A program made the translations under genes and the position numbers. From an uncultured Lachnospiraceae bacterium (GTDB lineage Bacteria > Bacillota > Clostridia > Lachnospirales > Lachnospiraceae), in NCBI GenBank assembly GCA_947626945.1, contig CANQUC010000009.1, positions 1 through 64,000 of the forward strand: DNA of 64,000 nucleotides, in the 5' to 3' direction. A model generated the notes under the pieces. That model was given only the letters and a program-made list of their open reading frames with translations. It did no database searches and had not been told where the DNA came from. How positions within the stretch are numbered: position 1 is the stretch's first letter; every line of letters starts with the position of its first letter. Of this stretch, positions 1-64,000 are shown piece after piece.

Positions 1-1
1 G

Positions 2-160
2 GAATCACTGATTTCAGAGATACAGATTTTTGAGGACAGGCAGCCCAACGGTCAATGGCTGAAATCCATAAAATTCAAGCTTCCCATTATCGAAGAAGAT
101 ATGGAGCTGGGTTTGGATAATGATGAACATGTGGAGACGGTATGTTTGCTGTTCAAATAA
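2..160 (+). CDS. C-terminal fragment of a probable serine recombinase (partial)
   Basis: This is an open frame of 52 codons that enters from the left edge and stops with TAA at 158-160. The translated tail contains IQIFEDRQPNGQWLKSIKFK and ends HVETVCLLFK. Tails of this kind close large serine recombinases of clostridial mobile elements, as I recall them. The catalytic domain lies outside the window, so the family call rests on the tail alone. An RlmD-like methyltransferase tail, which can also end in a HVETV motif, is the alternative. Confidence 0.4.
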   Translation, partial: ESLISEIQIFEDRQPNGQWLKSIKFKLPIIEEDMELGLDNDEHVETVCLLFK

Positions 161-475
161 AAGCTGAACTTGGCGGGATGGAGGATAAAAAGCTTTAGTA
201 ATTTTGCTAATGGGGCGGAATGACAATCTATAGGACTATGTTTTTTTGGGAGAAAAAGGCTGATAAATTAGGTACGAAACATTGAAATGATAGATTGGAT
301 TATTTGCAATTAAGAATGGCTATTTAGTGGTGTAGGTATTGCAATTAATTTATGTTGATATAAAATTACGAAATATTGGGGATCAAGTAGCTTTGTAACT
401 AGGGGGGAGGCTCAGCAAGACGCTGACGGATTCATTGGAAAAGAGCAAGGGCTCAATTTTGAAAGGACTGATTAC
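161..475. other. AT-rich intergenic region without a recognisable gene
   Basis: This stretch of about 315 bases follows the recombinase tail and precedes the DUF1295 gene. It is AT-rich, with stop codons in every frame. A weak -10-like TATAAA lies near 360. An AAAGGA ribosome site at about 461-466 belongs to the next gene. No repeat or RNA gene was recognised. It may be the junction between the mobile-element remnant and the neighbouring gene. Confidence 0.5.
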
Positions 476-1282
476 ATGACATTTTCTGCGGAATTTGGGA
501 TTTTATTTGCGGTGGCGCTTTTGTGCTGCGTGGTGGGGTTTTACAAATATGTGTATTTTATTTCTATCGGTTATGGCCTGGCAATTTCCGGACAGGGGAT
601 CGCCATGCTGTTCCTGCTGCGTGACAGGATCAGCGTGCCGGTGGTGCTTAGCTGTCTGATTTTAATATTGTATGGCTTCCGGCTCAGCGGTTTTCTGCTG
701 TACCGGGAGGTGAAAAGCAGCAGTTACCGCAGGCACATGACCACGGAGATCAAGGACGGTTCCGGCATGAAGCTCTGGCTGAAAGTTATACTGTGGATTT
801 TCTGCGGTATTTTGTATCTGTTTATGATAGCGCCGGTGTTTTTCCGCTATTATAACGGCAATACCCACTGTTCGGTCTCTTTTGTCATCGGCACGGTGCT
901 GATGGCGGTCGGGATCTTGCTGGAATCCATGGCGGATCTCAGTAAAAGCCGCCAGAAAAAGGATAATCCCGGGCGCTTTTGTGATAAGGGACTGTTTCGG
1001 CTGGTGCGCTGTCCCAATTATCTGGGGGAATTGATCCTGTGGACCGGTGTGCTGGTGGTGGGGATCACTTCTCTGCAATCAGTGGGACAGTGGATCGTTG
1101 CCCTGCTGGGATACACAGGCATTGTGTTTGTGATGTTCAGCGGCGCCAGACGTCTGGAGGTACGGCAGAACAAAAATTATGGGTCGGATCCCGCATATCA
1201 GGAATATGTCAGGAGGGTTCCCATTATCCTGCCGTTCGTGCCGCTGTACAGCGTGGAAAAATATAAGTTTTTGGTATTATAG
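476..1282 (+). CDS. DUF1295 / isoprenylcysteine methyltransferase-like membrane protein
   Basis: A 268-residue integral membrane protein with about six or seven hydrophobic segments. Near residue 180 it carries the motif LVRCPNYLGELILWTG, the hallmark of the DUF1295/steroid 5-alpha-reductase-like and ICMT superfamily. The motif is followed by two more hydrophobic segments and a charged tail, as is usual there. The family binds a nucleotide or SAM cofactor at the membrane face, but the substrates of bacterial DUF1295 proteins are mostly unknown. The start is the ATG preceded by AAAGGA. It stands alone: the next gene is on the opposite strand and a strong inverted repeat lies between them. Confidence 0.75.
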   Translation: MTFSAEFGILFAVALLCCVVGFYKYVYFISIGYGLAISGQGIAMLFLLRDRISVPVVLSCLILILYGFRLSGFLLYREVKSSSYRRHMTTEIKDGSGMKLWLKVILWIFCGILYLFMIAPVFFRYYNGNTHCSVSFVIGTVLMAVGILLESMADLSKSRQKKDNPGRFCDKGLFRLVRCPNYLGELILWTGVLVVGITSLQSVGQWIVALLGYTGIVFVMFSGARRLEVRQNKNYGSDPAYQEYVRRVPIILPFVPLYSVEKYKFLVL

Positions 1283-1392
1283 TATATGGAACGGCAAAAA
1301 GCATTGTCACAACAAAACCTGCGCTCATCATGATAGGAGCTGATAGGATGTCCCAGACAAAAAAAGAGTTTTTCTGATTCAAAAACTGATGA

Positions 1393-1429
1393 ACGGGCTG
1401 TAACGGCAGATAATCCCGCTACAGCCCGT
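1393..1429. terminator. Bidirectional intrinsic terminator candidate
   Basis: A perfect 10-bp inverted repeat (ACGGGCTGTA at 1393-1402, TACAGCCCGT at 1420-1429) with a 17-nt loop lies between two convergent genes. On the minus strand the stem is followed a few bases later by TTTTT, so it can end the adhesin transcript. On the plus strand ATCATTTT follows. The position fits a shared terminator. Confidence 0.7.
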
Positions 1430-1448
1430 ATCATTTTAAAGATTGTTT

Positions 1449-1850
1449 TTACAATGGTTTCAGTTTGCGAAGATACAACAGTATCAATGCAGTCAAAGAG
1501 ATAACCATACCCAAAATCATTATAGGCAGTACGCCTTTGCCGCCTGTTTCGGGCAATGGCGCGATGGCTTTGTTTACAACGATCTCCGACAAGGTTTTGT
1601 CGGTATACTTTTCAGCAGCTGACCGGGCAAAGACAATGTCTTCATTGTTGTTGTAGTAACCGGACGGAGGTGTTATCTCGTGAACAACATATGTATTTTC
1701 ACCTAATCCGCTCCATTTCAGAACACCATTCTCATTACTTGTTTCCACGGCCATAAGATAGTATGGTTGGGATGAGCCGCCGCCATCGGGAATTGTCCTT
1801 GTTTGGTATTTTTTATCAATACCCAATGCGGCAAAGTCTTCGTCCGACAT
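1449..1850 (-). CDS. LPETG sorting-signal end of the giant adhesin (third frame)
   Basis: This frame encodes the last 133 residues of the surface protein begun at 9876. It completes a SpaA/Cna_B-like domain, with a THEITPPSGYY-like strand (VVHEITPPSGYYN), then carries LPETGG, a hydrophobic helix and a basic tail RKLKPL. That is the sortase A-type cell-wall sorting signal. It is probably not translated on its own, because its ATG at 1850 has no ribosome site and lies inside the domain. Restoring one A in the AAA at 1850-1852 fuses it to the upstream frame as GIYK-MSDEDF. No sortase gene is visible in this window. Confidence 0.7.
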   Translation of the reverse strand: MSDEDFAALGIDKKYQTRTIPDGGGSSQPYYLMAVETSNENGVLKWSGLGENTYVVHEITPPSGYYNNNEDIVFARSAAEKYTDKTLSEIVVNKAIAPLPETGGKGVLPIMILGMVISLTALILLYLRKLKPL

Positions 1851-2803
1851 TTGTATATGCCGAATAACGCTCCCTCAAGAGGATTGGCATTTTCATCCTG
1901 CTTGAGTATACGCACATTCCAGTCCGGTTTAGAGTTTGATATGGTTATTTCTTCGTTTTTTGACGGATTGTATACAAACCTGTACTGGCGCTGATTTTTG
2001 CCGTTGATGCCGAAGAAACTAAGACCTTCGTTTGCCGGGTCTGTGTCATCGATCTCTAAAATGTAATAGGTAGCACCATCTTCCCATTTCCATTGTGTAG
2101 ATGTTTTGTAAAAAGATCTTTTCGGTGTATCTGGAGGTCCTCCAGCTATTCCATATTGATATAGGATACTATTATCCAATGGAAGTGATTCGCTATTATT
2201 GGCATCTACTTTTAGATCAAATATTGCATATTCAGATACATGAACTTGCCAAGAAATTCTACCAAACCAATCTGCTAACCCATCCTCGGTGTATACTCCA
2301 TATTCAGTATAGTTTTCTCCACCTGTCATACTGCTATATTTAGCAAAATTGCCAAAATCTATAGCTTCCCTGGTATCATCACTCGCTTTATAGATCAAAA
2401 ACTTAAACGTCATATCCTTGTCTATAGGAGAAAGTCCGCCTCTGTTTGTAACGATAGCCTTTTTTATCTGTGGTGAGCTTGGTATCCTTACGCCTACGTT
2501 AAGGGGTGCAGCCTGCGCCCGCAGCCCGCCCACAAGATAACTGTAACCGAAGCTGTTCCATGCTACTTGTGACGGCTGCGCCGCATCATCAATAACAGCA
2601 TTAAAGCTGATTTTGACCGCATCGCCTTGAGTTACTTTACCATCGCCTATAACAAATCTGATGGAACGTGCTTCACTTTCCAGATTCCCGATATTGTCTT
2701 TCCATGTAGCTTGGTCTTCGGTACTCTTATCTGCTTCCCAGTCGCTTCCGATAAAGCCCGAAGTTTTTGTACTGTACTGGACTTCATATTCTGTATTATT
2801 CAA
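1718..2803 (-). CDS. Middle segment of the giant adhesin (second frame)
   Basis: This frame of about 361 codons opens with TTG at 2803 and overlaps the stop of the upstream frame. It continues the same protein: beta-rich repeat material, then the start of a SpaA-type domain (VRILKQDENANPLEGALFGI) near its end. Its last 40 or so residues after GIYK are out-of-frame noise. The true continuation is the next frame. No ribosome site stands before the TTG, so expression needs a -1 frameshift at the A AAA AAG heptamer (2806-2812) or a corrected base. Most likely a segment of one broken or mis-sequenced gene. Confidence 0.65.
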   Translation of the reverse strand: MNNTEYEVQYSTKTSGFIGSDWEADKSTEDQATWKDNIGNLESEARSIRFVIGDGKVTQGDAVKISFNAVIDDAAQPSQVAWNSFGYSYLVGGLRAQAAPLNVGVRIPSSPQIKKAIVTNRGGLSPIDKDMTFKFLIYKASDDTREAIDFGNFAKYSSMTGGENYTEYGVYTEDGLADWFGRISWQVHVSEYAIFDLKVDANNSESLPLDNSILYQYGIAGGPPDTPKRSFYKTSTQWKWEDGATYYILEIDDTDPANEGLSFFGINGKNQRQYRFVYNPSKNEEITISNSKPDWNVRILKQDENANPLEGALFGIYKCRTKTLPHWVLIKNTKQGQFPMAAAHPNHTILWPWKQVMRMVF

Positions 2804-5800
2804 TTCTTTTTTGTACCAGCTTCAGAGATGATCTCAATTTTAAAATCAGGGTCGGAGGCAAGACTCACCTTAAATTCACTGTATCGCTTAAGCTCATCTC
2901 TTAATGTATTGCCATCAGCACCATTGGCAGCCATTACGGGATTATCTTTCTGCGGTAAATTATCTATTACAACAAGCTGATTTATATCTTTTTCGTTTGA
3001 GTTTTTAATATTTAAAGTATATCTAATCTTGCTGCTTTTATCCGATACAAGTATACAGTTATTATTTTCATCGTTACTTGCAGCTTTATTTTCCGGAATA
3101 GCGCCAATCTCCTCTATCTCCTTATATGAGCTTGTGGGCGTACCCTGATAAAAGGTAACCGGCGCCGTACTTTGTACCGCGGCTTCATTATCACCAAGTT
3201 TGATAGGATGTCCCTGTGAAACATCACTTTCATCAAATTTCTGAGAAGGTATAATATAGGCATTGTTGAGATACATACCGGACTTTACCTCTGTCCCTGC
3301 AACAGTATTCACTTTAAGCACGCTGTAACCGCCTGCAGGGATCGCATATGCCGCTTTGTTTTCTGTCGTATCATTTACCCTATATGCAAAACGTATCTTA
3401 AGTGTTTCGCATTCTTTCCCTTGAGCATTCGCTTTTCGTTCAAACTTCACAAATGCTCCCGCAAGAATATTTCCGTTCTCGTGACCTGTATTTTTTATAT
3501 CATAGAAATATATATTGGGTATGTATGTCCATTCATCGTAATTTGCATTTACCGTAACAGGACTACCTATATCATCATGCACTGTGTTGGCAGAAATGAG
3601 CAATTTGTTCATATCGCCTGTATCTCGAGCAATATGGAACATCACATCCGAACCTCGCCCATTATCTTTTGCCCAACTGCTATTGGGATTTGGCGCTTCT
3701 ACATTTATTCCGCATTTCAGTAGGGTACTGTTATCTTTTTTTGCCTCATTACTTACAGGACCTGAATTGCCATATATTTCATATTGAACGTCACCCTCAA
3801 ATCTGAAGCCCGGTTCAAGGGTATCCGATATAACATAATCCGTCATGGCATCGGTGCCGTTGTTGCGTGATGTTACTGTCCAGTTTACTTCCTTTTCTGT
3901 TGATTCTTTCTCAATAAGGTCGTTATCACCTGTCACTTTCTTTGTTATACCTGGTATAATATCGCCTTTTTCAACGGTAACACCGGAAACAAGCCATTGC
4001 CTTTCTTCCGCTTTGTTAAACGGTGATGTTTCGCTAAAGCCTGCGTTTTGCGCCTGGGTATTATCCCAAAGTTCACGGCTGCCGTCATTGTTTTCCATAC
4101 TGTTGTATTTTGCAACATCAACACCTGTTTCGGTATCAAGATCGACTTCGGTGTTGCCGCTTGTATCTATATATTCCATAGCGGCATAGTTTACGGCTTT
4201 TTCCTCTGCAACATTATCACCTGCCGTATAAACAGTATAGGCAAATTGTGTAAATTCTCCCGGGGCAAGATAGGGAACAGGCTCGGAACTGCCATCTATT
4301 TGGATTGTTCCGATATTATCTTCTTTATTTTCGGAATCGTAATAGCCACCTTCCCGATCAATGAATCCTTCGTCGCCATTTTTAACAAAATGAAATTTTA
4401 TCCTTTTTCTTCCATCCGATAATGTTTCTTCTCCGGCGTAACCGATATGTGTAAGAACAAACTTCATTTTTTCTCCGTTTACATAAGCCTCTTTTTCCCA
4501 GTCATCCGGATTATTTTCTACAGCCGTTCGGTATCCGCTTGGTGTAACGACAAGTGTGTTCATTTTCTTCCTCATGCCGTCATTGTTACTATAACTTGGC
4601 GCTGTAGGGATATACCTTTGATTTATATCAACGCTGTTTATACCTCTGTCTCTCCTTGAACCCACCGTAAAAGCAGTATCGACCCAGTTTCCCGCAGAAT
4701 CAAAATTGATATTCCCGTCTTTGTCTGTTGCGCTGTTTCTGAGGGCATAAAATTCAAATCCCTGCGGCAATATATCGTAAACATCGGAAAGATACAGATT
4801 TGTGCTGCCGCTGTTTTTTATGATAAGGTAATATGTTACGGTATTCTTTGCGCCTTTTTGTTCGCTTGTCATCTCGGGTTTAAAGAAAATAGGATCATTG
4901 GGAGTATAATGATACCTGTCAATACCTCTGTAGTATTCTGTAATATAATTAGCACCCCTTGTGTAATATCCCGTTTCGTAGACACCTTTTTGCAAAAGCA
5001 CCTTGCCCGGTTCGGAAAGGCTGTGTGTCACTCTGTCGGGGAATTTATATACATAAAGGGTATTTGTAAGTACATTGCCGCCTTTTGCATTGATATAGTT
5101 TTCCCATTCTCCGTTACCGCCTGCAAATGTAAGGGTAACATAGATATAGAACTTTGACTGCGGAGGGAATTCGATCTTTAAATTCTCATCCCACACCATA
5201 TATCTCTGATCGGTGACATCTTTTTCAGCCGATACTTTTGAATTGGGATTCTTATCTGTAAGTTCCCATTCCGAACCATTTAAAACTGTTTCGGTATCGG
5301 TTATTTCGATATTGCTGCTATCTACCAGCTTGGTGTTTTCAAATATATATTCGACTTTGATGTTTACGCCATTTTCCCAATGAAATGTATTACCTGTGTC
5401 CGGAAGCGCGTCATAAAAATCTTTGCCGGAAAGATATGTTTTCGGCATATTAGGGTCCTCTGCGCTTGGCGGGAAAGGATTTTCAAATTTAAGCCGATAT
5501 GTAACAGTATTATTTTCCTTGCTTATTGTTGAAAAATCATCGCTGTCTATCTCGTCATATCTTGGCTCGGATCCTCTGTCTGCAACGATATCCTTGTAAT
5601 AGGCAAGCGCAGCGCCGCCTGTAAAGATGGGCGTATAGATCCTGTGTCCGGGATAGTCGTTTGCCCACGCTTCATTATTTACGGTAAATGAATCGGTGCT
5701 TACATCCTTAAAATATTCATCATCGCATACAGCCTTATAGCAGAAACTTACCGTTCTGCCTTCTTTGTCGTCAGGCGCCGTTCCGGGATCGTTTACTATA

Positions 5801-8800
5801 TAGTATTTTATAAGGGTTTCTATACCTGTTTTGGGTTGTTCGCTTACCGTTACGGTATCTGCACAAATGCCGCCTATAAATATGTTCTCATATATTCCGG
5901 GCTTATTGAGTACATAATATTTGATGCCGTCTACTATCCGCTCGGGGAGTTCTTTGTTCGACAATCCGAGGTTCTCCGAAACAGGTACAAGCAGGCACTG
6001 AAGCCCTGCCATTTTATCTGTTACAGGCAGCACATCATAGCAGCTTTTCCCTCTGTGGGTAAGGTCTACCCGGTAATCTATGACGTCGCCTATTTGCAGC
6101 TTGTGTGACTTTCCGCTTTCATTTCCGTTTATTGTAACTCCGTTTACCTTTCCGTCTTTGCTTATGCTGAGGTCGTAGGATACAGAGTTCTGGCCGGTAC
6201 TTTTTTCATCTTTTGAGGTATCTTTATGCTGCAATGATGCTTCATTATGATAATACACGGGACTTCCCGGCAGATAGTCATAATAATACAGATGATCTCC
6301 GTCAGGTAAATACATAAGAGAATTTTTTGTAGTAGCCTTAACGTTGTATTCTAGTTTTTTACCTGCCGAAAGCTCATATTCATCAGGATAATCCCATATG
6401 AGCTTGTATTTATCATTCATTGTGACGATATACGCAAGGGAGTCAAGGGCATCGGCAATCGTTTTATAATCGCTGCTTTCGCCTACCGTGACAGTTTTTT
6501 CGCCGGAGTAGACAACAATATTTTCTCCGCTCTTGTATATGGTTATTGATTTGTTATTTACATCCTCGTTTTCGGCAAGTCCGTCATATTTTTTATGATC
6601 TGCCTTTGTGTCGGCTGCCGAGATATTGCCTTGTGTAGTTCCGTCAAGACCCGTAACGTTACCCGTTGCAGGCGAAGTTATTACAGCATCGGTTATTTCT
6701 ATTTTAAGATATTCTCCGTCAAGCCCGTTAAAAAGTGCCTCCATATTTTCGGGCTTTATATACAACAGTTGGTTATCTTTTTTTGAAAGAGTATCTTCCA
6801 GGTTATCAAGGTTTTCATATTTAAAAGGGGATGGGTTTTCCACAGTCAGCTTAAACTCTACATCCTCACCCATGTACAGAGGCTTTGTTTCCTCTGTCAT
6901 TACCTTATTAAATGTCACTTTTGCGCTGCCCAAGTTAAAAGAGATATCTTCCGTGTCACTGGACTCCTGTTTTGCGGCAAAGTTATAGTTGGTTTCGCTT
7001 TTTATCTTGTTTGTTATATCCAACTGTTCATTTTCGATAAGGTTTTCTGCAAGGATAACCTCGTTGCCAAAAAGAAGATCTCCGCTTATATCAGATATTT
7101 CCTCATCGCTTTTTGTGTTTGCAACTCTGAAATGAATTATATATTGACCTTCGTTTTCTTCAAGACTCATATCGGTAACTGTGCCATTATTTTGGCTAAA
7201 GCGGGATATAGTACAGATAAGATACCTTTTGCCGTCTATAACCGCATAAAGAGAGCTTGAGTTTCCTTCCGATACAAAAACGGTATTATTTACATCTATA
7301 TCATTGCGCCATTTAAGCTTGGCCGGTAAGGTAAGTTCATCCGAAAAATCAACATATTTTACGAAATCGTTTCCGTATGCTTCCGATACGGTAATTCCGT
7401 CCGATGCGTAATTGATTTTATAGCGCAGATTCTTTAATGCAATTTTATCACCATCAACAGCATTAAAGCCTATGGCATTTTTATCAGCTTCGTCGATGCT
7501 TTTTGTTACCTTGAATATCTGTTCACGAGTGACCCATGTGGGTTCTATATAATTTTCAGTGACAGTTATACCTTCTTCCGGTGAATAAATACCCGGTTCT
7601 ATGACTTTCCCATTATAGTTATCTTTGACAGCATCTGAAAGCTTGACACCCCACACCTGCATTTTTCTTCCCGGCTCGGTATAATTGGGATAGCTTAGAG
7701 AAAGTTTTGGATTAATTGTATCACCTGACGCTCTGTTTTCTATCTCAAAATACCAAATATTGGGATTATCCGTAGGGTTCAGCTTATAACCTGATAATTC
7801 CGCAACACCATCGCTTTCTTTTCTTATATATATCCTGTATATTCCGTCGACATTATCGGAGATAGCAGCATCAATTACAGCGGTTTGCCCCGTATAATAC
7901 TCTGCAATCTTATCCTCGATCTGATTTGTGCTTTCCAATAACATACTAATGCCTACAGTGTCCGAATTGCCTATTGTATTATCATTTTTTGCTTCTGCAT
8001 TTTTAAATAGCTTTTCTGCAATATCGCCGACTATTTGAGTGTTTACAAACAGGTTAGCGCCAAGGTCGGCAATGCTGCCAAACAAGTTTTTGATATTCTC
8101 TGTCGTATTTTCGCCGTTTATACTTGTAAGATTTTCCGCATTGGCAAAGGCATAGTCATCTATCTTTGTTATTTGTGCCGCATCTGCAAATGTGAGCGAT
8201 TGTATGGAACTGCCTTTAAAAGCATCTTTGCCCACAGAGGTGACGGTAAGAGGAACTCCGTCACAGGTCACGTTTACAGGTATGGTCAGGTTGTCTGCAT
8301 TTCTTGCACCGTAAACAAGTTCTGCCGTATCGCCGTTCACCTTGTAAATACTGCCGTTGTCGTCTGTACAGTAAAGACCACCCTTGGTAAACGGTGCAGG
8401 CAGATTGTTGGCGATTCCTTCCTCACCGACAAGAAAACTGACATTGCCGTCAATGATAATATCGGTAATGTGACCCTGGGCAGCAGTAAGAAAATCGGTA
8501 TTTACATACGGTGGAAAACTTCCGTCATCTTTTGTTATCCTTAAAGAAAAACTGCCTGCGTTTTTAAAAACGTCTGCGGATATACGATTAAGAGAATCTG
8601 CTTTATAGATAACTTCCTCAAGGCCCGTACAGCCGGAAAAAGCCTCATCGCCCACATCTGTTACCTTGCCGCCTATAACAGCCTGCTTTAAGGATACATC
8701 GCCCTTGAACATACGGGGTGTTATTTGCGTAATGTTTGGCAAGGATTCAAAGCTGAAATTTCTAAGAGAGGAATCGCCCGAAAAATGTCCGTTTCCACTA

Positions 8801-9876
8801 AAATTGGGACCGTATGGATTTTCCATCCATATGATTTCTTTGAGGTTGGGACAGTTTACAGCCGTATCCGCTGCGTTTACATTTTCAATGGTGCCTGGCA
8901 GCTTAAGAGTACGCACACTTTTGCAGTCCCTCATTATCGTACCGTTTATATCGGTAATGTTAAGGGGAGTAAGATCCAGATCCTCCACTTTTGTATTTTG
9001 TATGATCTCGGTAATGCCTGTTATATTGTTTGTGTTCGGCATAAAAGTTACATTTTCAAGAGATGTACAGCCGTAAAACATTTTTGACAGATCGCCCGAA
9101 ATATTGCCGGGAACAGTTACGGACACAAGAGATGTACAGCCATAAAAGCCCGGATAATATCCAACCGTGCCCGTTCCGAACGAAAAACTGTCGGATGTTA
9201 TTTTGGTAAGGTCTATATCCGTCAGTTCCGTACAGTTTGCGAAAATTTCCCCGTCATTCTTTCCCAATTTTGTGAGGACAGAATTTTCCTCAAATTCTGC
9301 TTTTTTCAGTTTTGAATTTGAAAAAGCCGCATCACCGATTTCTTTCACGGTAGATGGTATTATGACTGACTCAAGACCCGAATTATAAAAAAGCCTGCTT
9401 TCGTTTTCGTTTTCTCTGCCTATATATTCAAGAGAATTGAGATTTTCAAGATTGGCTTCCTTTAAATTTGTACAACCTTCGAATACAAAATTGCCCGTTT
9501 CCTTAAGAACGTTGTTTTCTTCAAAATACACACTTCTAATAGATGTACAGTCCTTAAATGCCAAATCTCCTATCGTACTTACATTTGAGTTGACGATAAC
9601 CTTTGTGATGCTGTTTTTATACGGAGCCATTTCATCGCTTTCAATAAAGCTTTTGGGTATAGATGTACCGTTGAATGTTATGGTGTATGTACCATCCGCA
9701 TTTATGTCGAGCTTCCAACCGTTGCCCTGTGCGGCAGGTGATATGCTCATTGTATTTATAATATTGTCCTTTGCTGCCACTTCTTCAAAAGCATTGTCCG
9801 GAAAACCCGTAATGCTCGTACTTAAAACGAGAATTGCGGATAAAACTGCACTTGCAATTTTTTTTGCTTTTTTCAT
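2800..9876 (-). CDS. Giant BspA-like leucine-rich-repeat surface adhesin, main part
   Basis: This frame encodes 2358 residues of a secreted surface protein. An N-terminal signal peptide (MKKAKKIASAVLSAILVLST) is followed by BspA/LRR_5-type repeats of the form AFKDCTSIRSVYF and FEGCTNLKEANL, roughly residues 90-620. A long series of beta-sandwich repeats with DUF11/isopeptide-like character follows. Adding the two missing bases joins it to the downstream frames, giving a protein of about 2809 residues ending in LPETG. The start is the ATG with AGGGAG ten bases upstream, and a TTTACA-N17-TATAAT promoter lies at 9981-10009. The likely role is cell-wall-anchored adhesion to host, mucin or other microbes. 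The ligand cannot be read from sequence. Base composition is clearly AT-rich compared with the core genes to the right. Confidence 0.8.
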   Translation of the reverse strand: MKKAKKIASAVLSAILVLSTSITGFPDNAFEEVAAKDNIINTMSISPAAQGNGWKLDINADGTYTITFNGTSIPKSFIESDEMAPYKNSITKVIVNSNVSTIGDLAFKDCTSIRSVYFEENNVLKETGNFVFEGCTNLKEANLENLNSLEYIGRENENESRLFYNSGLESVIIPSTVKEIGDAAFSNSKLKKAEFEENSVLTKLGKNDGEIFANCTELTDIDLTKITSDSFSFGTGTVGYYPGFYGCTSLVSVTVPGNISGDLSKMFYGCTSLENVTFMPNTNNITGITEIIQNTKVEDLDLTPLNITDINGTIMRDCKSVRTLKLPGTIENVNAADTAVNCPNLKEIIWMENPYGPNFSGNGHFSGDSSLRNFSFESLPNITQITPRMFKGDVSLKQAVIGGKVTDVGDEAFSGCTGLEEVIYKADSLNRISADVFKNAGSFSLRITKDDGSFPPYVNTDFLTAAQGHITDIIIDGNVSFLVGEEGIANNLPAPFTKGGLYCTDDNGSIYKVNGDTAELVYGARNADNLTIPVNVTCDGVPLTVTSVGKDAFKGSSIQSLTFADAAQITKIDDYAFANAENLTSINGENTTENIKNLFGSIADLGANLFVNTQIVGDIAEKLFKNAEAKNDNTIGNSDTVGISMLLESTNQIEDKIAEYYTGQTAVIDAAISDNVDGIYRIYIRKESDGVAELSGYKLNPTDNPNIWYFEIENRASGDTINPKLSLSYPNYTEPGRKMQVWGVKLSDAVKDNYNGKVIEPGIYSPEEGITVTENYIEPTWVTREQIFKVTKSIDEADKNAIGFNAVDGDKIALKNLRYKINYASDGITVSEAYGNDFVKYVDFSDELTLPAKLKWRNDIDVNNTVFVSEGNSSSLYAVIDGKRYLICTISRFSQNNGTVTDMSLEENEGQYIIHFRVANTKSDEEISDISGDLLFGNEVILAENLIENEQLDITNKIKSETNYNFAAKQESSDTEDISFNLGSAKVTFNKVMTEETKPLYMGEDVEFKLTVENPSPFKYENLDNLEDTLSKKDNQLLYIKPENMEALFNGLDGEYLKIEITDAVITSPATGNVTGLDGTTQGNISAADTKADHKKYDGLAENEDVNNKSITIYKSGENIVVYSGEKTVTVGESSDYKTIADALDSLAYIVTMNDKYKLIWDYPDEYELSAGKKLEYNVKATTKNSLMYLPDGDHLYYYDYLPGSPVYYHNEASLQHKDTSKDEKSTGQNSVSYDLSISKDGKVNGVTINGNESGKSHKLQIGDVIDYRVDLTHRGKSCYDVLPVTDKMAGLQCLLVPVSENLGLSNKELPERIVDGIKYYVLNKPGIYENIFIGGICADTVTVSEQPKTGIETLIKYYIVNDPGTAPDDKEGRTVSFCYKAVCDDEYFKDVSTDSFTVNNEAWANDYPGHRIYTPIFTGGAALAYYKDIVADRGSEPRYDEIDSDDFSTISKENNTVTYRLKFENPFPPSAEDPNMPKTYLSGKDFYDALPDTGNTFHWENGVNIKVEYIFENTKLVDSSNIEITDTETVLNGSEWELTDKNPNSKVSAEKDVTDQRYMVWDENLKIEFPPQSKFYIYVTLTFAGGNGEWENYINAKGGNVLTNTLYVYKFPDRVTHSLSEPGKVLLQKGVYETGYYTRGANYITEYYRGIDRYHYTPNDPIFFKPEMTSEQKGAKNTVTYYLIIKNSGSTNLYLSDVYDILPQGFEFYALRNSATDKDGNINFDSAGNWVDTAFTVGSRRDRGINSVDINQRYIPTAPSYSNNDGMRKKMNTLVVTPSGYRTAVENNPDDWEKEAYVNGEKMKFVLTHIGYAGEETLSDGRKRIKFHFVKNGDEGFIDREGGYYDSENKEDNIGTIQIDGSSEPVPYLAPGEFTQFAYTVYTAGDNVAEEKAVNYAAMEYIDTSGNTEVDLDTETGVDVAKYNSMENNDGSRELWDNTQAQNAGFSETSPFNKAEERQWLVSGVTVEKGDIIPGITKKVTGDNDLIEKESTEKEVNWTVTSRNNGTDAMTDYVISDTLEPGFRFEGDVQYEIYGNSGPVSNEAKKDNSTLLKCGINVEAPNPNSSWAKDNGRGSDVMFHIARDTGDMNKLLISANTVHDDIGSPVTVNANYDEWTYIPNIYFYDIKNTGHENGNILAGAFVKFERKANAQGKECETLKIRFAYRVNDTTENKAAYAIPAGGYSVLKVNTVAGTEVKSGMYLNNAYIIPSQKFDESDVSQGHPIKLGDNEAAVQSTAPVTFYQGTPTSSYKEIEEIGAIPENKAASNDENNNCILVSDKSSKIRYTLNIKNSNEKDINQLVVIDNLPQKDNPVMAANGADGNTLRDELKRYSEFKVSLASDPDFKIEIISEAGTKKN
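2806..2812 (-). other. A AAA AAG slippery heptamer at the first adhesin frame break
   Basis: On the coding (minus) strand the zero frame reads ACA AAA AAG AAT TGA. The A AAA AAG heptamer is the same class as the programmed -1 site of E. coli dnaX, and a zero-frame stop follows one sense codon later. A -1 slip, or one extra A in the run, restores the frame GTKKELNNTEYEV. Only a weak GAAGT/ACTTC stem is visible downstream, so a simple 1-nt deletion in the A run is at least as likely. Confidence 0.5.
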
Positions 9877-9980
9877 AGCCGAGATTCTCCCTTTAAAAAT
9901 TCAAACAAATATTGGCTGCAACAAAACTTTCAAGCCGGTAGTACAAAATACACAAAATTGATTCAAACTATATTTCAAAT

Positions 9981-10009
9981 ATTATATCACAGAGATATAA
10001 AACTGTAAA
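9981..10009 (-). promoter_or_regulatory. Sigma-A promoter of the adhesin gene
   Basis: On the minus strand TTTACA (10009-10004) is followed after exactly 17 bases by TATAAT (9986-9981). The untranslated leader would be about 95 bases, ending in AAAGGGAG before the ATG at 9876. Confidence 0.65.
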
Positions 10010-10413
10010 TACAACGGGTCTTTGACACTTCTATTTTGAAACTATGATAAAGAATCTTTTGTTTAAGTTATTTTGGGCTTATTTTTTTGCTTTGTAGGAT
10101 ATTTTGAGTTTAGAGAGAACACAAAAACCAGGTGTTTATCGAGCATAGGTCAGAGAAACACGCTTATGGTTAAAGTAAAAGTTTATTAGGAAATTTGCAG
10201 CGTAGAAAAAAGTATCAAAGAAGCACAACCTGAAAAAGAGAAAATGTTACATTGCCGCAATATTTAAAAGCTGGGCGGCAGATTCGTTTTGGCGAAATTT
10301 GTAGTTTCCGGGAACGAATTGTAAAAATTCGTCATAACATATAAAAGCAGAATCATCATAGCGATAGCAAAGAATGGAATGAAGCAGTGTTGCTTGGCAA
10401 AAGGAGAAAAGTC
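10010..10413 (+). other. Long AT-rich leader upstream of the membrane-anchored protein gene
   Basis: About 400 bases between the divergent adhesin promoter and the gene at 10414. TTGACA at 10022-10027 and TATGAT at 10043-10048 (15-base spacing) could promote rightward transcription. A 7-bp inverted repeat (ACGAATT at 10314-10320, AATTCGT at 10326-10332) lies in the resulting leader. No convincing open frame or known RNA family was recognised. Confidence 0.35.
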
Positions 10414-10983
10414 ATGGATGAAATGGATGAAAAAGAAGGTAAAAAAAGCAGTAAGGTAAAATGGATTGTTATGTTGGTTTTCATTGGTCTGCTGCTGTTT
10501 GAATTTATAACAGGCATTGGTTTGAAAGACGGTCAAATATTTGGAAAAAGAAATGCTTCTGATTTGACCGAAAAAGCCGGTGACGGAGTAGAGCTGATCA
10601 TAGACCCCAATGCAGAGCACAGATTGCCATACGAAGATACCGGCAGTTTTGAGCAGGGCGTGGTAATAACAGGGTGGGAATCAATGACTTTTTCTTCAAA
10701 CACAAAAGAAGAGTCCGTTGATTTTTTTAATCCGGAGGCAAACGCCCATTTATATTATCTGACCTTTGAGCTCAGGCTGTATCAGGCTGACAAGCAGGGT
10801 TACGAGGTCTTGTACACATCAAATCTTGTTGAGCCGGGAAAAAGCATCCGTCATATCACGCTTTCCCGGACGCTTGAAAAGGGGGTGTATAACGCGGTGG
10901 TTCATGTGCAGCCTTATCGTATGGATGCTGCAAAGACACTTACCAATAATGCCGATATAAAAATAAAGTTGATCGTCAATTAA
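10414..10983 (+). CDS. Membrane-anchored extracytoplasmic protein near the adhesin
   Basis: A 189-residue protein with a short lysine-rich cytoplasmic start, one membrane helix at about residues 18-38 (WIVMLVFIGLLLFEFI) and an extracytoplasmic domain. The domain ends in beta-strand-rich sequence with EPGKSIRHITL and LEKGVYNAVVHVQPYR. I do not recognise a named family. Similar small proteins accompany LPXTG or fimbria-like surface proteins in Firmicutes. The start is the ATG with AGGAG eight bases upstream rather than an earlier TTG at 10387. The gene at 11029 follows within 45 bases, so the two are probably one operon, divergent from the adhesin. Confidence 0.6.
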   Translation: MDEMDEKEGKKSSKVKWIVMLVFIGLLLFEFITGIGLKDGQIFGKRNASDLTEKAGDGVELIIDPNAEHRLPYEDTGSFEQGVVITGWESMTFSSNTKEESVDFFNPEANAHLYYLTFELRLYQADKQGYEVLYTSNLVEPGKSIRHITLSRTLEKGVYNAVVHVQPYRMDAAKTLTNNADIKIKLIVN

Positions 10984-11028
10984 AGGAGGAAAAACATCAA
11001 TATTGTTTGTTTGAAAGGTGGAATAAAA

Positions 11029-11520
11029 GTGAAAAAATGGATAGCAGCAATGATCATAATACTTTTGACTTTGAGCAGTGCGGTTATTTCGATGGCGGCA
11101 GGGGAAACCATAACCCATGAGTCTGGGGAAAAAAGAGGCAGTATTACTGTGGGCTATAATGCAGGAGTAACCTATGCCGTAACAATTCCGGCCAGTGTAA
11201 CCTTTTCAGATACGGAGAATGTGGCTGAAAGATCGCTTCAGGTAACCAACGTGGTGCTCAATGAGGGAAGCGTCCTTCATGTAAATCTGGCAAGCCGCAA
11301 CAATTTTAAGATGATGAATGGTGAAGGATATATGGAGTACCACCTTAAAATCAATTCTCATGATGTACAAGAGGATGATCAGTATACGATACTGTCTGTT
11401 TCAGCAGGAGAACCATCAGGCTGGGTAATTCTCAATTTTGTTACAGACCTGCAAAAAGACCATCTTCTATATGCGGGAAACTATACTGATACACTTACCT
11501 TTACAGTTTCAATTGAATGA
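11029..11520 (+). CDS. Secreted beta-sandwich protein of unknown function
   Basis: A 163-residue exported protein. It has a signal peptide (KKWIAAMIIILLTLSSAVIS) cleaved near SMAAG, then a domain that starts with ITVGYNAGVTYAVTIPASVTF and ends YTDTLTFTVSIE. That closing pattern is typical of small secreted WxL- or spore-coat-U-like beta-sandwich proteins of Firmicutes. No catalytic residues are evident. The GTG start is chosen because AAAGGTGG lies seven bases upstream. A second AGGAGG overlaps the stop of the preceding gene. It probably works at the cell surface with its neighbour, perhaps as an accessory of the adhesin. Confidence 0.6.
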   Translation: MKKWIAAMIIILLTLSSAVISMAAGETITHESGEKRGSITVGYNAGVTYAVTIPASVTFSDTENVAERSLQVTNVVLNEGSVLHVNLASRNNFKMMNGEGYMEYHLKINSHDVQEDDQYTILSVSAGEPSGWVILNFVTDLQKDHLLYAGNYTDTLTFTVSIE

Positions 11521-11589
11521 TCTGTATTTTTGAAATTTATCTGGTTCACCGATCCTGCCAATGGGGATGGACGGGCCGGTGCGGCAGCC

Positions 11590-11793
11590 TCATGTGTCCG
11601 GAAAAGACGGATCAGCGGTAAACAGCCTGAACGTATAGCCCTGATTTCCCGCGGCAGTGATGAAGTCCGGCATGATCTGCGCACTGGTCTGTGATACCCC
11701 GTTGAACAGATAGATTGCGCCGGGGTGAAGCCCCTTCAGCGCCTTTTCGAGGGCTTCCGCAGCATCCGGCCGATCCTCCGGATTGCTCTTCAC
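11590..11793 (-). pseudogene. Remnant of a PdaA-like polysaccharide deacetylase
   Basis: This 67-codon frame contains HPGAIYLFNGVSQTSAQIMP and then AAGNQGYTF. It closely matches the final strand-helix region of delta-lactam/peptidoglycan deacetylases of the PdaA family (HPGAIYLLHAVS type). The catalytic TFDDG region and its metal ligands are absent, and a stop precedes the frame immediately upstream. It is therefore a C-terminal scar of a gene lost by deletion or insertion, and it supports past rearrangement here. Confidence 0.55.
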
Positions 11794-11826
11794 GCAACTG
11801 TTTTCGCCTCCGTCTCAAACCTTTAT

Positions 11827-12012
11827 TTACACGATGTCACAATTATTTACGGCGTATTCGAGCAGTAAACAGATGATCTCATTCCGGGAGCGGCCGGAAT
11901 CTGCCGCCAGCTTGTCAATGCGGGCCATAAGGTCACGGGGAGCCCGGACGCTGAAAACATGGTTGCCGTCTTCCCCACGCTTTTTAATTTTGAGCCGATC
12001 GCCGTCTACCAT
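11827..12012 (-). CDS. Ribbon-helix-helix (CopG/Arc-like) DNA-binding protein
   Basis: A 61-residue protein. It has a basic start (MVDGDRLKIKKRGEDGNHVF), a beta strand FSVRAPRDLMARIDKLA and an SGRSRNEIICLLLEYAV helix pair. This is the layout of Arc/CopG ribbon-helix-helix proteins, which bind DNA as dimers and usually autoregulate. Near-identical small proteins are common in conjugative and integrative elements of Lachnospiraceae, so it fits the mobile character of the left part of the window. The ATG at 12012 is preferred over the one at 12033 because GGAGGTG lies six bases before it. No toxin or relaxase partner is adjacent. Confidence 0.75.
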   Translation of the reverse strand: MVDGDRLKIKKRGEDGNHVFSVRAPRDLMARIDKLAADSGRSRNEIICLLLEYAVNNCDIV

Positions 12013-12065
12013 ATGTAGCACCTCCGAAAACACAAAACGAATACATAATCATAGATATTATATCA

Positions 12066-12094
12066 TTGACACATATTTAGTAGTATGATATAGT
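12066..12094 (+). promoter_or_regulatory. Sigma-A promoter of the O-acetylation operon
   Basis: TTGACA at 12066-12071 and TATAGT at 12089-12094 are separated by 17 bases. Transcription would start near 12101. That leaves a leader of about 230 bases before the start codon at 12333, containing a TTGCGGTG/CACCGCAA hairpin (12137-12161) and the structured element at 12181-12332. Confidence 0.65.
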
Positions 12095-12180
12095 TGTATT
12101 TATAATGTATTCATATATGAAATTTTTACAAATACATTGCGGTGCCATTGAGACACCGCAATCAGTGAATGAATCTAGTG

Positions 12181-12332
12181 TGAAAAACCATACGGATGTG
12201 CTGATTGTTTCACAAAACGAAGTCCCTTCGTTTGGCTATTTGTGCTGGAGCGTCGCAAATAGCTCTGATGGCAGACGCGAACTGGAGGTTCGCGTCGCCC
12301 CGTCGCGTAAACGCTCCGGAATGGGGATTATT
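12181..12332 (+). promoter_or_regulatory. Structured leader element, copy 1 (candidate cis-regulatory RNA)
   Basis: First of two related elements. GGCTATTTG (12234-12242) pairs with CAAATAGCT (12256-12264). The loop strand CTGGAGCGT (12245-12253) can pair with ACGCTCCGG (12311-12319), making a pseudoknot. A 9-bp hairpin GACGCGAAC/GTTCGCGTC (12274-12296) and an AAACGAA/TTCGTTT hairpin fill the variable parts. The pseudoknot's 3' strand ends a few bases before the purine-rich ribosome site and the TTG start at 12333. I know no matching riboswitch class. Confidence 0.55.
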
Positions 12333-13103
12333 TTGAAAACACGATATGATAAAAGGACAATGTTTCCCGGTGTTATGTTGTCCGTGATAATGGTCATAGC
12401 AATCTGTTGTATTCTTACCAGATGTGGAATGGCTCCTGTACAAAAAGAGAAAGAGGTTCTGCAGGCAGAGGTTGCAATGGGACTTGAAGCGGCGCAAAAG
12501 CTTGAAAATGTGAAAGTGGCTGACGCGGAGGCTGCCATCGCCGCTTCAGAAGAAGAATCCCGGCGCGAAACCAATGCCAGACTGCCGCTAAAGGAACGCT
12601 TTTCAGATGCGATGATCCTTGGGGATTCACAGGCTGCAGGGCTGCCGGACTATGGGCTGCTGCCCGCCTCTCAGATTGCGGCCACAGTGGGATGCAGCAT
12701 TGAAGATTCAGACATACACATCGCAACTGCTGTTGAAATGAATCCTTCTACTGTCTTTTTTACATACGGGCTAAACGATCTGGAGCGTTATGAAAATGGA
12801 ACATCGTTTGCCGGCGTTTACGCTGAAAAAATAAACACACTCAGGGCAGGTCTTCCGGATACAAAAGTCTTTGTAACTTCTATTTTTCCACCATCGGAAG
12901 CGGCAATTGAAAAAGAGCCTTTTCTGGGGAAGTATTGGGATTTTAATGAGGCTCTGCAAAATATGGCCATGGAGATGGGAATAACCTATATTGACTGCAC
13001 TGCCATTGTGGAAGAACAGTATTACCGCCCGGATGGACAGCATTTTGAACCAGAATTCTATGAAATGTGGCTCCGCCTGCTGGCAGACCGCGCGGGGATT
13101 TAG
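12333..13103 (+). CDS. Membrane-anchored SGNH/GDSL hydrolase
   Basis: A 256-residue protein with one N-terminal membrane helix (about residues 12-30), a coiled, alanine/glutamate-rich stalk (35-85) and an SGNH-hydrolase domain outside the cell. Visible family residues are the nucleophile in ILGDSQ (Ser99), Asn148 in GLNDL and the Asp234-x-x-His237 pair in DGQH. Such proteins act as acetylesterases or acetyltransferases on polysaccharides. It opens a cluster with DUF4358, MBOAT and DHHW genes, so it probably takes part in O-acetyl modification of a surface polymer. The TTG start is chosen because it sits just after a GGGGA site in the same place as the start of the next gene relative to its own leader element. 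The in-frame ATG at 12321 is possible. Confidence 0.75.
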   Translation: MKTRYDKRTMFPGVMLSVIMVIAICCILTRCGMAPVQKEKEVLQAEVAMGLEAAQKLENVKVADAEAAIAASEEESRRETNARLPLKERFSDAMILGDSQAAGLPDYGLLPASQIAATVGCSIEDSDIHIATAVEMNPSTVFFTYGLNDLERYENGTSFAGVYAEKINTLRAGLPDTKVFVTSIFPPSEAAIEKEPFLGKYWDFNEALQNMAMEMGITYIDCTAIVEEQYYRPDGQHFEPEFYEMWLRLLADRAGI

Positions 13104-13117
13104 AGAAACCTGGTTTG

Positions 13118-13253
13118 AAAAATCACACTATGTGCTGATCTTTCAGACGGCTATTTGTGCCGGGCGTTCCAAATAGCCCTGACGGCAGACGGGAAGTGGC
13201 ATTTGCGAATTTCTCGCCGCCCGTCGCGTAAACGCTCCGGAATGGAGATTTGT
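13118..13253 (+). promoter_or_regulatory. Structured intercistronic element, copy 2 (candidate cis-regulatory RNA)
   Basis: Diverged second copy of the element at 12181-12332. It shares the ATGTGCTGAT block, GGCTATTTG/CAAATAGCC (13149-13157 with 13170-13178), CTGACGGCAGACG and CGTCGCGTAAACGCTCCGG. CGGGCGT in the loop (13161-13167) can pair with ACGCTCCG (13232-13239), with one bulged base. The middle hairpin differs in sequence (GACGGG/CCCGTC) but keeps a stem. It ends with GGAG (13244-13247) and the ATG at 13254. Confidence 0.55.
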
Positions 13254-13730
13254 ATGGAAAGAAACCTGATATGGATAAAGCCCTTTTTGCTTGTGTGCAT
13301 TGCAGGATTTATGATCTCGATGTTTCTGGCAGGACAATCCGACAGCAAAACCGGCATTTCTCAAATGGAAGCCGCGCTTATGGACAGCGGCGATCTGGAC
13401 GAAATGCAGAAATCAGACAATCTTACCGTAAAGAAGATCTTTGGATTAAACGCGGCAGAATATGATGGAATCCTCTTTTATAAAGGCAGCGGCATTATGG
13501 ACGTCTGCGAGCTTCTGGTTGTGAAGCTGAAAGACAACGATCAGGCCGATGACGTTGAACAGGCCATCCGGGACAGGCTGGACGGACAGATACAAAACTT
13601 CACCAATTACGGCACCGATCAGATTGACCTGTTAAACTCCTCTGAAATAAAAATTGTAGGCAACTATTGTTTTTACGCCGTTTCACAAAAGGCATCCCGG
13701 CTTGCGAAAATATTTTCAGAGCATTTGTAA
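13254..13730 (+). CDS. DUF4358 extracytoplasmic protein
   Basis: A 158-residue protein with an N-terminal membrane helix (FLLVCIAGFMISMFLAG) and a DUF4358 domain. The domain shows the usual blocks LNAAEYDGILFYKG, CELLVVKLKD and EQAIRDRLDGQIQNF. DUF4358 proteins are small exported proteins of Clostridia whose genes lie beside MBOAT and DHHW genes. Their biochemical role is unknown. The ATG at 13254 follows GGAG and ends structured element copy 2. The MBOAT gene begins 35 bases downstream, so the genes are co-transcribed. Confidence 0.8.
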   Translation: MERNLIWIKPFLLVCIAGFMISMFLAGQSDSKTGISQMEAALMDSGDLDEMQKSDNLTVKKIFGLNAAEYDGILFYKGSGIMDVCELLVVKLKDNDQADDVEQAIRDRLDGQIQNFTNYGTDQIDLLNSSEIKIVGNYCFYAVSQKASRLAKIFSEHL

Positions 13731-13765
13731 TCAGGCATTGCCACCCCTTAAAGGAGCCTCAGGAT

Positions 13766-15172
13766 ATGGTATTTAGCAGTCTTGTTTTTTTGTTTGCGTT
13801 TCTGCCGGTTACGCTGGCGGTGTATTATCTGGCGCCGGGCCGGATAAAAAATCTGATTCTTTTACTGGCCAGCCTGATTTTCTATGCCTGGGGCGAACCG
13901 GTTTACGTCATTTTGATGATGCTCAGTATTCTGTTTAATTATTTTATGGGTCGTGATATTGACTTCAACAGGGAAGATAAAAACAAAAAACGGGCGAGCC
14001 TGGTGCTGGCAGTGGCAGTAAACCTGGTTATTTTAGGGTTTTTTAAATACTATGGCTTTTTCATCAATACGGTCAACGGCATACTGCATCTGCATATCCC
14101 CTGCCGGGAGCTGGCGCTGCCCATCGGTATTTCTTTTTATACCTTTCAGACGCTGTCCTATATCATAGATGTTTACCGAGACAGGGTGAACGTACAAAAA
14201 AACATTCTGCATTTTGGTCTTTACGTTTGTCTGTTCCCGCAGCTGATCGCCGGGCCCATCGTAAAATATGTGGATGTGGCCGACCAGATCGAACAACGCT
14301 CTATGAATCTGAATAAGTTTGGTTCCGGCATGGTGTATTTTGTCAGGGGCCTGGGAAAGAAGGTCCTGCTGGCAAACAATATAGGACTTCTCTATGACGC
14401 GGTGGCCGGTATGGAGCTTTCCGGGATTTCCGTCCTGACGGCCTGGCTGGGCGCCGCCGCCTACACATTCCAGATCTATTTTGACTTCAGCGGATATTCA
14501 GATATGGCCGTGGGCCTGGGGAAAATGCTGGGTTTTCACTTTTTCAAAAACTTTGACTATCCCTACAGATCCAAAAGCATTACGGAATTTTGGAGACGCT
14601 GGCATATTTCCCTCAGCACCTGGTTCAGAGATTATCTGTATATCCCCCTTGGCGGGAACCGGGTCCGTGTGGAGAGACACATCTTCAACATTATGGTGGT
14701 CTGGCTTCTCACCGGCCTCTGGCATGGCGCAAGCTGGAACTTTGTTGTATGGGGTCTGTATTACGGGACGCTCCTGTTGATCGAAAAATACATTACCGGC
14801 AGGTGGATCAAACAGCTGCCGGATGTTTTGCAGCATGTGATAACCATGGTAATTGTAATGATTGGCTGGGTATTTTTCTTCAGTCCGGATCTTAGCTATG
14901 CTGTCAGCTATATCGGCCATATGTTTGGGGTTGGCAGCGCAGGCATCGCAGGGCGGGACGCGGTGTATTACCTGCTTACAAACGCCGTGCTGCTGCTGAT
15001 ATGTGCCGTCGGTTCGACGCCATATGTGCACCAGATATTTTACGCGCTGATGTTAAATCCGAAAAAGAAGCATATTTATAGCGCGGTGGCCGTCTACGCG
15101 GTTATTTTTCTGATTTCAGTTTCTTATCTTGTCAGCGCGACGTATAATCCGTTTTTATATTTCAGGTTTTAG
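13766..15172 (+). CDS. MBOAT-family membrane O-acyltransferase (AlgI/DltB-like)
   Basis: A 468-residue polytopic membrane protein with about ten or eleven helices. It belongs to the membrane-bound O-acyltransferase family that moves acetyl groups across the membrane to polysaccharides. The conserved catalytic histidine is His320 in GLWHGASWNF. A second family histidine (His280) lies in WRRWHISLSTWF. The ATG at 13766 follows AAGGAG and starts with the family-typical MVFSSLVFLFAFLP. The partner acetyltransferase is probably the DHHW protein encoded next, as AlgI works with AlgJ/AlgX. Confidence 0.92.
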   Translation: MVFSSLVFLFAFLPVTLAVYYLAPGRIKNLILLLASLIFYAWGEPVYVILMMLSILFNYFMGRDIDFNREDKNKKRASLVLAVAVNLVILGFFKYYGFFINTVNGILHLHIPCRELALPIGISFYTFQTLSYIIDVYRDRVNVQKNILHFGLYVCLFPQLIAGPIVKYVDVADQIEQRSMNLNKFGSGMVYFVRGLGKKVLLANNIGLLYDAVAGMELSGISVLTAWLGAAAYTFQIYFDFSGYSDMAVGLGKMLGFHFFKNFDYPYRSKSITEFWRRWHISLSTWFRDYLYIPLGGNRVRVERHIFNIMVVWLLTGLWHGASWNFVVWGLYYGTLLLIEKYITGRWIKQLPDVLQHVITMVIVMIGWVFFFSPDLSYAVSYIGHMFGVGSAGIAGRDAVYYLLTNAVLLLICAVGSTPYVHQIFYALMLNPKKKHIYSAVAVYAVIFLISVSYLVSATYNPFLYFRF

Positions 15173-15229
15173 AGCGGAAACTTTTCCATATTTTCCCACA
15201 AATCAGCGCGCAAAGAAGATGAGGCTCAC

Positions 15230-16357
15230 ATGAGTAGAAATACACCAGACAAAAAAGGAATGACATCCACAGTACGAAGGCTGGCGGCAAGGCTGCATCA
15301 GTGTACGGCGCTGGTCATGCTGTGTATAATCGCATTGCTGACCGCGGCAAATGTGCTTGCTGAAGACAGGAAAATGTCAGAAAAGGAAAACAGAAATCTT
15401 GCGGCGGTTCCGGAGGTGTCTTCCGATAAGATTGTCAGCGGACAGTTTATGGAAGACTTTGAAATGTATCTGTCCGACCAGTTTGTGTGCAGGGATCTTT
15501 GGGTATCCGCGAAAACATTCCTGGATTCCCTGACTGGAAAAAACTATGCCAACGGCGTATATAAAGGAAAAGACGGCTATCTCATAGAGGACGCGGCGGC
15601 GCCTTTGGAGGAACAGCTTCAGGACAATATCGCCGCCATCAACGCGCTGGCTAACAGCGGCGACGCAGCCGTGTATACCATGATCGTGCCCAACGCGGTT
15701 TCCATCCTGTCAGACAAATTACCGGCCTTTGCGCCTGTGCGTTCACAGGAACAGGATCTTGCTTCTTTTCGAAGCAGGCTGTCGGTCAATGTTCATGATA
15801 TCAATATAGAAAAAGTCCTCTCCGCTCACAGGGATGAAGATATTTATTACCGGACAGATCATCACTGGACGACAACGGGCGCATATTATGCTTTTACAGA
15901 GGCGGCAGCCTCTCTGGGGCTGGATGCTGAGCAGATCTCATATAATATTTACAAAGTCAGCAATGACTTTAAGGGCACCATGGCTTCCGCCAGCGGTTAT
16001 GCCTGCAAACCGGATACCATTGAGGTCTATGTGCCGGAAACTTCATCGGTTCAGTATGTGATCGAATATGTGGAGGAGCAGAAAAAGAGCGCGTCAGCAT
16101 ACCAGTCGGCACAACTGAAGACACATGACAAATATACTTTTTTCCTTGGAGGAAATTCTCCGCTCCTGAGAATCAAAACGACCAACGAAGACGGCGGACG
16201 TCTGCTGCTGGTAAAGGATTCCTATGCAAACTGCTTCCTGCCCTTTTTAATTCCCTATTACAAGGAAATCGTAGTTGTGGATCCCAGATATTATTATGAA
16301 GACATCTTTACCGAAATAGAAAACGAAGAGATCACGGAGATCCTGTTTTTTATATAA
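15230..16357 (+). CDS. DHHW-family SGNH protein (AlgJ/AlgX-like acetyltransferase)
   Basis: A 375-residue extracytoplasmic protein with one N-terminal membrane helix (about 27-44). It carries the signature TDHHW (Asp210-His211-His212-Trp213) followed by TTTGAYYAF, which defines the DHHW/AlgX-like SGNH hydrolase fold. A KDSYANCF block near residue 325 supplies the probable nucleophile serine. Members accept acetyl groups from an MBOAT partner and place them on a polysaccharide. It is the last gene of the operon; a small stem followed by TTTTATT lies near 16488-16511. The start ATG has a GAGG site upstream. Confidence 0.88.
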   Translation: MSRNTPDKKGMTSTVRRLAARLHQCTALVMLCIIALLTAANVLAEDRKMSEKENRNLAAVPEVSSDKIVSGQFMEDFEMYLSDQFVCRDLWVSAKTFLDSLTGKNYANGVYKGKDGYLIEDAAAPLEEQLQDNIAAINALANSGDAAVYTMIVPNAVSILSDKLPAFAPVRSQEQDLASFRSRLSVNVHDINIEKVLSAHRDEDIYYRTDHHWTTTGAYYAFTEAAASLGLDAEQISYNIYKVSNDFKGTMASASGYACKPDTIEVYVPETSSVQYVIEYVEEQKKSASAYQSAQLKTHDKYTFFLGGNSPLLRIKTTNEDGGRLLLVKDSYANCFLPFLIPYYKEIVVVDPRYYYEDIFTEIENEEITEILFFI

Positions 16358-16658
16358 TGCAAATACTTTTTTCACCGATAATTCCATCAGCGGCGTATTT
16401 TTACAAAAGTCCTGACAAGATATTTTTCTGTCAATCCCGCCGCAAAATACACCTTTCCCAAACCGAAACTTTCCCCCTCTTTTTTGCATTGCCGAAATGG
16501 CAATTTTATTCCCCTCATTTTTATGTAGAGAAACTTTTTAAAATCCGGCGAAACATCCCGGTCTTGCGGATGCTGCCCATCAGGACGGAAGATAGAGCTC
16601 TTCCGCTGTCTTTGTGTCTGCAAACAGCTGGGACAGGCAAAAGCCGGAAAAGCCAATG
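16358..16658. other. Intergenic region rich in inverted repeats
   Basis: About 300 bases without a convincing gene but with dense pairing potential. CGGAAGA/TCTTCCG lies at 16586-16605 and ATTGCC/GGCAAT at 16488-16504. TGACA/TGTCA lies near 16414-16433. The GCGGC/GCCGC and GTATTTT/AAAATAC pairs near 16390-16449 interlock like a pseudoknot. ATTGCC/GGCAAT followed by TTTTATT can terminate the operon on its left. The rest could be a minus-strand non-coding RNA. The minus-strand frames here have no ribosome sites and no recognisable family. Confidence 0.35.
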
Positions 16659-16687
16659 TTGAAAATACAAAGGCGGCATGATAAAAT
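16659..16687 (+). promoter_or_regulatory. Sigma-A promoter of the nitroreductase gene
   Basis: TTGAAA at 16659-16664 and TAAAAT at 16682-16687 are 17 bases apart. The transcript would carry a leader of about 95 bases that contains the hairpin at 16707-16748. Confidence 0.6.
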
Positions 16688-16706
16688 AACCCGTGATGAG
16701 GATGCT

Positions 16707-16748
16707 CAAATACAACTTCGGAGAAGAGTTTCTTTGGAGTTGTGTTTG
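16707..16748 (+). promoter_or_regulatory. Leader hairpin before the nitroreductase gene
   Basis: CAAATACAACT (16707-16717) pairs with AGTTGTGTTTG (16738-16748) over 11 bp with one G-T wobble and a 20-base loop. An A-rich stretch follows, not a T run, so it is not a standard terminator. It lies between the promoter and the AGGAGG site of the gene at 16789 and may stabilise the mRNA or bind a regulator. Confidence 0.4.
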
Positions 16749-16788
16749 AAAAATAGGCAGTGAAAAAATTTACCACCAGGAGGTTAAC

Positions 16789-17577
16789 ATGGACAGGATG
16801 GAACTGATTAAAACGAGAAGAAGCGTTCGAACCTTTGACGGGAATCCGCTAAACGACCAGGATAAGAAAAAACTTCTGGAATACATGGAGAATATCCCCA
16901 ACCCCTATAAGATTCCCATAGAATTTACTCTTTTAGACGCGGATGAGCACAAACTCTCAAGCCCCGTGATCAAAGGCGAAACCTGCTATGTCGCGGCAAA
17001 GGTGCAGACACAGCCGCACAGCGAGGAGGCATACGGTTATTCCTTTGAGCAATTTGTTCTTTACGCGTGGTCGTTAGGCGTTGGAACAACATGGATAGGC
17101 GGGACGATGGACCGGAAACGGTTTGAAGCGGCAGCCGGCGTCCGCCAGGGAGAGGCGATGTACTGTGTCAGCCCGCTGGGCTATCCTGCCGGGAAAATGT
17201 CTGTCAAAGAGACGGTCATGCGAAAAGGCGTCAAGGCTGACAAGAGGTTATCCGCGGATCAACTCTTTTTTGACGGTGATTTTTCCGCGCCGCTAAGAAC
17301 AGACGATAAAAAAATCGCTGACGCGCTGGATATGGTGCGGCTTGCGCCGTTGGCGGTAAATATGCAGCCCTGGCGTATCCTGCGGATCGGCAGCGCGTAT
17401 CATTTTTATCTGAAACACAGTAAGGGGTATGCCAACAGGCCCTGGGACATACAAAAGATCGATATGGGCATTGCTTTGTGCCATTTTATGACCTGTACAG
17501 ACGGCAGGATGGTTTTGGAAGAACCGGATATGGCTGCCGGTGAAAACATGGAATATATGGCAACGGTTATTGTCTGA
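16789..17577 (+). CDS. Nitroreductase-family protein (TM1586-like)
   Basis: A 262-residue FMN-dependent oxidoreductase of the nitroreductase superfamily, apparently with two related halves in one chain. The first half has the opening IKTRRSVRTFDG, with FMN-phosphate-contacting arginines, and later GVGTTWIGGTMD. The second half has LDMVRLAPLAVNMQPWRI, matching the APSAxNxQPW motif. The length and split match the TM1586-type subfamily, whose physiological substrate is unknown. The start is well set by AGGAGG seven bases before the ATG. It has its own promoter at 16659-16687. The TSUP exporter gene follows 131 bases downstream with no clear terminator between. Confidence 0.85.
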   Translation: MDRMELIKTRRSVRTFDGNPLNDQDKKKLLEYMENIPNPYKIPIEFTLLDADEHKLSSPVIKGETCYVAAKVQTQPHSEEAYGYSFEQFVLYAWSLGVGTTWIGGTMDRKRFEAAAGVRQGEAMYCVSPLGYPAGKMSVKETVMRKGVKADKRLSADQLFFDGDFSAPLRTDDKKIADALDMVRLAPLAVNMQPWRILRIGSAYHFYLKHSKGYANRPWDIQKIDMGIALCHFMTCTDGRMVLEEPDMAAGENMEYMATVIV

Positions 17578-17708
17578 CAGATCAGCTCACATAAAAGAGG
17601 AGTTTCTGCGGGAAACCGGCCGAAAGTTTTCATTGAAATTGAAAATGACCATTGATACAATAGAAATGACGCGGCAGATACCGCTTAACATGCAGAGGGA
17701 TGCTGAAC

Positions 17709-18476
17709 ATGGAAAAATTGATTGTTTGTTTTCTGGCAGGGATCGGAGCGGGCCTGGGAACAGGATTTGCCGGTATGAGCGCCGCTGCGGTCATCAGTCC
17801 CATGCTGATCACCTTTTTGGGAATGCCAGCATACGAAGCCGTGGGCATTGCCCTTGCCAGCGATGTGCTGGCAAGCGGCGTCAGCGCCTATACTTATGGG
17901 AAAAACAAAAATCTGGATATCAAGAACGGCCTGGTCATGATGGGCGCGGTGCTGGCGTTTACCCTGGTTGGAAGCTGGGTGGCCAATCTGCTGCCAAACA
18001 GGACGATGGGAAGCTTTTCCGTTTTTATGACGTTTCTTCTTGGCGTCCGGTTTATTGTCAGGCCGGTGATGACCACAAAAGAGTCTATGGGACAGGTCAG
18101 CGCCAAAAAGCGCATTGTCCAGTCTCTCATAAGCGGTACGGCAGTCGGTTTTATCTGCGGTTTTATCGGAGCGGGCGGCGGTATGATGATGCTTCTGCTG
18201 CTTACCTCGCTTTTGGGATATGAGCTTAAGACAGCCGTTGGAACAAGCGTGTTCATTATGACGTTTACCGCTCTTACCGGCGCGGTCAGCCATTTTGTGA
18301 TCGGCGGGATGCCGGATCTGTGGAGCCTGGTGTTGTGCGTTGCTTTTACGCTGCTGTGGGCAAGGATCGCCGCGAAGTTTGCAAACAGGGCAAGCGCGCT
18401 GACGCTGAACCGGGCGGTGGGCATTGTCCTTGTGGTGCTGGGCGCGGCGATCCTTGCGGTCAATTTTCTGAAATAA
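17709..18476 (+). CDS. TSUP-family (TauE/SafE) transporter
   Basis: A 255-residue integral membrane protein of the sulfite/organosulfur exporter (TSUP) family, with two repeats of about four helices. Each repeat starts with a glycine-rich motif: GAGLGTGFAGMSAAAVISP near the N terminus and GFICGFIGAGGGMMMLLLL after residue 140. Family members export sulfite, sulfoacetate or related small anions; the substrate here is not predictable. The ATG at 17709 is chosen because the GAGGG site at 17694-17698 is too close to the ATG at 17700. It is convergent with the SodC-like gene. Confidence 0.85.
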   Translation: MEKLIVCFLAGIGAGLGTGFAGMSAAAVISPMLITFLGMPAYEAVGIALASDVLASGVSAYTYGKNKNLDIKNGLVMMGAVLAFTLVGSWVANLLPNRTMGSFSVFMTFLLGVRFIVRPVMTTKESMGQVSAKKRIVQSLISGTAVGFICGFIGAGGGMMMLLLLTSLLGYELKTAVGTSVFIMTFTALTGAVSHFVIGGMPDLWSLVLCVAFTLLWARIAAKFANRASALTLNRAVGIVLVVLGAAILAVNFLK

Positions 18477-18492
18477 AAAACAGGCTGCGACG

Positions 18493-18981
18493 CTAAATTG
18501 GCAGGATCACCCCGCAGCCAATCTTTTCTCCCGCGTTTCCGGCAGGCTGTGAAGTAAAGTCGTCAGGCATCCGGTGGACCACTGCGGACCGGCCCAGAAC
18601 CTCCGGCAGCGTGGTGCGGCCGTCATAAAAAACGGCCCAGGCGTAGCCGCTGTTGGACATCAGCGGAGGCAGATCTCCTTCGTGAAAGGGATGCGCGGCG
18701 CCGGAGGGATTATAATGGCTGCCGGTATTTTCAAAAGAATCGGAGCAGTCTCCGTTTTCATGGATGTGGAATCCAAAAAAAGCGTTGGCGCTGCCGTCCG
18801 CGGCGGCAGGCAGGTGGAAAAATTCTGCTTCCACCAGCATTCCTCCCTGTAAACAGGGGTAGAATCTTACCGTTCCTTTCAGTTCCGGAAACGCCTCATT
18901 GCCGCTGACCCATGCAACGGCCCGGGGCTGCCTTTGTATCAGCTGGTTTAAAATGGAATCAGGATTAAGATAGGAGAGCAT
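18493..18981 (-). CDS. Cu/Zn superoxide dismutase family protein
   Basis: A 162-residue cytoplasmic-looking protein, with no signal peptide, of the SodC fold. The metal ligands of the family are all visible: the HIH pair in FGFHIHENGDCS, the bridging His in GSHYNP, zinc-site residues in HPFHEGDLP and the last copper His in AVVHRMPDD. The disulfide Cys pair is also present (GDCS and GEKIGCGVI), along with DDFTSQPAGNAG, a family block. If metal-loaded it would dismutate superoxide, although related proteins in strict anaerobes and Bacilli (YojM type) are poorly characterised. GGCTGCG/CGCAGCC at its 3' end may form a shared terminator with the convergent transporter gene. Confidence 0.85.
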   Translation of the reverse strand: MLSYLNPDSILNQLIQRQPRAVAWVSGNEAFPELKGTVRFYPCLQGGMLVEAEFFHLPAAADGSANAFFGFHIHENGDCSDSFENTGSHYNPSGAAHPFHEGDLPPLMSNSGYAWAVFYDGRTTLPEVLGRSAVVHRMPDDFTSQPAGNAGEKIGCGVILPI

Positions 18982-19033
18982 AAAAACCTTTTTTTTTATT
19001 TTTATGCGAAAATGAAAAAAGGGTGTATGAATT

Positions 19034-20422
19034 TTGAGACAAACGGATATGACAGCAGATCAGAATAACAGTACGGAAATTTTTGAAAAAATGCCTGTTG
19101 CAAGAGCAGTGCGGACCATGGCGGTCCCCACGGTGATCAGCCAGCTGATTGTACTGATCTACAATATGGCGGATACGTTTTTTATCGGGCGGACCAACAA
19201 TCCCTACATGGTAGCGGGCGCGTCCCTGATTTTGCCTATTTTCAACATTACCCTTTCTCTGTCGGGACTTGCCGGCGTAGGCGGCGGCGCGCTGATCTCC
19301 CGTCTTCTTGGGGAGAAAAAGGAAGAGGAAGCGGCGAAAGTATTCAGCTTCAGCATATATCTGGGCGTAATAACGGCGGCGCTGTTTTCCTGCGGCGTGT
19401 TTGCGTTTATGAATCCTCTCATGAGGTTTCTTGGCGCCGGAAAGGATACCGGCGGCTATGCGGCCAGCTATGCCTTTTTTGTCATTGTCTGCGGCGGGAT
19501 TCCAACGGTGCTTTCCAACACCCTGGCTGCCCTTTTGCGGAGCGTAGGCATGTCAAAGCAGGCGGGATTTGGCATTACCATGGGCGGTATCATCAACATT
19601 GCCCTGGATCCGCTGCTGATGTTTGTGCTGATGCCAAAGGGCATGGAGATCACAGGCGCGGGGGCGGCCACCTGTCTGTCCAACTGCATTGCCTGCGGTT
19701 ATTTTATTACGGTTCTTTTCCTGAAAAAAGGCAGCGATCCGGTGCTGCGCCTTCGGCCGCCCCGGATGCTTCCCGCAAAGAGAAGTCTGGCGGGAATCTT
19801 CAGCGTGGGAGTGCCATCCGCCATTGCCACGCTGCTTTTTGATCTGGATTATGTGGTCATAGACCGGCTCATGTCCGGCTACAACGATATTGCCCTGGCT
19901 GCCATCGGAATTGTGCTGAAAGCGGAGAGGCTGCCTTTAAATATCGGAATTGGGATCTGTCAGGGCATGATGCCCATCATTGCCTATAATTATTCTGCGA
20001 AAAACTATGGCAGGATGAATGATACAAAGAAGTATTCCCTGAAGCTGGGACTGTTTTGCGCGGCAGTGAGCATTGTGCTGTATGAACTTTTTGCGGGACA
20101 GATCATGAATTTCTTTATCAACGACGGGCAGACCGTAGCTCTTGGAACCGGGTTTCTGCGGATCCGGGTCCTTGCCACGCCGCTGATGTTTCTCAGCTTT
20201 TTTCATGTGTACCTGTTCAACGGATTTGGAAAAGGGGGATACGCCCTGTTTCTTGGCGTTATGCGATGGCTTGTATTCAATATTCCCATGCTGTTTCTGC
20301 TGAATCGGCTCCTGGGCAGAAACGGCATCGTCTGGGCTCAGTCGGCGGCGGATCTGCTGACGGTGGCGCTGTCTCTCTTTGTGTACTGGCGCTATGACAG
20401 AAAAATAGGAGCTGATGTTTGA
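19034..20422 (+). CDS. MATE-family efflux transporter
   Basis: A 462-residue protein with twelve predicted helices and the two-fold MATE repeat. The first repeat shows TVISQLIVLIYNMADTFFIG. The second shows the matching SVGVPSAIATLLFDLDYVVIDR and NIGIGICQGMMPIIAYNYSA. MATE proteins export cationic drugs or metabolites with Na+ or H+ exchange. The TTG start is supported by AAGGGTG about nine bases upstream; an in-frame ATG at 19049 is the alternative and lacks a site. It is divergent from the SodC-like gene and ends nine bases before the convergent M20 gene. Confidence 0.9.
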   Translation: MRQTDMTADQNNSTEIFEKMPVARAVRTMAVPTVISQLIVLIYNMADTFFIGRTNNPYMVAGASLILPIFNITLSLSGLAGVGGGALISRLLGEKKEEEAAKVFSFSIYLGVITAALFSCGVFAFMNPLMRFLGAGKDTGGYAASYAFFVIVCGGIPTVLSNTLAALLRSVGMSKQAGFGITMGGIINIALDPLLMFVLMPKGMEITGAGAATCLSNCIACGYFITVLFLKKGSDPVLRLRPPRMLPAKRSLAGIFSVGVPSAIATLLFDLDYVVIDRLMSGYNDIALAAIGIVLKAERLPLNIGIGICQGMMPIIAYNYSAKNYGRMNDTKKYSLKLGLFCAAVSIVLYELFAGQIMNFFINDGQTVALGTGFLRIRVLATPLMFLSFFHVYLFNGFGKGGYALFLGVMRWLVFNIPMLFLLNRLLGRNGIVWAQSAADLLTVALSLFVYWRYDRKIGADV

Positions 20423-20431
20423 TCTGAAAAA

Positions 20432-21640
20432 TCAGTCTGCCAGCCAGCTGATGGCCATATAGGCGTAAACGGCGCTGCCTACATAGAGGACGGAATCATC
20501 ATATTTTACCTTGGGATGGTGTTGGCCGTATTCATAGCCTTCTTTTGAGTTTCCAGTTGTAAGGAACATGCTGACGGTAGGAACCTCATGGCTTACAAAG
20601 GCGAAGTCCTCACTGCCGCCTCCTGCTTTTCCGTCGGAAATGGCAGACAGATCCAAAGCGCCTTTTCCAAGAAGCCGGCCCAGATGCTTCATGGCGGCAG
20701 CGGAAAGAGACGGATCAATGATCATGCAGGGGCAAAAGTCATAAAATTCCACTTCTGTTTTACAGCGGAAAGCAGCTCCCACAGATTCTGAGATCTGCAG
20801 GATCCGTTCTTTGATAAAACTGCCCACCCGGTTGTCCGGATCTGTAGTGCGGATCGTGCCCCACATTTCAGCTGTGTCCGGGATCACATTGGAGGTTTTG
20901 CCTGCTTCAAAGCGGCAGGTGGTGAACACGCCGAAATCGTTGCCGTCCAGCTCCCGGCTGTTGATCTCCTGCAGCGCCAGATGAATATGGGCGGCAGCGG
21001 TAATGGGATCAATGGCGTTGTGGGGCGTGGAGCCGTGTCCGCCTTTTCCCTTTACGGTAATATGATACTGTTCGCAGGAGGTGGCGGTAATGCCGCCGCC
21101 GGGAATCAGTACCATACCGGAAGGCATGGGCATACCGGCAAGCACATGCAGCATCATGGCCGCGTCTACATGGGGATTTTCCAGCAGGCCTGCCCGGATC
21201 ATATCGGGAGAACCCTGAAAGGTCTCCTCCGCAGGCTGAAACTCCAGCTTGACTGTTCCCTGAATCTCCTCTTCATGTTCTTTTAAAATGCGGGCGGCGC
21301 CAAGAAGCATGGCGGTGTGCATGTCATGGCCGCATCCGTGCATTTTCCCCTCTGTTTCGCTGGCATAATCCACGTCTGCTTCTTCCCGGATGGGAAGCGC
21401 GTCCATATCTGCCCGCAGCAAAATGGTCTTTCCGCTCTTTTTTCCCCCGGCAATGGCGATCAGCCCCGCCTTTCCAAGCTCCTGGGGCTCATAGCCCATT
21501 TCTGTCAGTTTTTCTTTCACCAGTGCTTTGGTATAGACCAGATCAAATCCGGTCTCCGGATGGCGGTGCAGATCCCGGCGGATCTGCTGTAATGCGGGCT
21601 GGAGCGCTTTGGCTTCTTCCCATAATGCTGTGGTGTCCAT
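20432..21640 (-). CDS. M20-family amidohydrolase (N-acyl-amino-acid / hippurate hydrolase type)
   Basis: A 402-residue cytoplasmic metallopeptidase-fold enzyme of the M20D amidohydrolase group. It shows LLRADMDALPI and MHGCGHDMHTAMLLGAA, the metal-binding Asp/Cys/His region, then EFQPAEE with the catalytic glutamate. GSEDFAFVSHEVPTVSMFL carries the late metal ligand. Such enzymes release amino acids from N-acyl or aminobenzoyl conjugates. The ATG at 21640 has AAGGAGG six bases upstream, so the longer frame from 21811 is not used. The hybrid kinase gene lies 77 bases upstream on the same strand with no clear terminator, so read-through is possible. Confidence 0.88.
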   Translation of the reverse strand: MDTTALWEEAKALQPALQQIRRDLHRHPETGFDLVYTKALVKEKLTEMGYEPQELGKAGLIAIAGGKKSGKTILLRADMDALPIREEADVDYASETEGKMHGCGHDMHTAMLLGAARILKEHEEEIQGTVKLEFQPAEETFQGSPDMIRAGLLENPHVDAAMMLHVLAGMPMPSGMVLIPGGGITATSCEQYHITVKGKGGHGSTPHNAIDPITAAAHIHLALQEINSRELDGNDFGVFTTCRFEAGKTSNVIPDTAEMWGTIRTTDPDNRVGSFIKERILQISESVGAAFRCKTEVEFYDFCPCMIIDPSLSAAAMKHLGRLLGKGALDLSAISDGKAGGGSEDFAFVSHEVPTVSMFLTTGNSKEGYEYGQHHPKVKYDDSVLYVGSAVYAYMAISWLAD

Positions 21641-21717
21641 AAAATTCCTCCTTAATGCAGGTTCTCGTTCGTCCCCGCTGTCCGGCCGGCGGAAAGCTTC
21701 CGGGGCCGGCAGGCAGG

Positions 21718-24315
21718 TCAAGCCGTAGGCTTCTGACTCAGAATGTCGGTCAGAACCTCCAGCAGATTGTTTACGTCGATGGGCTTGGAAATATGAGCGT
21801 TCATGCCGCATTCCAGCGCCCGCTTCCGGTCTTCGTCAAAGGCGTTTGCCGTCATGGCCACAATGGGAATGTTGGCAAGGGCGGGATCTGCCAGACGCCG
21901 GATCTCTCTGGTGGCGTCGTAGCCGTCCATAACCGGCATCTGGATATCCATCAGCACCAGACTGTAATATCCCGGTGAAGACTGGGAGATCATATCCACG
22001 GCAATGGAGCCGTTTGCGGCGGTCTCTACCAAAAATCCGCTGCCGGAAAGAAGCTCCTGGGCGATCTCCCGGTTCAGCTCATTGTCCTCTACCAGCAGCA
22101 GGCGGGCGCCGCGAAGAGACTCGGACACGTCGGGGATGGTCTGCAGTGCCTGAGACTGAGGCTCCTCTGTATGGCTGGTGGCGGAGACAAGAATATCCCG
22201 AAGCTCGGAAAGGAAGATGGGTTTGTTGCAGAAAGCGGTAACGCCGGCCGCTTTTGCCTCCTCCTCAAAGGGAGTCCAGTCGTAGGCAGTGACCACGATG
22301 ATCGGGGTGGAGTCTCCCACAATGGCGCGGATCTGCCGCACAACCTCCAGGCCGCTCAGATCCGGCATAAACCAGTCGATGATGTAGGCATGGTATTCGT
22401 CGCCTATTTCATAAGCATGTTTGGCATGAAGCACAGCTTCTTTGCCATGGAGAACCCATTCTGACCGCATGCCGATCTGCTGCAGCATTTTGGTAACGTT
22501 GTCGCAGGTGGTAAAGCTGTCGTCCACCACAAGGGCGTGAAGCCCCTGAAGCTCCCGGATCACTTCCACCTTTTTCTGCTCGGTCTGCAGGCGGAAGTCC
22601 AGATTGATGATAAATTCTGTGCCTTTTCCCTGCTCGGAGTGAAGTTCTATGGTGCCGCCCATGGTGTCCACAATGTTTTTGGTAATGGCCATGCCGAGGC
22701 CGGTACCCTGGATGCCGCTGGCGGTAGAGCTGCGCTCCCGTTCAAAAGGCTCAAAAATATGTTTCGTAAATTCTTCGCTCATGCCGATGCCGGTGTCCTT
22801 AATGGAAATCTCGTAGGAACCGTATCCCTTGGGGGCTCTGCCTTTCTGACGGATGGTCAGGGCAACGGTGCCTCCTGAGGGAGTGAACTTGATGGCGTTG
22901 GAGAGAAGATTCAGCAGGATCTGGTTTACATGGAGCTTGTCGCAGTAAATGTCCTCGTCGATCACATCAATGGTATCCATAAAGAAGTTCAGCTGCTTGG
23001 AGGCCATCTGTGTCTGGATGATATTGCGCATATCCCGGAAAATATCCGAAATAGAGCACTCTTTCTCTTCAATGTTCAGTTTGCCCGATTCAATGCGGCT
23101 CATATCCAGAATATCGTTGATCAGGGAAAGCAGATGGTTGCTGGAAGAGAGAATCTTGGAAAGATACTCCTGAGTGCGCTCCCGGTTGTCCAGCGTGGTC
23201 TGGGCCAACGTGGTAAAGCCGATGATGGCGTTCATGGGAGTGCGGATGTCATGGGACATATTGGACAGGAAGGTGCTCTTTGCCCGGTCCGCGGCCTCTG
23301 CCTTCTGCAGCTTTTCCGTAAGGACGGCCTGCTCCACGGCCTGTTCCATCACGCGCCTGGAGTTGTGCCGCACCCACAGATAGTACAGCAGGATCACAAT
23401 GGCCATCACAATGCTTAAATAGATACAGACCGTCCGAACCTCAAAAACGCTGGTAAAGGCTTCTTTTTCCGGAACAGACACGGCGATTGCCCACTGATTG
23501 TTGTTGGCGGGCGCATAGTACAGGTATTCCCAGTCGTCGGTCTCAGGGGAGCGGAAGATCACATAGCCGGTACCCAGATTCAGCAGATCCTCTGTATACT
23601 GATCCCAGGTAAGGCTGCCCTTTGTTTGACGGCGTCCGTCTTCCAATTCATAGTCTTTCATATTTCCCAGTGTTTCATGCAGGGTGTCCAGGATAAAATC
23701 GCCGGATTTGGTGTCAACTATGTAGACGTTCGCGCTGGCGTTGTAAATGTTGTTGATGTTCAGGCTCTTTTCCAGCGTATCCAGTCTGGTGACGCCATAA
23801 AGAATGGCGGCTACCTGCCCGTCCTGCACAATGGGAACATAGTGCCGGAGAATGGGGGATCCGTCGGAAAGGTTATAGACCCGGCTGGAAATGTGTTCCC
23901 CCAGAGGCGCCTCATCTTTAAAGGAAATGCTGTCGGAATCGCTGGCGTCGGTAATGTTGCCGTCGGGGGAAAGGATCCTGTCGTCGGGCAGAAGAACCAT
24001 GACCCGCATGGTTTCCAGCAGAGGGGCGGCATACCGCATGATCTCCTGGGTGGCGGAAATATCAAAATTGTCCGCCTGGGAAATGATCTGAGCGGTTGCG
24101 TTGAGAATACGGCTTTCCCGGTTCAGCTTGGCGGTGATCTCCTCAATAACGGTATTGACGCCTTCTTCCATACGGCTTAAAGAGCGCTGCTGAAGCACCG
24201 TGTTGATCCGGAGATAAGCGGTGATCATCAACAGGATAATGATGATGATCACAATGCCGGTGGCCATCAGGCTCCTGTCTTTTTTTATGAGATGATTGCG
24301 GGTTTTTGGGGTCAT
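21718..24315 (-). CDS. Hybrid sensor histidine kinase with two receiver domains
   Basis: An 865-residue membrane sensor. A membrane helix at 18-37 is followed by an extracytoplasmic Cache-like sensor region (about 40-290), a second helix at 296-315 and a short linker. The HisKA domain has phosphoacceptor His355 in SNMSHDIRTPMN. The HATPase domain has NLLSNAIKFTP, DTGIGM and GTGLGM. The first receiver (about 595-710) carries VVDD and IIDWFMPD. The second (about 735-860) carries VEDN, MDIQMPVMDGYDA and SKPID. A separate output regulator is not adjacent. The start ATG at 24315 follows AAAGGAG, with a TGGACA-N17-TATACT promoter upstream. Confidence 0.9.
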   Translation of the reverse strand: MTPKTRNHLIKKDRSLMATGIVIIIIILLMITAYLRINTVLQQRSLSRMEEGVNTVIEEITAKLNRESRILNATAQIISQADNFDISATQEIMRYAAPLLETMRVMVLLPDDRILSPDGNITDASDSDSISFKDEAPLGEHISSRVYNLSDGSPILRHYVPIVQDGQVAAILYGVTRLDTLEKSLNINNIYNASANVYIVDTKSGDFILDTLHETLGNMKDYELEDGRRQTKGSLTWDQYTEDLLNLGTGYVIFRSPETDDWEYLYYAPANNNQWAIAVSVPEKEAFTSVFEVRTVCIYLSIVMAIVILLYYLWVRHNSRRVMEQAVEQAVLTEKLQKAEAADRAKSTFLSNMSHDIRTPMNAIIGFTTLAQTTLDNRERTQEYLSKILSSSNHLLSLINDILDMSRIESGKLNIEEKECSISDIFRDMRNIIQTQMASKQLNFFMDTIDVIDEDIYCDKLHVNQILLNLLSNAIKFTPSGGTVALTIRQKGRAPKGYGSYEISIKDTGIGMSEEFTKHIFEPFERERSSTASGIQGTGLGMAITKNIVDTMGGTIELHSEQGKGTEFIINLDFRLQTEQKKVEVIRELQGLHALVVDDSFTTCDNVTKMLQQIGMRSEWVLHGKEAVLHAKHAYEIGDEYHAYIIDWFMPDLSGLEVVRQIRAIVGDSTPIIVVTAYDWTPFEEEAKAAGVTAFCNKPIFLSELRDILVSATSHTEEPQSQALQTIPDVSESLRGARLLLVEDNELNREIAQELLSGSGFLVETAANGSIAVDMISQSSPGYYSLVLMDIQMPVMDGYDATREIRRLADPALANIPIVAMTANAFDEDRKRALECGMNAHISKPIDVNNLLEVLTDILSQKPTA

Positions 24316-24398
24316 GGGGATTCTCCTTTTGACAATAGTCTGGCGGCTCAGTTCAAAAGCCTGCCGCGCTGTCAGCGCCTGCTGATATAGATAAAATG

Positions 24399-24427
24399 AG
24401 TATAGCAAATGTTGTGGGGAATGTCCA
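24399..24427 (-). promoter_or_regulatory. Sigma-A promoter of the hybrid kinase gene
   Basis: On the minus strand TGGACA (24427-24422), 17 bases, then TATACT (24404-24399). It lies just after the terminator of the dockerin gene and about 85 bases before the kinase start. Confidence 0.6.
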
Positions 24428-24433
24428 GAGCGG

Positions 24434-24469
24434 AAAAAGAGCTGCCTCTTTTTCATGAGACAGCTCTTT
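24434..24469 (-). terminator. Intrinsic terminator of the dockerin-protein gene
   Basis: On the minus strand AAAGAGCTG-T-CTC pairs with GAG-G-CAGCTCTTT across a short loop, and the stem runs into TTTTT. It lies 21 bases after the stop of the dockerin-protein gene. Confidence 0.8.
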
Positions 24470-24489
24470 GCCGCAGTCTGGCAGGCCGG

Positions 24490-25248
24490 TTATGAGTTTG
24501 AAACATATATGCCCGGTGTTTTCAGTTTCACAAGAACTTTCAGTACATAAATGGCGTCTTCCACGGAGATTCCGTCTTTCTGATCCGCGTTGGCCAGTGT
24601 ATAGGCCACGGTGTCATTCTGCCGGATCAGTTCCAGGTGGACCAGATGCTTCAGAATCCGGAGCGCGTCGGAGACTTCTATGGTTCCGTTTTGATCTACG
24701 TCGCCATAATAGTAGCTTTTCTCAGAAAGTTCGGGCGCGGGAGCCGGGGCGGGCTTTTGGGAAAACGTGCCTTCCGGGTAGCGGGTCATGACATAATCCG
24801 CCCCTGCCACTTCTGTGGCGGACAGCGTGCGGCCCCAGTGGATCGAACTGTTGAAGTTGCCCTCCGCGATCACGACGGAATCGCTTTTTACTTCCAAAAT
24901 GATCACAGAATGGCTGTCATTGTTGATCCTCAGAATCTCTCCCGTATGAACCTTGTCTAAAGAAACCGGGCGGATGATTCTCGCGGGCAGATCGCCAAAA
25001 GCGGCGTCGCTGAGTATAAATGCAAAACCGGCGCAGCCGTAGCCGCCGGAATAAATTCCTCCTTTAAAAGGGGCGTAATTGGCATTGGTCCAGCGCATCC
25101 CCTCCGGATATGTTTGCTTCAGGGCAATCATACGGGAATAGGCCTGGGCCTCGGTAGGTACGTCGGAGGCGGCGGATGCCGTCACAAAGAAACTCATAAC
25201 CATGCACAGGGTCAGAACAACTGCGGTGATCCGTTTGAATCGATACAT
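24490..25248 (-). CDS. Secreted CHAP-like protein with dockerin-type repeats
   Basis: A 252-residue exported protein. The signal peptide (RITAVVLTLCMVMSFFVTASA) ends near residue 28. The catalytic-looking domain contains GGYGCAGFAFILSDAAFG with a candidate Cys, then NNDSHSVIILEV with a candidate His, as in papain-like CHAP/NlpC-type folds. A proline linker (PAPAPAPE) leads to two calcium-binding helices: GDVDQNGTIEVSDALRILKH and NADQKDGISVEDAIYVLK, a type I dockerin pattern. It may be a cell-wall or peptide hydrolase tethered by dockerin, but no cohesin gene is seen here. The start ATG at 25248 follows AAAGGAAG, and a good promoter lies upstream. Confidence 0.7.
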   Translation of the reverse strand: MYRFKRITAVVLTLCMVMSFFVTASAASDVPTEAQAYSRMIALKQTYPEGMRWTNANYAPFKGGIYSGGYGCAGFAFILSDAAFGDLPARIIRPVSLDKVHTGEILRINNDSHSVIILEVKSDSVVIAEGNFNSSIHWGRTLSATEVAGADYVMTRYPEGTFSQKPAPAPAPELSEKSYYYGDVDQNGTIEVSDALRILKHLVHLELIRQNDTVAYTLANADQKDGISVEDAIYVLKVLVKLKTPGIYVSNS

Positions 25249-25304
25249 ATAATACGCTTCCTTTCCTGTTTGTTCGTCTGTGGAATCTGATCTCGACGTC
25301 ACCT

Positions 25305-25333
25305 ATTATAACATGACCGACCAACCGCGGCAA
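25305..25333 (-). promoter_or_regulatory. Sigma-A promoter of the dockerin-protein gene
   Basis: On the minus strand TTGCCG (25333-25328), 17 bases, TATAAT (25310-25305). The leader is about 55 bases. Confidence 0.65.
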
Positions 25334-25378
25334 TAGGACAAACGCTGGTATTTTCTGGTCCGCAAAAGCCAGATCAGC

Positions 25379-25407
25379 TTGCAAGACGGCGTTTTTTCGT
25401 GTAAACT
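25379..25407 (+). promoter_or_regulatory. Sigma-A promoter of the NSS transporter gene
   Basis: TTGCAA at 25379-25384, 17 bases, TAAACT at 25402-25407. The expected transcript start near 25413 is only three bases before the ATG at 25416. This favours the GTG at 25443, which has its own GGAG site. Confidence 0.55.
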
Positions 25408-25442
25408 GGTAAAAAATGGAAATTTTCTCGGAGTGTAAAACA

Positions 25443-26837
25443 GTGGAAAAACAAAAACGAAATTCTTTTAAGGGGTCACTGGGGTTTGTCCTTGCCGCGG
25501 CGGGAAGCGCCGTGGGCCTGGGAAATATATGGCGATTTCCCTATCTTGCCGCAAAGGACGGAGGAGGAATGTTCCTTCTTGTGTATGTGATCCTGGCAGT
25601 GACCTTTGGATTTACGCTGCTGATCACAGAGGTAGCCATTGGCAGAAAAACAAAACAGAGTCCCCTCACCGCTTACGGAAAACTGAAAAAAAGCTGGAAA
25701 GGCCTGGGAGCGGTGGCAAGTCTGGTGCCGATGATCATTTTGCCGTATTATTGCGTGATCGGCGGCTGGGTGCTGAAATATTTTCTGCTGTATCTTACCG
25801 GCGGCGGACAGACCGCGGCCGCGGAGGGCTATTTCAATTCCTATATTACCGGACAGTGGCAGCCCGTTGTGGTGCTGGCGGTATTTTTAGCCGCGGTGGC
25901 GCTGATCGTCTACCGGGGCGTCAATAAGGGCATTGAGTCGTTTTCAAAAGTGCTGATGCCGCTGCTGGTATTGTTTGTGATCGTCATTGCCGTATTTTCC
26001 ATGACCATTCACCATCAGGATGAAAGCGGCGTGACCCGCACCGGTCTTCAGGGCCTGGCGGTATACCTGATCCCAAGATTTCAGGGCATGACCGTAAGCC
26101 GGTTCTTTTCGGTGCTGCTGGACGCGATGGGACAGCTGTTTTACAGCTTAAGCGTCGCCATGGGCATTATGATCGCCTATGGCTCATATGTGCGGGACGA
26201 CGCCAATCTGCGCACGTCGGTCAATCAGATCGAGATCTTTGATACGGCCATCGCCCTTTTGGCGGGGGCCATGATCATTCCGGCGGTGTTTGTGTTTGCC
26301 GGAGAGGAGGGCATGAAGGCCTCCGGCCCCGGGCTGATGTTTGTAACGCTGCCAAAGGTCTTTTCCGCCATGGGCAGGATCGGCGGCATTGTGGGATGCC
26401 TGTTTTTTGCCATGGTGCTGTTCGCGGCCCTGACAAGCGCCATCTCCATTATGGAAGCGGTGGTGGCCGGCTTCATTGACCGGTTCGCGCTCTCCAGGCC
26501 AAAGGCGGTGATCCTTGTGACGGCGGCCACCTTTGCCATAGGCGTGATCGTCTGCTTTGGATATAATGTGCTGTATTTTCAGGCTGCGCTGCCTACGGGG
26601 GCTTCAGCCCAGATCCTGGATATCATGGACTATGTGAGCAATAATATCCTGATGCCGTTGGTGTCCATCGGCACCTGTATTCTCATTGGATGGGTCTTAA
26701 AGCCCGGGACGGTCATCGAGGAGGTGGAAAAAAACGGCACAAAAATGGGAAGAAAGACCCTTTATATTGTGATGGTGAAATTTGTGGCGCCGGTAATGCT
26801 GATTGTGCTGTTCTTAAAGTCCCTGGGACTGTTTTAG
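25443..26837 (+). CDS. Neurotransmitter:sodium symporter (NSS) family transporter
   Basis: A 464-residue membrane protein with eleven or twelve helices. Helix 1 shows the family signature AAGSAVGLGNIWRFPYLAAK, which forms the sodium and substrate site of LeuT-type transporters. The unwound helix 6 region is FYSLSVAMGIMIAYGSY, and FAALTSAISIMEAVV lies near helix 8, also sodium-linked. Bacterial NSS proteins import amino acids with Na+; the substrate is not predictable. The GTG start has a CGGAG site about nine bases upstream and fits the promoter position; the ATG at 25416 would add nine residues. The gene lies upstream of the aldo/keto reductase gene on the same strand. Confidence 0.9.
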   Translation: MEKQKRNSFKGSLGFVLAAAGSAVGLGNIWRFPYLAAKDGGGMFLLVYVILAVTFGFTLLITEVAIGRKTKQSPLTAYGKLKKSWKGLGAVASLVPMIILPYYCVIGGWVLKYFLLYLTGGGQTAAAEGYFNSYITGQWQPVVVLAVFLAAVALIVYRGVNKGIESFSKVLMPLLVLFVIVIAVFSMTIHHQDESGVTRTGLQGLAVYLIPRFQGMTVSRFFSVLLDAMGQLFYSLSVAMGIMIAYGSYVRDDANLRTSVNQIEIFDTAIALLAGAMIIPAVFVFAGEEGMKASGPGLMFVTLPKVFSAMGRIGGIVGCLFFAMVLFAALTSAISIMEAVVAGFIDRFALSRPKAVILVTAATFAIGVIVCFGYNVLYFQAALPTGASAQILDIMDYVSNNILMPLVSIGTCILIGWVLKPGTVIEEVEKNGTKMGRKTLYIVMVKFVAPVMLIVLFLKSLGLF

Positions 26838-26909
26838 AAAAAACGCGGCGGCTGCCGGACAGGTTTGGGTTTCTTGCTGGAACTGTAAGGAGACAAGGAG
26901 GATTGTAGT

Positions 26910-28034
26910 ATGGAACGGTATTTTGGAGAACACACGCCAAAGCTTGGATTCGGCCTGATGAGACTTCCGAAAAAAGAGGGCAGAATCGATCTGGAACAGA
27001 CAAAGAAAATGGTAGATCTGTTTATGGAAGCGGGACAGACTTATTTTGACACGGCTTTTGTATACGATGACGGAGAGTCGGAAAAAGCAGCCAGAAAAGC
27101 CCTGGTGGAGCGGTATCCCAGGGAAAGCTATACTTTGGCCACAAAGCTCTGCGCCTGGGTCAAAGGCGGAAATGAGCAGTCCGCAAAGCAGCAGTTTTTC
27201 ACAAGCCTGGAGCGCACCGGCGCGGGGTACTTTGACTATTATCTGCTGCATGCCCTGCAGGCGGGAAACTACAAACTGTATGACGACTATGGGATCTGGG
27301 ACTTTGTAAAGGAACAGAAAGCAAAAGGCCTGATCCGGCACTGGGGATTTTCTTTCCATGCCACGCCGGATATTCTGGAAGAGCTTCTGACCGATCACCC
27401 CGACGCGGAATTTGTTCAGCTGCAGTTAAACTACGCGGACTGGGAAAATCCAAAGGTCACCGCAAGAGAAAATTACGAGGTGGCGAGAAAGCACGGCAAA
27501 TCCATTGTGGTCATGGAACCTGTAAAGGGAGGATCGCTGGCCGATCCGCCCAAAGAGGTGCGGGAGATCTTTCAAAAAACGGATCCAAATGCCTCATGCG
27601 CTTCCTGGGCCATCCGCTATGCGGCGTCGCTGGAGGGGATCATCACCGTTCTTTCCGGGATGTCCAATGTGGAGCAGATGATGGATAACCTTTCTTATAT
27701 GAAAGCCTTTAAGCCCTTAAATCAGCAGGAACAAAAGGCCATTCACAGGGCTCAGGAGATCATCAGCGGCAGCAGCGCCATTCCCTGCACGGCCTGTCAC
27801 TACTGTACGGCGGGATGCCCCGGGCAGATCCCCATTCCGGAAATCTTTGCCGCAAGAAACCGGCAGCTGATCTGGGGTCAGCTGGAGGAAGGCAAAAAGG
27901 CATATGAACAGGCAATAGAAGGCGCGGGAGCAGCTTCGGACTGCGTTGCGTGCGGACAGTGTGAAAGCGCGTGTCCCCAGCAGATCCCCGTGATCGAGAA
28001 ACTGCGGGAGTGCGGCGAAGCGTTTGGAAGATAA
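26910..28034 (+). CDS. Aldo/keto reductase with C-terminal 4Fe-4S ferredoxin domain
   Basis: A 374-residue fusion enzyme. The N-terminal TIM barrel is aldo/keto reductase: GFGLMRLPKK opens it, and the tetrad residues lie in TYFDTAFVY (Asp, Tyr), ATKLC (Lys) and YYLLHAL (His). The C-terminal 90 residues hold two ferredoxin-type clusters with spacing CxxCxxCxxxCP: one in CTACHYCTAGCP and one in CVACGQCESACP. This architecture is common in strict anaerobes, where electrons probably come from ferredoxin. The substrate is unknown. The start ATG has GGAGG nearby. The ibrA-like gene begins 24 bases downstream, so it may be the first gene of that operon. Confidence 0.9.
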   Translation: MERYFGEHTPKLGFGLMRLPKKEGRIDLEQTKKMVDLFMEAGQTYFDTAFVYDDGESEKAARKALVERYPRESYTLATKLCAWVKGGNEQSAKQQFFTSLERTGAGYFDYYLLHALQAGNYKLYDDYGIWDFVKEQKAKGLIRHWGFSFHATPDILEELLTDHPDAEFVQLQLNYADWENPKVTARENYEVARKHGKSIVVMEPVKGGSLADPPKEVREIFQKTDPNASCASWAIRYAASLEGIITVLSGMSNVEQMMDNLSYMKAFKPLNQQEQKAIHRAQEIISGSSAIPCTACHYCTAGCPGQIPIPEIFAARNRQLIWGQLEEGKKAYEQAIEGAGAASDCVACGQCESACPQQIPVIEKLRECGEAFGR

Positions 28035-28057
28035 GCGAGAATCAATAGAGGCACGGC

Positions 28058-29389
28058 ATGAAAAGAGAATATCTGGAACAAACTGTTTATGAAGCGCTGC
28101 AGGAGCGGCTGCGTCTGATCTTCCGGGAATTTGACAATATTTATGTGTCTTTTTCCGGCGGAAAAGACAGCGGCCTGCTGCTGAACCTGACGCTGGATTT
28201 TCAGAAAAAATACTATCCGGACAAAAAGATCGGGGTGTTTCATCAGGATTTTGAGGCCCAGTATACTGTTACGACAGAGTATGTGGAGCGGACCTTTGAG
28301 CGGATCAGAGAGCAGACGGAGCCCTACTGGGTCTGCCTGCCCATGGCCACCAGAACGGCGGTCAGCAGTTATGAGATGTACTGGTATCCCTGGGACGACG
28401 AAAAGGAAGACTGCTGGGTGCGGCCTATGCCCAAAGGGGAGTATGTGATCAACCTGGAAAACAACCCCATTACCACTTACCGGTACAAAATGCACCAGGA
28501 GGATCTGGCAAAGCAGTTTGGCCGCTGGTACCGGAAAAGTCATGACAACAAAAAGACTGTCTGTCTTCTTGGCATACGGGCCAGCGAGTCTCTTCAGCGG
28601 TACAGCGGATTCCTCAACAGAAAATACAGCTATGACGGACAGTGCTGGATCAGCAGGATGTTTAAGGACGTATGGTCCGCGTCTCCTCTTTACGACTGGA
28701 CATCCCAGGATGTATGGCATGCCAACTATCTGTTTGGCTATGACTACAATCATCTGTATGACCTGTATTATATGGCGGGCCTGAAGGTATCCCAGATGCG
28801 GGTGGCCTCTCCTTTCAACGATTACTCCAAGGATTCCCTGAATCTGTACCGGGTCATTGATCCGGGCGTCTGGGTAAAGCTGGTGGGCAGAGTAAGAGGC
28901 GCCAATTTTGCCAGCCTTTACGGGCGCACAAAGGCAATGGGATACAGGAATGTCTCTCTGCCAAAGGGACATACCTGGAAATCCTATACGCTGTTTTTGC
29001 TGGATACGCTGCCCGCCCGTCTGCGGAATAATTACGCCAAAAAATTCAATGCCTCCATGAAGTTCTGGCACAATACCGGCGGCGGGCTGGACGAGGATAC
29101 CATCCGGGAGCTTCAGGAGCACGGCTATCACATCCGCCGCAACGGCGTTTCCAACTATACCCTGAACAAAAAGTCCAGGGTGATATTTGTGGGAAAGATC
29201 CCGGACGACACGGACGACATCAGATCATCCAAGGATATTCCAAGCTGGAAACGAATGTGCTACTGCATTTTGAAAAACGACCATAACTGCAGATTCATGG
29301 GGTTTGGCCTTACCAGAGAGCAGCAGCGGCGCGTGGACGCCATCCGCAGCAAATACAAAGGTCTGGAGGATATGGAATATGGAGTTTAA
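28058..29389 (+). CDS. ibrA: IbrA-like PAPS-reductase-family protein (DUF3440)
   Basis: A 443-residue protein. The N-terminal PP-loop ATPase domain has YVSFSGGKDSGLLLNL, the SGGKDS motif of the PAPS reductase/adenylyl-transfer family. A downstream GIRASESLQRY block also matches the family. The C-terminal part is DUF3440-like and cysteine-poor, so true sulfate reduction is doubtful. This pairs with the ParB-like protein encoded next, overlapping by 11 bases, just as E. coli IbrA pairs with IbrB, which activate eib surface-protein genes. PAPS-reductase/ParB pairs also occur on phages and genomic islands. Start: ATG with GAGG seven bases upstream. Confidence 0.82.
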   Translation: MKREYLEQTVYEALQERLRLIFREFDNIYVSFSGGKDSGLLLNLTLDFQKKYYPDKKIGVFHQDFEAQYTVTTEYVERTFERIREQTEPYWVCLPMATRTAVSSYEMYWYPWDDEKEDCWVRPMPKGEYVINLENNPITTYRYKMHQEDLAKQFGRWYRKSHDNKKTVCLLGIRASESLQRYSGFLNRKYSYDGQCWISRMFKDVWSASPLYDWTSQDVWHANYLFGYDYNHLYDLYYMAGLKVSQMRVASPFNDYSKDSLNLYRVIDPGVWVKLVGRVRGANFASLYGRTKAMGYRNVSLPKGHTWKSYTLFLLDTLPARLRNNYAKKFNASMKFWHNTGGGLDEDTIRELQEHGYHIRRNGVSNYTLNKKSRVIFVGKIPDDTDDIRSSKDIPSWKRMCYCILKNDHNCRFMGFGLTREQQRRVDAIRSKYKGLEDMEYGV

Positions 29390-29915
29390 AAGTCCGGTCT
29401 ATCATGTGATCTCTGTGCCCATAGAAAAGGTGGAGCCCAATACATACAATCCCAATACTGTGGCGCCGCCGGAAATGGAACTGCTGTATCAGAGCATCAA
29501 GGCAGACGGATACACCATGCCCATTGTATGTTATTACGACAAAACCCAGGATAAATATGTGATCGTGGACGGGTTTCACCGTTACCGGGTCATGCTGGAG
29601 CATGAGGATATTTATGAGCGGGAAAAGGGAATGCTGCCGGTGTCGGTGATCAATAAGGCGCTGGATCAGCGGATGGCCAGCACCATCCGCCACAACCGGG
29701 CCCGGGGCAGCCATGATGTGGATCTGATGAGCAATATTGTCCGGGAGCTTCACGAGCTTGGCCGGTCAGACGCCTGGATCTCAAAGCATCTTGGCATGGA
29801 TCGGGACGAGATCCTGCGGCTGAAGCAGATCACAGGATTGGCGGCTCTGTTTAAGGACGTGCAGTTTGGAAAGGCATGGCAGCCCGCCAGGGAAGAAGAA
29901 ACAGAGGAACTGTAA
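29379..29915 (+). CDS. ibrB: IbrB-like ParB/Srx-domain protein
   Basis: A 178-residue protein with a ParB/sulfiredoxin-like nuclease domain. YHVISVPIEKVEPNTYNPN begins it and VDGFHRYRVMLEHE carries the GxHRxxA-like motif with His and Arg. A helix-turn-helix-like stretch follows (SKHLGMDRDEILRLKQITG). It matches IbrB, partner of the DUF3440 protein encoded by the overlapping upstream gene. The ATG at 29379 lies nine bases after GGAGG; an upstream in-frame start at 29304 lies wholly inside ibrA and is less likely. The GH5 gene follows one base after its stop. Confidence 0.82.
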   Translation: MEFKSPVYHVISVPIEKVEPNTYNPNTVAPPEMELLYQSIKADGYTMPIVCYYDKTQDKYVIVDGFHRYRVMLEHEDIYEREKGMLPVSVINKALDQRMASTIRHNRARGSHDVDLMSNIVRELHELGRSDAWISKHLGMDRDEILRLKQITGLAALFKDVQFGKAWQPAREEETEEL

Positions 29916-29916
29916 G

Positions 29917-31500
29917 ATGGAGAAGAACAGAAAAAAGAAACCCTGCAAAAGAGTCTGGCGGCTTTTTTTGCTGCTGATCATCGTAATGGCGGCAGCGCTG
30001 CTGCAGGGATGTCAGAAAACAAAAGAGAAAACAGAACAGAACACAGAGCAGGCGCCTGCAAAGACGGCTGAGAAAAGTGAGCCGGCAAAAACCGCGGAGG
30101 CAAAAAAAACAGATCCCGCCGGGAACCCGGATGAGACGGAAGCCGCCCCGTCGGACGGGCAGGAAAGAAAAGCGGCGCCCTCTGTATGCGGCAGGCTTCA
30201 TGTGGAGGGCACAAAGCTGGTGGATGAAAAGGGTCAGCCGGTGCAGCTGAGAGGGATCAGCACTCACGGACTGTCCTGGTTTCCCCAGTATGTAAACCAG
30301 GAGTGCTTTGCTCAGCTGAGCGGCCAGTGGAACGCAAATGTGATCCGCCTGGCTATGTATACCGGGGAAAGTAACGGATACTGCACAGGAGGAGATCAGG
30401 CGGGACTGAAGGATCTGATCAGAAAAGGCGTGGCCTGCGCTACCGAAAACGATATGTATGTGATCATCGACTGGCATATTTTGTCTGACGGAGATCCCAA
30501 CACGCACCTGGAGGAGGCCAGGGCGTTTTTTGAGGAAATGTCCCGGGAGTATGGAAGCGCGGACAACGTTCTTTTTGAGATCTGCAACGAGCCTAACGGA
30601 GGCACCGGCTGGCAGCAGGTAAAGACCTACGCCCAGCAGGTGATCGGCGTCATCCGGGCCAACGCGCCGGACAGCGTGATCCTGGTAGGCACGCCCAACT
30701 GGTGCCAGGATGTGGATCAGGCGGCGGCAGATCCCATCAGTCAATATGACAATCTCATGTATACCCTGCATTTTTACGCGGCTACCCACAAGGAGGATCT
30801 CCGCGGCAAAATGACCGCGGCCCTTGAGGCGGGACTCCCGATTTTTGTGTCAGAATACGGGATCTGCGATGCCAGCGGAAACGGCGCCATTGATGAAGAA
30901 CAGGCAAACCTGTGGGTGGACCTGATGGATCAGTGGGGCGTCAGCTATGTGCTGTGGAACCTTTCCAACAAAAATGAATCCTCTTCCATATTAAACAGCG
31001 GATGTGAAAAAACAGGCGGATTTGCCCCGGAGGATTTGAGTCCCTGCGGGCAGTGGCTGTACCGGACGCTTACAGGACAGCGGGATTCGGCGCAAAATAC
31101 ACAGAACGGCCAGCCCCAGGCAGACGCCGGCGGCAGCGCGCCTGTGGAGACTGCGCAGAATAACGGCCCGGAGGACGCCCAGGCGGTCAGCACCTTTACC
31201 AGCAACGGCATGGAGATCACGGCGGTGCAGAAAAACAGCTGGGAATCGGAGGGGACGCCTTTTTACCAGTACGAGCTCACCCTGAAGAACAAGAGCCAAA
31301 GCGCCATGAACTCCTGGGCAGTGGAGATTCCCTTTGCCGGCACCTTTCAGGTGACAGACAGCTGGAACGGGGAATATACCCCGCAGGGAACCGTGCTGAG
31401 CATTTCTTCCGTGGATTACAACGGCGCGGTTGCGCCAAACGGATCGGTAACAGACGTGGGATTTATTGTCAGCGGCAGCAAAATCATGAATAATAAATAA
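29917..31500 (+). CDS. GH5 endoglucanase lipoprotein with CBM2-like domain
   Basis: A 527-residue lipoprotein. The signal ends in the lipobox LLQG-Cys32. A low-complexity charged linker runs to about residue 95. The glycoside hydrolase family 5 barrel (about 100-395) has RGISTHGLSWF, the acid/base Glu in ICNEPNGG, YTLHFYAATH and the nucleophile Glu in FVSEYGICD. It most resembles subfamily 2 cellulases. The last 90 residues (FTSNGMEITAVQKNSW to VTDVGFIVSG) look like a family 2 cellulose-binding module with conserved tryptophans. It should cleave beta-1,4-glucans at the cell surface. The start is the ATG one base after ibrB with GAGGA upstream. Confidence 0.88.
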   Translation: MEKNRKKKPCKRVWRLFLLLIIVMAAALLQGCQKTKEKTEQNTEQAPAKTAEKSEPAKTAEAKKTDPAGNPDETEAAPSDGQERKAAPSVCGRLHVEGTKLVDEKGQPVQLRGISTHGLSWFPQYVNQECFAQLSGQWNANVIRLAMYTGESNGYCTGGDQAGLKDLIRKGVACATENDMYVIIDWHILSDGDPNTHLEEARAFFEEMSREYGSADNVLFEICNEPNGGTGWQQVKTYAQQVIGVIRANAPDSVILVGTPNWCQDVDQAAADPISQYDNLMYTLHFYAATHKEDLRGKMTAALEAGLPIFVSEYGICDASGNGAIDEEQANLWVDLMDQWGVSYVLWNLSNKNESSSILNSGCEKTGGFAPEDLSPCGQWLYRTLTGQRDSAQNTQNGQPQADAGGSAPVETAQNNGPEDAQAVSTFTSNGMEITAVQKNSWESEGTPFYQYELTLKNKSQSAMNSWAVEIPFAGTFQVTDSWNGEYTPQGTVLSISSVDYNGAVAPNGSVTDVGFIVSGSKIMNNK

Positions 31501-31519
31501 ATTTTGGAAAAAAGAATTG

Positions 31520-31548
31520 TTGTGTTTTTGACATAAATATGCCATAAT
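31520..31548 (+). promoter_or_regulatory. Sigma-A promoter of the GGDEF/EAL gene
   Basis: TTGTGT at 31520-31525, 17 bases, CATAAT at 31543-31548. It lies 20 bases after the GH5 stop and about 85 bases before the GTG start. Confidence 0.5.
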
Positions 31549-31632
31549 GACAGAAAGGCGGTTAATGTCTGTAAGGTGAAACCTGCGGGATGAAAGAACA
31601 AGACAGTCTGTGGGAAAGGGGATGAATGGAGA

Positions 31633-33303
31633 GTGAAAACAGAAAAGGAAAAAAGCTTTATCCACGAACTTTGCCATATTATTGAACTGCTGAGTCCGTC
31701 TATGGATGATTTCCTTTACATTTATGATTTTGAAGAAGACTTTTACTATATTTCCAAGGCGGCGGCCAACCGGTTCTGTATTCCGGGACATACCTTTCAC
31801 GATACGGAAAAGAACTTCCAGGAATTTGTCTATCCGGCAGATTATCCGCGGCTTATGGAAGATCTGTATCTGCTGCGGGAGAAAGGCAAGAATACCCACA
31901 ACCTGATCTACCGCTGGATCTCCGTAAAGGGCGACCCCATCTGGATCAACTGCAGGGGCCAGGTGGTGCGGGAAGACGGCGCTGCCCGGTATCTGGTAGG
32001 TTGTATCAATGAGATCGGCGTCCAGCAAAAGGCCGACAACTTAAGCGGCCTGTTGGGCGATTCCAGTTTTCAGGCATTTATCGGAGATTACGCCAACCGG
32101 CGGCCTCAGGGATTTTTCCTGCGGATCGGCGTGGACGCCCTGAAGGGCATCAATGCCCGTCTGGGAGTGGAATACGGAAACCAGATTCTTCGCACCACGG
32201 CAAGAAAGATCGAGGAGGCCATTTCAGAGGACCAGCATCTGTACCGGATCATTGGCGACGAATTCCTGGTGGTGGATTTTTCCGGAGGCACTTTGGAGGA
32301 CGCTCATAACCTGTACCAGAAGCTCCGGGAAAAAATGGATCAGTACATAACGGAGAACGATTACAAAGCGGTGTTTACGCTGTCCGGGGGCGTTGTGCTG
32401 ACGCAGGATGTTTCCGAATTTCACTATTCGGAGATTATAAAGCTGACGGAGTTTGCCCTTGGAGAGGCAAAGCACCGGGGACGGAACAGGTGCTATGATT
32501 TCTGCGCGGAAGATTATCAGCAGTTCCTTGAGAAGAGAAATCTGATGGTAAAGCTGCGCCGGGCGGTCAATAACGGCATGGAAGGCTTTGAAGTGTATTA
32601 TCAGCCCATCTTCCGGGCGGACAACGGAAAGATCTACGGAGCGGAAGCGCTGATGCGGTTTTCCGACAAGGAGAAGGGAATGGTATCTCCTGTGAAATTT
32701 ATTCCCATCCTGGAGGAAAGCGGCCTGATCATTCCGGTGGGCCGGTGGCTTCTGCATCAGGCCTTTGACATGTGCAGCGCTTTCCAGAAATACGTTCCGG
32801 ATTTCCATATCAATGTGAATCTGTCTAATGTGCAGATCATGAAAAGCGATGTGGGCGGAGATATTTTAGACGCCATTCAGACCTATGGGCTGAAACCGGA
32901 AACCATTACCGTTGAGCTGACGGAAAGCGGATTTCTGGAATCGGACTACCGCTTTACCGACATGTGGCATGAAATGAAAAAAGCGGGCGTGCTGCTGGCG
33001 CTGGACGACTTTGGCACCGGCTATTCCAACTTCCGGTACATAACCGAGCTGAAGCCGGAAGTGATCAAGATCGACAGGACGTTTACCATGAAAGTCATGG
33101 AAAATGTATTTGAATACGAGCTGCTTTCCCTTTTTACAAAGATGGCCCACAATCTGAATCTGAAGATTTGTGTGGAGGGAATCGAAACAGAAGAAGAGAG
33201 GCAAAAGATCTATGATCTGGCGCCGGATTGCTTCCAGGGTTTCTATTTTGGCTATCCGTGTCCAAGAGAGCAGTTCTTTGAAAAGTTTGCCGGGCAGATA
33301 TAA
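31633..33303 (+). CDS. PAS-GGDEF-EAL c-di-GMP phosphodiesterase, GGDEF degenerate
   Basis: A 556-residue cytoplasmic signalling protein. A PAS-like N-terminal domain (about 15-135) is followed by a GGDEF domain (about 150-280) and an EAL domain (about 300-550). The active-site loop reads RIIGDEF, so the first glycine of GGDEF is replaced by isoleucine and cyclase activity is doubtful. The EAL domain keeps the key residues: EALMRF, ELTESGF, LDDFGTGYSN, KIDRTF and CVEGIET. It should therefore hydrolyse c-di-GMP, perhaps with GTP control through the degenerate domain. It has no membrane helix. The GTG start follows an AAAGGGG/GGAG region and a promoter at 31520. Confidence 0.88.
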   Translation: MKTEKEKSFIHELCHIIELLSPSMDDFLYIYDFEEDFYYISKAAANRFCIPGHTFHDTEKNFQEFVYPADYPRLMEDLYLLREKGKNTHNLIYRWISVKGDPIWINCRGQVVREDGAARYLVGCINEIGVQQKADNLSGLLGDSSFQAFIGDYANRRPQGFFLRIGVDALKGINARLGVEYGNQILRTTARKIEEAISEDQHLYRIIGDEFLVVDFSGGTLEDAHNLYQKLREKMDQYITENDYKAVFTLSGGVVLTQDVSEFHYSEIIKLTEFALGEAKHRGRNRCYDFCAEDYQQFLEKRNLMVKLRRAVNNGMEGFEVYYQPIFRADNGKIYGAEALMRFSDKEKGMVSPVKFIPILEESGLIIPVGRWLLHQAFDMCSAFQKYVPDFHINVNLSNVQIMKSDVGGDILDAIQTYGLKPETITVELTESGFLESDYRFTDMWHEMKKAGVLLALDDFGTGYSNFRYITELKPEVIKIDRTFTMKVMENVFEYELLSLFTKMAHNLNLKICVEGIETEEERQKIYDLAPDCFQGFYFGYPCPREQFFEKFAGQI

Positions 33304-33312
33304 CTGCCCGGC
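33290..33312 (+). terminator. Terminator-like hairpin after the EAL gene
   Basis: GCCGGGCAG (33290-33298) and CTGCCCGGC (33304-33312) form a perfect 9-bp stem around the stop codon, followed by TTTGCTGTT. The weak T run suggests partial termination before the WYL gene. Confidence 0.5.
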
Positions 33313-33345
33313 TTTGCTGTTAAATGACCAAAGGAGAACTGCGCC

Positions 33346-34332
33346 ATGGCAAAATCCTATAATCAGAAGATGAAGATTCTGTATCTGCTGCGGCTGTTTA
33401 TGGAGCGCTCAGATGAAAATCATGTGCTGACCATGGGGGATCTGCTGGAAGAGCTTGCCCGCTATGGGATTTCGGCGGAGCGGAAAAGCGTTTATGATGA
33501 TCTGGAAGCCCTGCGGCTGTTTGGCCTGGACATCGTATATACCCGGAGGGAGCCGTCCGGTTATTATCTGGCGTCCCGCCGGTTTGAACTGCCGGAGCTG
33601 AAGCTTCTGGTGGACGCGGTGCAGTCCTGCAAATTTCTGACCCGAAAAAAATCAGATCAGCTGATCAAAAAGCTGGAAAGCCTTACCAGCACCTATGAGG
33701 CGGGGCAGCTGGCAAGACAGGTGTTCGTGGCCAACCGCATCAAGACCATGAACGAGACCATTTATTATAATGTAGATAAGATTCACAGCGCCATTTCGGC
33801 AAATGTCAGGATCCGGTTCCAGTATTTCCAGTGGACGGTGGAGAAGACCACCCATCTGAAAAAAGACGGGGCCTCCTACGACATCAGTCCCTGGGCGCTG
33901 ACCTGGGATGACGAAAACTATTATATGGTAGGCTATGACAGTGAAACGGACATGATCAAGCACTACCGGGTGGATAAAATGCTTTCTATCCAGCTGACGG
34001 CAAAGGAGCGGCAGGGAAAACAGGTGTTTGCGGATTTTGACCTTGCAAGTTATATTAAGAAGACCTTTGGCATGTTTGGCGGGGAAGAAAAAGAGATGGA
34101 GCTGGAATGTGAAAACCGGCTGATCGGGGTGATGATAGACCGGTTCGGCAAGGAAGCGCCCATACGGCCTGTTGACGACAGTCATTTTTCTATCCGTATC
34201 CGGGTGGCGGTCAGCGGGCCCTTTTACGGCTGGCTTTGCGGTCTGGGGCCGGGAGTGTCTGTCCGAAAGCCCCTGGAAGAGGCCCGGGCATACCGGGACT
34301 ATCTGCGGGGCCTGCTGGAAAAAACAGTCTGA
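33346..34332 (+). CDS. WYL-domain transcriptional regulator
   Basis: A 328-residue regulator. The N-terminal winged helix (about 5-65) shows TMGDLLEELARYGISAERKS followed by VYDDLEALRLFGLDI. The WYL domain (about 140-240) shows ISPWALTWDDENYYMVGYD and the following YRVDKM region. A C-terminal WCX extension follows. WYL regulators bind nucleic-acid or nucleotide ligands and often repress defence or metabolic genes. Its target is not apparent. The ATG follows AAAGGAG. It is convergent with the CYTH gene. Confidence 0.9.
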   Translation: MAKSYNQKMKILYLLRLFMERSDENHVLTMGDLLEELARYGISAERKSVYDDLEALRLFGLDIVYTRREPSGYYLASRRFELPELKLLVDAVQSCKFLTRKKSDQLIKKLESLTSTYEAGQLARQVFVANRIKTMNETIYYNVDKIHSAISANVRIRFQYFQWTVEKTTHLKKDGASYDISPWALTWDDENYYMVGYDSETDMIKHYRVDKMLSIQLTAKERQGKQVFADFDLASYIKKTFGMFGGEEKEMELECENRLIGVMIDRFGKEAPIRPVDDSHFSIRIRVAVSGPFYGWLCGLGPGVSVRKPLEEARAYRDYLRGLLEKTV

Positions 34333-34346
34333 GAACAGATCCTCCG

Positions 34347-34793
34347 TCAGGGCATTTTGCTCATGACGCTGTTGTGATAGGCCGGGTCGTCGGTCACTTC
34401 TTTTCCAAACCAGTGGGGAGGACAGAAAGCCTCTGCGGCCTCCAGGGTGGGAAATTCCACTTCCGCCAGGCAGAGAGGCGCAAAGGGAGGATCAAACACA
34501 TCCAGCTCCAGGGTTCGCTCTTCTGAAAGGGGAATGCGGTACCTGGTTTTGGAAATGATTCTTCCGTCGGCTTTTTGTTTCAAATGGAGATAAGCCTGCC
34601 GGTGAAGCGGAAGATTGTATTCTTCTCTTGCCATCAGTCCGCCGGATTTATAAGTCAGATAATAGGAGTCGCCGTCTTTTCGCACCCGGACTACCGGATC
34701 CGTGCACAGGTAGCCCTGCTCCAGACGGGAGTGGGGATAGGATTCCAGATTTTCCGGCAGCCGCTCCATCAGAAATTTTCGCTCGATTTCCAT
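34347..34793 (-). CDS. CYTH-domain protein (triphosphate tunnel metalloenzyme)
   Basis: A 148-residue protein of the CYTH superfamily. It starts with the diagnostic MEIERKFLM (ExExK motif) and continues with the tunnel-lining strands QGYLCTDPVVRVRKDGDSYY, ISKTRYRIPL and LELDVF. Members hydrolyse inorganic triphosphate or related compounds using Mg2+ in a beta tunnel; the substrate here is not known. The start ATG follows AAGGAGG. A promoter of form TTGATT-N17-TATGAT lies upstream at 34851-34879. Confidence 0.88.
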   Translation of the reverse strand: MEIERKFLMERLPENLESYPHSRLEQGYLCTDPVVRVRKDGDSYYLTYKSGGLMAREEYNLPLHRQAYLHLKQKADGRIISKTRYRIPLSEERTLELDVFDPPFAPLCLAEVEFPTLEAAEAFCPPHWFGKEVTDDPAYHNSVMSKMP

Positions 34794-34850
34794 AAAAACC
34801 TCCTTCTGCCGCTTTGCCCCACGGCCCGGCAGCTTTTTTTCTTTAAGACT

Positions 34851-34879
34851 ATCATAATGTACCGGCAGGGCAAAATCAA
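34851..34879 (-). promoter_or_regulatory. Sigma-A promoter of the CYTH gene
   Basis: On the minus strand TTGATT (34879-34874), 17 bases, TATGAT (34856-34851). Confidence 0.6.
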
Positions 34880-34920
34880 GGAGACTCCCAAAAAAACCCG
34901 AAAGGGAAAGAAAAAAGAGT

Positions 34921-34949
34921 TTGTATTTTCAAGTAAAGTATGCTATACT
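34921..34949 (+). promoter_or_regulatory. Sigma-A promoter of tig
   Basis: TTGTAT at 34921-34926, 17 bases, TATACT at 34944-34949. The leader to the tig ATG is about 80 bases. It may drive tig-clpP and partly the genes after the hairpin at 36946. Confidence 0.65.
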
Positions 34950-35035
34950 GTGTCAATGATTGAATAGTGGGATATTGTCGCTAACAGACACTGTAAGAAA
35001 ACAGAACCCGCCATCGTTAAGGAGGATTTTTAAAA

Positions 35036-36325
35036 ATGAGTTTACAAGTGGAAAAATTAGAAAACAACATGGCAAAGCTGATTATTGAGACTTCTGCTGA
35101 GGAATTTGACAAAGCCATGGATCGGGCATATCAAAGAAGCAAAAACAAGATCAGCATTCCGGGATTCCGAAAGGGCAAAGCCACCAGACAGATTGTGGAA
35201 AAGCTGTACGGCCCCCAGATCTTTTATGAGGACGCCGCAAACCTGTTGATTCCCGACGCGTACGAAAAAGCCCTTGGGGAGTGCGAGCTGGAGATTGTCA
35301 GCCAGCCGGATATTTCCGTGACCCAGATCGAGAAAGGGAAGCCGTTTATCTTTACGGCGGAGGTTGCCGTAAAGCCTCCGGTTACTTTGGGGGATTACAA
35401 AGGCATTGAAGTGGCCAAGGCGGATCTGGAAGTTACAGAAGAAGAGATCGACGCAGAGGTGGAAAAAGAGCGGCAGGCCCAGTCCCGCATCGTTCCCGTT
35501 GAGGATCGCCCGGTGCAGGACGGCGATATCACCACCATTGATTTTGACGGCTCCATGGACGGCGTGCCTTTTGAAGGCGGCAAGGGCACGGATTACCCTC
35601 TGACCATCGGCTCCCATTCTTTCATTGACAATTTTGAGGAACAGCTGATCGGCGCGTCCATCGGAGAGGAAAAGGAAGTCCATGTGACGTTCCCTGAAGA
35701 GTACCACGCAAAGGAGCTGGCCGGAAAGCCCGCCCTGTTTAAGGTCACCGTCAAGGAGATCAAGGTAAAGGAGCTCCCGGACGTAGACGACGAGTTCGCG
35801 CAGGAAGTGTCTGAGTTTGAGACGCTGAAGGAATACAGAGAAGATCTGAAAAAACAGATCCGGGAGAGAAAAGAAAAGCAGGCCCGGACAGAAAAGGAAG
35901 ACGCTGTCATTGAAAAGATCATTGAGAACGCCAGCATGGACATTCCCAGGCCCATGATCGACACCCAGATCCGCCAGTTAAACGATGAGTTTGCTTCCCG
36001 CCTGCAGCAGCAGGGACTGACCATGGAGCAGTACATGCAGTTTACCGGGCAGACGGCGGACAAGCTGAAAGAGCAGCTGGAGCCCCAGGCCCTGCGGAGA
36101 ATCCAGAGCCGTCTTGTGCTGGAAGCCATTGCGGAGGCGGAAAACATTCAGGTATCTGATGAGAAGCTGGACGAAGAGATCAAAAAGATGGCGGAAATGT
36201 ATAAGATGGAGCCGGATAAGCTGAAAGAATATATGGGCGAATCGGAGAAAGAGCAGATGAAAAAGGACATTGCCGTTCAGGAGGCAGTGACCCTTGTGGC
36301 AGACGCGGCGGTGGAAGTGAAATAA
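35036..36325 (+). CDS. tig: Trigger factor
   Basis: A 429-residue ribosome-associated chaperone and peptidyl-prolyl isomerase. The ribosome-binding loop GFRKGK lies in SIPGFRKGKATRQIVEKLYG. The FKBP-type PPIase domain follows (about 150-245, GDITTIDFDGSMDGVPFEGG). The C-terminal helical chaperone body ends near VAVEVK-type sequence. It binds nascent chains at the exit tunnel. The length is normal for the family. The start has TAAGGAGG upstream, and clpP begins 31 bases downstream in the usual Firmicute order. Confidence 0.97.
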   Translation: MSLQVEKLENNMAKLIIETSAEEFDKAMDRAYQRSKNKISIPGFRKGKATRQIVEKLYGPQIFYEDAANLLIPDAYEKALGECELEIVSQPDISVTQIEKGKPFIFTAEVAVKPPVTLGDYKGIEVAKADLEVTEEEIDAEVEKERQAQSRIVPVEDRPVQDGDITTIDFDGSMDGVPFEGGKGTDYPLTIGSHSFIDNFEEQLIGASIGEEKEVHVTFPEEYHAKELAGKPALFKVTVKEIKVKELPDVDDEFAQEVSEFETLKEYREDLKKQIRERKEKQARTEKEDAVIEKIIENASMDIPRPMIDTQIRQLNDEFASRLQQQGLTMEQYMQFTGQTADKLKEQLEPQALRRIQSRLVLEAIAEAENIQVSDEKLDEEIKKMAEMYKMEPDKLKEYMGESEKEQMKKDIAVQEAVTLVADAAVEVK

Positions 36326-36356
36326 TCACCGCACAGATTGAAATGGAGGTATGACA

Positions 36357-36938
36357 ATGAGTTTGGTACCTGTTGTAATTGAACAGACAAGCAGAGGAGA
36401 GCGCTCCTATGACATTTATTCCCGCTTGCTGAAAGACCGGATCATTTTTCTGGGAGAGCAGGTGGATGATGTGTCCGCCAGCCTGATCGTGGCCCAGCTT
36501 CTGTTTCTGGAGGCGGAGGATCCCGGAAAGGACATTCAGCTCTACATCAACAGCCCCGGCGGATCCATCAGCGCGGGCATGGCCATCTATGATACCATGC
36601 AGTACATCAAATGCGACGTGTCTACCATCTGTGTGGGCATGGCCGCAAGCATGGGCGCGTTTCTGCTGGCAGGCGGCGCGAAAGGCAAGCGATTTGCCCT
36701 GCCAAACGCGGAGGTGATGATCCATCAGCCCTCAGGCGGCGCTCAGGGACAGGAAACGGACATTAAGATCGTTGCGGAACATATCAGCCGGATCCGGAAA
36801 AAGCTCAATGAGATGCTGGCTGAAAATACCGGTCAGCCTCTTGAAGTGATTGAAGTGGACACGGAGAGAGACAACTATATGACTGCAGAACAGGCTGCAG
36901 CCTATGGACTGATCGATAAGGTAATCACAGGCAGATAA
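36357..36938 (+). CDS. clpP: ATP-dependent Clp protease proteolytic subunit ClpP
   Basis: A 193-residue serine protease subunit that forms the 14-mer degradation chamber with ClpX. The catalytic residues are visible: Ser in [10 protein letters not shown], His in [11 protein letters not shown] and Asp in [10 protein letters not shown]. The ATG at 36357 is preferred to the one at 36351 because TGGAGG ends seven bases before it. tig lies upstream, and a terminator-like hairpin follows before clpX. Confidence 0.97.
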
Positions 36939-36945
36939 CAGATGA

Positions 36946-36987
36946 GAGGGCGTTGCGGCAGAGAACAGACAGGGCCGCAATACCCTC
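36946..36987 (+). terminator. Intrinsic terminator-like hairpin after clpP
   Basis: GAGGG-C-GTTGCGGC pairs with GCCGCAA-TA-CCCTC across a 14-base loop, followed by TTTC. It lies between clpP and clpX and may partly uncouple them. Confidence 0.65.
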
Positions 36988-37034
36988 TTTCAAAGCTTTA
37001 TAGAGAAATGAAGCCGTTTTAATGGAGGAAAACC

Positions 37035-38321
37035 ATGGCAGGAAAAAATAACCAGGAAGTCATTCGCTGCTCTTTTTGCAACAAGACCCAGGATCAGGTA
37101 AAGAAACTGATCGCCGGCCCCAAGGGCGTATACATCTGTGACGAATGTATCGACATTTGTTCTGAGATATTGGAAGAGGAATTTGACGAGATACACAACG
37201 ATACGGACATCAATCTGCTGAAACCGGAAGAGATCAAGGCGTTTCTGGACGACTATGTCATTGGCCAGGACGAGGCGAAAAAGGTACTGGCAGTGTCGGT
37301 ATACAACCATTACAAACGGATTCTGGCAGGACGGGATCTTGGGGTGGAGCTGCAGAAGAGCAATATTCTGATGCTTGGCCCTACCGGCAGCGGAAAAACC
37401 TATCTGGCCCAGACTCTGGCCAGGCTTCTCAACGTGCCGTTTGCCATTGCGGACGCCACTTCCCTGACAGAGGCCGGTTATGTGGGCGAGGATGTGGAAA
37501 ATATCCTGCTGAAGATCATCCAGGCCGCCGATTATGACATCCGGCGGGCGGAATACGGCATCATTTATGTGGATGAGATCGATAAGATCACCAGAAAATC
37601 GGAAAACGCGTCCATCACAAGGGATGTTTCCGGAGAGGGCGTGCAGCAGGCCCTTTTGAAGATCATAGAAGGAACGGTGGCAAGCGTGCCCCCTCAGGGC
37701 GGGAGAAAGCATCCTCATCAGGAGCTGATCCAGATCGATACCACCAATATCCTGTTTATCTGCGGCGGCGCTTTTGAGGGACTGGATCGGATCATTGACG
37801 CCCGGCTGGAACAGAGGGCCATCGGGTTTGAGTCCAATCTGGGAGAGCGCAATGAACGAAACATCGGCGAACTGTATCAGCAGGTGCTTCCCGAGGACTT
37901 TATCAAATTTGGCCTGATTCCGGAATTTATCGGCAGGGTGCCCATCAATGTGGCGCTGGATCAGCTGGATCGGGATACCCTGATCCGGATCCTCACGGAG
38001 CCGAAAAATTCCATTATCAAACAGTATCAGAAGCTGTTTGAACTGGATGGAGTCCGGCTGACTTTCCGGCCTGAGGCTGTGGAGGCCATTGCGGACAAGA
38101 CCATTCAGAGAAAGACCGGCGCAAGAGGACTGCGCTCCATTATGGAAAAGACCATGATGGATCTGATGTTTACCATTCCTTCCGACGAGTCCATCGACAG
38201 CTGTGAGATCACAAAGGAAATGGTAGAGGGAACGGCAGACGCCGTGATCACCAGACGGGAGGTCACGCCGAAGCCCCGGAAAAATCCGGGCAGACGGAAA
38301 CCTCAGGGAGAGATTGCCTGA
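37035..38321 (+). CDS. clpX: ATP-dependent Clp protease ATPase subunit ClpX
   Basis: A 428-residue AAA+ unfoldase. The N-terminal zinc-binding domain has CSFCNKTQ and later CDECIDIC, four cysteines. The AAA+ module has Walker [13 protein letters not shown], Walker [11 protein letters not shown], the sensor regions and a C-terminal domain with [11 protein letters not shown]. It recognises tagged substrates and feeds them to ClpP, encoded upstream. The start ATG follows ATGGAGG. lon starts 26 bases downstream. Confidence 0.97.
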
Positions 38322-38347
38322 TAAAATAAGGAGTGAAAAGCAAGGCA

Positions 38348-40693
38348 ATGGACGGACTAATGAAGAGACTGCCGGTAGTGGCTTTGCGGGGTATGGCCAT
38401 TCTTCCGGGAATGGTAGTGCATTTTGATGTCAGCAGAAAACGTTCCATACAGGCGGTAGAGCGGGCCATGATCAAGGATCAGTATCTGTTCGCGGTGGCG
38501 CAGAAGGACGCCGGCACAGAGCAGCCCGGGATCGATGACCTGTATGAATACGGTACCATCTGCAAAGTGAAGCAGGTGCTGAAGCTTCCCAACAAGATTG
38601 TTCGGGTAGTGGCAGAGGGCGAAGCCCGGGGCAGGCTCCATCAGCTGGACGACAGCGCAGGGTACCTGATAGGCGAAGTATTTGATATGGAAAGGCTGCT
38701 GGAGGAGCCGGAAACGGTTATTCATGAAGCCATGCGCAGGCAGCTTCACAATCTGTTTCTCCAGTATGCTCAGTTTGAACCGAAAAAGACAAGAGAGCTG
38801 CTGATTCACCTGGAAGGGCAGCAGAGCTTTCACGATTATGTGGAACAGCTGGCGGCGCATTTTCCCGCCTCTTTCGCGGACCGGCAGAATTATCTGGAAG
38901 CGGATACGCTGGAGCTGCGTTATGAGGTGCTGGCCGCTGTCCTGCAAAATGAGATAGAGGTGCTGGACATCCAGAGAGATCTGCAGGAAAAAGTGCAGAA
39001 GCGGGTGGACAAACGGCAGAAAGAATATATTTTAAAGGAACAGCAGAAGCTGATTCAGGAGGAGCTGGAGGAAGAGGATTTCGCGCCAAAGGACGCCGCC
39101 ATGCTTGCCGAGGAGGCAAAGAAGCTGGAGGCGAGCCAGGAGGTAAAGGATCATATTCTTCAGGAAATCGGGCGTTTTCAGGCGGCAGGCGCGGCCTCCG
39201 CGGAGGGGGCCATGCAGCGCAGCTATATCGAAACGCTGTTGGAGATGCCCTGGGATAAGCGCTCCGCGGACAACCATGACATCGCGGCAGCCAGAAAGGT
39301 ACTGGATGAAGATCACTTTGGTCTGGAGAAGGTCAAGGAACGGGTGCTGGAATTTCTGGCGGTACGGGCCCTTTTGGCCAGACAGGGCGTGAAAAACAGC
39401 GACGCCCCGATTTTGTGTCTTGTAGGCCCTCCCGGAACAGGCAAGACTTCCATTGCCAGATCCATTGCCAGAGCCCTGAACAGGAAGTATGTCCGCATCT
39501 GCCTGGGAGGCGTGCGGGACGAAGCGGAGATCCGGGGACACCGGCGCACTTACATTGGCGCCATGCCCGGCCGTATTGCCGCCGGGATCCGGCAGGCAGG
39601 GGTGAAAAATCCGCTGATGCTGCTGGATGAGATCGACAAGGTCAGCAGCGATTACCGGGGAGACACGGCGTCGGCGCTTCTGGAAGTGCTGGACGGAGAG
39701 CAGAACAGCCGGTTTCGGGATCACTATATCGAAGTGCCCATCGATCTTTCGGAGGTGCTGTTCATTGCCACCGCCAACTCTACGCAGCCCATTCCCAGAC
39801 CGCTTCTGGATCGCATGGAGATCATAGAGCTGAACAGTTATCTGGAAACGGAAAAGCTGCAGATCGCCAAAGGCTTTCTGACAGTAAAGCAAATGGAAAA
39901 AAACGGAATTGCCAGACGGCAGCTGTCCATCAGCGACGCCGCCATCAGGGAGATCATCCGTTCCTATACAAGAGAGGCCGGCGTCCGGGGACTGGAGCGT
40001 CAGATCGGCGAGATCTGCAGAAAATGCGCCATCCGGATACTGGAACAGCAGGAAGACCGGTTTTCTGTTACCAGGAAGAATCTGCGGGAGTATCTGGGGA
40101 AACCAAAATATCATGGGGATCCCGCCAATAAAAAGGATGAGATCGGCGTTGTCCGGGGCCTGGCCTGGACCAGCGCAGGCGGTGAGACTCTTCAGATCGA
40201 GGTCAGCGTCATGCCGGGAAAGGGAGATATCTCCCTGACAGGACAGATGGGAGACGTGATGAAAGAGTCTGCCCAGGCGGGAATCAGTTATATCCGCAGC
40301 ATCAGCAGCCGGTATGCCATTCCCGAACAGTATTTTTCGGAGCATGATATCCACATCCATATTCCCGAGGGCGCGGTGCCAAAGGACGGGCCGTCCGCGG
40401 GCATTACCATGGCTACGGCCATTTTGTCTGCCGTGGCACAAAAACCGGTGCGGCGGGATGTGGCTATGACCGGAGAGATCACCCTGCGGGGCAGGGTGCT
40501 TGCCATCGGCGGTCTGAAAGAAAAGACTCTTGCCGCAAAAAACGCGGGGATTCAAACCGTGATTGTACCGGAGGCAAACCGTCCCGATGTGGAGGAATTT
40601 CCCCAGGAGATCCGGGAGGGTCTGGAATTTGTCTATGTGACCTCCATGGAGGAAGTGATCCCCCGGGCATTTGCGGATGAGGCAGGAAAATGA
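38348..40693 (+). CDS. lon: ATP-dependent protease Lon (LonA type)
   Basis: A 781-residue AAA+ protease. The N-terminal substrate domain begins [20 protein letters not shown]. The ATPase domain has Walker [10 protein letters not shown] and Walker [11 protein letters not shown]. The protease domain has catalytic Ser in [10 protein letters not shown] and Lys in [11 protein letters not shown]. It degrades misfolded and regulatory proteins. Start choice is uncertain: AAGGAG at 38328-38333 is 14 bases before this ATG, while an in-frame GTG at 38333 lies within that site. The stop overlaps the engB start (ATGATG). Confidence 0.95.
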
Positions 40694-41283
40694 TGATTAT
40701 AAAAAGCGCGGAACTGGAGACGGTCTGCGGCATTACAAGCGCGCTGCCGAAAAACAGCCTGCCGGAGCTTGCGTTCGCGGGAAAGTCTAATGTGGGAAAA
40801 TCTTCCCTGATCAACGGACTGATGAACCGGAAAGCCCTGGCAAGAACGTCGGCACAGCCGGGAAAGACCCAGACCATCAACTATTATCAGATCAATCATG
40901 AGCTGTATTTTGTGGATCTGCCGGGATACGGCTACACAAAGGCTTCCGTGGAAGTGCGGGAAAAATGGGGCAAAATGGTGGAACGGTATCTGCACAGCTC
41001 AAAGCAGCTGCGGGCGGTGTTTCTGCTCATTGACATCCGCCATGAGCCGTCGGCCAACGACCGTACCATGTATGAGTGGATACTGAATCAGGGATATGAT
41101 CCGGTGATCGTTGCCACCAAGCTGGACAAGATCAAGCGCAGCCAGGTGCAAAAGCACCTGAAGATGGTACAGACAGGAGTGGGGGCAAAGCCGGGAACCC
41201 GGATTTTTCCCTATTCGGCCCTGACCAAACAGGGACGGGAGGAAATCTGGGAATACATCTCGGCCATTGTACAGAACGCTTAA
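40690..41283 (+). CDS. engB: Ribosome-biogenesis GTPase EngB/YsxC
   Basis: A 197-residue GTPase of the YihA/EngB family needed for large-subunit assembly. G-motifs are visible: G1 GKSNVGKSSLI, G2 threonine region SAQPGKTQTINYY, G3 DLPGYGY, G4 ATKLDKI and G5 YSALTKQG. It overlaps the end of lon by four bases, indicating translational coupling, and repeats the lon-engB order of Bacilli and Clostridia. valS follows after 28 bases. Confidence 0.96.
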   Translation: MMIIKSAELETVCGITSALPKNSLPELAFAGKSNVGKSSLINGLMNRKALARTSAQPGKTQTINYYQINHELYFVDLPGYGYTKASVEVREKWGKMVERYLHSSKQLRAVFLLIDIRHEPSANDRTMYEWILNQGYDPVIVATKLDKIKRSQVQKHLKMVQTGVGAKPGTRIFPYSALTKQGREEIWEYISAIVQNA

Positions 41284-41311
41284 CAGAAGACGCAGGAAAG
41301 GAAAAAGAACC

Positions 41312-43963
41312 ATGGCAAAGGAACTGGATAAAACATACAATCCCAGCGGTCTGGAAGACCGTCTTTATCAGAAATGGGAAGAGAAAGGCTATTTTCACCC
41401 GGAGCCGGACAGGAGCAAAAAGCCCTTTACCATTGTGATGCCGCCTCCCAACATTACCGGGCAGCTTCACATGGGGCATGCGCTGGACAATACCATGCAG
41501 GATATCCTGATCCGATACAAACGGATGCAGGGGTACAATGCCCTCTGGCAGCCCGGCACCGATCACGCCAGCATCGCCACAGAGGTAAAGATCATTGAGA
41601 CCCTGAAAAAACAGGGCATTGAAAAGGAAGACCTGGGCAGAGAGGGCTTTTTGAAGCGGGCCTGGGAGTGGAAAGAGGAATACGGCGGCCGGATCATTTC
41701 CCAGTTGAAGAAGATGGGATCCTCCGCGGACTGGCAGAGAGAGCGGTTCACCATGGACGAGGGCTGCTCGGAAGCGGTGCAGGATGTGTTTATCCGGCTG
41801 TATCAGAAGAAGCTGATCTACAAAGGCTCCAGGCTGATCAACTGGTGCCCCGTGTGTCAGACCTCCATCAGCGACGCGGAAGTGGAGCATGTGGATATGA
41901 AAGGCCATTTCTGGCATATTAAATATCCGGTGGCGGATATGGAAGATACCTTCCTGGAGGTGGCGACCACCCGTCCCGAGACCATGCTGGGAGATACGGC
42001 TGTGGCAGTCAACGGGGAGGATCCCCGCTATCAGCACCTGATTGGGAAAATGGTCAGGCTGCCCCTTACAGACCGTCTGATTCCCATCATTGCCGACGAG
42101 CACGCGGACATGACAAAGGGAACCGGCGTGGTTAAGATTACGCCTGCCCATGACCCCAACGACTACGAAGTGGGAAAGCGTCACAATCTGCCGGAGATCA
42201 ACATGATGAACGACGACGGCACCATTGCGGCCATTGGCGGCAAGTATGCGGGAATGGACCGTTATGAAGCCAGAAAAGAAATGGTGAAAGATCTGGAGGC
42301 TCTGGGCCTCCTGGGAGAGGTAGAGGATCTGGTGCACAGCGTAGGTACCCACGACCGGTGCAAAACGGTCATTGAGCCTTTGATCAAGCCCCAGTGGTTC
42401 GTTGCCATGAAAGAGCTTGCAAAGCCCGCGGCAGAGGCGGTAAAGAACGGATCCCTCCGCCTGGTGCCTGCCAGAATGAACAAGATCTACTACAATTGGC
42501 TGGACAACATCCGGGACTGGTGCATTTCCAGGCAGCTCTGGTGGGGACACCGGATTCCTGCCTATTACTGTCAGGACTGCGGAGAGATCGTTGTGGGCAA
42601 ATCGGCGCCCGAGGTATGTCCAAGGTGTGGCAAAAGTCATTTCAAACAGGATGAGGACACGCTGGACACCTGGTTTTCCTCGGCTCTTTGGCCGTTTTCT
42701 ACCCTGGGATGGCCGGAGCATACGGCGGATCTGGATTATTTTTATCCTACGGACGTGCTGGTCACCGGATATGACATTATCTTTTTCTGGGTGATCCGGA
42801 TGGTATTTTCCGGCATTGAGCATACCGGAAAGCTGCCTTTCCACACAGTGCTGTTCCATGGCCTTGTGCGGGATTCCCAGGGCAGAAAGATGAGCAAATC
42901 CCTGGGCAACGGCATCGATCCTCTGGAGGTGATTGAAAAATACGGAGCAGACGCGCTTCGGCTGACTTTGATCACCGGCAACGCCCCCGGCAACGATATG
43001 CGTTTCTACTGGGAGCGTGTGGAGGCAAGCCGCAATTTCGCCAACAAGATCTGGAACGCTTCCCGGTTTATTATGATGCACTTAAACGATGCCAGGCTGT
43101 CAAAGCCGGAGGACGCGCTTCTCACACCGGCGGACCGCTGGATCTTGTCCCGCTTCAACACCCTTGTAAAGGACGTAACGGACAATATGGACCGGTACGA
43201 GCTGGGGATCGCGGCGGACAAGATCACGGAATTTCTCTGGGAGGAGTTCTGCGACTGGTATATTGAGATCGCGAAAGTGCGCCTTTATCAGAAAGAGGAA
43301 GCGCCGGAGCATGCCAATGCGGCTCTCTGGACGCTGCGCCAGGTACTGATCGGCGCTTTGAAGCTGCTCCATCCGTATATGCCTTTTATTACAGAGGAGA
43401 TTTTCTGTACCCTGCAGAATGAGGAGGAGTCCATTATGATCTCCAGCTGGCCGGTATACCGGGAGGATCTGCAGTATCCCAAAGAGGAGGCTATGCTGGA
43501 AGCGCTGAAGGATCTTACCAGAGGCGTGCGGAACCTGCGGGCGGAGATGAACGTGCCGAACAGCAAAAAAGCACAGTTTTATGTGGTTTGCAAAGATCCG
43601 GAATATGCCGGCTGGTATGAGGAACTGAAAGAGGATTACCGGAATTTTATTGGCGCGGGCAGCATCCGGGTGCAGCAGGACAAGAGCGGCATTGCCGATT
43701 CCGCCGTGTCGGTTGTATTGCCTCACGGCACCGTCTACATTCCTTTGGAAGACCTGGTGGACGTAAAGAAAGAGCGGGAGCGGCTGGAAAAGGAACAGGA
43801 GCGCCTGCACAATGAGATCCGGCGGGCGGAAGGAATGTTAAAGAACGAACGGTTTCTGGCCAAGGCGCCGGAAAGCAAGGTGGCCCAGGAAAAAGAAAAG
43901 CTGCAGAAATACACAGGTATGCTTGCTCAGGTGGAGGAGCGGCTGAAGCAGCTCGTATCATAA
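41312..43963 (+). CDS. valS: Valine--tRNA ligase
   Basis: An 883-residue class I aminoacyl-tRNA synthetase. The HIGH-type signature is PPPNITGQLHMGHALD and the KMSKS loop is GRKMSKSLGNGIDP. An editing domain lies between them, with TTRPETMLGDTAV. The C-terminal arm is a coiled coil (DVKKERERLEKEQERLHNEI) typical of ValRS. The ATG at 41312 is used rather than the upstream frame from 41267, which overlaps engB. No T-box leader fits in the 28-base gap, so it is not regulated that way here. Confidence 0.97.
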   Translation: MAKELDKTYNPSGLEDRLYQKWEEKGYFHPEPDRSKKPFTIVMPPPNITGQLHMGHALDNTMQDILIRYKRMQGYNALWQPGTDHASIATEVKIIETLKKQGIEKEDLGREGFLKRAWEWKEEYGGRIISQLKKMGSSADWQRERFTMDEGCSEAVQDVFIRLYQKKLIYKGSRLINWCPVCQTSISDAEVEHVDMKGHFWHIKYPVADMEDTFLEVATTRPETMLGDTAVAVNGEDPRYQHLIGKMVRLPLTDRLIPIIADEHADMTKGTGVVKITPAHDPNDYEVGKRHNLPEINMMNDDGTIAAIGGKYAGMDRYEARKEMVKDLEALGLLGEVEDLVHSVGTHDRCKTVIEPLIKPQWFVAMKELAKPAAEAVKNGSLRLVPARMNKIYYNWLDNIRDWCISRQLWWGHRIPAYYCQDCGEIVVGKSAPEVCPRCGKSHFKQDEDTLDTWFSSALWPFSTLGWPEHTADLDYFYPTDVLVTGYDIIFFWVIRMVFSGIEHTGKLPFHTVLFHGLVRDSQGRKMSKSLGNGIDPLEVIEKYGADALRLTLITGNAPGNDMRFYWERVEASRNFANKIWNASRFIMMHLNDARLSKPEDALLTPADRWILSRFNTLVKDVTDNMDRYELGIAADKITEFLWEEFCDWYIEIAKVRLYQKEEAPEHANAALWTLRQVLIGALKLLHPYMPFITEEIFCTLQNEEESIMISSWPVYREDLQYPKEEAMLEALKDLTRGVRNLRAEMNVPNSKKAQFYVVCKDPEYAGWYEELKEDYRNFIGAGSIRVQQDKSGIADSAVSVVLPHGTVYIPLEDLVDVKKERERLEKEQERLHNEIRRAEGMLKNERFLAKAPESKVAQEKEKLQKYTGMLAQVEERLKQLVS

Positions 43964-43974
43964 GGAGGATTCCC

Positions 43975-44118
43975 ATGATCAATTTTGATGAAGAACTGAA
44001 AAAATACCAGCCCAGCACGGAGATCGAAAATATTGAAGAAATCGTAAACAAGCAGGACCTGACTGACATGACGGACATTATGCGTGAAATGATGAACGAG
44101 GGCAAAGGGAAAAAGTAA
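43975..44118 (+). CDS. Small acidic protein of 47 residues after valS
   Basis: A short gene starting MINFDEELKKYQPSTEIENI and ending NEGKGKK. An ideal AAGGAGG site overlaps the end of the valS stop region, six bases before the ATG. The protein is acidic, helical and has no membrane segment. The strong ribosome site and tight spacing (11 bases after valS, 24 bases before the TPR gene) support a real gene. I do not recognise a family and infer no function. Confidence 0.7.
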   Translation: MINFDEELKKYQPSTEIENIEEIVNKQDLTDMTDIMREMMNEGKGKK

Positions 44119-44142
44119 GATCCACAAAGACGGGTGAAAAAG

Positions 44143-45507
44143 ATGAAATGTTTTAAGTGCAACGCAGAACTGACGGACAGGGATTTCTGCGCCAGCTGCG
44201 GAACCAACGTGTCCGTATATAAAAAGATCCTTCGCACTTCCAACGCCTACTACAACGATGGCCTTGCCAAAGCGAAGGTCAGGGACCTGACAGGAGCTGC
44301 CGAAAGTCTCCGGCGCAGCGTGAAATACAACAAAAACAATACCGACGCCAGAAATCTTCTGGGATTGGTCTACTATGAGTGCGGCGATATGGCTCATGCC
44401 CTGGCGGAGTGGGTGATCAGCCGTTCCCTGCAGGAACGGGGAAATCCTGCCAGTCAGTATCTGGGAGAGATTCAGGGAAACGCCGGATCTCTTGAGCGGG
44501 CCAGGCGCGCCGTGGAGAAGTATAACATGGCAGTGCACTATGCCAGAACCAACAGCGAGGATCTGGCGGTGATCCAGCTGAAAAAGGTGCTGACCCTGAA
44601 CACAAAGATGCTGCCGGCTCATCATCTGCTGTCTCTGCTCTATATGAAGCGGGGAGATTACACAAAGGCAAAGAAGATCCTGCGGAAGGCTCAGCAGATC
44701 GACACCAACAATACGACCACCCTGCTTTATCTGCGGGAGGTAGACCGGCTGTACGCCACCGGCAGGGGCAACCCGGAGAATCTGCAGTCCACCGGTACCA
44801 ACCGTGACCGGATCACATACCAGAGCGGCAACGACACGGTGATTCAGCCTACAAGCTACAAGGATTCCAGCGGGATCTGGACGGTGGTGAACCTGCTGAT
44901 CGGCGTTGCCATTGGCCTGCTGGCGGCATGGTTTCTGATCCTGCCGTCTCAGAGAAACGCCATTCAGGAAGAATACAGGCAGCGGGAACAGGAACTGTAC
45001 GCGAAGCTGGAAAGGGACGCGTCTCCCTCGGAAACACCCGGGCAGGCTGCTACGGAAAGTCCGGAGCCATCCCCTACGCCAGAGGCCGGAGCTTCCCAAA
45101 GCCCGGCTCCCGGACAAAGTGAGAATCCTCGTGCTTCTCAAAGCCCCGCTCCCGGACAGAGCGAAGATCCTCATGCTTCCAAAGCGCCTGAGACGGAGAA
45201 GCCGGATCCGGAAATTTACGGAGATCCGGACGATATGCAGCTGGATGACAGCATGACGGCGGAGGATTACTTCTCGAGAGGCAGCGAATGGTATGATTAT
45301 GGAGATTATGAGGACGCCATCTCCAATCTGCAGAAAGCGCTGGCCCTGGACGACACTCATCTGATGAGCCTGTATTATCTGGGCAGAGCCTATCAGCAGC
45401 TGGAAGACAGCGAAAAAGCAATCGCGGTATATGAGCGGATCATTGCCCTGTATCCCGACAATGAACTGGCGGGAGACGCAAGGCGTTTTATCGGTCAGCT
45501 CCAGTAA
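44143..45507 (+). CDS. Membrane TPR protein with N-terminal zinc ribbon
   Basis: A 454-residue protein. It opens with a zinc ribbon (MKCFKCNAEL, then FCASCGTN: CxxC twice). Several TPR repeats follow (about 25-200, e.g. NLLGLVYYECGDMAHALAEW). A membrane helix (about 245-265, WTVVNLLIGVAIGLLAAWFL) leads to a proline/serine/glutamine linker with a 14-residue repeat, then further TPRs at the C terminus (YYLGRAYQQLEDSEKAIAVY). TPRs thus lie on both sides of the membrane. It probably scaffolds an envelope complex; partners are unknown. The ATG at 44143 follows GGGTG; the upstream GTG at 44134 overlaps that site. Confidence 0.8.
   Translation: MKCFKCNAELTDRDFCASCGTNVSVYKKILRTSNAYYNDGLAKAKVRDLTGAAESLRRSVKYNKNNTDARNLLGLVYYECGDMAHALAEWVISRSLQERGNPASQYLGEIQGNAGSLERARRAVEKYNMAVHYARTNSEDLAVIQLKKVLTLNTKMLPAHHLLSLLYMKRGDYTKAKKILRKAQQIDTNNTTTLLYLREVDRLYATGRGNPENLQSTGTNRDRITYQSGNDTVIQPTSYKDSSGIWTVVNLLIGVAIGLLAAWFLILPSQRNAIQEEYRQREQELYAKLERDASPSETPGQAATESPEPSPTPEAGASQSPAPGQSENPRASQSPAPGQSEDPHASKAPETEKPDPEIYGDPDDMQLDDSMTAEDYFSRGSEWYDYGDYEDAISNLQKALALDDTHLMSLYYLGRAYQQLEDSEKAIAVYERIIALYPDNELAGDARRFIGQLQ
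45091..45174 (+). repeat. Tandem 42-base repeat in the TPR gene linker
   Basis: Two in-frame copies of 42 bases (45091-45132 and 45133-45174) encode ASQSPAPGQSENPR and ASQSPAPGQSEDPH. Most differences are synonymous third-position changes. The repeat lengthens the disordered linker after the membrane helix. Confidence 0.8.
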
Positions 45508-45522
45508 GAAAAAATAAAAAGA

Positions 45523-45580
45523 GCACAAAAGAGAATTCCAAAAAGACCGGAAGGTCCTGGGGATTCTCTTTTTTTTGTGC
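45523..45580 (+). terminator. Strong intrinsic terminator between the TPR gene and spoIIAA
   Basis: GCACAAAAGAGAATTCC pairs with GGGGATTCTC followed by eight T and GTGC, with an inner GACC-GGAA-GGTC hairpin. It ends only 13 bases before the spoIIAA start, so the spoIIA promoter must overlap it or lie upstream of it. Confidence 0.85.
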
Positions 45581-45593
45581 GGATGGAGGATAT

Positions 45594-45917
45594 ATGAGTC
45601 TGATCAAAATGGAAAATGGCAGAATGACGGTGTTCGTTCCCGCGGAGCTGGACGATCACAACGCAAAGGAGATCAGGGAACAGATCGATGAGCTTTTGGA
45701 TTCCCAGTGGGTGAGGACCCTGATTTTTGATTTTAAGGATACGGCTTTCATGGACAGCTCCGGCATCGGCATGATCCTGGGAAGATATAAAAAAATGGAC
45801 TACAGCGGCGGCAAGGTGGAAGCCGTTCATCTGAATGACCGGATCCGCAGGATGATGGTCCTGTCGGGACTTTATCAGGTGGTTCGCATGGAAAAGGAAA
45901 GGGAGGGCGGAAGATGA
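45594..45917 (+). CDS. spoIIAA: Anti-sigma F factor antagonist SpoIIAA
   Basis: A 107-residue STAS-domain protein. The phosphorylatable serine lies in FMDSSGIGMILGRYK, the SpoIIAB target site. Dephosphorylated SpoIIAA binds SpoIIAB and frees sigma F in the forespore. GGATGGAGG precedes the ATG. Its last four bases overlap the start of spoIIAB (ATGA), the conserved spoIIA operon layout. Confidence 0.95.
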   Translation: MSLIKMENGRMTVFVPAELDDHNAKEIREQIDELLDSQWVRTLIFDFKDTAFMDSSGIGMILGRYKKMDYSGGKVEAVHLNDRIRRMMVLSGLYQVVRMEKEREGGR

Positions 45918-46414
45918 AACAGGACAATCTACAGGAGACGGAAGAACTGCAGGAAACACCCTGCGTTCAGCCTGCGGTCAGAAAAAATCAAATGAGGCTG
46001 GAGTTTGACAGTTGCTCGGAAAACGAGGGCTTCGCGAGAGTGGCGGTGGCGGCGTTTATGACCCAGCTGAACCCGACGGTGGAGGAAGTGGCAGACGTAA
46101 AGACCGCTGTGTCGGAGGCGGTGACCAACGCCATTATCCACGGCTATGAGGGAAGAGTAGAGACCATTTCCATTTCCTGCAGCATTTGCGGCCGGGAGCT
46201 TTCCGTTACGGTGTCGGACAGGGGCGTGGGGATCCCTGACGTAAAGGCGGCCATGGAGCCGCTGTTTACATCCAGGCCGGAGCTGGAACGGTCGGGAATG
46301 GGATTTGCCTTTATGGAAGCGTTTATGGATCAGGTGTCTGTGGAATCTTTTCCCGGAAAAGGAACCTGCGTACAAATGAAAAAGAAAATCGGGACGGTGC
46401 CATGGAAGGAATAA
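45914..46414 (+). CDS. spoIIAB: Anti-sigma F factor / serine kinase SpoIIAB
   Basis: A 166-residue GHKL-fold anti-sigma factor and kinase. It has TAVSEAVTNAIIHGYEG (N-box), VSDRGVGIPDV (G1) and SGMGFAFMEAF (G2). It is about 20 residues longer than the usual SpoIIAB because of a Glu-rich N-terminal extension (residues 1-26) before MRLEFDSCSENEGFARV. Translational coupling to spoIIAA favours the long start; an internal ATG at 45992 would give the usual length. sigF begins four bases after its stop. Confidence 0.94.
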   Translation: MKQDNLQETEELQETPCVQPAVRKNQMRLEFDSCSENEGFARVAVAAFMTQLNPTVEEVADVKTAVSEAVTNAIIHGYEGRVETISISCSICGRELSVTVSDRGVGIPDVKAAMEPLFTSRPELERSGMGFAFMEAFMDQVSVESFPGKGTCVQMKKKIGTVPWKE

Positions 46415-46418
46415 GGCC

Positions 46419-47141
46419 ATGGAAGAGGTTAGAGACCAGATCATCCGCGCTCACGCGGGAGACCGGCAGGCCAGAGAACAGCTGGTGCAGGAAAATCTGG
46501 GACTGGTGCAGAGCATTGTCCGCCGGTTTCGGGGCCGGGGCTGCGAGGAGGAAGATCTGTTTCAGATCGGCAGCATCGGACTGCTGAAAGCCATTGACAA
46601 ATTTGATCTTTCCTATGACGTGAAATTTTCCACCTACGCGGTGCCGGTGATCACCGGGGAGATCAAGCGGTTTCTGCGGGACGACGGCATGATCAAGGTC
46701 AGCCGCAATCTGAAAGAAACGGCAATGCGGGCGGGGGCGGCCAGGGAGACCATCCGCAGGGAAAAAGGCAGAGAGCCGACCATTGAAGAGATCAGCGCCA
46801 GAATCGGCGTGGAGCAGGAAGCGCTTGTTCAGGCGCTGGAGTCCGGCGAGCAGATCGAATCCCTGCAAAAGGTGATCTTTGAGGGAGAGGGGAAACAGAT
46901 CTGCATGGAAGACCGGCTGGTGGACGGCAGGGACGAGACGGAAGCCATGCTGAACCGGATCGTTCTCACACAGCTGCTGTCCTCTCTGGGAGAACAGGAA
47001 AAAAAGCTGATCTGCCTGCGGTATTTCGCGGACAAAACACAGACCCAGGTGGCAAAAATGCTGGGGATCTCCCAGGTGCAGGTGTCCCGCCTGGAAAAAA
47101 AGATCCTGACCTCCATGCGGGAAAAGGCCACTCTGAAATAA
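46419..47141 (+). CDS. sigF: RNA polymerase forespore sigma factor F
   Basis: A 240-residue sigma-70 family factor. Region 2 has VRRFRGRGCEEEDLFQIGSI and KFDLSYDVKFSTYAVPVI; region 3 follows, with REPTIEEISARIGV. Region 4 has LRYFADKTQTQVAKMLGISQ, then VQVSRLEKKIL. It directs early forespore transcription and is held by SpoIIAB. It is the last gene of the spoIIA operon and is convergent with spoVAE, five bases away. Confidence 0.95.
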   Translation: MEEVRDQIIRAHAGDRQAREQLVQENLGLVQSIVRRFRGRGCEEEDLFQIGSIGLLKAIDKFDLSYDVKFSTYAVPVITGEIKRFLRDDGMIKVSRNLKETAMRAGAARETIRREKGREPTIEEISARIGVEQEALVQALESGEQIESLQKVIFEGEGKQICMEDRLVDGRDETEAMLNRIVLTQLLSSLGEQEKKLICLRYFADKTQTQVAKMLGISQVQVSRLEKKILTSMREKATLK

Positions 47142-47146
47142 ACCGG

Positions 47147-47503
47147 TTATTTTTTCATGCGGGGCTTGAAGATCAGGGAAGCCACATAGCCAAAAAGCAG
47201 GGCGCCGCAGATTCCGGCGGCTGTGGCTTTCAGTCCGCCGGTGAAAATGCCGATGATGCCGTCGCTTTTTATGGCGTCCTTTACCCCGTCAAAGAGCAGG
47301 TGGCCAAAGCCAAGGAGAGGAACGGAAGCTCCCGCTCCCGCAAGCTCCACAAATTTGGGGTAAATGCCTACGGCGCTCAGCAGCGCGCCGGTACACACCA
47401 GCAGCACCATGATCCGTCCCGGCATCAGTTTGGTCTTGTCCATCAGGATCTGCACCAGGGCGCAGATTAAGCCGCCGATCCAGAATGCGTTGAAATAATC
47501 CAT
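47147..47503 (-). CDS. spoVAE: Stage V sporulation protein AE
   Basis: A 118-residue membrane protein with three or four helices, matching SpoVAE (AEb type): FNAFWIGGLICALVQILMDK and LAGAGASVPLLGFGHLLFDG. SpoVA proteins form the channel that loads dipicolinic acid into the spore and releases it on germination. It ends the inverted spoVA operon, facing sigF. Start: ATG with GAAAGGA upstream. No spoVAF homologue follows. Confidence 0.93.
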   Translation of the reverse strand: MDYFNAFWIGGLICALVQILMDKTKLMPGRIMVLLVCTGALLSAVGIYPKFVELAGAGASVPLLGFGHLLFDGVKDAIKSDGIIGIFTGGLKATAAGICGALLFGYVASLIFKPRMKK

Positions 47504-47559
47504 ATGATTTGATCCTTTCTGTGAAAGTGATTTGGCAAAAGCGAAATGCCGGGCTGATC

Positions 47560-48582
47560 CTAAACGTGTTCGATCACAACGCCATGGGCAATGCCCGGCA
47601 CGGTTTGCCCCTCGTTGAAGCTGACGGTGGAAAGAAGCGCGCCGGTGGGCACCAGCAGAACCCGCTTCCAGACCCCTGCCCGCACCTGCTTCAAAATATG
47701 GGCGGAGAGCATGGCGGCGCTGCAGCCGCAGCCGCTTCCGCCGGCGTGGGTGTCCTGGGTATCCGGGTCAAAGATCTCGATGCCGCAGTCCATGTGCTGT
47801 TTGCTGATGTCATAGCCCTTGTCCATTAACAGCTTCAGCAGGATGTCCCGGCCAATGGAGCCCAGATCTCCGGTGATGATCCGGTCGTAGTCCTCCGGCA
47901 TCCGGGAAAAGTCCTGAAGATGCTGGAAAATGGTATCGCAGGCCGCGGGAGCCATGGCGGCGCCCATGTTCATGGAATCGGAAACGCCGTAATCCGTAAT
48001 GCGGCCTGTGGTAATGGCGGTGATGCACACGTTATCCCAGGGGCTGGGGCTTTCCCCGGACAAAATGAAAGCGCCGCTGCCGGTAACGGTCCAGGTGGCG
48101 GACAGAGGCCGCTGATTGCCGTATTCCAGGGGAAAACGGAACTGCTTTTCCGCGCTGCCAAAGTGACTGGAGGTCAGGCACAGCACCTTTTTGGCAAAGC
48201 CGCCGGCAATGGTCATGGCGCCCAGGGAAAGGGATTCCCCAATGGTGGAGCAGGCGCCGAAAAGGCCAAAAAGAGGCCTGTTTAAGTCTACCAGGCCAAA
48301 GCTGGTGGCAATGTTCTGTCCCAGCAGATCCCCGGCGAAAATGTAACGGATCTCACCGGAAGAAATATTTGCCTTGTGCAGCGCCAGCGCTGCCGTCTGC
48401 AGCTGCAGCTGGCTTTCCGCCTCCTCCCAGGAATCGGTGCCGAAATAAGGATCTTTTTCTACTTTGTCAAAACATTTTCTGTAGGGCCCCTGCCCTTCTT
48501 TTTCTCCCACAATGGAGGCGTCGCCTGCAAAGTAGGGAGGATGTTCAAACTGAATGCTCTGCGCGCCCAATATCTGGTCCAT
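47560..48582 (-). CDS. spoVAD: Stage V sporulation protein AD
   Basis: A 340-residue protein of the thiolase fold without membrane helices. It is the dipicolinic-acid-binding member of the SpoVA complex. Visible blocks are FEHPPYFAGDASIVGEKEGQ, LFGACSTIGESLSLGAM and DTHAGGSGCGCSAAMLSAHI, all strongly conserved in SpoVAD. AAAGGAG precedes the ATG. It is flanked by spoVAC and spoVAE in the standard order. Confidence 0.96.
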   Translation of the reverse strand: MDQILGAQSIQFEHPPYFAGDASIVGEKEGQGPYRKCFDKVEKDPYFGTDSWEEAESQLQLQTAALALHKANISSGEIRYIFAGDLLGQNIATSFGLVDLNRPLFGLFGACSTIGESLSLGAMTIAGGFAKKVLCLTSSHFGSAEKQFRFPLEYGNQRPLSATWTVTGSGAFILSGESPSPWDNVCITAITTGRITDYGVSDSMNMGAAMAPAACDTIFQHLQDFSRMPEDYDRIITGDLGSIGRDILLKLLMDKGYDISKQHMDCGIEIFDPDTQDTHAGGSGCGCSAAMLSAHILKQVRAGVWKRVLLVPTGALLSTVSFNEGQTVPGIAHGVVIEHV

Positions 48583-48623
48583 GTCATTCTCCTTTCAACC
48601 TTTGTTTTACAGTCCGCGGCCGG

Positions 48624-49088
48624 TTATACAATGCCGGTCAGCGACAAAATATAATAGATCAGTCCCAGCCCGGAGGATGTGACCAGTCCGTACAGGATCA
48701 CCGGCCCCGCTATGGTAAAGATTTTGCAGCCGATGCCGAAGACCTGACCCTCTTTCTGAAATTCAATAGCCGGCGCCGTAATAGAGTTGGCAAAGCCGGT
48801 AATGGGCACCAGCGCCCCCGCGCCGCCAAATTTGGCAATCAGGGGAAACAGGTTCAGACCGGTCAGCAGCGCGCTCAGGAATACAAGAAATAGGCTTGTC
48901 CAGGCTCCGGAAATTTCCCGGCTGAGATCCAGAGACCGGCAGTAATTTAACACCAGCTGGCCGATCAGGCAGATGATCCCTCCTACCAGAAAGGCCTTGC
49001 ACATGTTGAGAAGAGTATTGTGGGTAGGCGTCACCTGAGAGACGTATTCATTGTATCGTTGTTGTTCCTGTTCACTGAGTTTGGGCAT
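48624..49088 (-). CDS. spoVAC: Stage V sporulation protein AC
   Basis: A 154-residue membrane protein with about four helices (AFLVGGIICLIGQLVLNYCR and following). It matches SpoVAC, the mechanosensitive-like DPA channel subunit of the spore inner membrane. The family block AKFGGAGALVPITGFANSIT is present. The start ATG follows AAAGGAG. The gene lies between spoVAB and spoVAD. Confidence 0.95.
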   Translation of the reverse strand: MPKLSEQEQQRYNEYVSQVTPTHNTLLNMCKAFLVGGIICLIGQLVLNYCRSLDLSREISGAWTSLFLVFLSALLTGLNLFPLIAKFGGAGALVPITGFANSITAPAIEFQKEGQVFGIGCKIFTIAGPVILYGLVTSSGLGLIYYILSLTGIV

Positions 49089-49103
49089 CTTGATTCTCCT
49101 TTC

Positions 49104-49526
49104 TCACTTTTTCCAACCCATATAAAACTGAAGCAGAGAGCCGGCAGCCTTGCCTACGGCAATGGACGCCACCACAAGGCCGATGCCTTTGTGGAGGTTG
49201 GTCCGGCGAAACAGAATGGGAAACAGATCCAGCGCCTCGGCCAGGGCAATGGCAAGACATCCCACGAAAATGCCGGAAAAAACGCCGAAAAGCACTTCCC
49301 CGGCTATGCCCACGGGAACGGACAGATTGAAAATGGACACCAGATTCCCCAAAACGGCCCCCAGAAGAATGCTGTCTTCATAGAGAAGAATGTGGGCGGC
49401 GGTGTGGGTTTCTCCGGCCAGCCGGTTCAAAACGCCGATGGACAGGATAAAGGCAAAAACGCCTCCGGCAATGCCAAACCCGCTGCTAAGTCCGATCACT
49501 GCCAGAATTATCTGCTTGAGTATCAT
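49104..49526 (-). CDS. spoVAB: Stage V sporulation protein AB
   Basis: A 140-residue membrane protein with four helices (AVIGLSSGFGIAGGVFAFIL, VGIAGEVLFGVFSGIFVGCL and others) matching SpoVAB. The ATG at 49526 has AAAGGGG seven bases upstream and overlaps the end of spoVAA by 41 bases; an upstream start at 49550 is less likely. The overlap suggests coupled translation. Confidence 0.9.
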   Translation of the reverse strand: MILKQIILAVIGLSSGFGIAGGVFAFILSIGVLNRLAGETHTAAHILLYEDSILLGAVLGNLVSIFNLSVPVGIAGEVLFGVFSGIFVGCLAIALAEALDLFPILFRRTNLHKGIGLVVASIAVGKAAGSLLQFYMGWKK

Positions 49527-50136
49527 TGCCGGACCCCTTTCTGCTGTCATAGCTGATTAGCGACTTGTTCACGTCGTACTCATACTGCTCCATCTCCACC
49601 TCAATGGGGGTGGGATCGGTGGTAAGCCGGTGGCCGGAAAAATGATTGAAAAAGCACAGGATCCCAATGGCCAGTCCAATGGAATAGGTGACCTCCAGAA
49701 CAGTGATGTTTCCGGAAACCTTTCCGGTAAAGGAAGTATACAGCTGCTCAAATACCGATCCGGCGGAGACGTCGTTGTTGAATGTGATAATGGTAAAGGC
49801 GGCGCCGAAAAAAGAAATGACGCACACCAGGGCTACCTTTGCCCATTCCCAGGCTTTGGACGGAGTTTTTTCCGGCAGATATTCCACGATCACATCGGTT
49901 TCGCCAATAGGCGTTATGCTGACAGACGGATCAATTTGATGAATCATGCCAATAATATCAGTGACCGTCAAAATTTTCCTCTGCCGTTTGGCGCCGGAAA
50001 AGCTGGCGACGTGAATGGCCTGCAGGCGGTTTTTCAAAGCCCCGTCCGCGCATTCCAGCTGGGCAATGTCTCCCAAAAGGGCTTTTTTGCCGGAGACCTG
50101 TTTTTTTTGTTCCAGTTTCAGATAAAGTGTTTTCAT
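49486..50136 (-). CDS. spoVAA: Stage V sporulation protein AA
   Basis: A 216-residue protein with a soluble N-terminal domain (LYLKLEQKKQVSGKKALLGD onward) and two membrane helices (AKVALVCVISFFGAAFTIIT and TYSIGLAIGILCFFNHF), matching SpoVAA. It is the first gene of the spoVA operon. The ATG at 50136 follows GGAG; a GTG at 50163 is the alternative. A forespore-type promoter candidate lies at 50163-50193. Confidence 0.9.
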   Translation of the reverse strand: MKTLYLKLEQKKQVSGKKALLGDIAQLECADGALKNRLQAIHVASFSGAKRQRKILTVTDIIGMIHQIDPSVSITPIGETDVIVEYLPEKTPSKAWEWAKVALVCVISFFGAAFTIITFNNDVSAGSVFEQLYTSFTGKVSGNITVLEVTYSIGLAIGILCFFNHFSGHRLTTDPTPIEVEMEQYEYDVNKSLISYDSRKGSGNDTQADNSGSDRT

Positions 50137-50162
50137 GGCTTGCTCCAGACCTTTGTTTTTCA

Positions 50163-50193
50163 CTATCCTGTCCCGTTTTGGGCAAAAATATGC
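50163..50193 (-). promoter_or_regulatory. Candidate sigma F/G promoter of the spoVA operon
   Basis: On the minus strand GCATA (50193-50189) is followed after 15 bases by GGACAGGATAG (50173-50163). This resembles the forespore GYATA ... GGnnAnAnT pattern. It is close to the spoVAA start, as expected for an operon expressed by sigma G. The match is partial. Confidence 0.4.
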
Positions 50194-50233
50194 GGCTTCC
50201 GGCAGAAAAGTTAATGCAATCGGGATCAGGATG

Positions 50234-50242
50234 TGTTATAAT
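50234..50242 (+). promoter_or_regulatory. Extended -10 promoter of the DegV gene
   Basis: TGTTATAAT at 50234-50242 contains a TGn extension and a perfect TATAAT. No good -35 is seen, which an extended -10 can tolerate. The leader would be about 35 bases. Confidence 0.5.
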
Positions 50243-50282
50243 GATTCCAAATGTAAAGAAATCGGAAAGGGACGGAAAGAAC

Positions 50283-51161
50283 ATGAAAGAATATGTGTTG
50301 GTCAGTGACGCCACGCTGGATCTGCCAAATGATATCGTAGAAGATCTTGGGATCCATGTGATCCCCATGCAGTTTACGGTAGACGAGCAGAGCTATTATC
50401 ATTATCCGGATGAGAGAGAACTGTCCATGAAAGAGTTTTACCGGATGCTCCGTGACGGAAAGATGCCTGCGTCTTCCCAGATCAATCCGTCTACCTATGA
50501 GGAAGAGTTTACGCCTTTTCTGAAAGAGGGAAAGGATATCATTTATATTGCTTTAAGCGGCGGGCTCAGCGGTACCTATCAGTCTTCCGTGATGATGTCC
50601 CGGATGCTTATGGAACGGTATCCCGGCAGCAGGATCCACTGTGTGGATTCCATCTGCGCCTCTGTGGGAGAGGGGCTTTTGGTATACCAGGCCGGATGCC
50701 GCAAACGGGACGGGTATGACTTTGACAGTCTGGTGACCTGGATCGAGGAAAATAAGGAACTGGTGGAGCACTGGTTTACCGTGGAGGATCTGTTCCATCT
50801 GAAGCGGGGCGGCAGAGTGTCCGCCGTATCCGCGGTAGTGGGCACTGCGCTTTCCATTAAACCGGTGCTGACCATTGACAAAGAGGGAAAGCTGTATGTG
50901 GAGAACAAGATCCGGGGATCCAAAAAGAGCATGGACTATCTGATCGGCAAGCTCAAGGAAAACGGCGTGGATACCGGTTCCCAGGTGGTGCTCATCGGCA
51001 ATACGGACAATATTGAAGCGGCGGAGCAGCTGAAAGACCGGCTGATGGAGGAGGAGCTTGTGAAAGACGCCATCATCTGCGGCATCGGTCCCGTGATCGG
51101 CACCCATGTGGGCCCCGGCATGCTTGCGCTGGTATTTATGGGCAAGGAGCGCAAACAATAA
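50283..51161 (+). CDS. DegV family fatty-acid-binding protein
   Basis: A 292-residue protein of the DegV/FakB fold. It starts with VLVSDATLDLPNDIVEDLGI and contains ALSGGLSGTYQSS, the Ser-rich lipid head-group site, and LFHLKRGGRVSAVSAVVGTA, which is diagnostic. Such proteins bind a fatty acid and present it to the FakA kinase; no fakA gene is in this window. The ATG at 50283 follows GGAAAG. yigZ starts three bases after its stop. Confidence 0.92.
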   Translation: MKEYVLVSDATLDLPNDIVEDLGIHVIPMQFTVDEQSYYHYPDERELSMKEFYRMLRDGKMPASSQINPSTYEEEFTPFLKEGKDIIYIALSGGLSGTYQSSVMMSRMLMERYPGSRIHCVDSICASVGEGLLVYQAGCRKRDGYDFDSLVTWIEENKELVEHWFTVEDLFHLKRGGRVSAVSAVVGTALSIKPVLTIDKEGKLYVENKIRGSKKSMDYLIGKLKENGVDTGSQVVLIGNTDNIEAAEQLKDRLMEEELVKDAIICGIGPVIGTHVGPGMLALVFMGKERKQ

Positions 51162-51164
51162 TCC

Positions 51165-51845
51165 ATGGGGGAAAAAACAGATCGGGTGATCCTGGCGGAA
51201 GGCAGAGGCGAGATCACAGAAAAAAAATCCCGCTTTCTGGCGGTGGCCGCTCCGGCAGCCACGGAAGAAGAAGCCCAGCGGATCATTGAACAGACCAAAA
51301 AAGAACACTGGAACGCCCGGCATAACTGTTATGCCTATGTGATCGGAAACAGACAGCGGCTGCAGCGGTATTCCGACGACGGGGAGCCGAGCCAGACAGC
51401 CGGGAAGCCCATTTTGGACGTGCTGCTTGGAGAGGGGATCTGCAACGGCGTGATCGTGGTTACCCGTTACTTTGGAGGGATTCTTCTTGGTACCGGCGGC
51501 CTTGTGCGGGCTTATGGAAAGGCGGCGGCGGCAGCTCTTTCAGACAGCAGAACCGCCCCGGTATGTCCCGGTATTTTCTGGAAGCTGCAGACAGATTACA
51601 ACAGCGCGGGCCGGATCACATATCTTCTGGAGCAGAGGGATATCCCCGTGCTGTCCAGAGAATACGGCCAGGAGGTGATCCTGACGGCGGCGGCGCCTGC
51701 GGGGGAGGCACAAAGCCTGAAAAAAGCCCTGACGGAAACTGCCGGCGGCAAGATCCTCTTTCTGGAGGAAGAAAAAAAGCTGTATGCCCGCTCTGAGGGA
51801 AACGTCCATATTTTTGAAATGGAAACGGAGGAATTATCCAGATGA
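51165..51845 (+). CDS. YigZ/IMPACT family protein
   Basis: A 226-residue protein. The N-terminal IMPACT domain shows KKEHWNARHNCYAYVIG, YSDDGEPSQTAGKPILDVL and VVTRYFGGILLGTGGLVRAY. A C-terminal ferredoxin-like DUF1949 domain follows. The family is linked to translation control, but its exact role in bacteria is not settled. It lies directly after degV and overlaps the penicillin-binding protein start by four bases, so it is part of one transcription unit. Confidence 0.92.
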   Translation: MGEKTDRVILAEGRGEITEKKSRFLAVAAPAATEEEAQRIIEQTKKEHWNARHNCYAYVIGNRQRLQRYSDDGEPSQTAGKPILDVLLGEGICNGVIVVTRYFGGILLGTGGLVRAYGKAAAAALSDSRTAPVCPGIFWKLQTDYNSAGRITYLLEQRDIPVLSREYGQEVILTAAAPAGEAQSLKKALTETAGGKILFLEEEKKLYARSEGNVHIFEMETEELSR

Positions 51846-54151
51846 ACCTTAGCAAAAAAGCGACTCATGACAAGCATCAGGCGGCTACCGCCCTGGGTCC
51901 GAAGATCGCGAAAAAAATGAAAGTCACCGTGCTGAAGACGGTGGTGCTTGTTTTTGTGGCGGCTGCCATTTTTGGCATCTGCGGCTTTTTCGGCATTGTA
52001 AAAGGGGTCGTGGAGAGCGCGCCGGATATTTCCAGCATCAATGTGGCTCCCACCGGATATTCCACAACCGTATATGACAATCAGGGAAACGAGACCATCA
52101 AGCTGGTGTCTGAGGGCGCCAACCGTGTCTATGTGGAGATGGATCATATCCCCGATCATCTGGCAAAGGCGTTTGTGGCCATAGAGGATCAGCGCTTTTA
52201 CGAGCACAACGGCATCGATACCAGAGGAATCATCCGCGCGTTTTATATCGGCCTGTCCACCGGGAGATTTTCCGAGGGGGCCAGCACCATTACCCAGCAG
52301 CTTTTGAAAAACAACATTTTTACGGACTGGGTAAACCAGACGGATTTTCTTGTAAAGCTGAAGCGGAAGATTCAGGAGCAGTATCTGGCGGTGCAGCTGG
52401 AAAAGCGGATGTCCAAAGAAGATATTCTGGAAAATTACCTGAACACTATCAATCTGGGTCAGAACACCCTGGGAGTGCAGGCGGCCTCTCTGCGGTATTT
52501 TAACAAGGACGTGTCCCAGCTGACCATTTCTGAGTCGGCGGTGATCGCGGCCATTACCCAGAGCCCTTACGCCAACAATCCCATTACTCATCCGGACACC
52601 AACGCGGGACGCCGGAAGATTGTGCTGGACAATATGCTGGAGTTTGGCTACATCGATCAGCAGCAATATGAAGAGGCCATGGCCGACGACGTGTATCTGC
52701 GGATTCAGAATGTAAACGAAGAAGTAAAGGACAACAACGTTTATTCTTATTTTGTGGACGAGCTGACGGAACAGGTCATTGACGCGCTGATGGAGGAAAA
52801 GGGTTACACGGAGACTCAGGCGTACAATGCCCTGTACCGGGGAGGCCTGCAGATCTATACCACTCAGGATATGAACATTCAGCAGATCTGCGACCAGGAA
52901 TTTGCAAACCCCGACAACTATCCCGGCGGCAGCCAGGTGGCGCTGACCTACCGCCTGACGGTGACCCACGCGGACAAATCCGTGGAGAACTTCGGCGAAG
53001 CCACCATGCAGAAATATTTCCGGGAGCAGGGGGACACAGATTTCTCCCTGATCTTTTCCTCCCAGGAGGCGGCGCAGGAAAAGGTGGATCAGTATAAAGC
53101 GGCCATCCTGAAAGAGGGGGACCAGATCGTGGAGGCGGTTACTTTTACGCCCCAGCCCCAGGCCTCCTGTGTGATCATGGAGCCGGGCACCGGTTATGTG
53201 AAGGCCATTGTGGGCGGCCGGGGACAGAAGTCGGCCAGCCTGACCTTAAACCGTGCCACCAACACCACCAGACAGCCGGGTTCTACCTTTAAGGTTCTGG
53301 CCACTTACACGGCGGCTCTGGACGCGGCGGGAAAAACGCTGGCTACCACTTATATGGACGAGCCGTACAATTACTCCAACGGCCGTCCCGTGCGAAACAG
53401 CGGCGGCGGACATTCCGGCCTGATGACGATCCGCAAGGCCATTACAAAATCCAACAACGTAGTCACGGTGAAATGCCTAACGGAGATCTCTCCCCAGCTT
53501 GGCTACGACTACCTGATGAAATACGGGTTTACCACCCTGCTGGAAAAGGATATCGTCCAGTCTCTGGCGCTGGGCGGCATTACCAACGGCGTCACCAACC
53601 TGGAGCTGACGGCGGCTTTTGGCGCCATCGCAAACCACGGCACTTATATCAAGCCCATTTTCTTTACAAAGATCGTGGATCATGACGGCAACGTGCTCAT
53701 AGACAATACGCCTCAGACCGTGCAGGTCATGAAGGAAAGCACCGCGTTTCTGCTCACAAGCGCCATGGAGGACGTTATGAACGGAGATCTGGGCGGTACC
53801 GGCGCAAGCGCCAACTTTGGCTCCATGCCCATTGCCGGCAAGACAGGTACCACTTCGGATACTTACGACGTGTGGTTTTCCGGTTTTACGCCGTACTATG
53901 TATGCTCTGTGTGGGCCGGTTATGATGTGAACACCAGTCTTTCCAATGCTTCTTTCCACAGGACCCTGTGGAGAAAGGTGATGGAGCGTGTCCATGAAAA
54001 TCTGGAGCGCAGGGAGTTTTCCATTCCGGACAGCGTGGAGGAGGCTACTATATGCTCTGTTTCCGGCAAACTGGCCAGGGACGGATGCCCGGCCAGAAAA
54101 GAATATTTTGCCGAAGGTACCGTGCCGGAGGAGACCTGCACCGCGCACTGA
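51842..54151 (+). CDS. Class A penicillin-binding protein (PBP1A-like)
   Basis: A 769-residue bifunctional peptidoglycan synthase. A membrane helix lies at about 32-52. The GT51 transglycosylase domain has EDQRFYEHNGIDTRGIIRAF with the catalytic Glu and EGASTITQQLLKN. The transpeptidase has nucleophile Ser in PGSTFKVLA (SxxK), then TKSNN and GKTGTT. No PASTA or fibronectin-type tail follows the transpeptidase. It overlaps yigZ, and GGAGG precedes the ATG. Confidence 0.95.
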   Translation: MNLSKKATHDKHQAATALGPKIAKKMKVTVLKTVVLVFVAAAIFGICGFFGIVKGVVESAPDISSINVAPTGYSTTVYDNQGNETIKLVSEGANRVYVEMDHIPDHLAKAFVAIEDQRFYEHNGIDTRGIIRAFYIGLSTGRFSEGASTITQQLLKNNIFTDWVNQTDFLVKLKRKIQEQYLAVQLEKRMSKEDILENYLNTINLGQNTLGVQAASLRYFNKDVSQLTISESAVIAAITQSPYANNPITHPDTNAGRRKIVLDNMLEFGYIDQQQYEEAMADDVYLRIQNVNEEVKDNNVYSYFVDELTEQVIDALMEEKGYTETQAYNALYRGGLQIYTTQDMNIQQICDQEFANPDNYPGGSQVALTYRLTVTHADKSVENFGEATMQKYFREQGDTDFSLIFSSQEAAQEKVDQYKAAILKEGDQIVEAVTFTPQPQASCVIMEPGTGYVKAIVGGRGQKSASLTLNRATNTTRQPGSTFKVLATYTAALDAAGKTLATTYMDEPYNYSNGRPVRNSGGGHSGLMTIRKAITKSNNVVTVKCLTEISPQLGYDYLMKYGFTTLLEKDIVQSLALGGITNGVTNLELTAAFGAIANHGTYIKPIFFTKIVDHDGNVLIDNTPQTVQVMKESTAFLLTSAMEDVMNGDLGGTGASANFGSMPIAGKTGTTSDTYDVWFSGFTPYYVCSVWAGYDVNTSLSNASFHRTLWRKVMERVHENLERREFSIPDSVEEATICSVSGKLARDGCPARKEYFAEGTVPEETCTAH

Positions 54152-54202
54152 CATACAGATACGCCTGACGGATTTATTTTCACAGAAAGGATTTGAAGAA
54201 AA

Positions 54203-55432
54203 ATGCAGATATACGAAGAATTGGTGGCGAGAGGTCTGATCGCCCAGGTGACAGATGAAAAAGAGATCAGGGAGCTGGTCAACAACGGGAAAGCCACTTT
54301 TTACATTGGCTTTGATCCTACGGCGGACAGTCTTCATGTAGGGCATTTCATGGCACTCTGCCTGATGAAGCGCCTGCAGATGGCGGGCAACCGGCCCATT
54401 GCCCTGATCGGCGGCGGCACAGGCATGATCGGAGACCCCTCCGGCAGGACCGATATGCGGCAGATGATGACCACAGAGACCATTCAGCACAACTGCGACT
54501 GCTTTAAAAAACAGATGAGCCGATTTATTGATTTTTCCGATGGAAAGGCGCTGATGGTCAACAACGCGGACTGGCTGATGGATCTGAACTATATTGACGT
54601 GCTGCGGGAAGTGGGACCCCATTTTTCCGTAAACCGCATGCTGGCCGCGGAATGCTACAAACAGCGCATGGAGCGGGGATTAAGCTTTCTGGAGTTTAAC
54701 TACATGATCATGCAGAGCTACGATTTCTATGCGTTGTATCAGAAATACGGCTGTAATATGCAGTTTGGCGGCGACGATCAGTGGAGCAATATGCTGGGCG
54801 GCACGGAGCTGATCCGCAGAAAGCTGGGCAAGGACGCTTACGCTATGACCATTACCCTGCTGCTGAACTCTGAGGGAAAGAAGATGGGCAAGACCCAGGC
54901 CGGCGCCGTATGGCTGGATCCAAACAAGACGTCCCCCTTTGACTTTTACCAGTACTGGCGGAACGTGGCGGACGCGGATGTGATGAAGTGCATCCGGATG
55001 CTTACGTTTCTTCCCCTGGAGGAGATCGACAGGATGGACAGCTGGGAGGGAAGCCAGCTGAATCAGGCAAAGGAGATCCTTGCCTATGAGCTGACCAGCC
55101 TGGTTCATGGAAAAGAAGAGGCAGAGAAAGCCCAAAAAAGCGCAAAGGCGCTGTTTGCGGGAGGCGGACAGGCAGCGGCGGATATACCGGAGACCGTTCT
55201 TTCGCAGGCGGATCTTACGGACGGCGCCGTGGACATTCTCACCCTGCTTGTAAAGTGCGGGCTGGTGACCTCAAAATCAGAGGCCAGGCGCGCGGTGGAG
55301 CAGGGCGGCGTGGCTCTGAACGGAGAAAAGGTAACGGACATTAAGACCCTGATCGCCGGGGAGGAACTGCAGGCAAAAGAGACGGTACTGCGCCGGGGCA
55401 GGAAGAATTTCAGAAAGATCTCGCTGCGCTGA
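54203..55432 (+). CDS. tyrS: Tyrosine--tRNA ligase
   Basis: A 409-residue class I synthetase of the TyrRS type. [10 protein letters not shown] is the HIGH motif, and [15 protein letters not shown] carries the KMSKS-like loop. Tyrosine-site residues lie in [20 protein letters not shown] and [10 protein letters not shown]. The C-terminal S4 RNA-binding domain (about 345-405) is intact ([20 protein letters not shown]). Only 51 bases separate it from the preceding gene, so no T-box leader is present. Confidence 0.96.
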
Positions 55433-55442
55433 GAACAAAATC

Positions 55443-56138
55443 ATGAAAGAAAAAATTCTGATTGTAGATGATGAAAAGGAAATCGCGGATCTCATTGCCC
55501 TTTATCTGACCAATGAAGGCTATGAATGCAAAAAGTGCTATACCGGCAGGGAGGCGCTTCGGCTGATTTCGGAAAACTCCTGGGATCTGGCGGTGCTGGA
55601 TGTCATGCTTCCGGATATAAACGGATTTTCGCTTTTGAGAAAGATCCGGGAGGACCGGTTTTTCCCGGTAATTATGCTTACCGCCAAGACGGAAGACCTG
55701 GATAAGATCACAGGGCTTACCATAGGCGCCGACGACTATATGACAAAGCCCTTTAACCCGCTGGAGTTGTGCGCAAGGGTCAAGACCCAGCTGCGCCGTT
55801 ACTACAGGTACAACCAGGCCGGCGGGGAAAAGCAGCCGCCAAAGCGCCATGAGCTTCACGGGCTGCTGATTGAAAAGGATACGCATATCTGCACCCTGTA
55901 CGGCAGGGATCTGGGGCTGACGCCCATAGAATTTTCCATTCTCTGGTATCTCTGTGAGAATCAGGGAAAGGTGGTATCTTCAGAAGAACTGTTTGAAGCT
56001 GTCTGGGGAGAAAAGTATCTGGACAGCAATAACACGGTAATGGCGCACATCGGCCGCCTGCGGGAGAAAATGAAGGATTCTTCACGGCATCCCAAATTTA
56101 TCCGGACGGTCTGGGGAGTGGGGTATCGGATTGAATAA
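55443..56138 (+). CDS. VanR-like OmpR-family response regulator
   Basis: A 231-residue response regulator. The receiver has phosphoacceptor Asp53 in LAVLDVMLPD and Lys in MTKPFNPLEL. The winged-helix output domain ends TVWGVGYRIE. The receiver (DKITGLTIGADDYMTKPF) and output regions (LTPIEFSILWYLCENQGKVV) are strikingly close to VanR of vancomycin-resistance operons. The start codon has only a weak site, and the next gene's TTG lies within its last codons. No vanH, vanA or vanX gene is nearby. Confidence 0.9.
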   Translation: MKEKILIVDDEKEIADLIALYLTNEGYECKKCYTGREALRLISENSWDLAVLDVMLPDINGFSLLRKIREDRFFPVIMLTAKTEDLDKITGLTIGADDYMTKPFNPLELCARVKTQLRRYYRYNQAGGEKQPPKRHELHGLLIEKDTHICTLYGRDLGLTPIEFSILWYLCENQGKVVSSEELFEAVWGEKYLDSNNTVMAHIGRLREKMKDSSRHPKFIRTVWGVGYRIE

Positions 56139-57276
56139 CAGCTTGCGGCAATTGAGAAAAAATTTGTCCAGAAAAATGCTGAGCACCGTCATTTTGACTT
56201 TGTCGGTATTTCTTCTGACGGCAGGGGCCCTGATGTTTTTTTCCTGGCTGGTTTTAAGCAGGTATACATGGCAGGTGGGCCCTCAGTGGGCATTCCTCCA
56301 TTTTGTGAATGAGCACAGGGGAGGAGTGCTTTTGTTTCTGGGGATTTTGTGCGCTCTTGTGCTGTGGATCCGCTCCTGGCGGCAGATGATGGGATATCTG
56401 AACGAGACCATGGAGGCCGCCGCAATTGCCGCCCGCGCCGACGACCAGCCCATTGTGCTGTCTCCGGAGCTGGCAGAGGTGGCTTACTGGATGAACGAGA
56501 TCAAGGCCAGCGTAAAGGCCCATGAACAGGCGGCCAGAAAGGCGGAGCAGCGGAAAAATGACCTGATCGTGTATCTGGCTCATGACCTGAAAACCCCGCT
56601 GACCTCCGTGATCGGTTATCTGACCCTTTTGCGGGATGAAGAGCAGATCTCCGAAAAAATGCAGGAAAAGTATCTGGGCATTGCGCTGGAAAAGGCAGAG
56701 CGGCTGGAAGACCTGATCAATGAGTTTTTTGAGATCGCGAAATTCAATCTGACCACCATTTCTCTGGAATACAGCACCGTAAACCTGACCCGGATGCTGG
56801 AGCAGATCACTTATGAATTTACGCCCCTGCTGGCGCCCAAAAAGCTTACTTTCTGCCTGAACTGTCCTCCTGACGTGCGCCTGGTCTGCGACGGACAGAA
56901 GATCCAGCGGGTATTTGACAATCTGATCCGCAACGCGGTGAACTATTGCTATGAAAACAGCCAGATCAGTATTGAGGTGACGGAAGATTCCGCAGGCGTG
57001 CAGTGCCGTTTTACCAATCATGGCGCTACGATCCCAAAGGAAAAGCTGGATCGGATTTTTGAGCAGTTTTACCGGCTGGACAGCGCCCGGAGCACCAAGA
57101 CCGGCGGGGCAGGACTTGGCCTTGCCATTGCAAGGGAGATCGTGGAGCAGCACCGGGGCACTATTCTGGCATTCAGCGGCCATGAGACGGTTTCCTTTGT
57201 AGTGAAGCTGCCAAAGTTTGAGACTTCTTTTCTGCAAAAAGACGCTGACTTTACATCAAAAGAAAAAAATCTGTAG
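56131..57276 (+). CDS. VanS-like sensor histidine kinase
   Basis: A 381-residue membrane kinase. Two helices (about 18-42 and 64-80) flank a short external loop. The HisKA domain has His151 in YLAHDLKTPLTSVIGYLTLL, a VanS hallmark. The ATPase domain has NLIRNAVNYC, a divergent G1 region TNHGATIPKEKLD and TGGAGLGLAIAREIVEQHRG. It starts with TTG overlapping the regulator gene by eight bases, as is typical for coupled pairs. The stop overlaps a VanR-type box. It probably senses an envelope stress or cell-wall antibiotic. Confidence 0.88.
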   Translation: MNNSLRQLRKNLSRKMLSTVILTLSVFLLTAGALMFFSWLVLSRYTWQVGPQWAFLHFVNEHRGGVLLFLGILCALVLWIRSWRQMMGYLNETMEAAAIAARADDQPIVLSPELAEVAYWMNEIKASVKAHEQAARKAEQRKNDLIVYLAHDLKTPLTSVIGYLTLLRDEEQISEKMQEKYLGIALEKAERLEDLINEFFEIAKFNLTTISLEYSTVNLTRMLEQITYEFTPLLAPKKLTFCLNCPPDVRLVCDGQKIQRVFDNLIRNAVNYCYENSQISIEVTEDSAGVQCRFTNHGATIPKEKLDRIFEQFYRLDSARSTKTGGAGLGLAIAREIVEQHRGTILAFSGHETVSFVVKLPKFETSFLQKDADFTSKEKNL

Positions 57277-57294
57277 GAAAATCGTAAGAAATTT
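57272..57294 (+). promoter_or_regulatory. VanR-type operator upstream of the C39 peptidase gene
   Basis: TGTAGGAAAAT (57272-57282) and CGTAAGAAATT (57283-57293) are two tandem 11-base repeats. TCGTAAGAAATTT (57282-57294) matches the VanR-binding consensus as I remember it (TCGTANGAAANTT). It overlaps the vanS-like stop codon and precedes the peptidase gene by about 90 bases. Confidence 0.65.
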
Positions 57295-57380
57295 ACAGGA
57301 TTTTTTTCGGTTTTTCTGCGGTGAAAACAGATAAAAGAACCCTCCTTTTTTGTTAGGATACAGGAAAGGAGGGATCTGTC

Positions 57381-58196
57381 ATGAAACAATCCGCTGTCAG
57401 GAAAAAAAGAAAACGGGTAAAACGCCTGCTGATCCTGGCCATGCTGCTGCTTGCGGGAACGCTTACAGCCCTTGCGGCGGTGGTTTTGAAAAAAATGATT
57501 CTGAAATCGGGAACGCTTTCCGTGCTGCAGGCTTCCGGCAGTGTGAGCCGGCAGCAGCTGGCGGAGCTGAAAGAAAAGAAAGAGGATCTGCCGCAGCGGC
57601 TGCTGGACGCGCTGGAGAACAACTATGAACTGGTGGATTTCGCGCTGGGCTATTCGGAAAAGATAGGCACCTATGAGGAACAAATTACCCTGGAGCCTCA
57701 GGAGGACCGGGCCATTCCCCTGTTTTTGCAGTGGGATCAGAGATGGGGCTACGCCAGATACGGAGACGGCTGCATCGGTCTGGACGGCTGCGGGCCTACC
57801 TGCCTTTCCATGGTGCTGGCAGGACTTACCGGGGACTTTTCTCAGAATCCAAAGCGGATCGCGGACTTTTCCATGGAGAACGGATATGTCAGCGAAGGCT
57901 CCTCTACTTCCTGGGCGCTGATGACTGACGGCGCGGCGAGCCTGGGGCTGTCTGTGAGAGAGGTGCCGCTGGATCAGCAAAAGATGATCCGGGCTCTGGA
58001 GGCCGGGCAGCCGATTATCTGCAGTGTCCGGCAGGGAGATTTTACGACGGTGGGACATTTTATCGTGATCTTTCAATATCGGGACGGAAGCTTTCGCGTC
58101 AATGACCCGAACAGCACCCTGCGAAGCAGCCAGACATACAGTTTTGAACGCTTATCCCCTCAGATCAAGGGAATGTGGGCTTACGAAAAGCAGTAA
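57381..58196 (+). CDS. Membrane-anchored C39-like papain-fold peptidase
   Basis: A 271-residue protein with a lysine-rich start, one membrane helix (about 16-35), a helical stalk and an extracytoplasmic peptidase_C39_2 domain from about residue 110. The catalytic Cys137 lies in GLDGCGPTCLSM; the His is in TVGHFIVIFQYR and the Asp/Asn in FRVNDPNS. Substrates of this family are unknown; wall peptides are plausible. AAAGGAGG precedes the ATG. The VanR-type box upstream makes it the likely main target of the VanRS-like system. Confidence 0.85.
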   Translation: MKQSAVRKKRKRVKRLLILAMLLLAGTLTALAAVVLKKMILKSGTLSVLQASGSVSRQQLAELKEKKEDLPQRLLDALENNYELVDFALGYSEKIGTYEEQITLEPQEDRAIPLFLQWDQRWGYARYGDGCIGLDGCGPTCLSMVLAGLTGDFSQNPKRIADFSMENGYVSEGSSTSWALMTDGAASLGLSVREVPLDQQKMIRALEAGQPIICSVRQGDFTTVGHFIVIFQYRDGSFRVNDPNSTLRSSQTYSFERLSPQIKGMWAYEKQ

Positions 58197-58219
58197 AGCA
58201 AACCGCTGCCTGGCATCCC

Positions 58220-58261
58220 CTGTCTGCCGGAAAGTGAGATCCGCGGGGCAAAAGCAGACAG
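58220..58261 (+). promoter_or_regulatory. Intercistronic hairpin before the amidase gene
   Basis: CTGTCTGC (58220-58227) and GCAGACAG (58254-58261) form an 8-bp stem with a 26-base loop. It lacks a T run and sits between the peptidase and amidase genes, so it is more likely a processing or stability element than a terminator. Confidence 0.35.
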
Positions 58262-58291
58262 ACTGCGGATAAGAATGGAGCGGAACAGAAG

Positions 58292-59020
58292 ATGAAGCGT
58301 ATGAGTAAAAAAAAGAAGAAGCTGCTTGCGGTCAGGATTTCATTGCTGGTTGTTTTTCTCGGCGTGTTCTGTCTCCTTATTTTTTACTGCAGGAAGCTTT
58401 CAGAGAAAATGGACGCGGAGCAGGCGCGAAAGCCGGCCGGGCCGCTGGTGTGCGTTGACGCGGGCCACGGCGGAGCGGACACCGGCGCTTTGGGAGAGGG
58501 AGGCCGGTACGAAAAGGATGATAATCTGAAGCTTGCCAAGGCTGTAAAAGAAGAACTGGAAAAAAGAAATATCCGTGTGGTTATGACGCGGGAAGACGAT
58601 ACAAAGGTAAGCCTGCAGGGCAGGTGCGACATTGCCAATGACGCGGGGGCCGTACTGTTTGTGTCTCTGCACAGAAACAGCGCTTCGGCGGCGGCCGCAA
58701 AGGGCGTGGAGATCTGGACGGCAAACAAAGGCCGGGGCGCCCGGATGGCAGGGTACATACTGGACGGTTTAAGGGAAGCGGGTATCCAGGAGGACCGGGG
58801 CGTGCAGGAAGGCACCAGCAGCAGCGATAAATCGGATTATTACATCAATAAACACACAACCATGCCCAGCTGTCTCGCGGAGATGGGATTTATCACAAAT
58901 GAGGAGGACAACCGCCTGTTTGATGAGAATCTGGACCGCTACGCCGCAGCCATCGCGGAGGGCGTGGATCAGATGCTGCAGGAGATGGCCGCGGAAGACG
59001 CCGCAAAGGACGCTGTTTAG
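58292..59020 (+). CDS. N-acetylmuramoyl-L-alanine amidase (Amidase_3)
   Basis: A 242-residue protein with an N-terminal membrane anchor (about 11-32) and a zinc amidase_3 domain. The ligands are His59 in VDAGHGGADTG, Glu in GGRYEKDD and His in FVSLHRNS. The catalytic Glu lies in CLAEMGFITNEEDN. It cuts between N-acetylmuramic acid and L-alanine in peptidoglycan. It follows the C39-like gene on the same strand, so the two may be one VanR-controlled wall-remodelling unit. The ATG at 58292 has GGAG upstream; 58301 is an alternative. Confidence 0.92.
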   Translation: MKRMSKKKKKLLAVRISLLVVFLGVFCLLIFYCRKLSEKMDAEQARKPAGPLVCVDAGHGGADTGALGEGGRYEKDDNLKLAKAVKEELEKRNIRVVMTREDDTKVSLQGRCDIANDAGAVLFVSLHRNSASAAAAKGVEIWTANKGRGARMAGYILDGLREAGIQEDRGVQEGTSSSDKSDYYINKHTTMPSCLAEMGFITNEEDNRLFDENLDRYAAAIAEGVDQMLQEMAAEDAAKDAV

Positions 59021-59039
59021 CGAAAACCGAAAAAAGCGC

Positions 59040-60143
59040 TTATTCCATGAAAGTGAAAGTATTTACAATGACTTCCGAAGCCGTAAACACGCCGTTTTCT
59101 TCATGGCCTCTTAATTCTACGTTATCATCGGCTTCAAGGAGGTCTTTTGTAATGTCCGCCCATTCCACCCGGTTGCCGTACATGTCGTAGATCCGTTTTT
59201 CGCGGTAAACGGCGTCGGGACTGACGCGGACGGGAATCAGCTGTTGGTGTTTCCCCTGACCGGAATAGGCGATGGAGCCGCCGTTATCCAGCTCCTGTGT
59301 TGTGATCTTGTTGATGAAAAAGCCGTCCTCCGTAAACGAGGTGATATATCCGTTTAAGGTATCTTCGCCGGAGCCGGAATTGTTTTTGGCGGATCCGTTG
59401 GCAGCGTTGCCGCCGGAGCTGTCTTTGTAAGGGGAATCCGTACCGTCTCCAGTTTTGTCCGGCAGCGTGATCTCTGTTTTTACGGAAGCGTCTCCCGGCA
59501 ATCCGCCGGAAAGATCATCGTAGATATAACCGGGTTTCGTGTCCGCGGACCGCATCCGGATGCCGAGAAACAGACCGAAACGGGGAACGGCGATCAGGGC
59601 GCCCAGACAAAAACAGACTGCGGACAGGAGCAGCGTGACTTTCTGCATGGATCGCCGTCGGCCTTTTGTGAAACGCCGGACTCCGTAAAATGTGCCGCAG
59701 CCCACCATCGCGCCGGCTGCGTTCAGAATTACGTCGTCAATGTCCGAGCTGCCAAGATACAGCGCATACTGCAGGACCTCAAACAGAATGCTGAGCGAAA
59801 CAGAGAAAAGAAATACCCGCCGCGGCTTTTGAAAAGGCAAAAACAGCAGAGGGAGAAAGTAACCCAGGGGAGAAAAAATGAACAGGTTGCCCATGATATT
59901 GGCAAAGCTTCGCCAAAACTGACCGTGAAAGGCCATCTGCGCAAAGTCCCTTACCGTAAGAAAAGGGATCAGATTGCAGGAGCGAAAGCCGTCCACTTTG
60001 CCGTGAAGGACGCCGTATACGACCTGGGAAAAGGAACTGTATTTAAATAAGATTATCCTGCACATCAGCAGAAGATAAATCATGAAAACCAGATACAGCA
60101 GGATCTGGAGAAATCTGCCGGAGGAATGATCTGTCTTTTTCAT
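59040..60143 (-). CDS. VanZ-family membrane protein with long C-terminal extension
   Basis: A 367-residue protein. The first 170 or so residues form a VanZ domain with four or five helices; diagnostic blocks are NLIPFLTVRDF, NIMGNLFIFSPLGYFLPLLF and GSSDIDDVILNAAGAMVGC. A further helix (about 175-195) is followed by about 170 residues outside the membrane: a Gly/Ser/Asp-rich linker and a small beta-rich domain (LNGYITSFTEDGFFINKI onward). VanZ proteins raise resistance to teicoplanin or lipoglycopeptides by an unclear mechanism. The extension is unusual. The ATG at 60143 follows AGGTGA; a GTG at 60152 is possible. Confidence 0.85.
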   Translation of the reverse strand: MKKTDHSSGRFLQILLYLVFMIYLLLMCRIILFKYSSFSQVVYGVLHGKVDGFRSCNLIPFLTVRDFAQMAFHGQFWRSFANIMGNLFIFSPLGYFLPLLFLPFQKPRRVFLFSVSLSILFEVLQYALYLGSSDIDDVILNAAGAMVGCGTFYGVRRFTKGRRRSMQKVTLLLSAVCFCLGALIAVPRFGLFLGIRMRSADTKPGYIYDDLSGGLPGDASVKTEITLPDKTGDGTDSPYKDSSGGNAANGSAKNNSGSGEDTLNGYITSFTEDGFFINKITTQELDNGGSIAYSGQGKHQQLIPVRVSPDAVYREKRIYDMYGNRVEWADITKDLLEADDNVELRGHEENGVFTASEVIVNTFTFME

Positions 60144-60322
60144 AGGGATCACCTGTTTGCATAATATTTTGGTGTCGGCTGCAGGTTCTGTCGTTTGCCC
60201 GCGAAACGAATGCTTTATAGGAGATGGCGCTCAGAATTTTTTTTGCGCAGGTTGGCAGACCGCGGCAGCCCTGCCGGGTTTTTTGTATCCCGACAGTATC
60301 ATTGTAGCAGCGGCTTTGGCAG

Positions 60323-60392
60323 AAAACCTGCGGAAATTCTGATAAAAACCTGCGGAAATAGTTACGATTCCATACATATTTACGCCTGCGGA
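60323..60392 (+). promoter_or_regulatory. Direct-repeat operator candidate before the second two-component operon
   Basis: AAAACCTGCGGAAAT occurs at 60323-60337 and again at 60345-60359, exactly 22 bases apart, two helical turns. A third core, CCTGCGGA, lies at 60385-60392. The spacing fits tandem binding of an OmpR-family regulator, perhaps autoregulation of the operon starting at 60409 or control of the divergent VanZ gene. Confidence 0.5.
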
Positions 60393-60408
60393 CAGAGGAG
60401 GTTATGAG

Positions 60409-61077
60409 TTGTACAAACTATTGCTTGTGGAAGATGATGATCGGATCGTAAAAAACCTGGCCACCTTTCTGAAAGGGGAGGGCTTTCTGGTGAACAGCGC
60501 TTCCGGACAGGAAGACGCGCTGAAGCTGCTGGATGAGACCCGTTTCGATCTGGTACTTCTGGATGTGTCCTTAAGGGACGGAAACGGGTTTTCCCTCTGC
60601 AAAGCCGTAAAACAGCATGGGGATGTTCCGGTAATCTTTGTGACGGCCTCAGGGGACGAATACAGTGTGGTGACCGGACTGGAGCTTGGGGCAGACGATT
60701 ATATCAGCAAGCCTTTCCGTCCAAGGGAGCTGGTTTCCCGGATCAGGACGGTGCTTCGCAGGAGCCGGAAAGGGCAGGCGCTTCTGGAGGCGGGCGGCCT
60801 GGTGGCGGATACGGCAAGGGGCACGGTTTACAAAGACGGCCGGGAGCTGTTTCTGTCAGCGCTGGAATACAGGCTGCTGCTTACTTTTTTGACAAATAAG
60901 GGATCGGTGCTTTCCCGGACAAAGCTTCTGGAGGAGATCTGGGATGTGGCCGGCGATTTTGTCAACGATAATACGCTGACGGTGTATATTAAGCGTCTCC
61001 GGGAAAAGATAGAGGAGGATCCTCAAAATCCCCGGATCATCAAAACGGTACGGGGGCTGGGATACAGAGTGGACTAA
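60409..61077 (+). CDS. OmpR-family response regulator
   Basis: A 222-residue regulator. The receiver has acidic pocket LLVEDDD, phosphoacceptor Asp52 in LVLLDVSLRDGNG and ISKPFRP with the conserved Lys. The winged-helix domain ends TVRGLGYRVD. The TTG start is set by GAGGAGG nine bases upstream; the nearby ATG at 60404 is out of frame. It pairs with the kinase gene 11 bases downstream and sits upstream of the ABC transporter, as in antibiotic-peptide sensing modules. Confidence 0.9.
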   Translation: MYKLLLVEDDDRIVKNLATFLKGEGFLVNSASGQEDALKLLDETRFDLVLLDVSLRDGNGFSLCKAVKQHGDVPVIFVTASGDEYSVVTGLELGADDYISKPFRPRELVSRIRTVLRRSRKGQALLEAGGLVADTARGTVYKDGRELFLSALEYRLLLTFLTNKGSVLSRTKLLEEIWDVAGDFVNDNTLTVYIKRLREKIEEDPQNPRIIKTVRGLGYRVD

Positions 61078-61088
61078 AGGAGCGGGCC

Positions 61089-62096
61089 ATGGTGTTTTTC
61101 AGAAATCCTGAGATCAGGAGACAGACAATCTTATATCTGATTCTGACGGCAGCAGTGACGGCGGCAGGCTGGTTTTACAGCTCTGTTTGCGGTCTGCTGC
61201 TTTTTTTTACATGCCTGCTGTTTTCGGCAGCGCATTTTTTTCAGACTTATGCGCGATACAGACGGATCGCCGCGTTAAGCCGGAAGCTGGACTTATTGCT
61301 CCATGGAGCGGAAAACATCAGGTTTTCCGGGTACCGGGAGGGAGAGCTGGCAGTTCTGGAAAACGAGCTGAACAAAATGACCCTGCGGCTGAGAGAACAG
61401 ACCCGGCTGCTGAAAAAGGAAAAGGTTTTTCTGGAGGATTCCATAGCGGACATTTCCCACCAGCTGAAAACTCCTTTGACGGCAATGAACCTGGTATTGA
61501 CCCTGCTGGAGGATGAAAATCTGGGGAAAACCCAGCGGATCGCCTATATCCGGGAACTGGAGGATCATATTTCTCATATCGACTGGCTTGTGGCCACGCT
61601 GCTGAAAATCTCCAGAATCGACGGCGGCACGGTGCAGTTTAAAAAGGAACAGGCAGCTATGGAAAAGCTGATCGCCCTGGCGGCGGCGCCGCTGGAGATT
61701 CCCATGGAGCTGAAGGAGCAGCAGCTGGAGATCCTCATTTCGCCTGAGGCGGTCTTTTCAGGCGATCTGTCCTGGACGGCGGAGGCCGTTCGCAATATTT
61801 TAAAGAACTGTATGGAGCATACCCCAAAAGGGGGAAAGATCCGGATAGAGGCGGAGGAAAATCCGGTCTGCTGCCAGATTTCCATTGAGGACAACGGAAG
61901 AGGCATTCATCCGGAGGATCTGCCCCATATCTTTGAACGGTTTTATAAGGGAAAAGACAGCGGCGATACAAGCGTGGGGATCGGCCTGGCCCTTGCCCGC
62001 ATGATCATCACCGAACAGGAAGGAACCCTGAAAGCGGAAAACAGAAGAGAAGGCGGCGCGAGATTTTCCATTCGATTTTACAAAAGCGTAATATGA
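61089..62096 (+). CDS. Sensor histidine kinase with two close membrane helices
   Basis: A 335-residue kinase. Two helices (about 13-29 and 33-51) are joined by only a few residues, so there is no external sensor domain. This is the layout of intramembrane-sensing kinases that take signals from a partner ABC transporter. The HisKA domain has His124 in IADISHQLKTPLTAMNLVL. The ATPase domain has NILKNCMEHTPKGG, SIEDNGRGIHPEDL and VGIGLALARMII. AAAGGAG precedes the ATG. Its stop codon lies inside the palindrome at 62093-62108. Confidence 0.9.
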   Translation: MVFFRNPEIRRQTILYLILTAAVTAAGWFYSSVCGLLLFFTCLLFSAAHFFQTYARYRRIAALSRKLDLLLHGAENIRFSGYREGELAVLENELNKMTLRLREQTRLLKKEKVFLEDSIADISHQLKTPLTAMNLVLTLLEDENLGKTQRIAYIRELEDHISHIDWLVATLLKISRIDGGTVQFKKEQAAMEKLIALAAAPLEIPMELKEQQLEILISPEAVFSGDLSWTAEAVRNILKNCMEHTPKGGKIRIEAEENPVCCQISIEDNGRGIHPEDLPHIFERFYKGKDSGDTSVGIGLALARMIITEQEGTLKAENRREGGARFSIRFYKSVI

Positions 62097-62130
62097 CAGT
62101 TTTGTCATTTTAAAGTCATGGAGATGTCAC
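62093..62130 (+). promoter_or_regulatory. GTCA-repeat operator of the ABC transporter genes
   Basis: ATGACA-GTTT-TGTCAT is a perfect palindrome at 62093-62108. GTCA then recurs at 62105, 62116 and 62127 (within about one base), an exact 11-base period, ending at 62130. A -10-like TAGGAT lies at 62141-62146. The repeats cover the -35 region, as expected for activation by an OmpR-family regulator. Confidence 0.55.
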
Positions 62131-62195
62131 CGAAAGCAGTTAGGATAAAAAGCAAAATGTGGCGGCGGATTTGTCCCCGCGGAACGGAGGAGATC

Positions 62196-62879
62196 ATGGA
62201 ACTGCTGAAAGTGGAACATTTGACAAAGATATACGGTTCAGGGGAAAATCGGGTTTATGCCCTGGACGACGTATCCTTTACGGTACAGAAAGGAGAATTT
62301 CTGGCGATTATCGGCCCGTCGGGGTCCGGAAAGTCTACCCTGCTTCATCTGATCGGAGGCGTGGATAAGCCCACCTCCGGCAGGGTTTATGTGAATGGAA
62401 TGGACGTGTACTCTCAGACCGACGATCAGCTGGCGGTGTTCCGCCGCAGAGAAGTGGGCCTGATCTATCAGTTTTACAATCTGATCCCGGTGCTGAACGT
62501 AACGGAAAACATGACGCTTCCGGTGCTTATGGACGGCCGGAAAGTCAATGAAGAGCGGCTTTCCCAGCTGCTGACCGTGCTGGATCTGAAAGGAAGAGAA
62601 AATCATCTGCCAAACCAGCTTTCCGGCGGACAGCAGCAGCGGGTTTCCATTGGCCGGGCGCTGATGAACGCTCCGGCCATTGTGCTGGCAGACGAACCCA
62701 CCGGCAATCTGGATTCCAAAAACAGCCAGGAGATCATCAGTCTTCTGAAAATGTCCAATAAAAGCTACAGGCAGACGATGATCGTGATTACCCACGACGA
62801 AAACATCGCCCTGCAGGCAGACCGGATCCTGGCCATTGAGGATGGCCGCATCGCAAGAGATGAGGTGATCCGCAGATGA
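62196..62879 (+). CDS. ABC transporter ATP-binding protein (MacB/LolD type)
   Basis: A 227-residue ATPase. It has Walker [17 protein letters not shown], the Q-loop region [12 protein letters not shown], signature [15 protein letters not shown], Walker [16 protein letters not shown] and switch His in VITHDENIA. The sequence type is that of MacB/LolD/BceA exporters. The ATG at 62196 follows GGAGGAG; the longer frame from 62118 would run through the operator. Its stop overlaps the permease start. Confidence 0.94.
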
Positions 62880-64000
62880 AGATCTTTCGACGATATGCCG
62901 CGCAGACCCTGCGGAAAAACAAAACCCGGACGCTTGTGACCATCATTGGCATTATTCTTTCCGCGTCAATGATTACGGCGGTGACTACCATGTTTTCCAG
63001 CCTGCAGGAATATCTGTATCAGCGGACTGTTTCCGTAACCGGCGACTGGCACGGAGCGGCTTTCGGACTTTCCGGGAAAGCATGGGACGAAAAAAAAGCG
63101 GACAGACAGCTGGATTCCTATGTGACGCTGGAAAATCTGGGATACGCCCTGCTGGAAGGCTGCCAGAATCAAGATAAACCTTATCTGTATCTGGGCGGTA
63201 TGGATGAGGAGTTCGCGGAACATATGCCGGTGAAGATCACCTCCGGCAGAATGCCTGCTGAAAAAAATGAAGTCCTGATCCCCAACCATGTGAGAAGCAA
63301 CGGAGGCGTTTACCTGAAACTGGGTGACACCCTTACTTTGCAGGCGGGCCGCCGGATGGCGGGAGATAAGCTGCTGGATCAGCGAACCGCCTATATGGGT
63401 GAGGGAGAGGAAACGCTGGAGGCGGAAAAGACCGTTTCCTATCAGATCGTGGGATTTTACGAGCGTCCGGATTTTGAGGCGCGCTCAGCCCCGGGCTACA
63501 CCGCTCTGGTGCTGGCGGACGGAAGCGCGGACCGGTATGACGTATATATGAAGCTGAAGTCCCCTAAAGAGGTGTTTTTATTTCTTCAGACCCGCTTTTC
63601 CGATGTGGAATATGAGGTCAACAGTGATCTGCTGCGGGCTATGGGCATTTCCGGCGTGGCGTCCTACCGTTCTATGTTTACAGGCCTTTGCGCCATCCTC
63701 ATCGGGATCATTATGTTTGGCTCTGTCTCCCTGATCTATAACGCTTTTTCCATTTCCGTCAGCGAACGTACCAGACAGTTTGGCCTCATCGGATCCTTAG
63801 GAGCCACAAAGCGGCAGATGATCCGATGCGTGCTGTATGAGGCCCTGATACTGAGCGCGGTGGGGATCCCTCTGGGAATCCTGGCGGGGATAGGCGGCAT
63901 TGGCATTACCCTGGCCATTACCGGCAATATGCTGGACAATCTGCTTTATGGCGCAGGAATTCGCTTTGGCCTCCATGTATCGCCCTGGTCTGTGATCCTG
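62876..64000 (+). CDS. FtsX-domain ABC transporter permease (partial, cut by window edge)
   Basis: The first 375 residues of a permease that continues past the window. Helix 1 (TRTLVTIIGIILSASMITAV) is followed by a MacB-type extracytoplasmic domain of about 210 residues, then an FtsX helix bundle (GLCAILIGIIMFGSVSLIYN) with the FtsX hallmark SERTRQFGLIGSLGATKRQM. This layout fits exporters that remove antimicrobial peptides or lipids rather than BceB, whose large loop lies later. It overlaps the ATPase gene by four bases and is coupled with it. Confidence 0.9.
   Translation, partial: MKIFRRYAAQTLRKNKTRTLVTIIGIILSASMITAVTTMFSSLQEYLYQRTVSVTGDWHGAAFGLSGKAWDEKKADRQLDSYVTLENLGYALLEGCQNQDKPYLYLGGMDEEFAEHMPVKITSGRMPAEKNEVLIPNHVRSNGGVYLKLGDTLTLQAGRRMAGDKLLDQRTAYMGEGEETLEAEKTVSYQIVGFYERPDFEARSAPGYTALVLADGSADRYDVYMKLKSPKEVFLFLQTRFSDVEYEVNSDLLRAMGISGVASYRSMFTGLCAILIGIIMFGSVSLIYNAFSISVSERTRQFGLIGSLGATKRQMIRCVLYEALILSAVGIPLGILAGIGGIGITLAITGNMLDNLLYGAGIRFGLHVSPWSVIL

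Follow-up and report, generated by a model that had tools for sequence, protein, structure and literature searches.

The window, as we call the whole 64,000-nucleotide stretch of DNA analysed here, carries on its forward strand a pair of overlapping genes directly followed by the gene of a putative surface enzyme. The first gene of the pair, ibrA (28058-29389), encodes a 443 aa PP-loop ATPase that is PAPS-reductase-like (PF01507 PAPS_reduct, E 2.7e-10) and has a C-terminal DUF3440 domain (PF11922, E 7.2e-86). The second gene, ibrB (29379-29915), encodes a 178 aa protein of the ParB/sulfiredoxin superfamily with an HTH-like part; its Pfam match to ParB_N (PF02195, E 4.9e-6) is barely above the cut-off, and it matches phrog_2159 with E 4.5e-81. 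As an earlier note had claimed, the two genes overlap: the last codons and the stop of ibrA share 11 bp (29379-29389) with the start of ibrB, which reads from an ATG at 29379 to a stop at 29913-29915. The same note placed the pair one base before a GH5-CBM2 gene (29917-31500; PF00150 Cellulase, E 7.7e-66; PF00553 CBM_2, E 1.4e-11), and the ATG of this gene indeed lies at 29917, one base past the ibrB stop. Its product is a probable lipoprotein, since the N-terminus has a hydrophobic stretch ending in L-Q-G-C that can be read as a lipobox. We preferred the ATG starts over longer frames opening with TTG (29304 for ibrB, 29866 for the GH5 gene), because GGAGG (29365-29369) and AGAGGA (near 29902-29907) precede the respective ATGs by about 9 bases.

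Upstream on the same strand, the gene of an aldo/keto reductase with a 4Fe-4S domain, identified with Pfam (26910-28034), ends 23 bases before ibrA and is possibly co-transcribed with it. Further downstream follow the genes of a PAS-GGDEF-EAL protein (31633-33303, forward strand) and a WYL-domain regulator (33346-34332, forward strand). No Rfam match and no tRNA was found within the window.

Both proteins belong to the IbrA/IbrB (YbdN/YbdM) family: IbrA combines PAPS_reduct and DUF3440 with an intact PP-loop, and the adjoining ParB-like partner carries DGxHR and RHNRARGxH. These two motifs were invariant in 11 and again in 46 aligned rows of IbrB, as was SGGKDS in 14 rows of IbrA. The E. coli pair IbrA/IbrB and its K-12 counterpart YbdN/YbdM comprise the same two families in the same order with overlapping genes, but they are 31-33% (IbrA) and 47-50% (IbrB) identical to the proteins of the window, have other neighbours and include an N-terminal extension on the E. 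coli IbrB.

The predicted model of IbrA (pLDDT 84.1) best matched FAD synthase in its PAPS-like domain (Z 16.3) and the ATP sulfurylase CysD (Z 15.4), followed by APS/PAPS reductases, while TilS, TtuA and NcsA were found among the matches with Z-scores of 11-13. Fold matches hardly extended into the C-terminal part of the model. In PAPS reductase (CysH), the catalytic cysteine is located in an ECG-type motif. IbrA has no ECG, and none of its cysteines is invariant among 54 rows (Cys93 is kept in 50 and Cys411 in 49), which led us to reject PAPS reductase as a name and speaks against a persulfide-type thiolation. DndC was also rejected as a name, given a score of 23.6 bits against a cut-off of 290.4 bits for TIGR03183 (NCBIfam). 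Taken from the model, IbrA is suggested to be a PP-loop enzyme that uses ATP.

For the model of IbrB (pLDDT 77.6), KorB was the top match (Z 14.2 over 148 residues). Noc/ParB structures with CTP or CDP followed at Z of about 10-11 (Noc 10.7 over 146 residues), then a free serine kinase (Z 9.7) and sulfiredoxin (Z 9.0). The alignments on which the structure models were based omitted 4 of 57 candidate IbrA ranges that ended in a stop, along with a single IbrB range. In its nucleotide domain (N-domain) and HTH part, IbrB is thus predicted to share the fold of the ParB/Noc/KorB CTPases; unlike them, it has DGFHR in place of GERR and, at 178 aa, no C-terminal dimerisation part, and there is no ParA-like gene among the annotated neighbours in the window. 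Its score of 24.9 bits for the ParB of ParABS systems (TIGR00180) also lies below the cut-off of 58.45 bits. These predictions suggest that IbrB is a DNA-binding NTPase resembling KorB, Noc and ParB.

The neighbourhood of the pair was compared across 80 retrieved Lachnospiraceae loci. In all 80 loci ibrB comes after ibrA, and in 70 the overlap is identical, so the order is not a matter of chance. A GH5 relative, on the other hand, was present in only one of these 80 (L004), about 7 kb away and outside the operon, and both other genomes of the genus have ibrB directly before the WYL-regulator gene with no GH5 in between. Within this comparison of the genus and the 80 retrieved Lachnospiraceae loci, the step from ibrB to GH5 was found in this genome alone. 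The link to the surface enzyme suggested in the earlier note does not hold up. We rejected a functional ibrAB-GH5 operon, as the adjacency is kept neither in the genus nor in the family, and from these comparisons the GH5 gene seems to stand beside the pair by accident rather than as its target. The idea that the pair controls surface-protein expression is accordingly left unsupported, and the locus illustrates how an operon-like position next to a surface enzyme can mislead.

No family besides ibrA-ibrB was conserved around the pair in the 80 loci. The family that came next in frequency, which its letters suggest to be an ABC-type ATPase, occurred in 20 of 82 sources, and its position varied. 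The aldo/keto reductase had no homologue in any of these 80 loci (L002-L081), its cluster consisting of the window and L001, itself a stretch of the window. A relative of the PAS-GGDEF-EAL protein sits upstream of ibrA in one congener (G001). Distant WYL relatives had no ibrAB alongside in 12 short loci (L107-L118), so that the WYL link is a genus-level matter. A crude test, relying on rough ORF starts and a rough hydrophobicity rule, predicted secreted products for 10 of 55 same-strand downstream neighbours and for 61 of 791 genes otherwise (p 0.019). We discounted this enrichment because 6 loci share a single neighbourhood, which includes a periplasmic-adaptor-like gene, and account for much of it.

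The pair is patchily distributed, being present at changing sites in 54 of 298 family genomes (about a sixth of the sampled Lachnospiraceae). In 25 genomes of other lineages, which are among the best 80 of 513 hits, IbrA is 79-84% identical to that of the window, while Lon is 56-61% identical in 24 of them and ValS 67-71% in 23. The corresponding values within the genus are 82-84% for IbrA, 76-77% for Lon and 90% for ValS. Since IbrA identity between genera matches that within the genus while Lon drops, ibrA-ibrB probably moves horizontally, although constraint instead of transfer could also keep IbrA identity high. In a quick tree of 120 IbrA rows with SH-aLRT as its sole support measure, the window and 12 Lachnospiraceae formed a group (SH-aLRT 100) that is sister to 7 viral rows, 6 of them with a helicase (SH-aLRT 96-97). 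Viral loci lacking a 380 aa IbrA frame were kept out of the tree, and 12 rows that fell in no group were excluded from the label statistics.

Using tblastn, we identified relatives of IbrA/IbrB in 217-223 of 50,697 phage records. Both genes were present in 101 of 104 viral loci. An SNF2-like helicase gene was found in 40 of the 104, directly upstream within 200 bp in 32 of these, and an ectoine-synthase-like cupin in 35; the two occurred together in 2 loci. Neither was seen in 31 loci, some of them truncated, and the motor is therefore not required for the pair. Annotated helicase cassettes occur in Lactobacillus, Streptococcus and Fusobacterium phages and in Listeria, and their helicases are homologous to each other (E 4.7e-53 or better). 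Proteins of these phage and Listeria cassettes are 42-64% (IbrA) and 55-78% (IbrB) identical to those of the window, with 43-44% and 73%, respectively, for Lactobacillus phages, and they form the nearest branch in the tree. Unlike them, the window has no helicase adjoining the pair. The helicase profile gave no hit in 82 host sources, the window included, and a search of the same genome, which had no positive control, found none.

The nearest recognisable neighbours of the viral pair were often DNA replication or recombination genes, in a scan that examined 114 of 331 eligible neighbours (140 drawn at random, at most two per locus, minus 26). Cassette partners are identified here by neighbourhood, which is no proof of function. 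A queuine-tRNA-ribosyltransferase-like gene accompanied the pair in Fusobacterium phage phiFN37 and in the copies of this phage within the viral collection, but nowhere else, and so formed no pattern. Furthermore, apparent recoding through in-frame stops in phage IbrA/IbrB turned out to be the normal stop, which a tblastn range extending too far had included. The consulted portions of the literature, including PMC5512222, PMC4490671, PMC5874904, PMC8813620, PMC10434257 and PMC11318856, do not describe the helicase-IbrA-IbrB cassette, and in the same portions we found no description of an IbrA-cupin-IbrB cassette; either may have been published elsewhere. The main text of a ParB-fold survey (PMC12704722) contains none of the terms PAPS, phosphoadenosine, DUF3440, IbrB or YbdM.

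Our preferred reading, held tentatively and at somewhat less than even confidence, is that ibrA-ibrB is a self-contained, horizontally spreading two-gene module from a phage helicase cassette, perhaps DNA-modifying, with GH5 as a chance neighbour. The cassette of origin most likely included an SNF2-like helicase, which would have been lost from beside the pair in this lineage. We hypothesise that IbrB would set the pair on DNA and that IbrA would spend ATP to activate, by adenylation, an atom in either the nucleic acid or a small substrate, leading to chemically modified DNA, with the helicase or the cupin perhaps assisting in phages. The DNA-modification idea of the earlier note gains plausibility from the phage and Listeria cassettes and their DNA-gene neighbours. 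Against it, our literature search found no modified nucleoside for any IbrA/IbrB member, and the neighbours of ybdN-ybdM in K-12 are not DNA genes. Precedents for a ParB-like protein with a modification enzyme are DndB/DndC and DpdB/DpdA, according to sections of PMC10853773 and PMC12839542. Dnd phosphorothioation likewise joins a ParB-like DndB to a PAPS-reductase-like PP-loop protein, DndC, to which IbrA is weakly similar, but IbrA differs in its lack of an invariant cysteine and its sub-threshold DndC score, and no DndD or DndE was seen alongside the pair. In the Dpd 7-deazaguanine system, the ParB-like ATPase DpdB works with the base-modifying enzyme DpdA (part of PMC12839542), a transglycosylase, whereas IbrA is a PP-loop protein.

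Alternatively, the two proteins could act on small molecules or in sulfur/amino-acid metabolism, IbrA adenylating a metabolite and IbrB serving as a kinase like SerK/SbnI. This is unlikely in our estimate. By fold, IbrA has FAD synthase and ATP sulfurylase as its nearest matches, and IbrB has its serine kinase match and DGxHR motif; in K-12, ybdN-ybdM adjoin citR, dsbG and ybdL (methionine transaminase), not DNA genes, a table in PMC9068703 lists ybdN as up together with cys genes in a citR mutant, and the partner in 35 viral loci is ectoine-synthase-like. However, the cys response may be an effect of CitR itself, the HTH part of IbrB also aligns with KorB and Noc, and the viral pair has an SNF2-like helicase in 40 loci and an early DNA-gene neighbourhood. 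Quite improbable is a transcriptional co-activator of surface proteins, comparable to E. coli IbrAB acting on eib, with IbrB binding a promoter, IbrA modulating and the GH5 lipoprotein as target. A passage of PMC7649339 citing Sandt 2002 states that the presence of ibrB raises Eib at the E. coli surface, the IbrB model resembles the repressor KorB, and GH5 begins one base after ibrB; yet GH5 is not kept there, downstream genes vary between lineages, and the invariant catalytic-type motifs of both proteins suit enzymes better than a pure regulator.

TilS, TtuA and NcsA are PP-loop tRNA enzymes, and their match to the IbrA fold would fit a module modifying tRNA or other RNA. We consider this very unlikely, as they rank under FAD synthase, CysD and the APS/PAPS reductases, Pfam revealed no RNA-binding domain, and the partner is ParB-like. 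Finally, a toxin-antitoxin or defence module seems highly improbable. On the basis of guilt-by-association, PMC7020466 names the Listeria genes lmo1310-lmo1309 as a putative toxin-antitoxin pair, and the DndC and BrxP models of PADLOC weakly match IbrA (23-28 bits); but the same source counts lmo1310-lmo1309 among the Listeria core genes, IbrB has no PADLOC match, the pair is frequent in phages themselves, and the would-be antitoxin IbrB is the better conserved of the two in Lactobacillus phages.

Relatives of IbrA/IbrB are widespread, in E. coli K-12, Listeria, phages and Lachnospiraceae, and annotations of the phage copies commonly point to sulfur metabolism or partition. Testable predictions follow from the existence of two cassette types and from the absence of an invariant cysteine. 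A bolder reading, which we regard as doubtful, makes IbrA-IbrB the core of an undescribed, phage-widespread DNA-modification chemistry whose stripped two-gene form marks the Lachnospiraceae chromosome. If true, this chemistry would combine an adenylating PP-loop enzyme that has no obligatory cysteine with a DNA-bound NTPase of the ParB/sulfiredoxin type, and would draw on alternative accessories, an SNF2-like motor or an ectoine-synthase-like cupin. Gut Lachnospiraceae would then have adopted the stripped pair, which spreads between genera.

In the window, on contig C9 of a Lachnospiraceae-like draft genome of 2.07 Mb, ibrA (28058-29389) and ibrB (29379-29915) overlap and are followed by a gene for a probable GH5-CBM2 lipoprotein (29917-31500), all on the + strand, just as the earlier note described. 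The GH5 enzyme is probably active because its sequence contains NEP and SEYG stretches, which we take to be the GH5 catalytic region. Judged from gene spacing alone, the three genes are likely co-transcribed; a terminator scan of the region, which has little discriminating power, returned 24 terminator-like sites against 12 expected. Elsewhere in the window, a 2358-aa BspA-type leucine-rich-repeat protein, likely a surface protein, is encoded on the - strand (2800-9876) within a low-GC stretch (about 0.40 vs 0.53), and grouped GDSL lipase, MBOAT and DHHW/AlgX-like genes (12105-16357) look like a polysaccharide O-acetylation cluster.

Scanning a single genome of each species yielded 513 IbrA relatives, and neighbourhoods were taken from the best 80. 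Among these 80 loci, ibrB follows ibrA in every one and the overlap is identical to that of the window in 70, while clustering of all neighbours revealed no third conserved family. A same-strand gene lies within 60 bases upstream of ibrA in only 4 of 78 of these loci, so ibrA usually starts its own unit, and within 60 bases downstream of the pair in 21 of 76. A GH5 relative occurred in a single locus of the 80 (L004, about 7 kb upstream). Within the genus, the pair always precedes WYL, CYTH, tig, clpP, clpX and lon in the three genomes, and only the window carries GH5 and GGDEF-EAL genes between ibrB and WYL. One of the other two, G001, has the GGDEF-EAL gene and, at a distance of about 7 kb, a GH5 gene upstream of ibrA; neither turned up in the 14 kb examined in G002. 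The neighbours of the pair thus vary among relatives, which is the genomic part of what the earlier note had held would speak against a surface role, and its proposed tie to the GH5 surface enzyme does not hold. We therefore reject a functional ibrAB-cellulase unit, its adjacency being kept neither in the genus nor in the 80 loci; the operon with the cellulase gene is a local accident. In seven Lachnospiraceae loci (L024, L028, L033, L037, L055, L059 and L064), a gene judged from its sequence letters to be endonuclease IV-like closely follows ibrB, with a DNA-glycosylase-like gene, named on the same basis, slightly further downstream in most.

DUF3440 matches were found in 54 of 298 sampled family genomes (51 above the cut-off), in 13 of 61 relatives and in 4 of 398 genomes of a phylum-wide draw, the window's own genome among the 4. 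Within the genus, IbrA is 82-84% identical, Lon 76-77% and ValS 90%. In 25 genomes of other lineages, drawn from the best 80 of 513, IbrA is 79-84% identical to that of the window, with Lon at 56-61% in 24 and ValS at 67-71% in 23, the remaining matches being partial or paralogous only. IbrA identity therefore hardly depends on kinship, and in this sample, which is biased to the best matches, horizontal movement explains it best, strong sequence constraint being the alternative. Plasmid records also carry close IbrA copies, at 79% (a Subdoligranulum record) and 72% (Enterococcus faecalis records of 235-240 kb). On an E. coli plasmid (L163, 7968-10203), the gene after ibrA-ibrB encodes a PerC-family regulator, as in an STEC table in PMC7649339; some regulatory effects ascribed to the ibrAB island might be due to PerC and not IbrB.

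Searching 50,697 phage records by tblastn detected IbrA in 217 and IbrB in 223. Lactobacillus phage CR28, Streptococcus phage CHPC1062 and a Listeria stretch share the order small protein, SNF2-like helicase, IbrA, IbrB, and in Fusobacterium phage phiFN37 it is IbrA, IbrB, small protein, helicase. The helicases of all four share homology (32-48% identity), that between the small proteins being weak. Located 3 kb from ibrAB in phiFN37 (L157, 10742-13051) are genes for another ParB-like protein, for a protein resembling queuine tRNA-ribosyltransferase and for a queuosine precursor transporter. An ectoine-synthase-family cupin (PF06339, E 1.4e-33), found also at L252 (7329-7721), is fused to or precedes IbrB in Mycobacterium phage Gaia (L159) and Pseudoalteromonas phage XCL1123 (L167).

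Two scans of IMG/VR contigs gave a sample of at least 151 loci, 104 once near-copies were removed. By tblastn, 101 of the 104 carry both genes; of the exceptions, one lacks ibrB despite 6 kb remaining, one ends just past ibrA and one has no detected ibrA. A helicase is present in 40 and a cupin, between IbrA and IbrB or fused with them, in 35. Both occur together in 2 loci against 13.5 expected if independent (Fisher p 3.7e-7, ignoring kinship, the cupin type being nearly one clade in the tree). A family of ~140 aa, with no Pfam or PHROG match, lies nearby in 55 loci (e.g. L276, 2269-2697; L287, 715-1116). A standalone ~86-aa protein matching the last third of DUF3440 occurs in 21 (e.g. L224, 2454-2714; L331, 6889-7134), so the C-terminal part of IbrA can be a separate gene. 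The recognisable families that recur among the 114 viral neighbours examined, with few repeats each, comprise replicative helicases, primases and recombination proteins, as well as two cytosine methyltransferases.

A quick tree built from 120 IbrA rows places the window protein and 12 other Lachnospiraceae IbrA in one group (support 100), beside which stand seven viral rows, six with helicase (support 97 and 96). The helicase, the cupin and the ~140-aa family were absent from the 82 host sources. From these sequences, we infer that the host pair descends from a helicase-type phage cassette, minus the helicase, the phage-to-host direction being read from a tree with an arbitrary root.

Over residues 4-273, the predicted IbrA model (mean pLDDT 84.1) resembles the PAPS-like domain of FAD synthase, CysD and APS/PAPS reductases, and fold matches barely cover the remainder. 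Across 54 IbrA rows, 33 columns are invariant, most of the PP-loop included, and none is a cysteine. In FAD synthase and CysD, adenylyl groups are transferred or formed with no persulfide involved, which fits this missing cysteine. The IbrB model (mean pLDDT 77.6) matches KorB and Noc across both the nucleotide domain and the HTH part; its matches to serine kinase, SbnI and sulfiredoxin lie mainly in the nucleotide domain. Its RHNRARGxH motif is invariant in 46 rows and in 11 rows, and DGFHR stands where ParB has GERR; the ParB-CTPase fold includes members binding ATP or GTP, according to PMC12704722.

The reading we favour is that IbrA and IbrB form an enzyme pair acting on nucleic acid, in which IbrB would be a DNA-bound NTPase switch and IbrA a catalyst using ATP. 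What the analysis shows is the two-gene unit, the cassettes and the predicted folds. The main rival, a pair acting on a metabolite, is favoured by the ybdN-ybdM neighbourhood in K-12 and by the joint increase of ybdN and cys genes in a citR mutant. That DNA itself is the substrate and has something added to it is a tentative hypothesis, somewhat short of an even chance. The window pair belongs to a known, uncharacterised family, for which DNA modification, though hypothetical, is a better proposal than control of surface-protein expression, the other guess of the earlier note.
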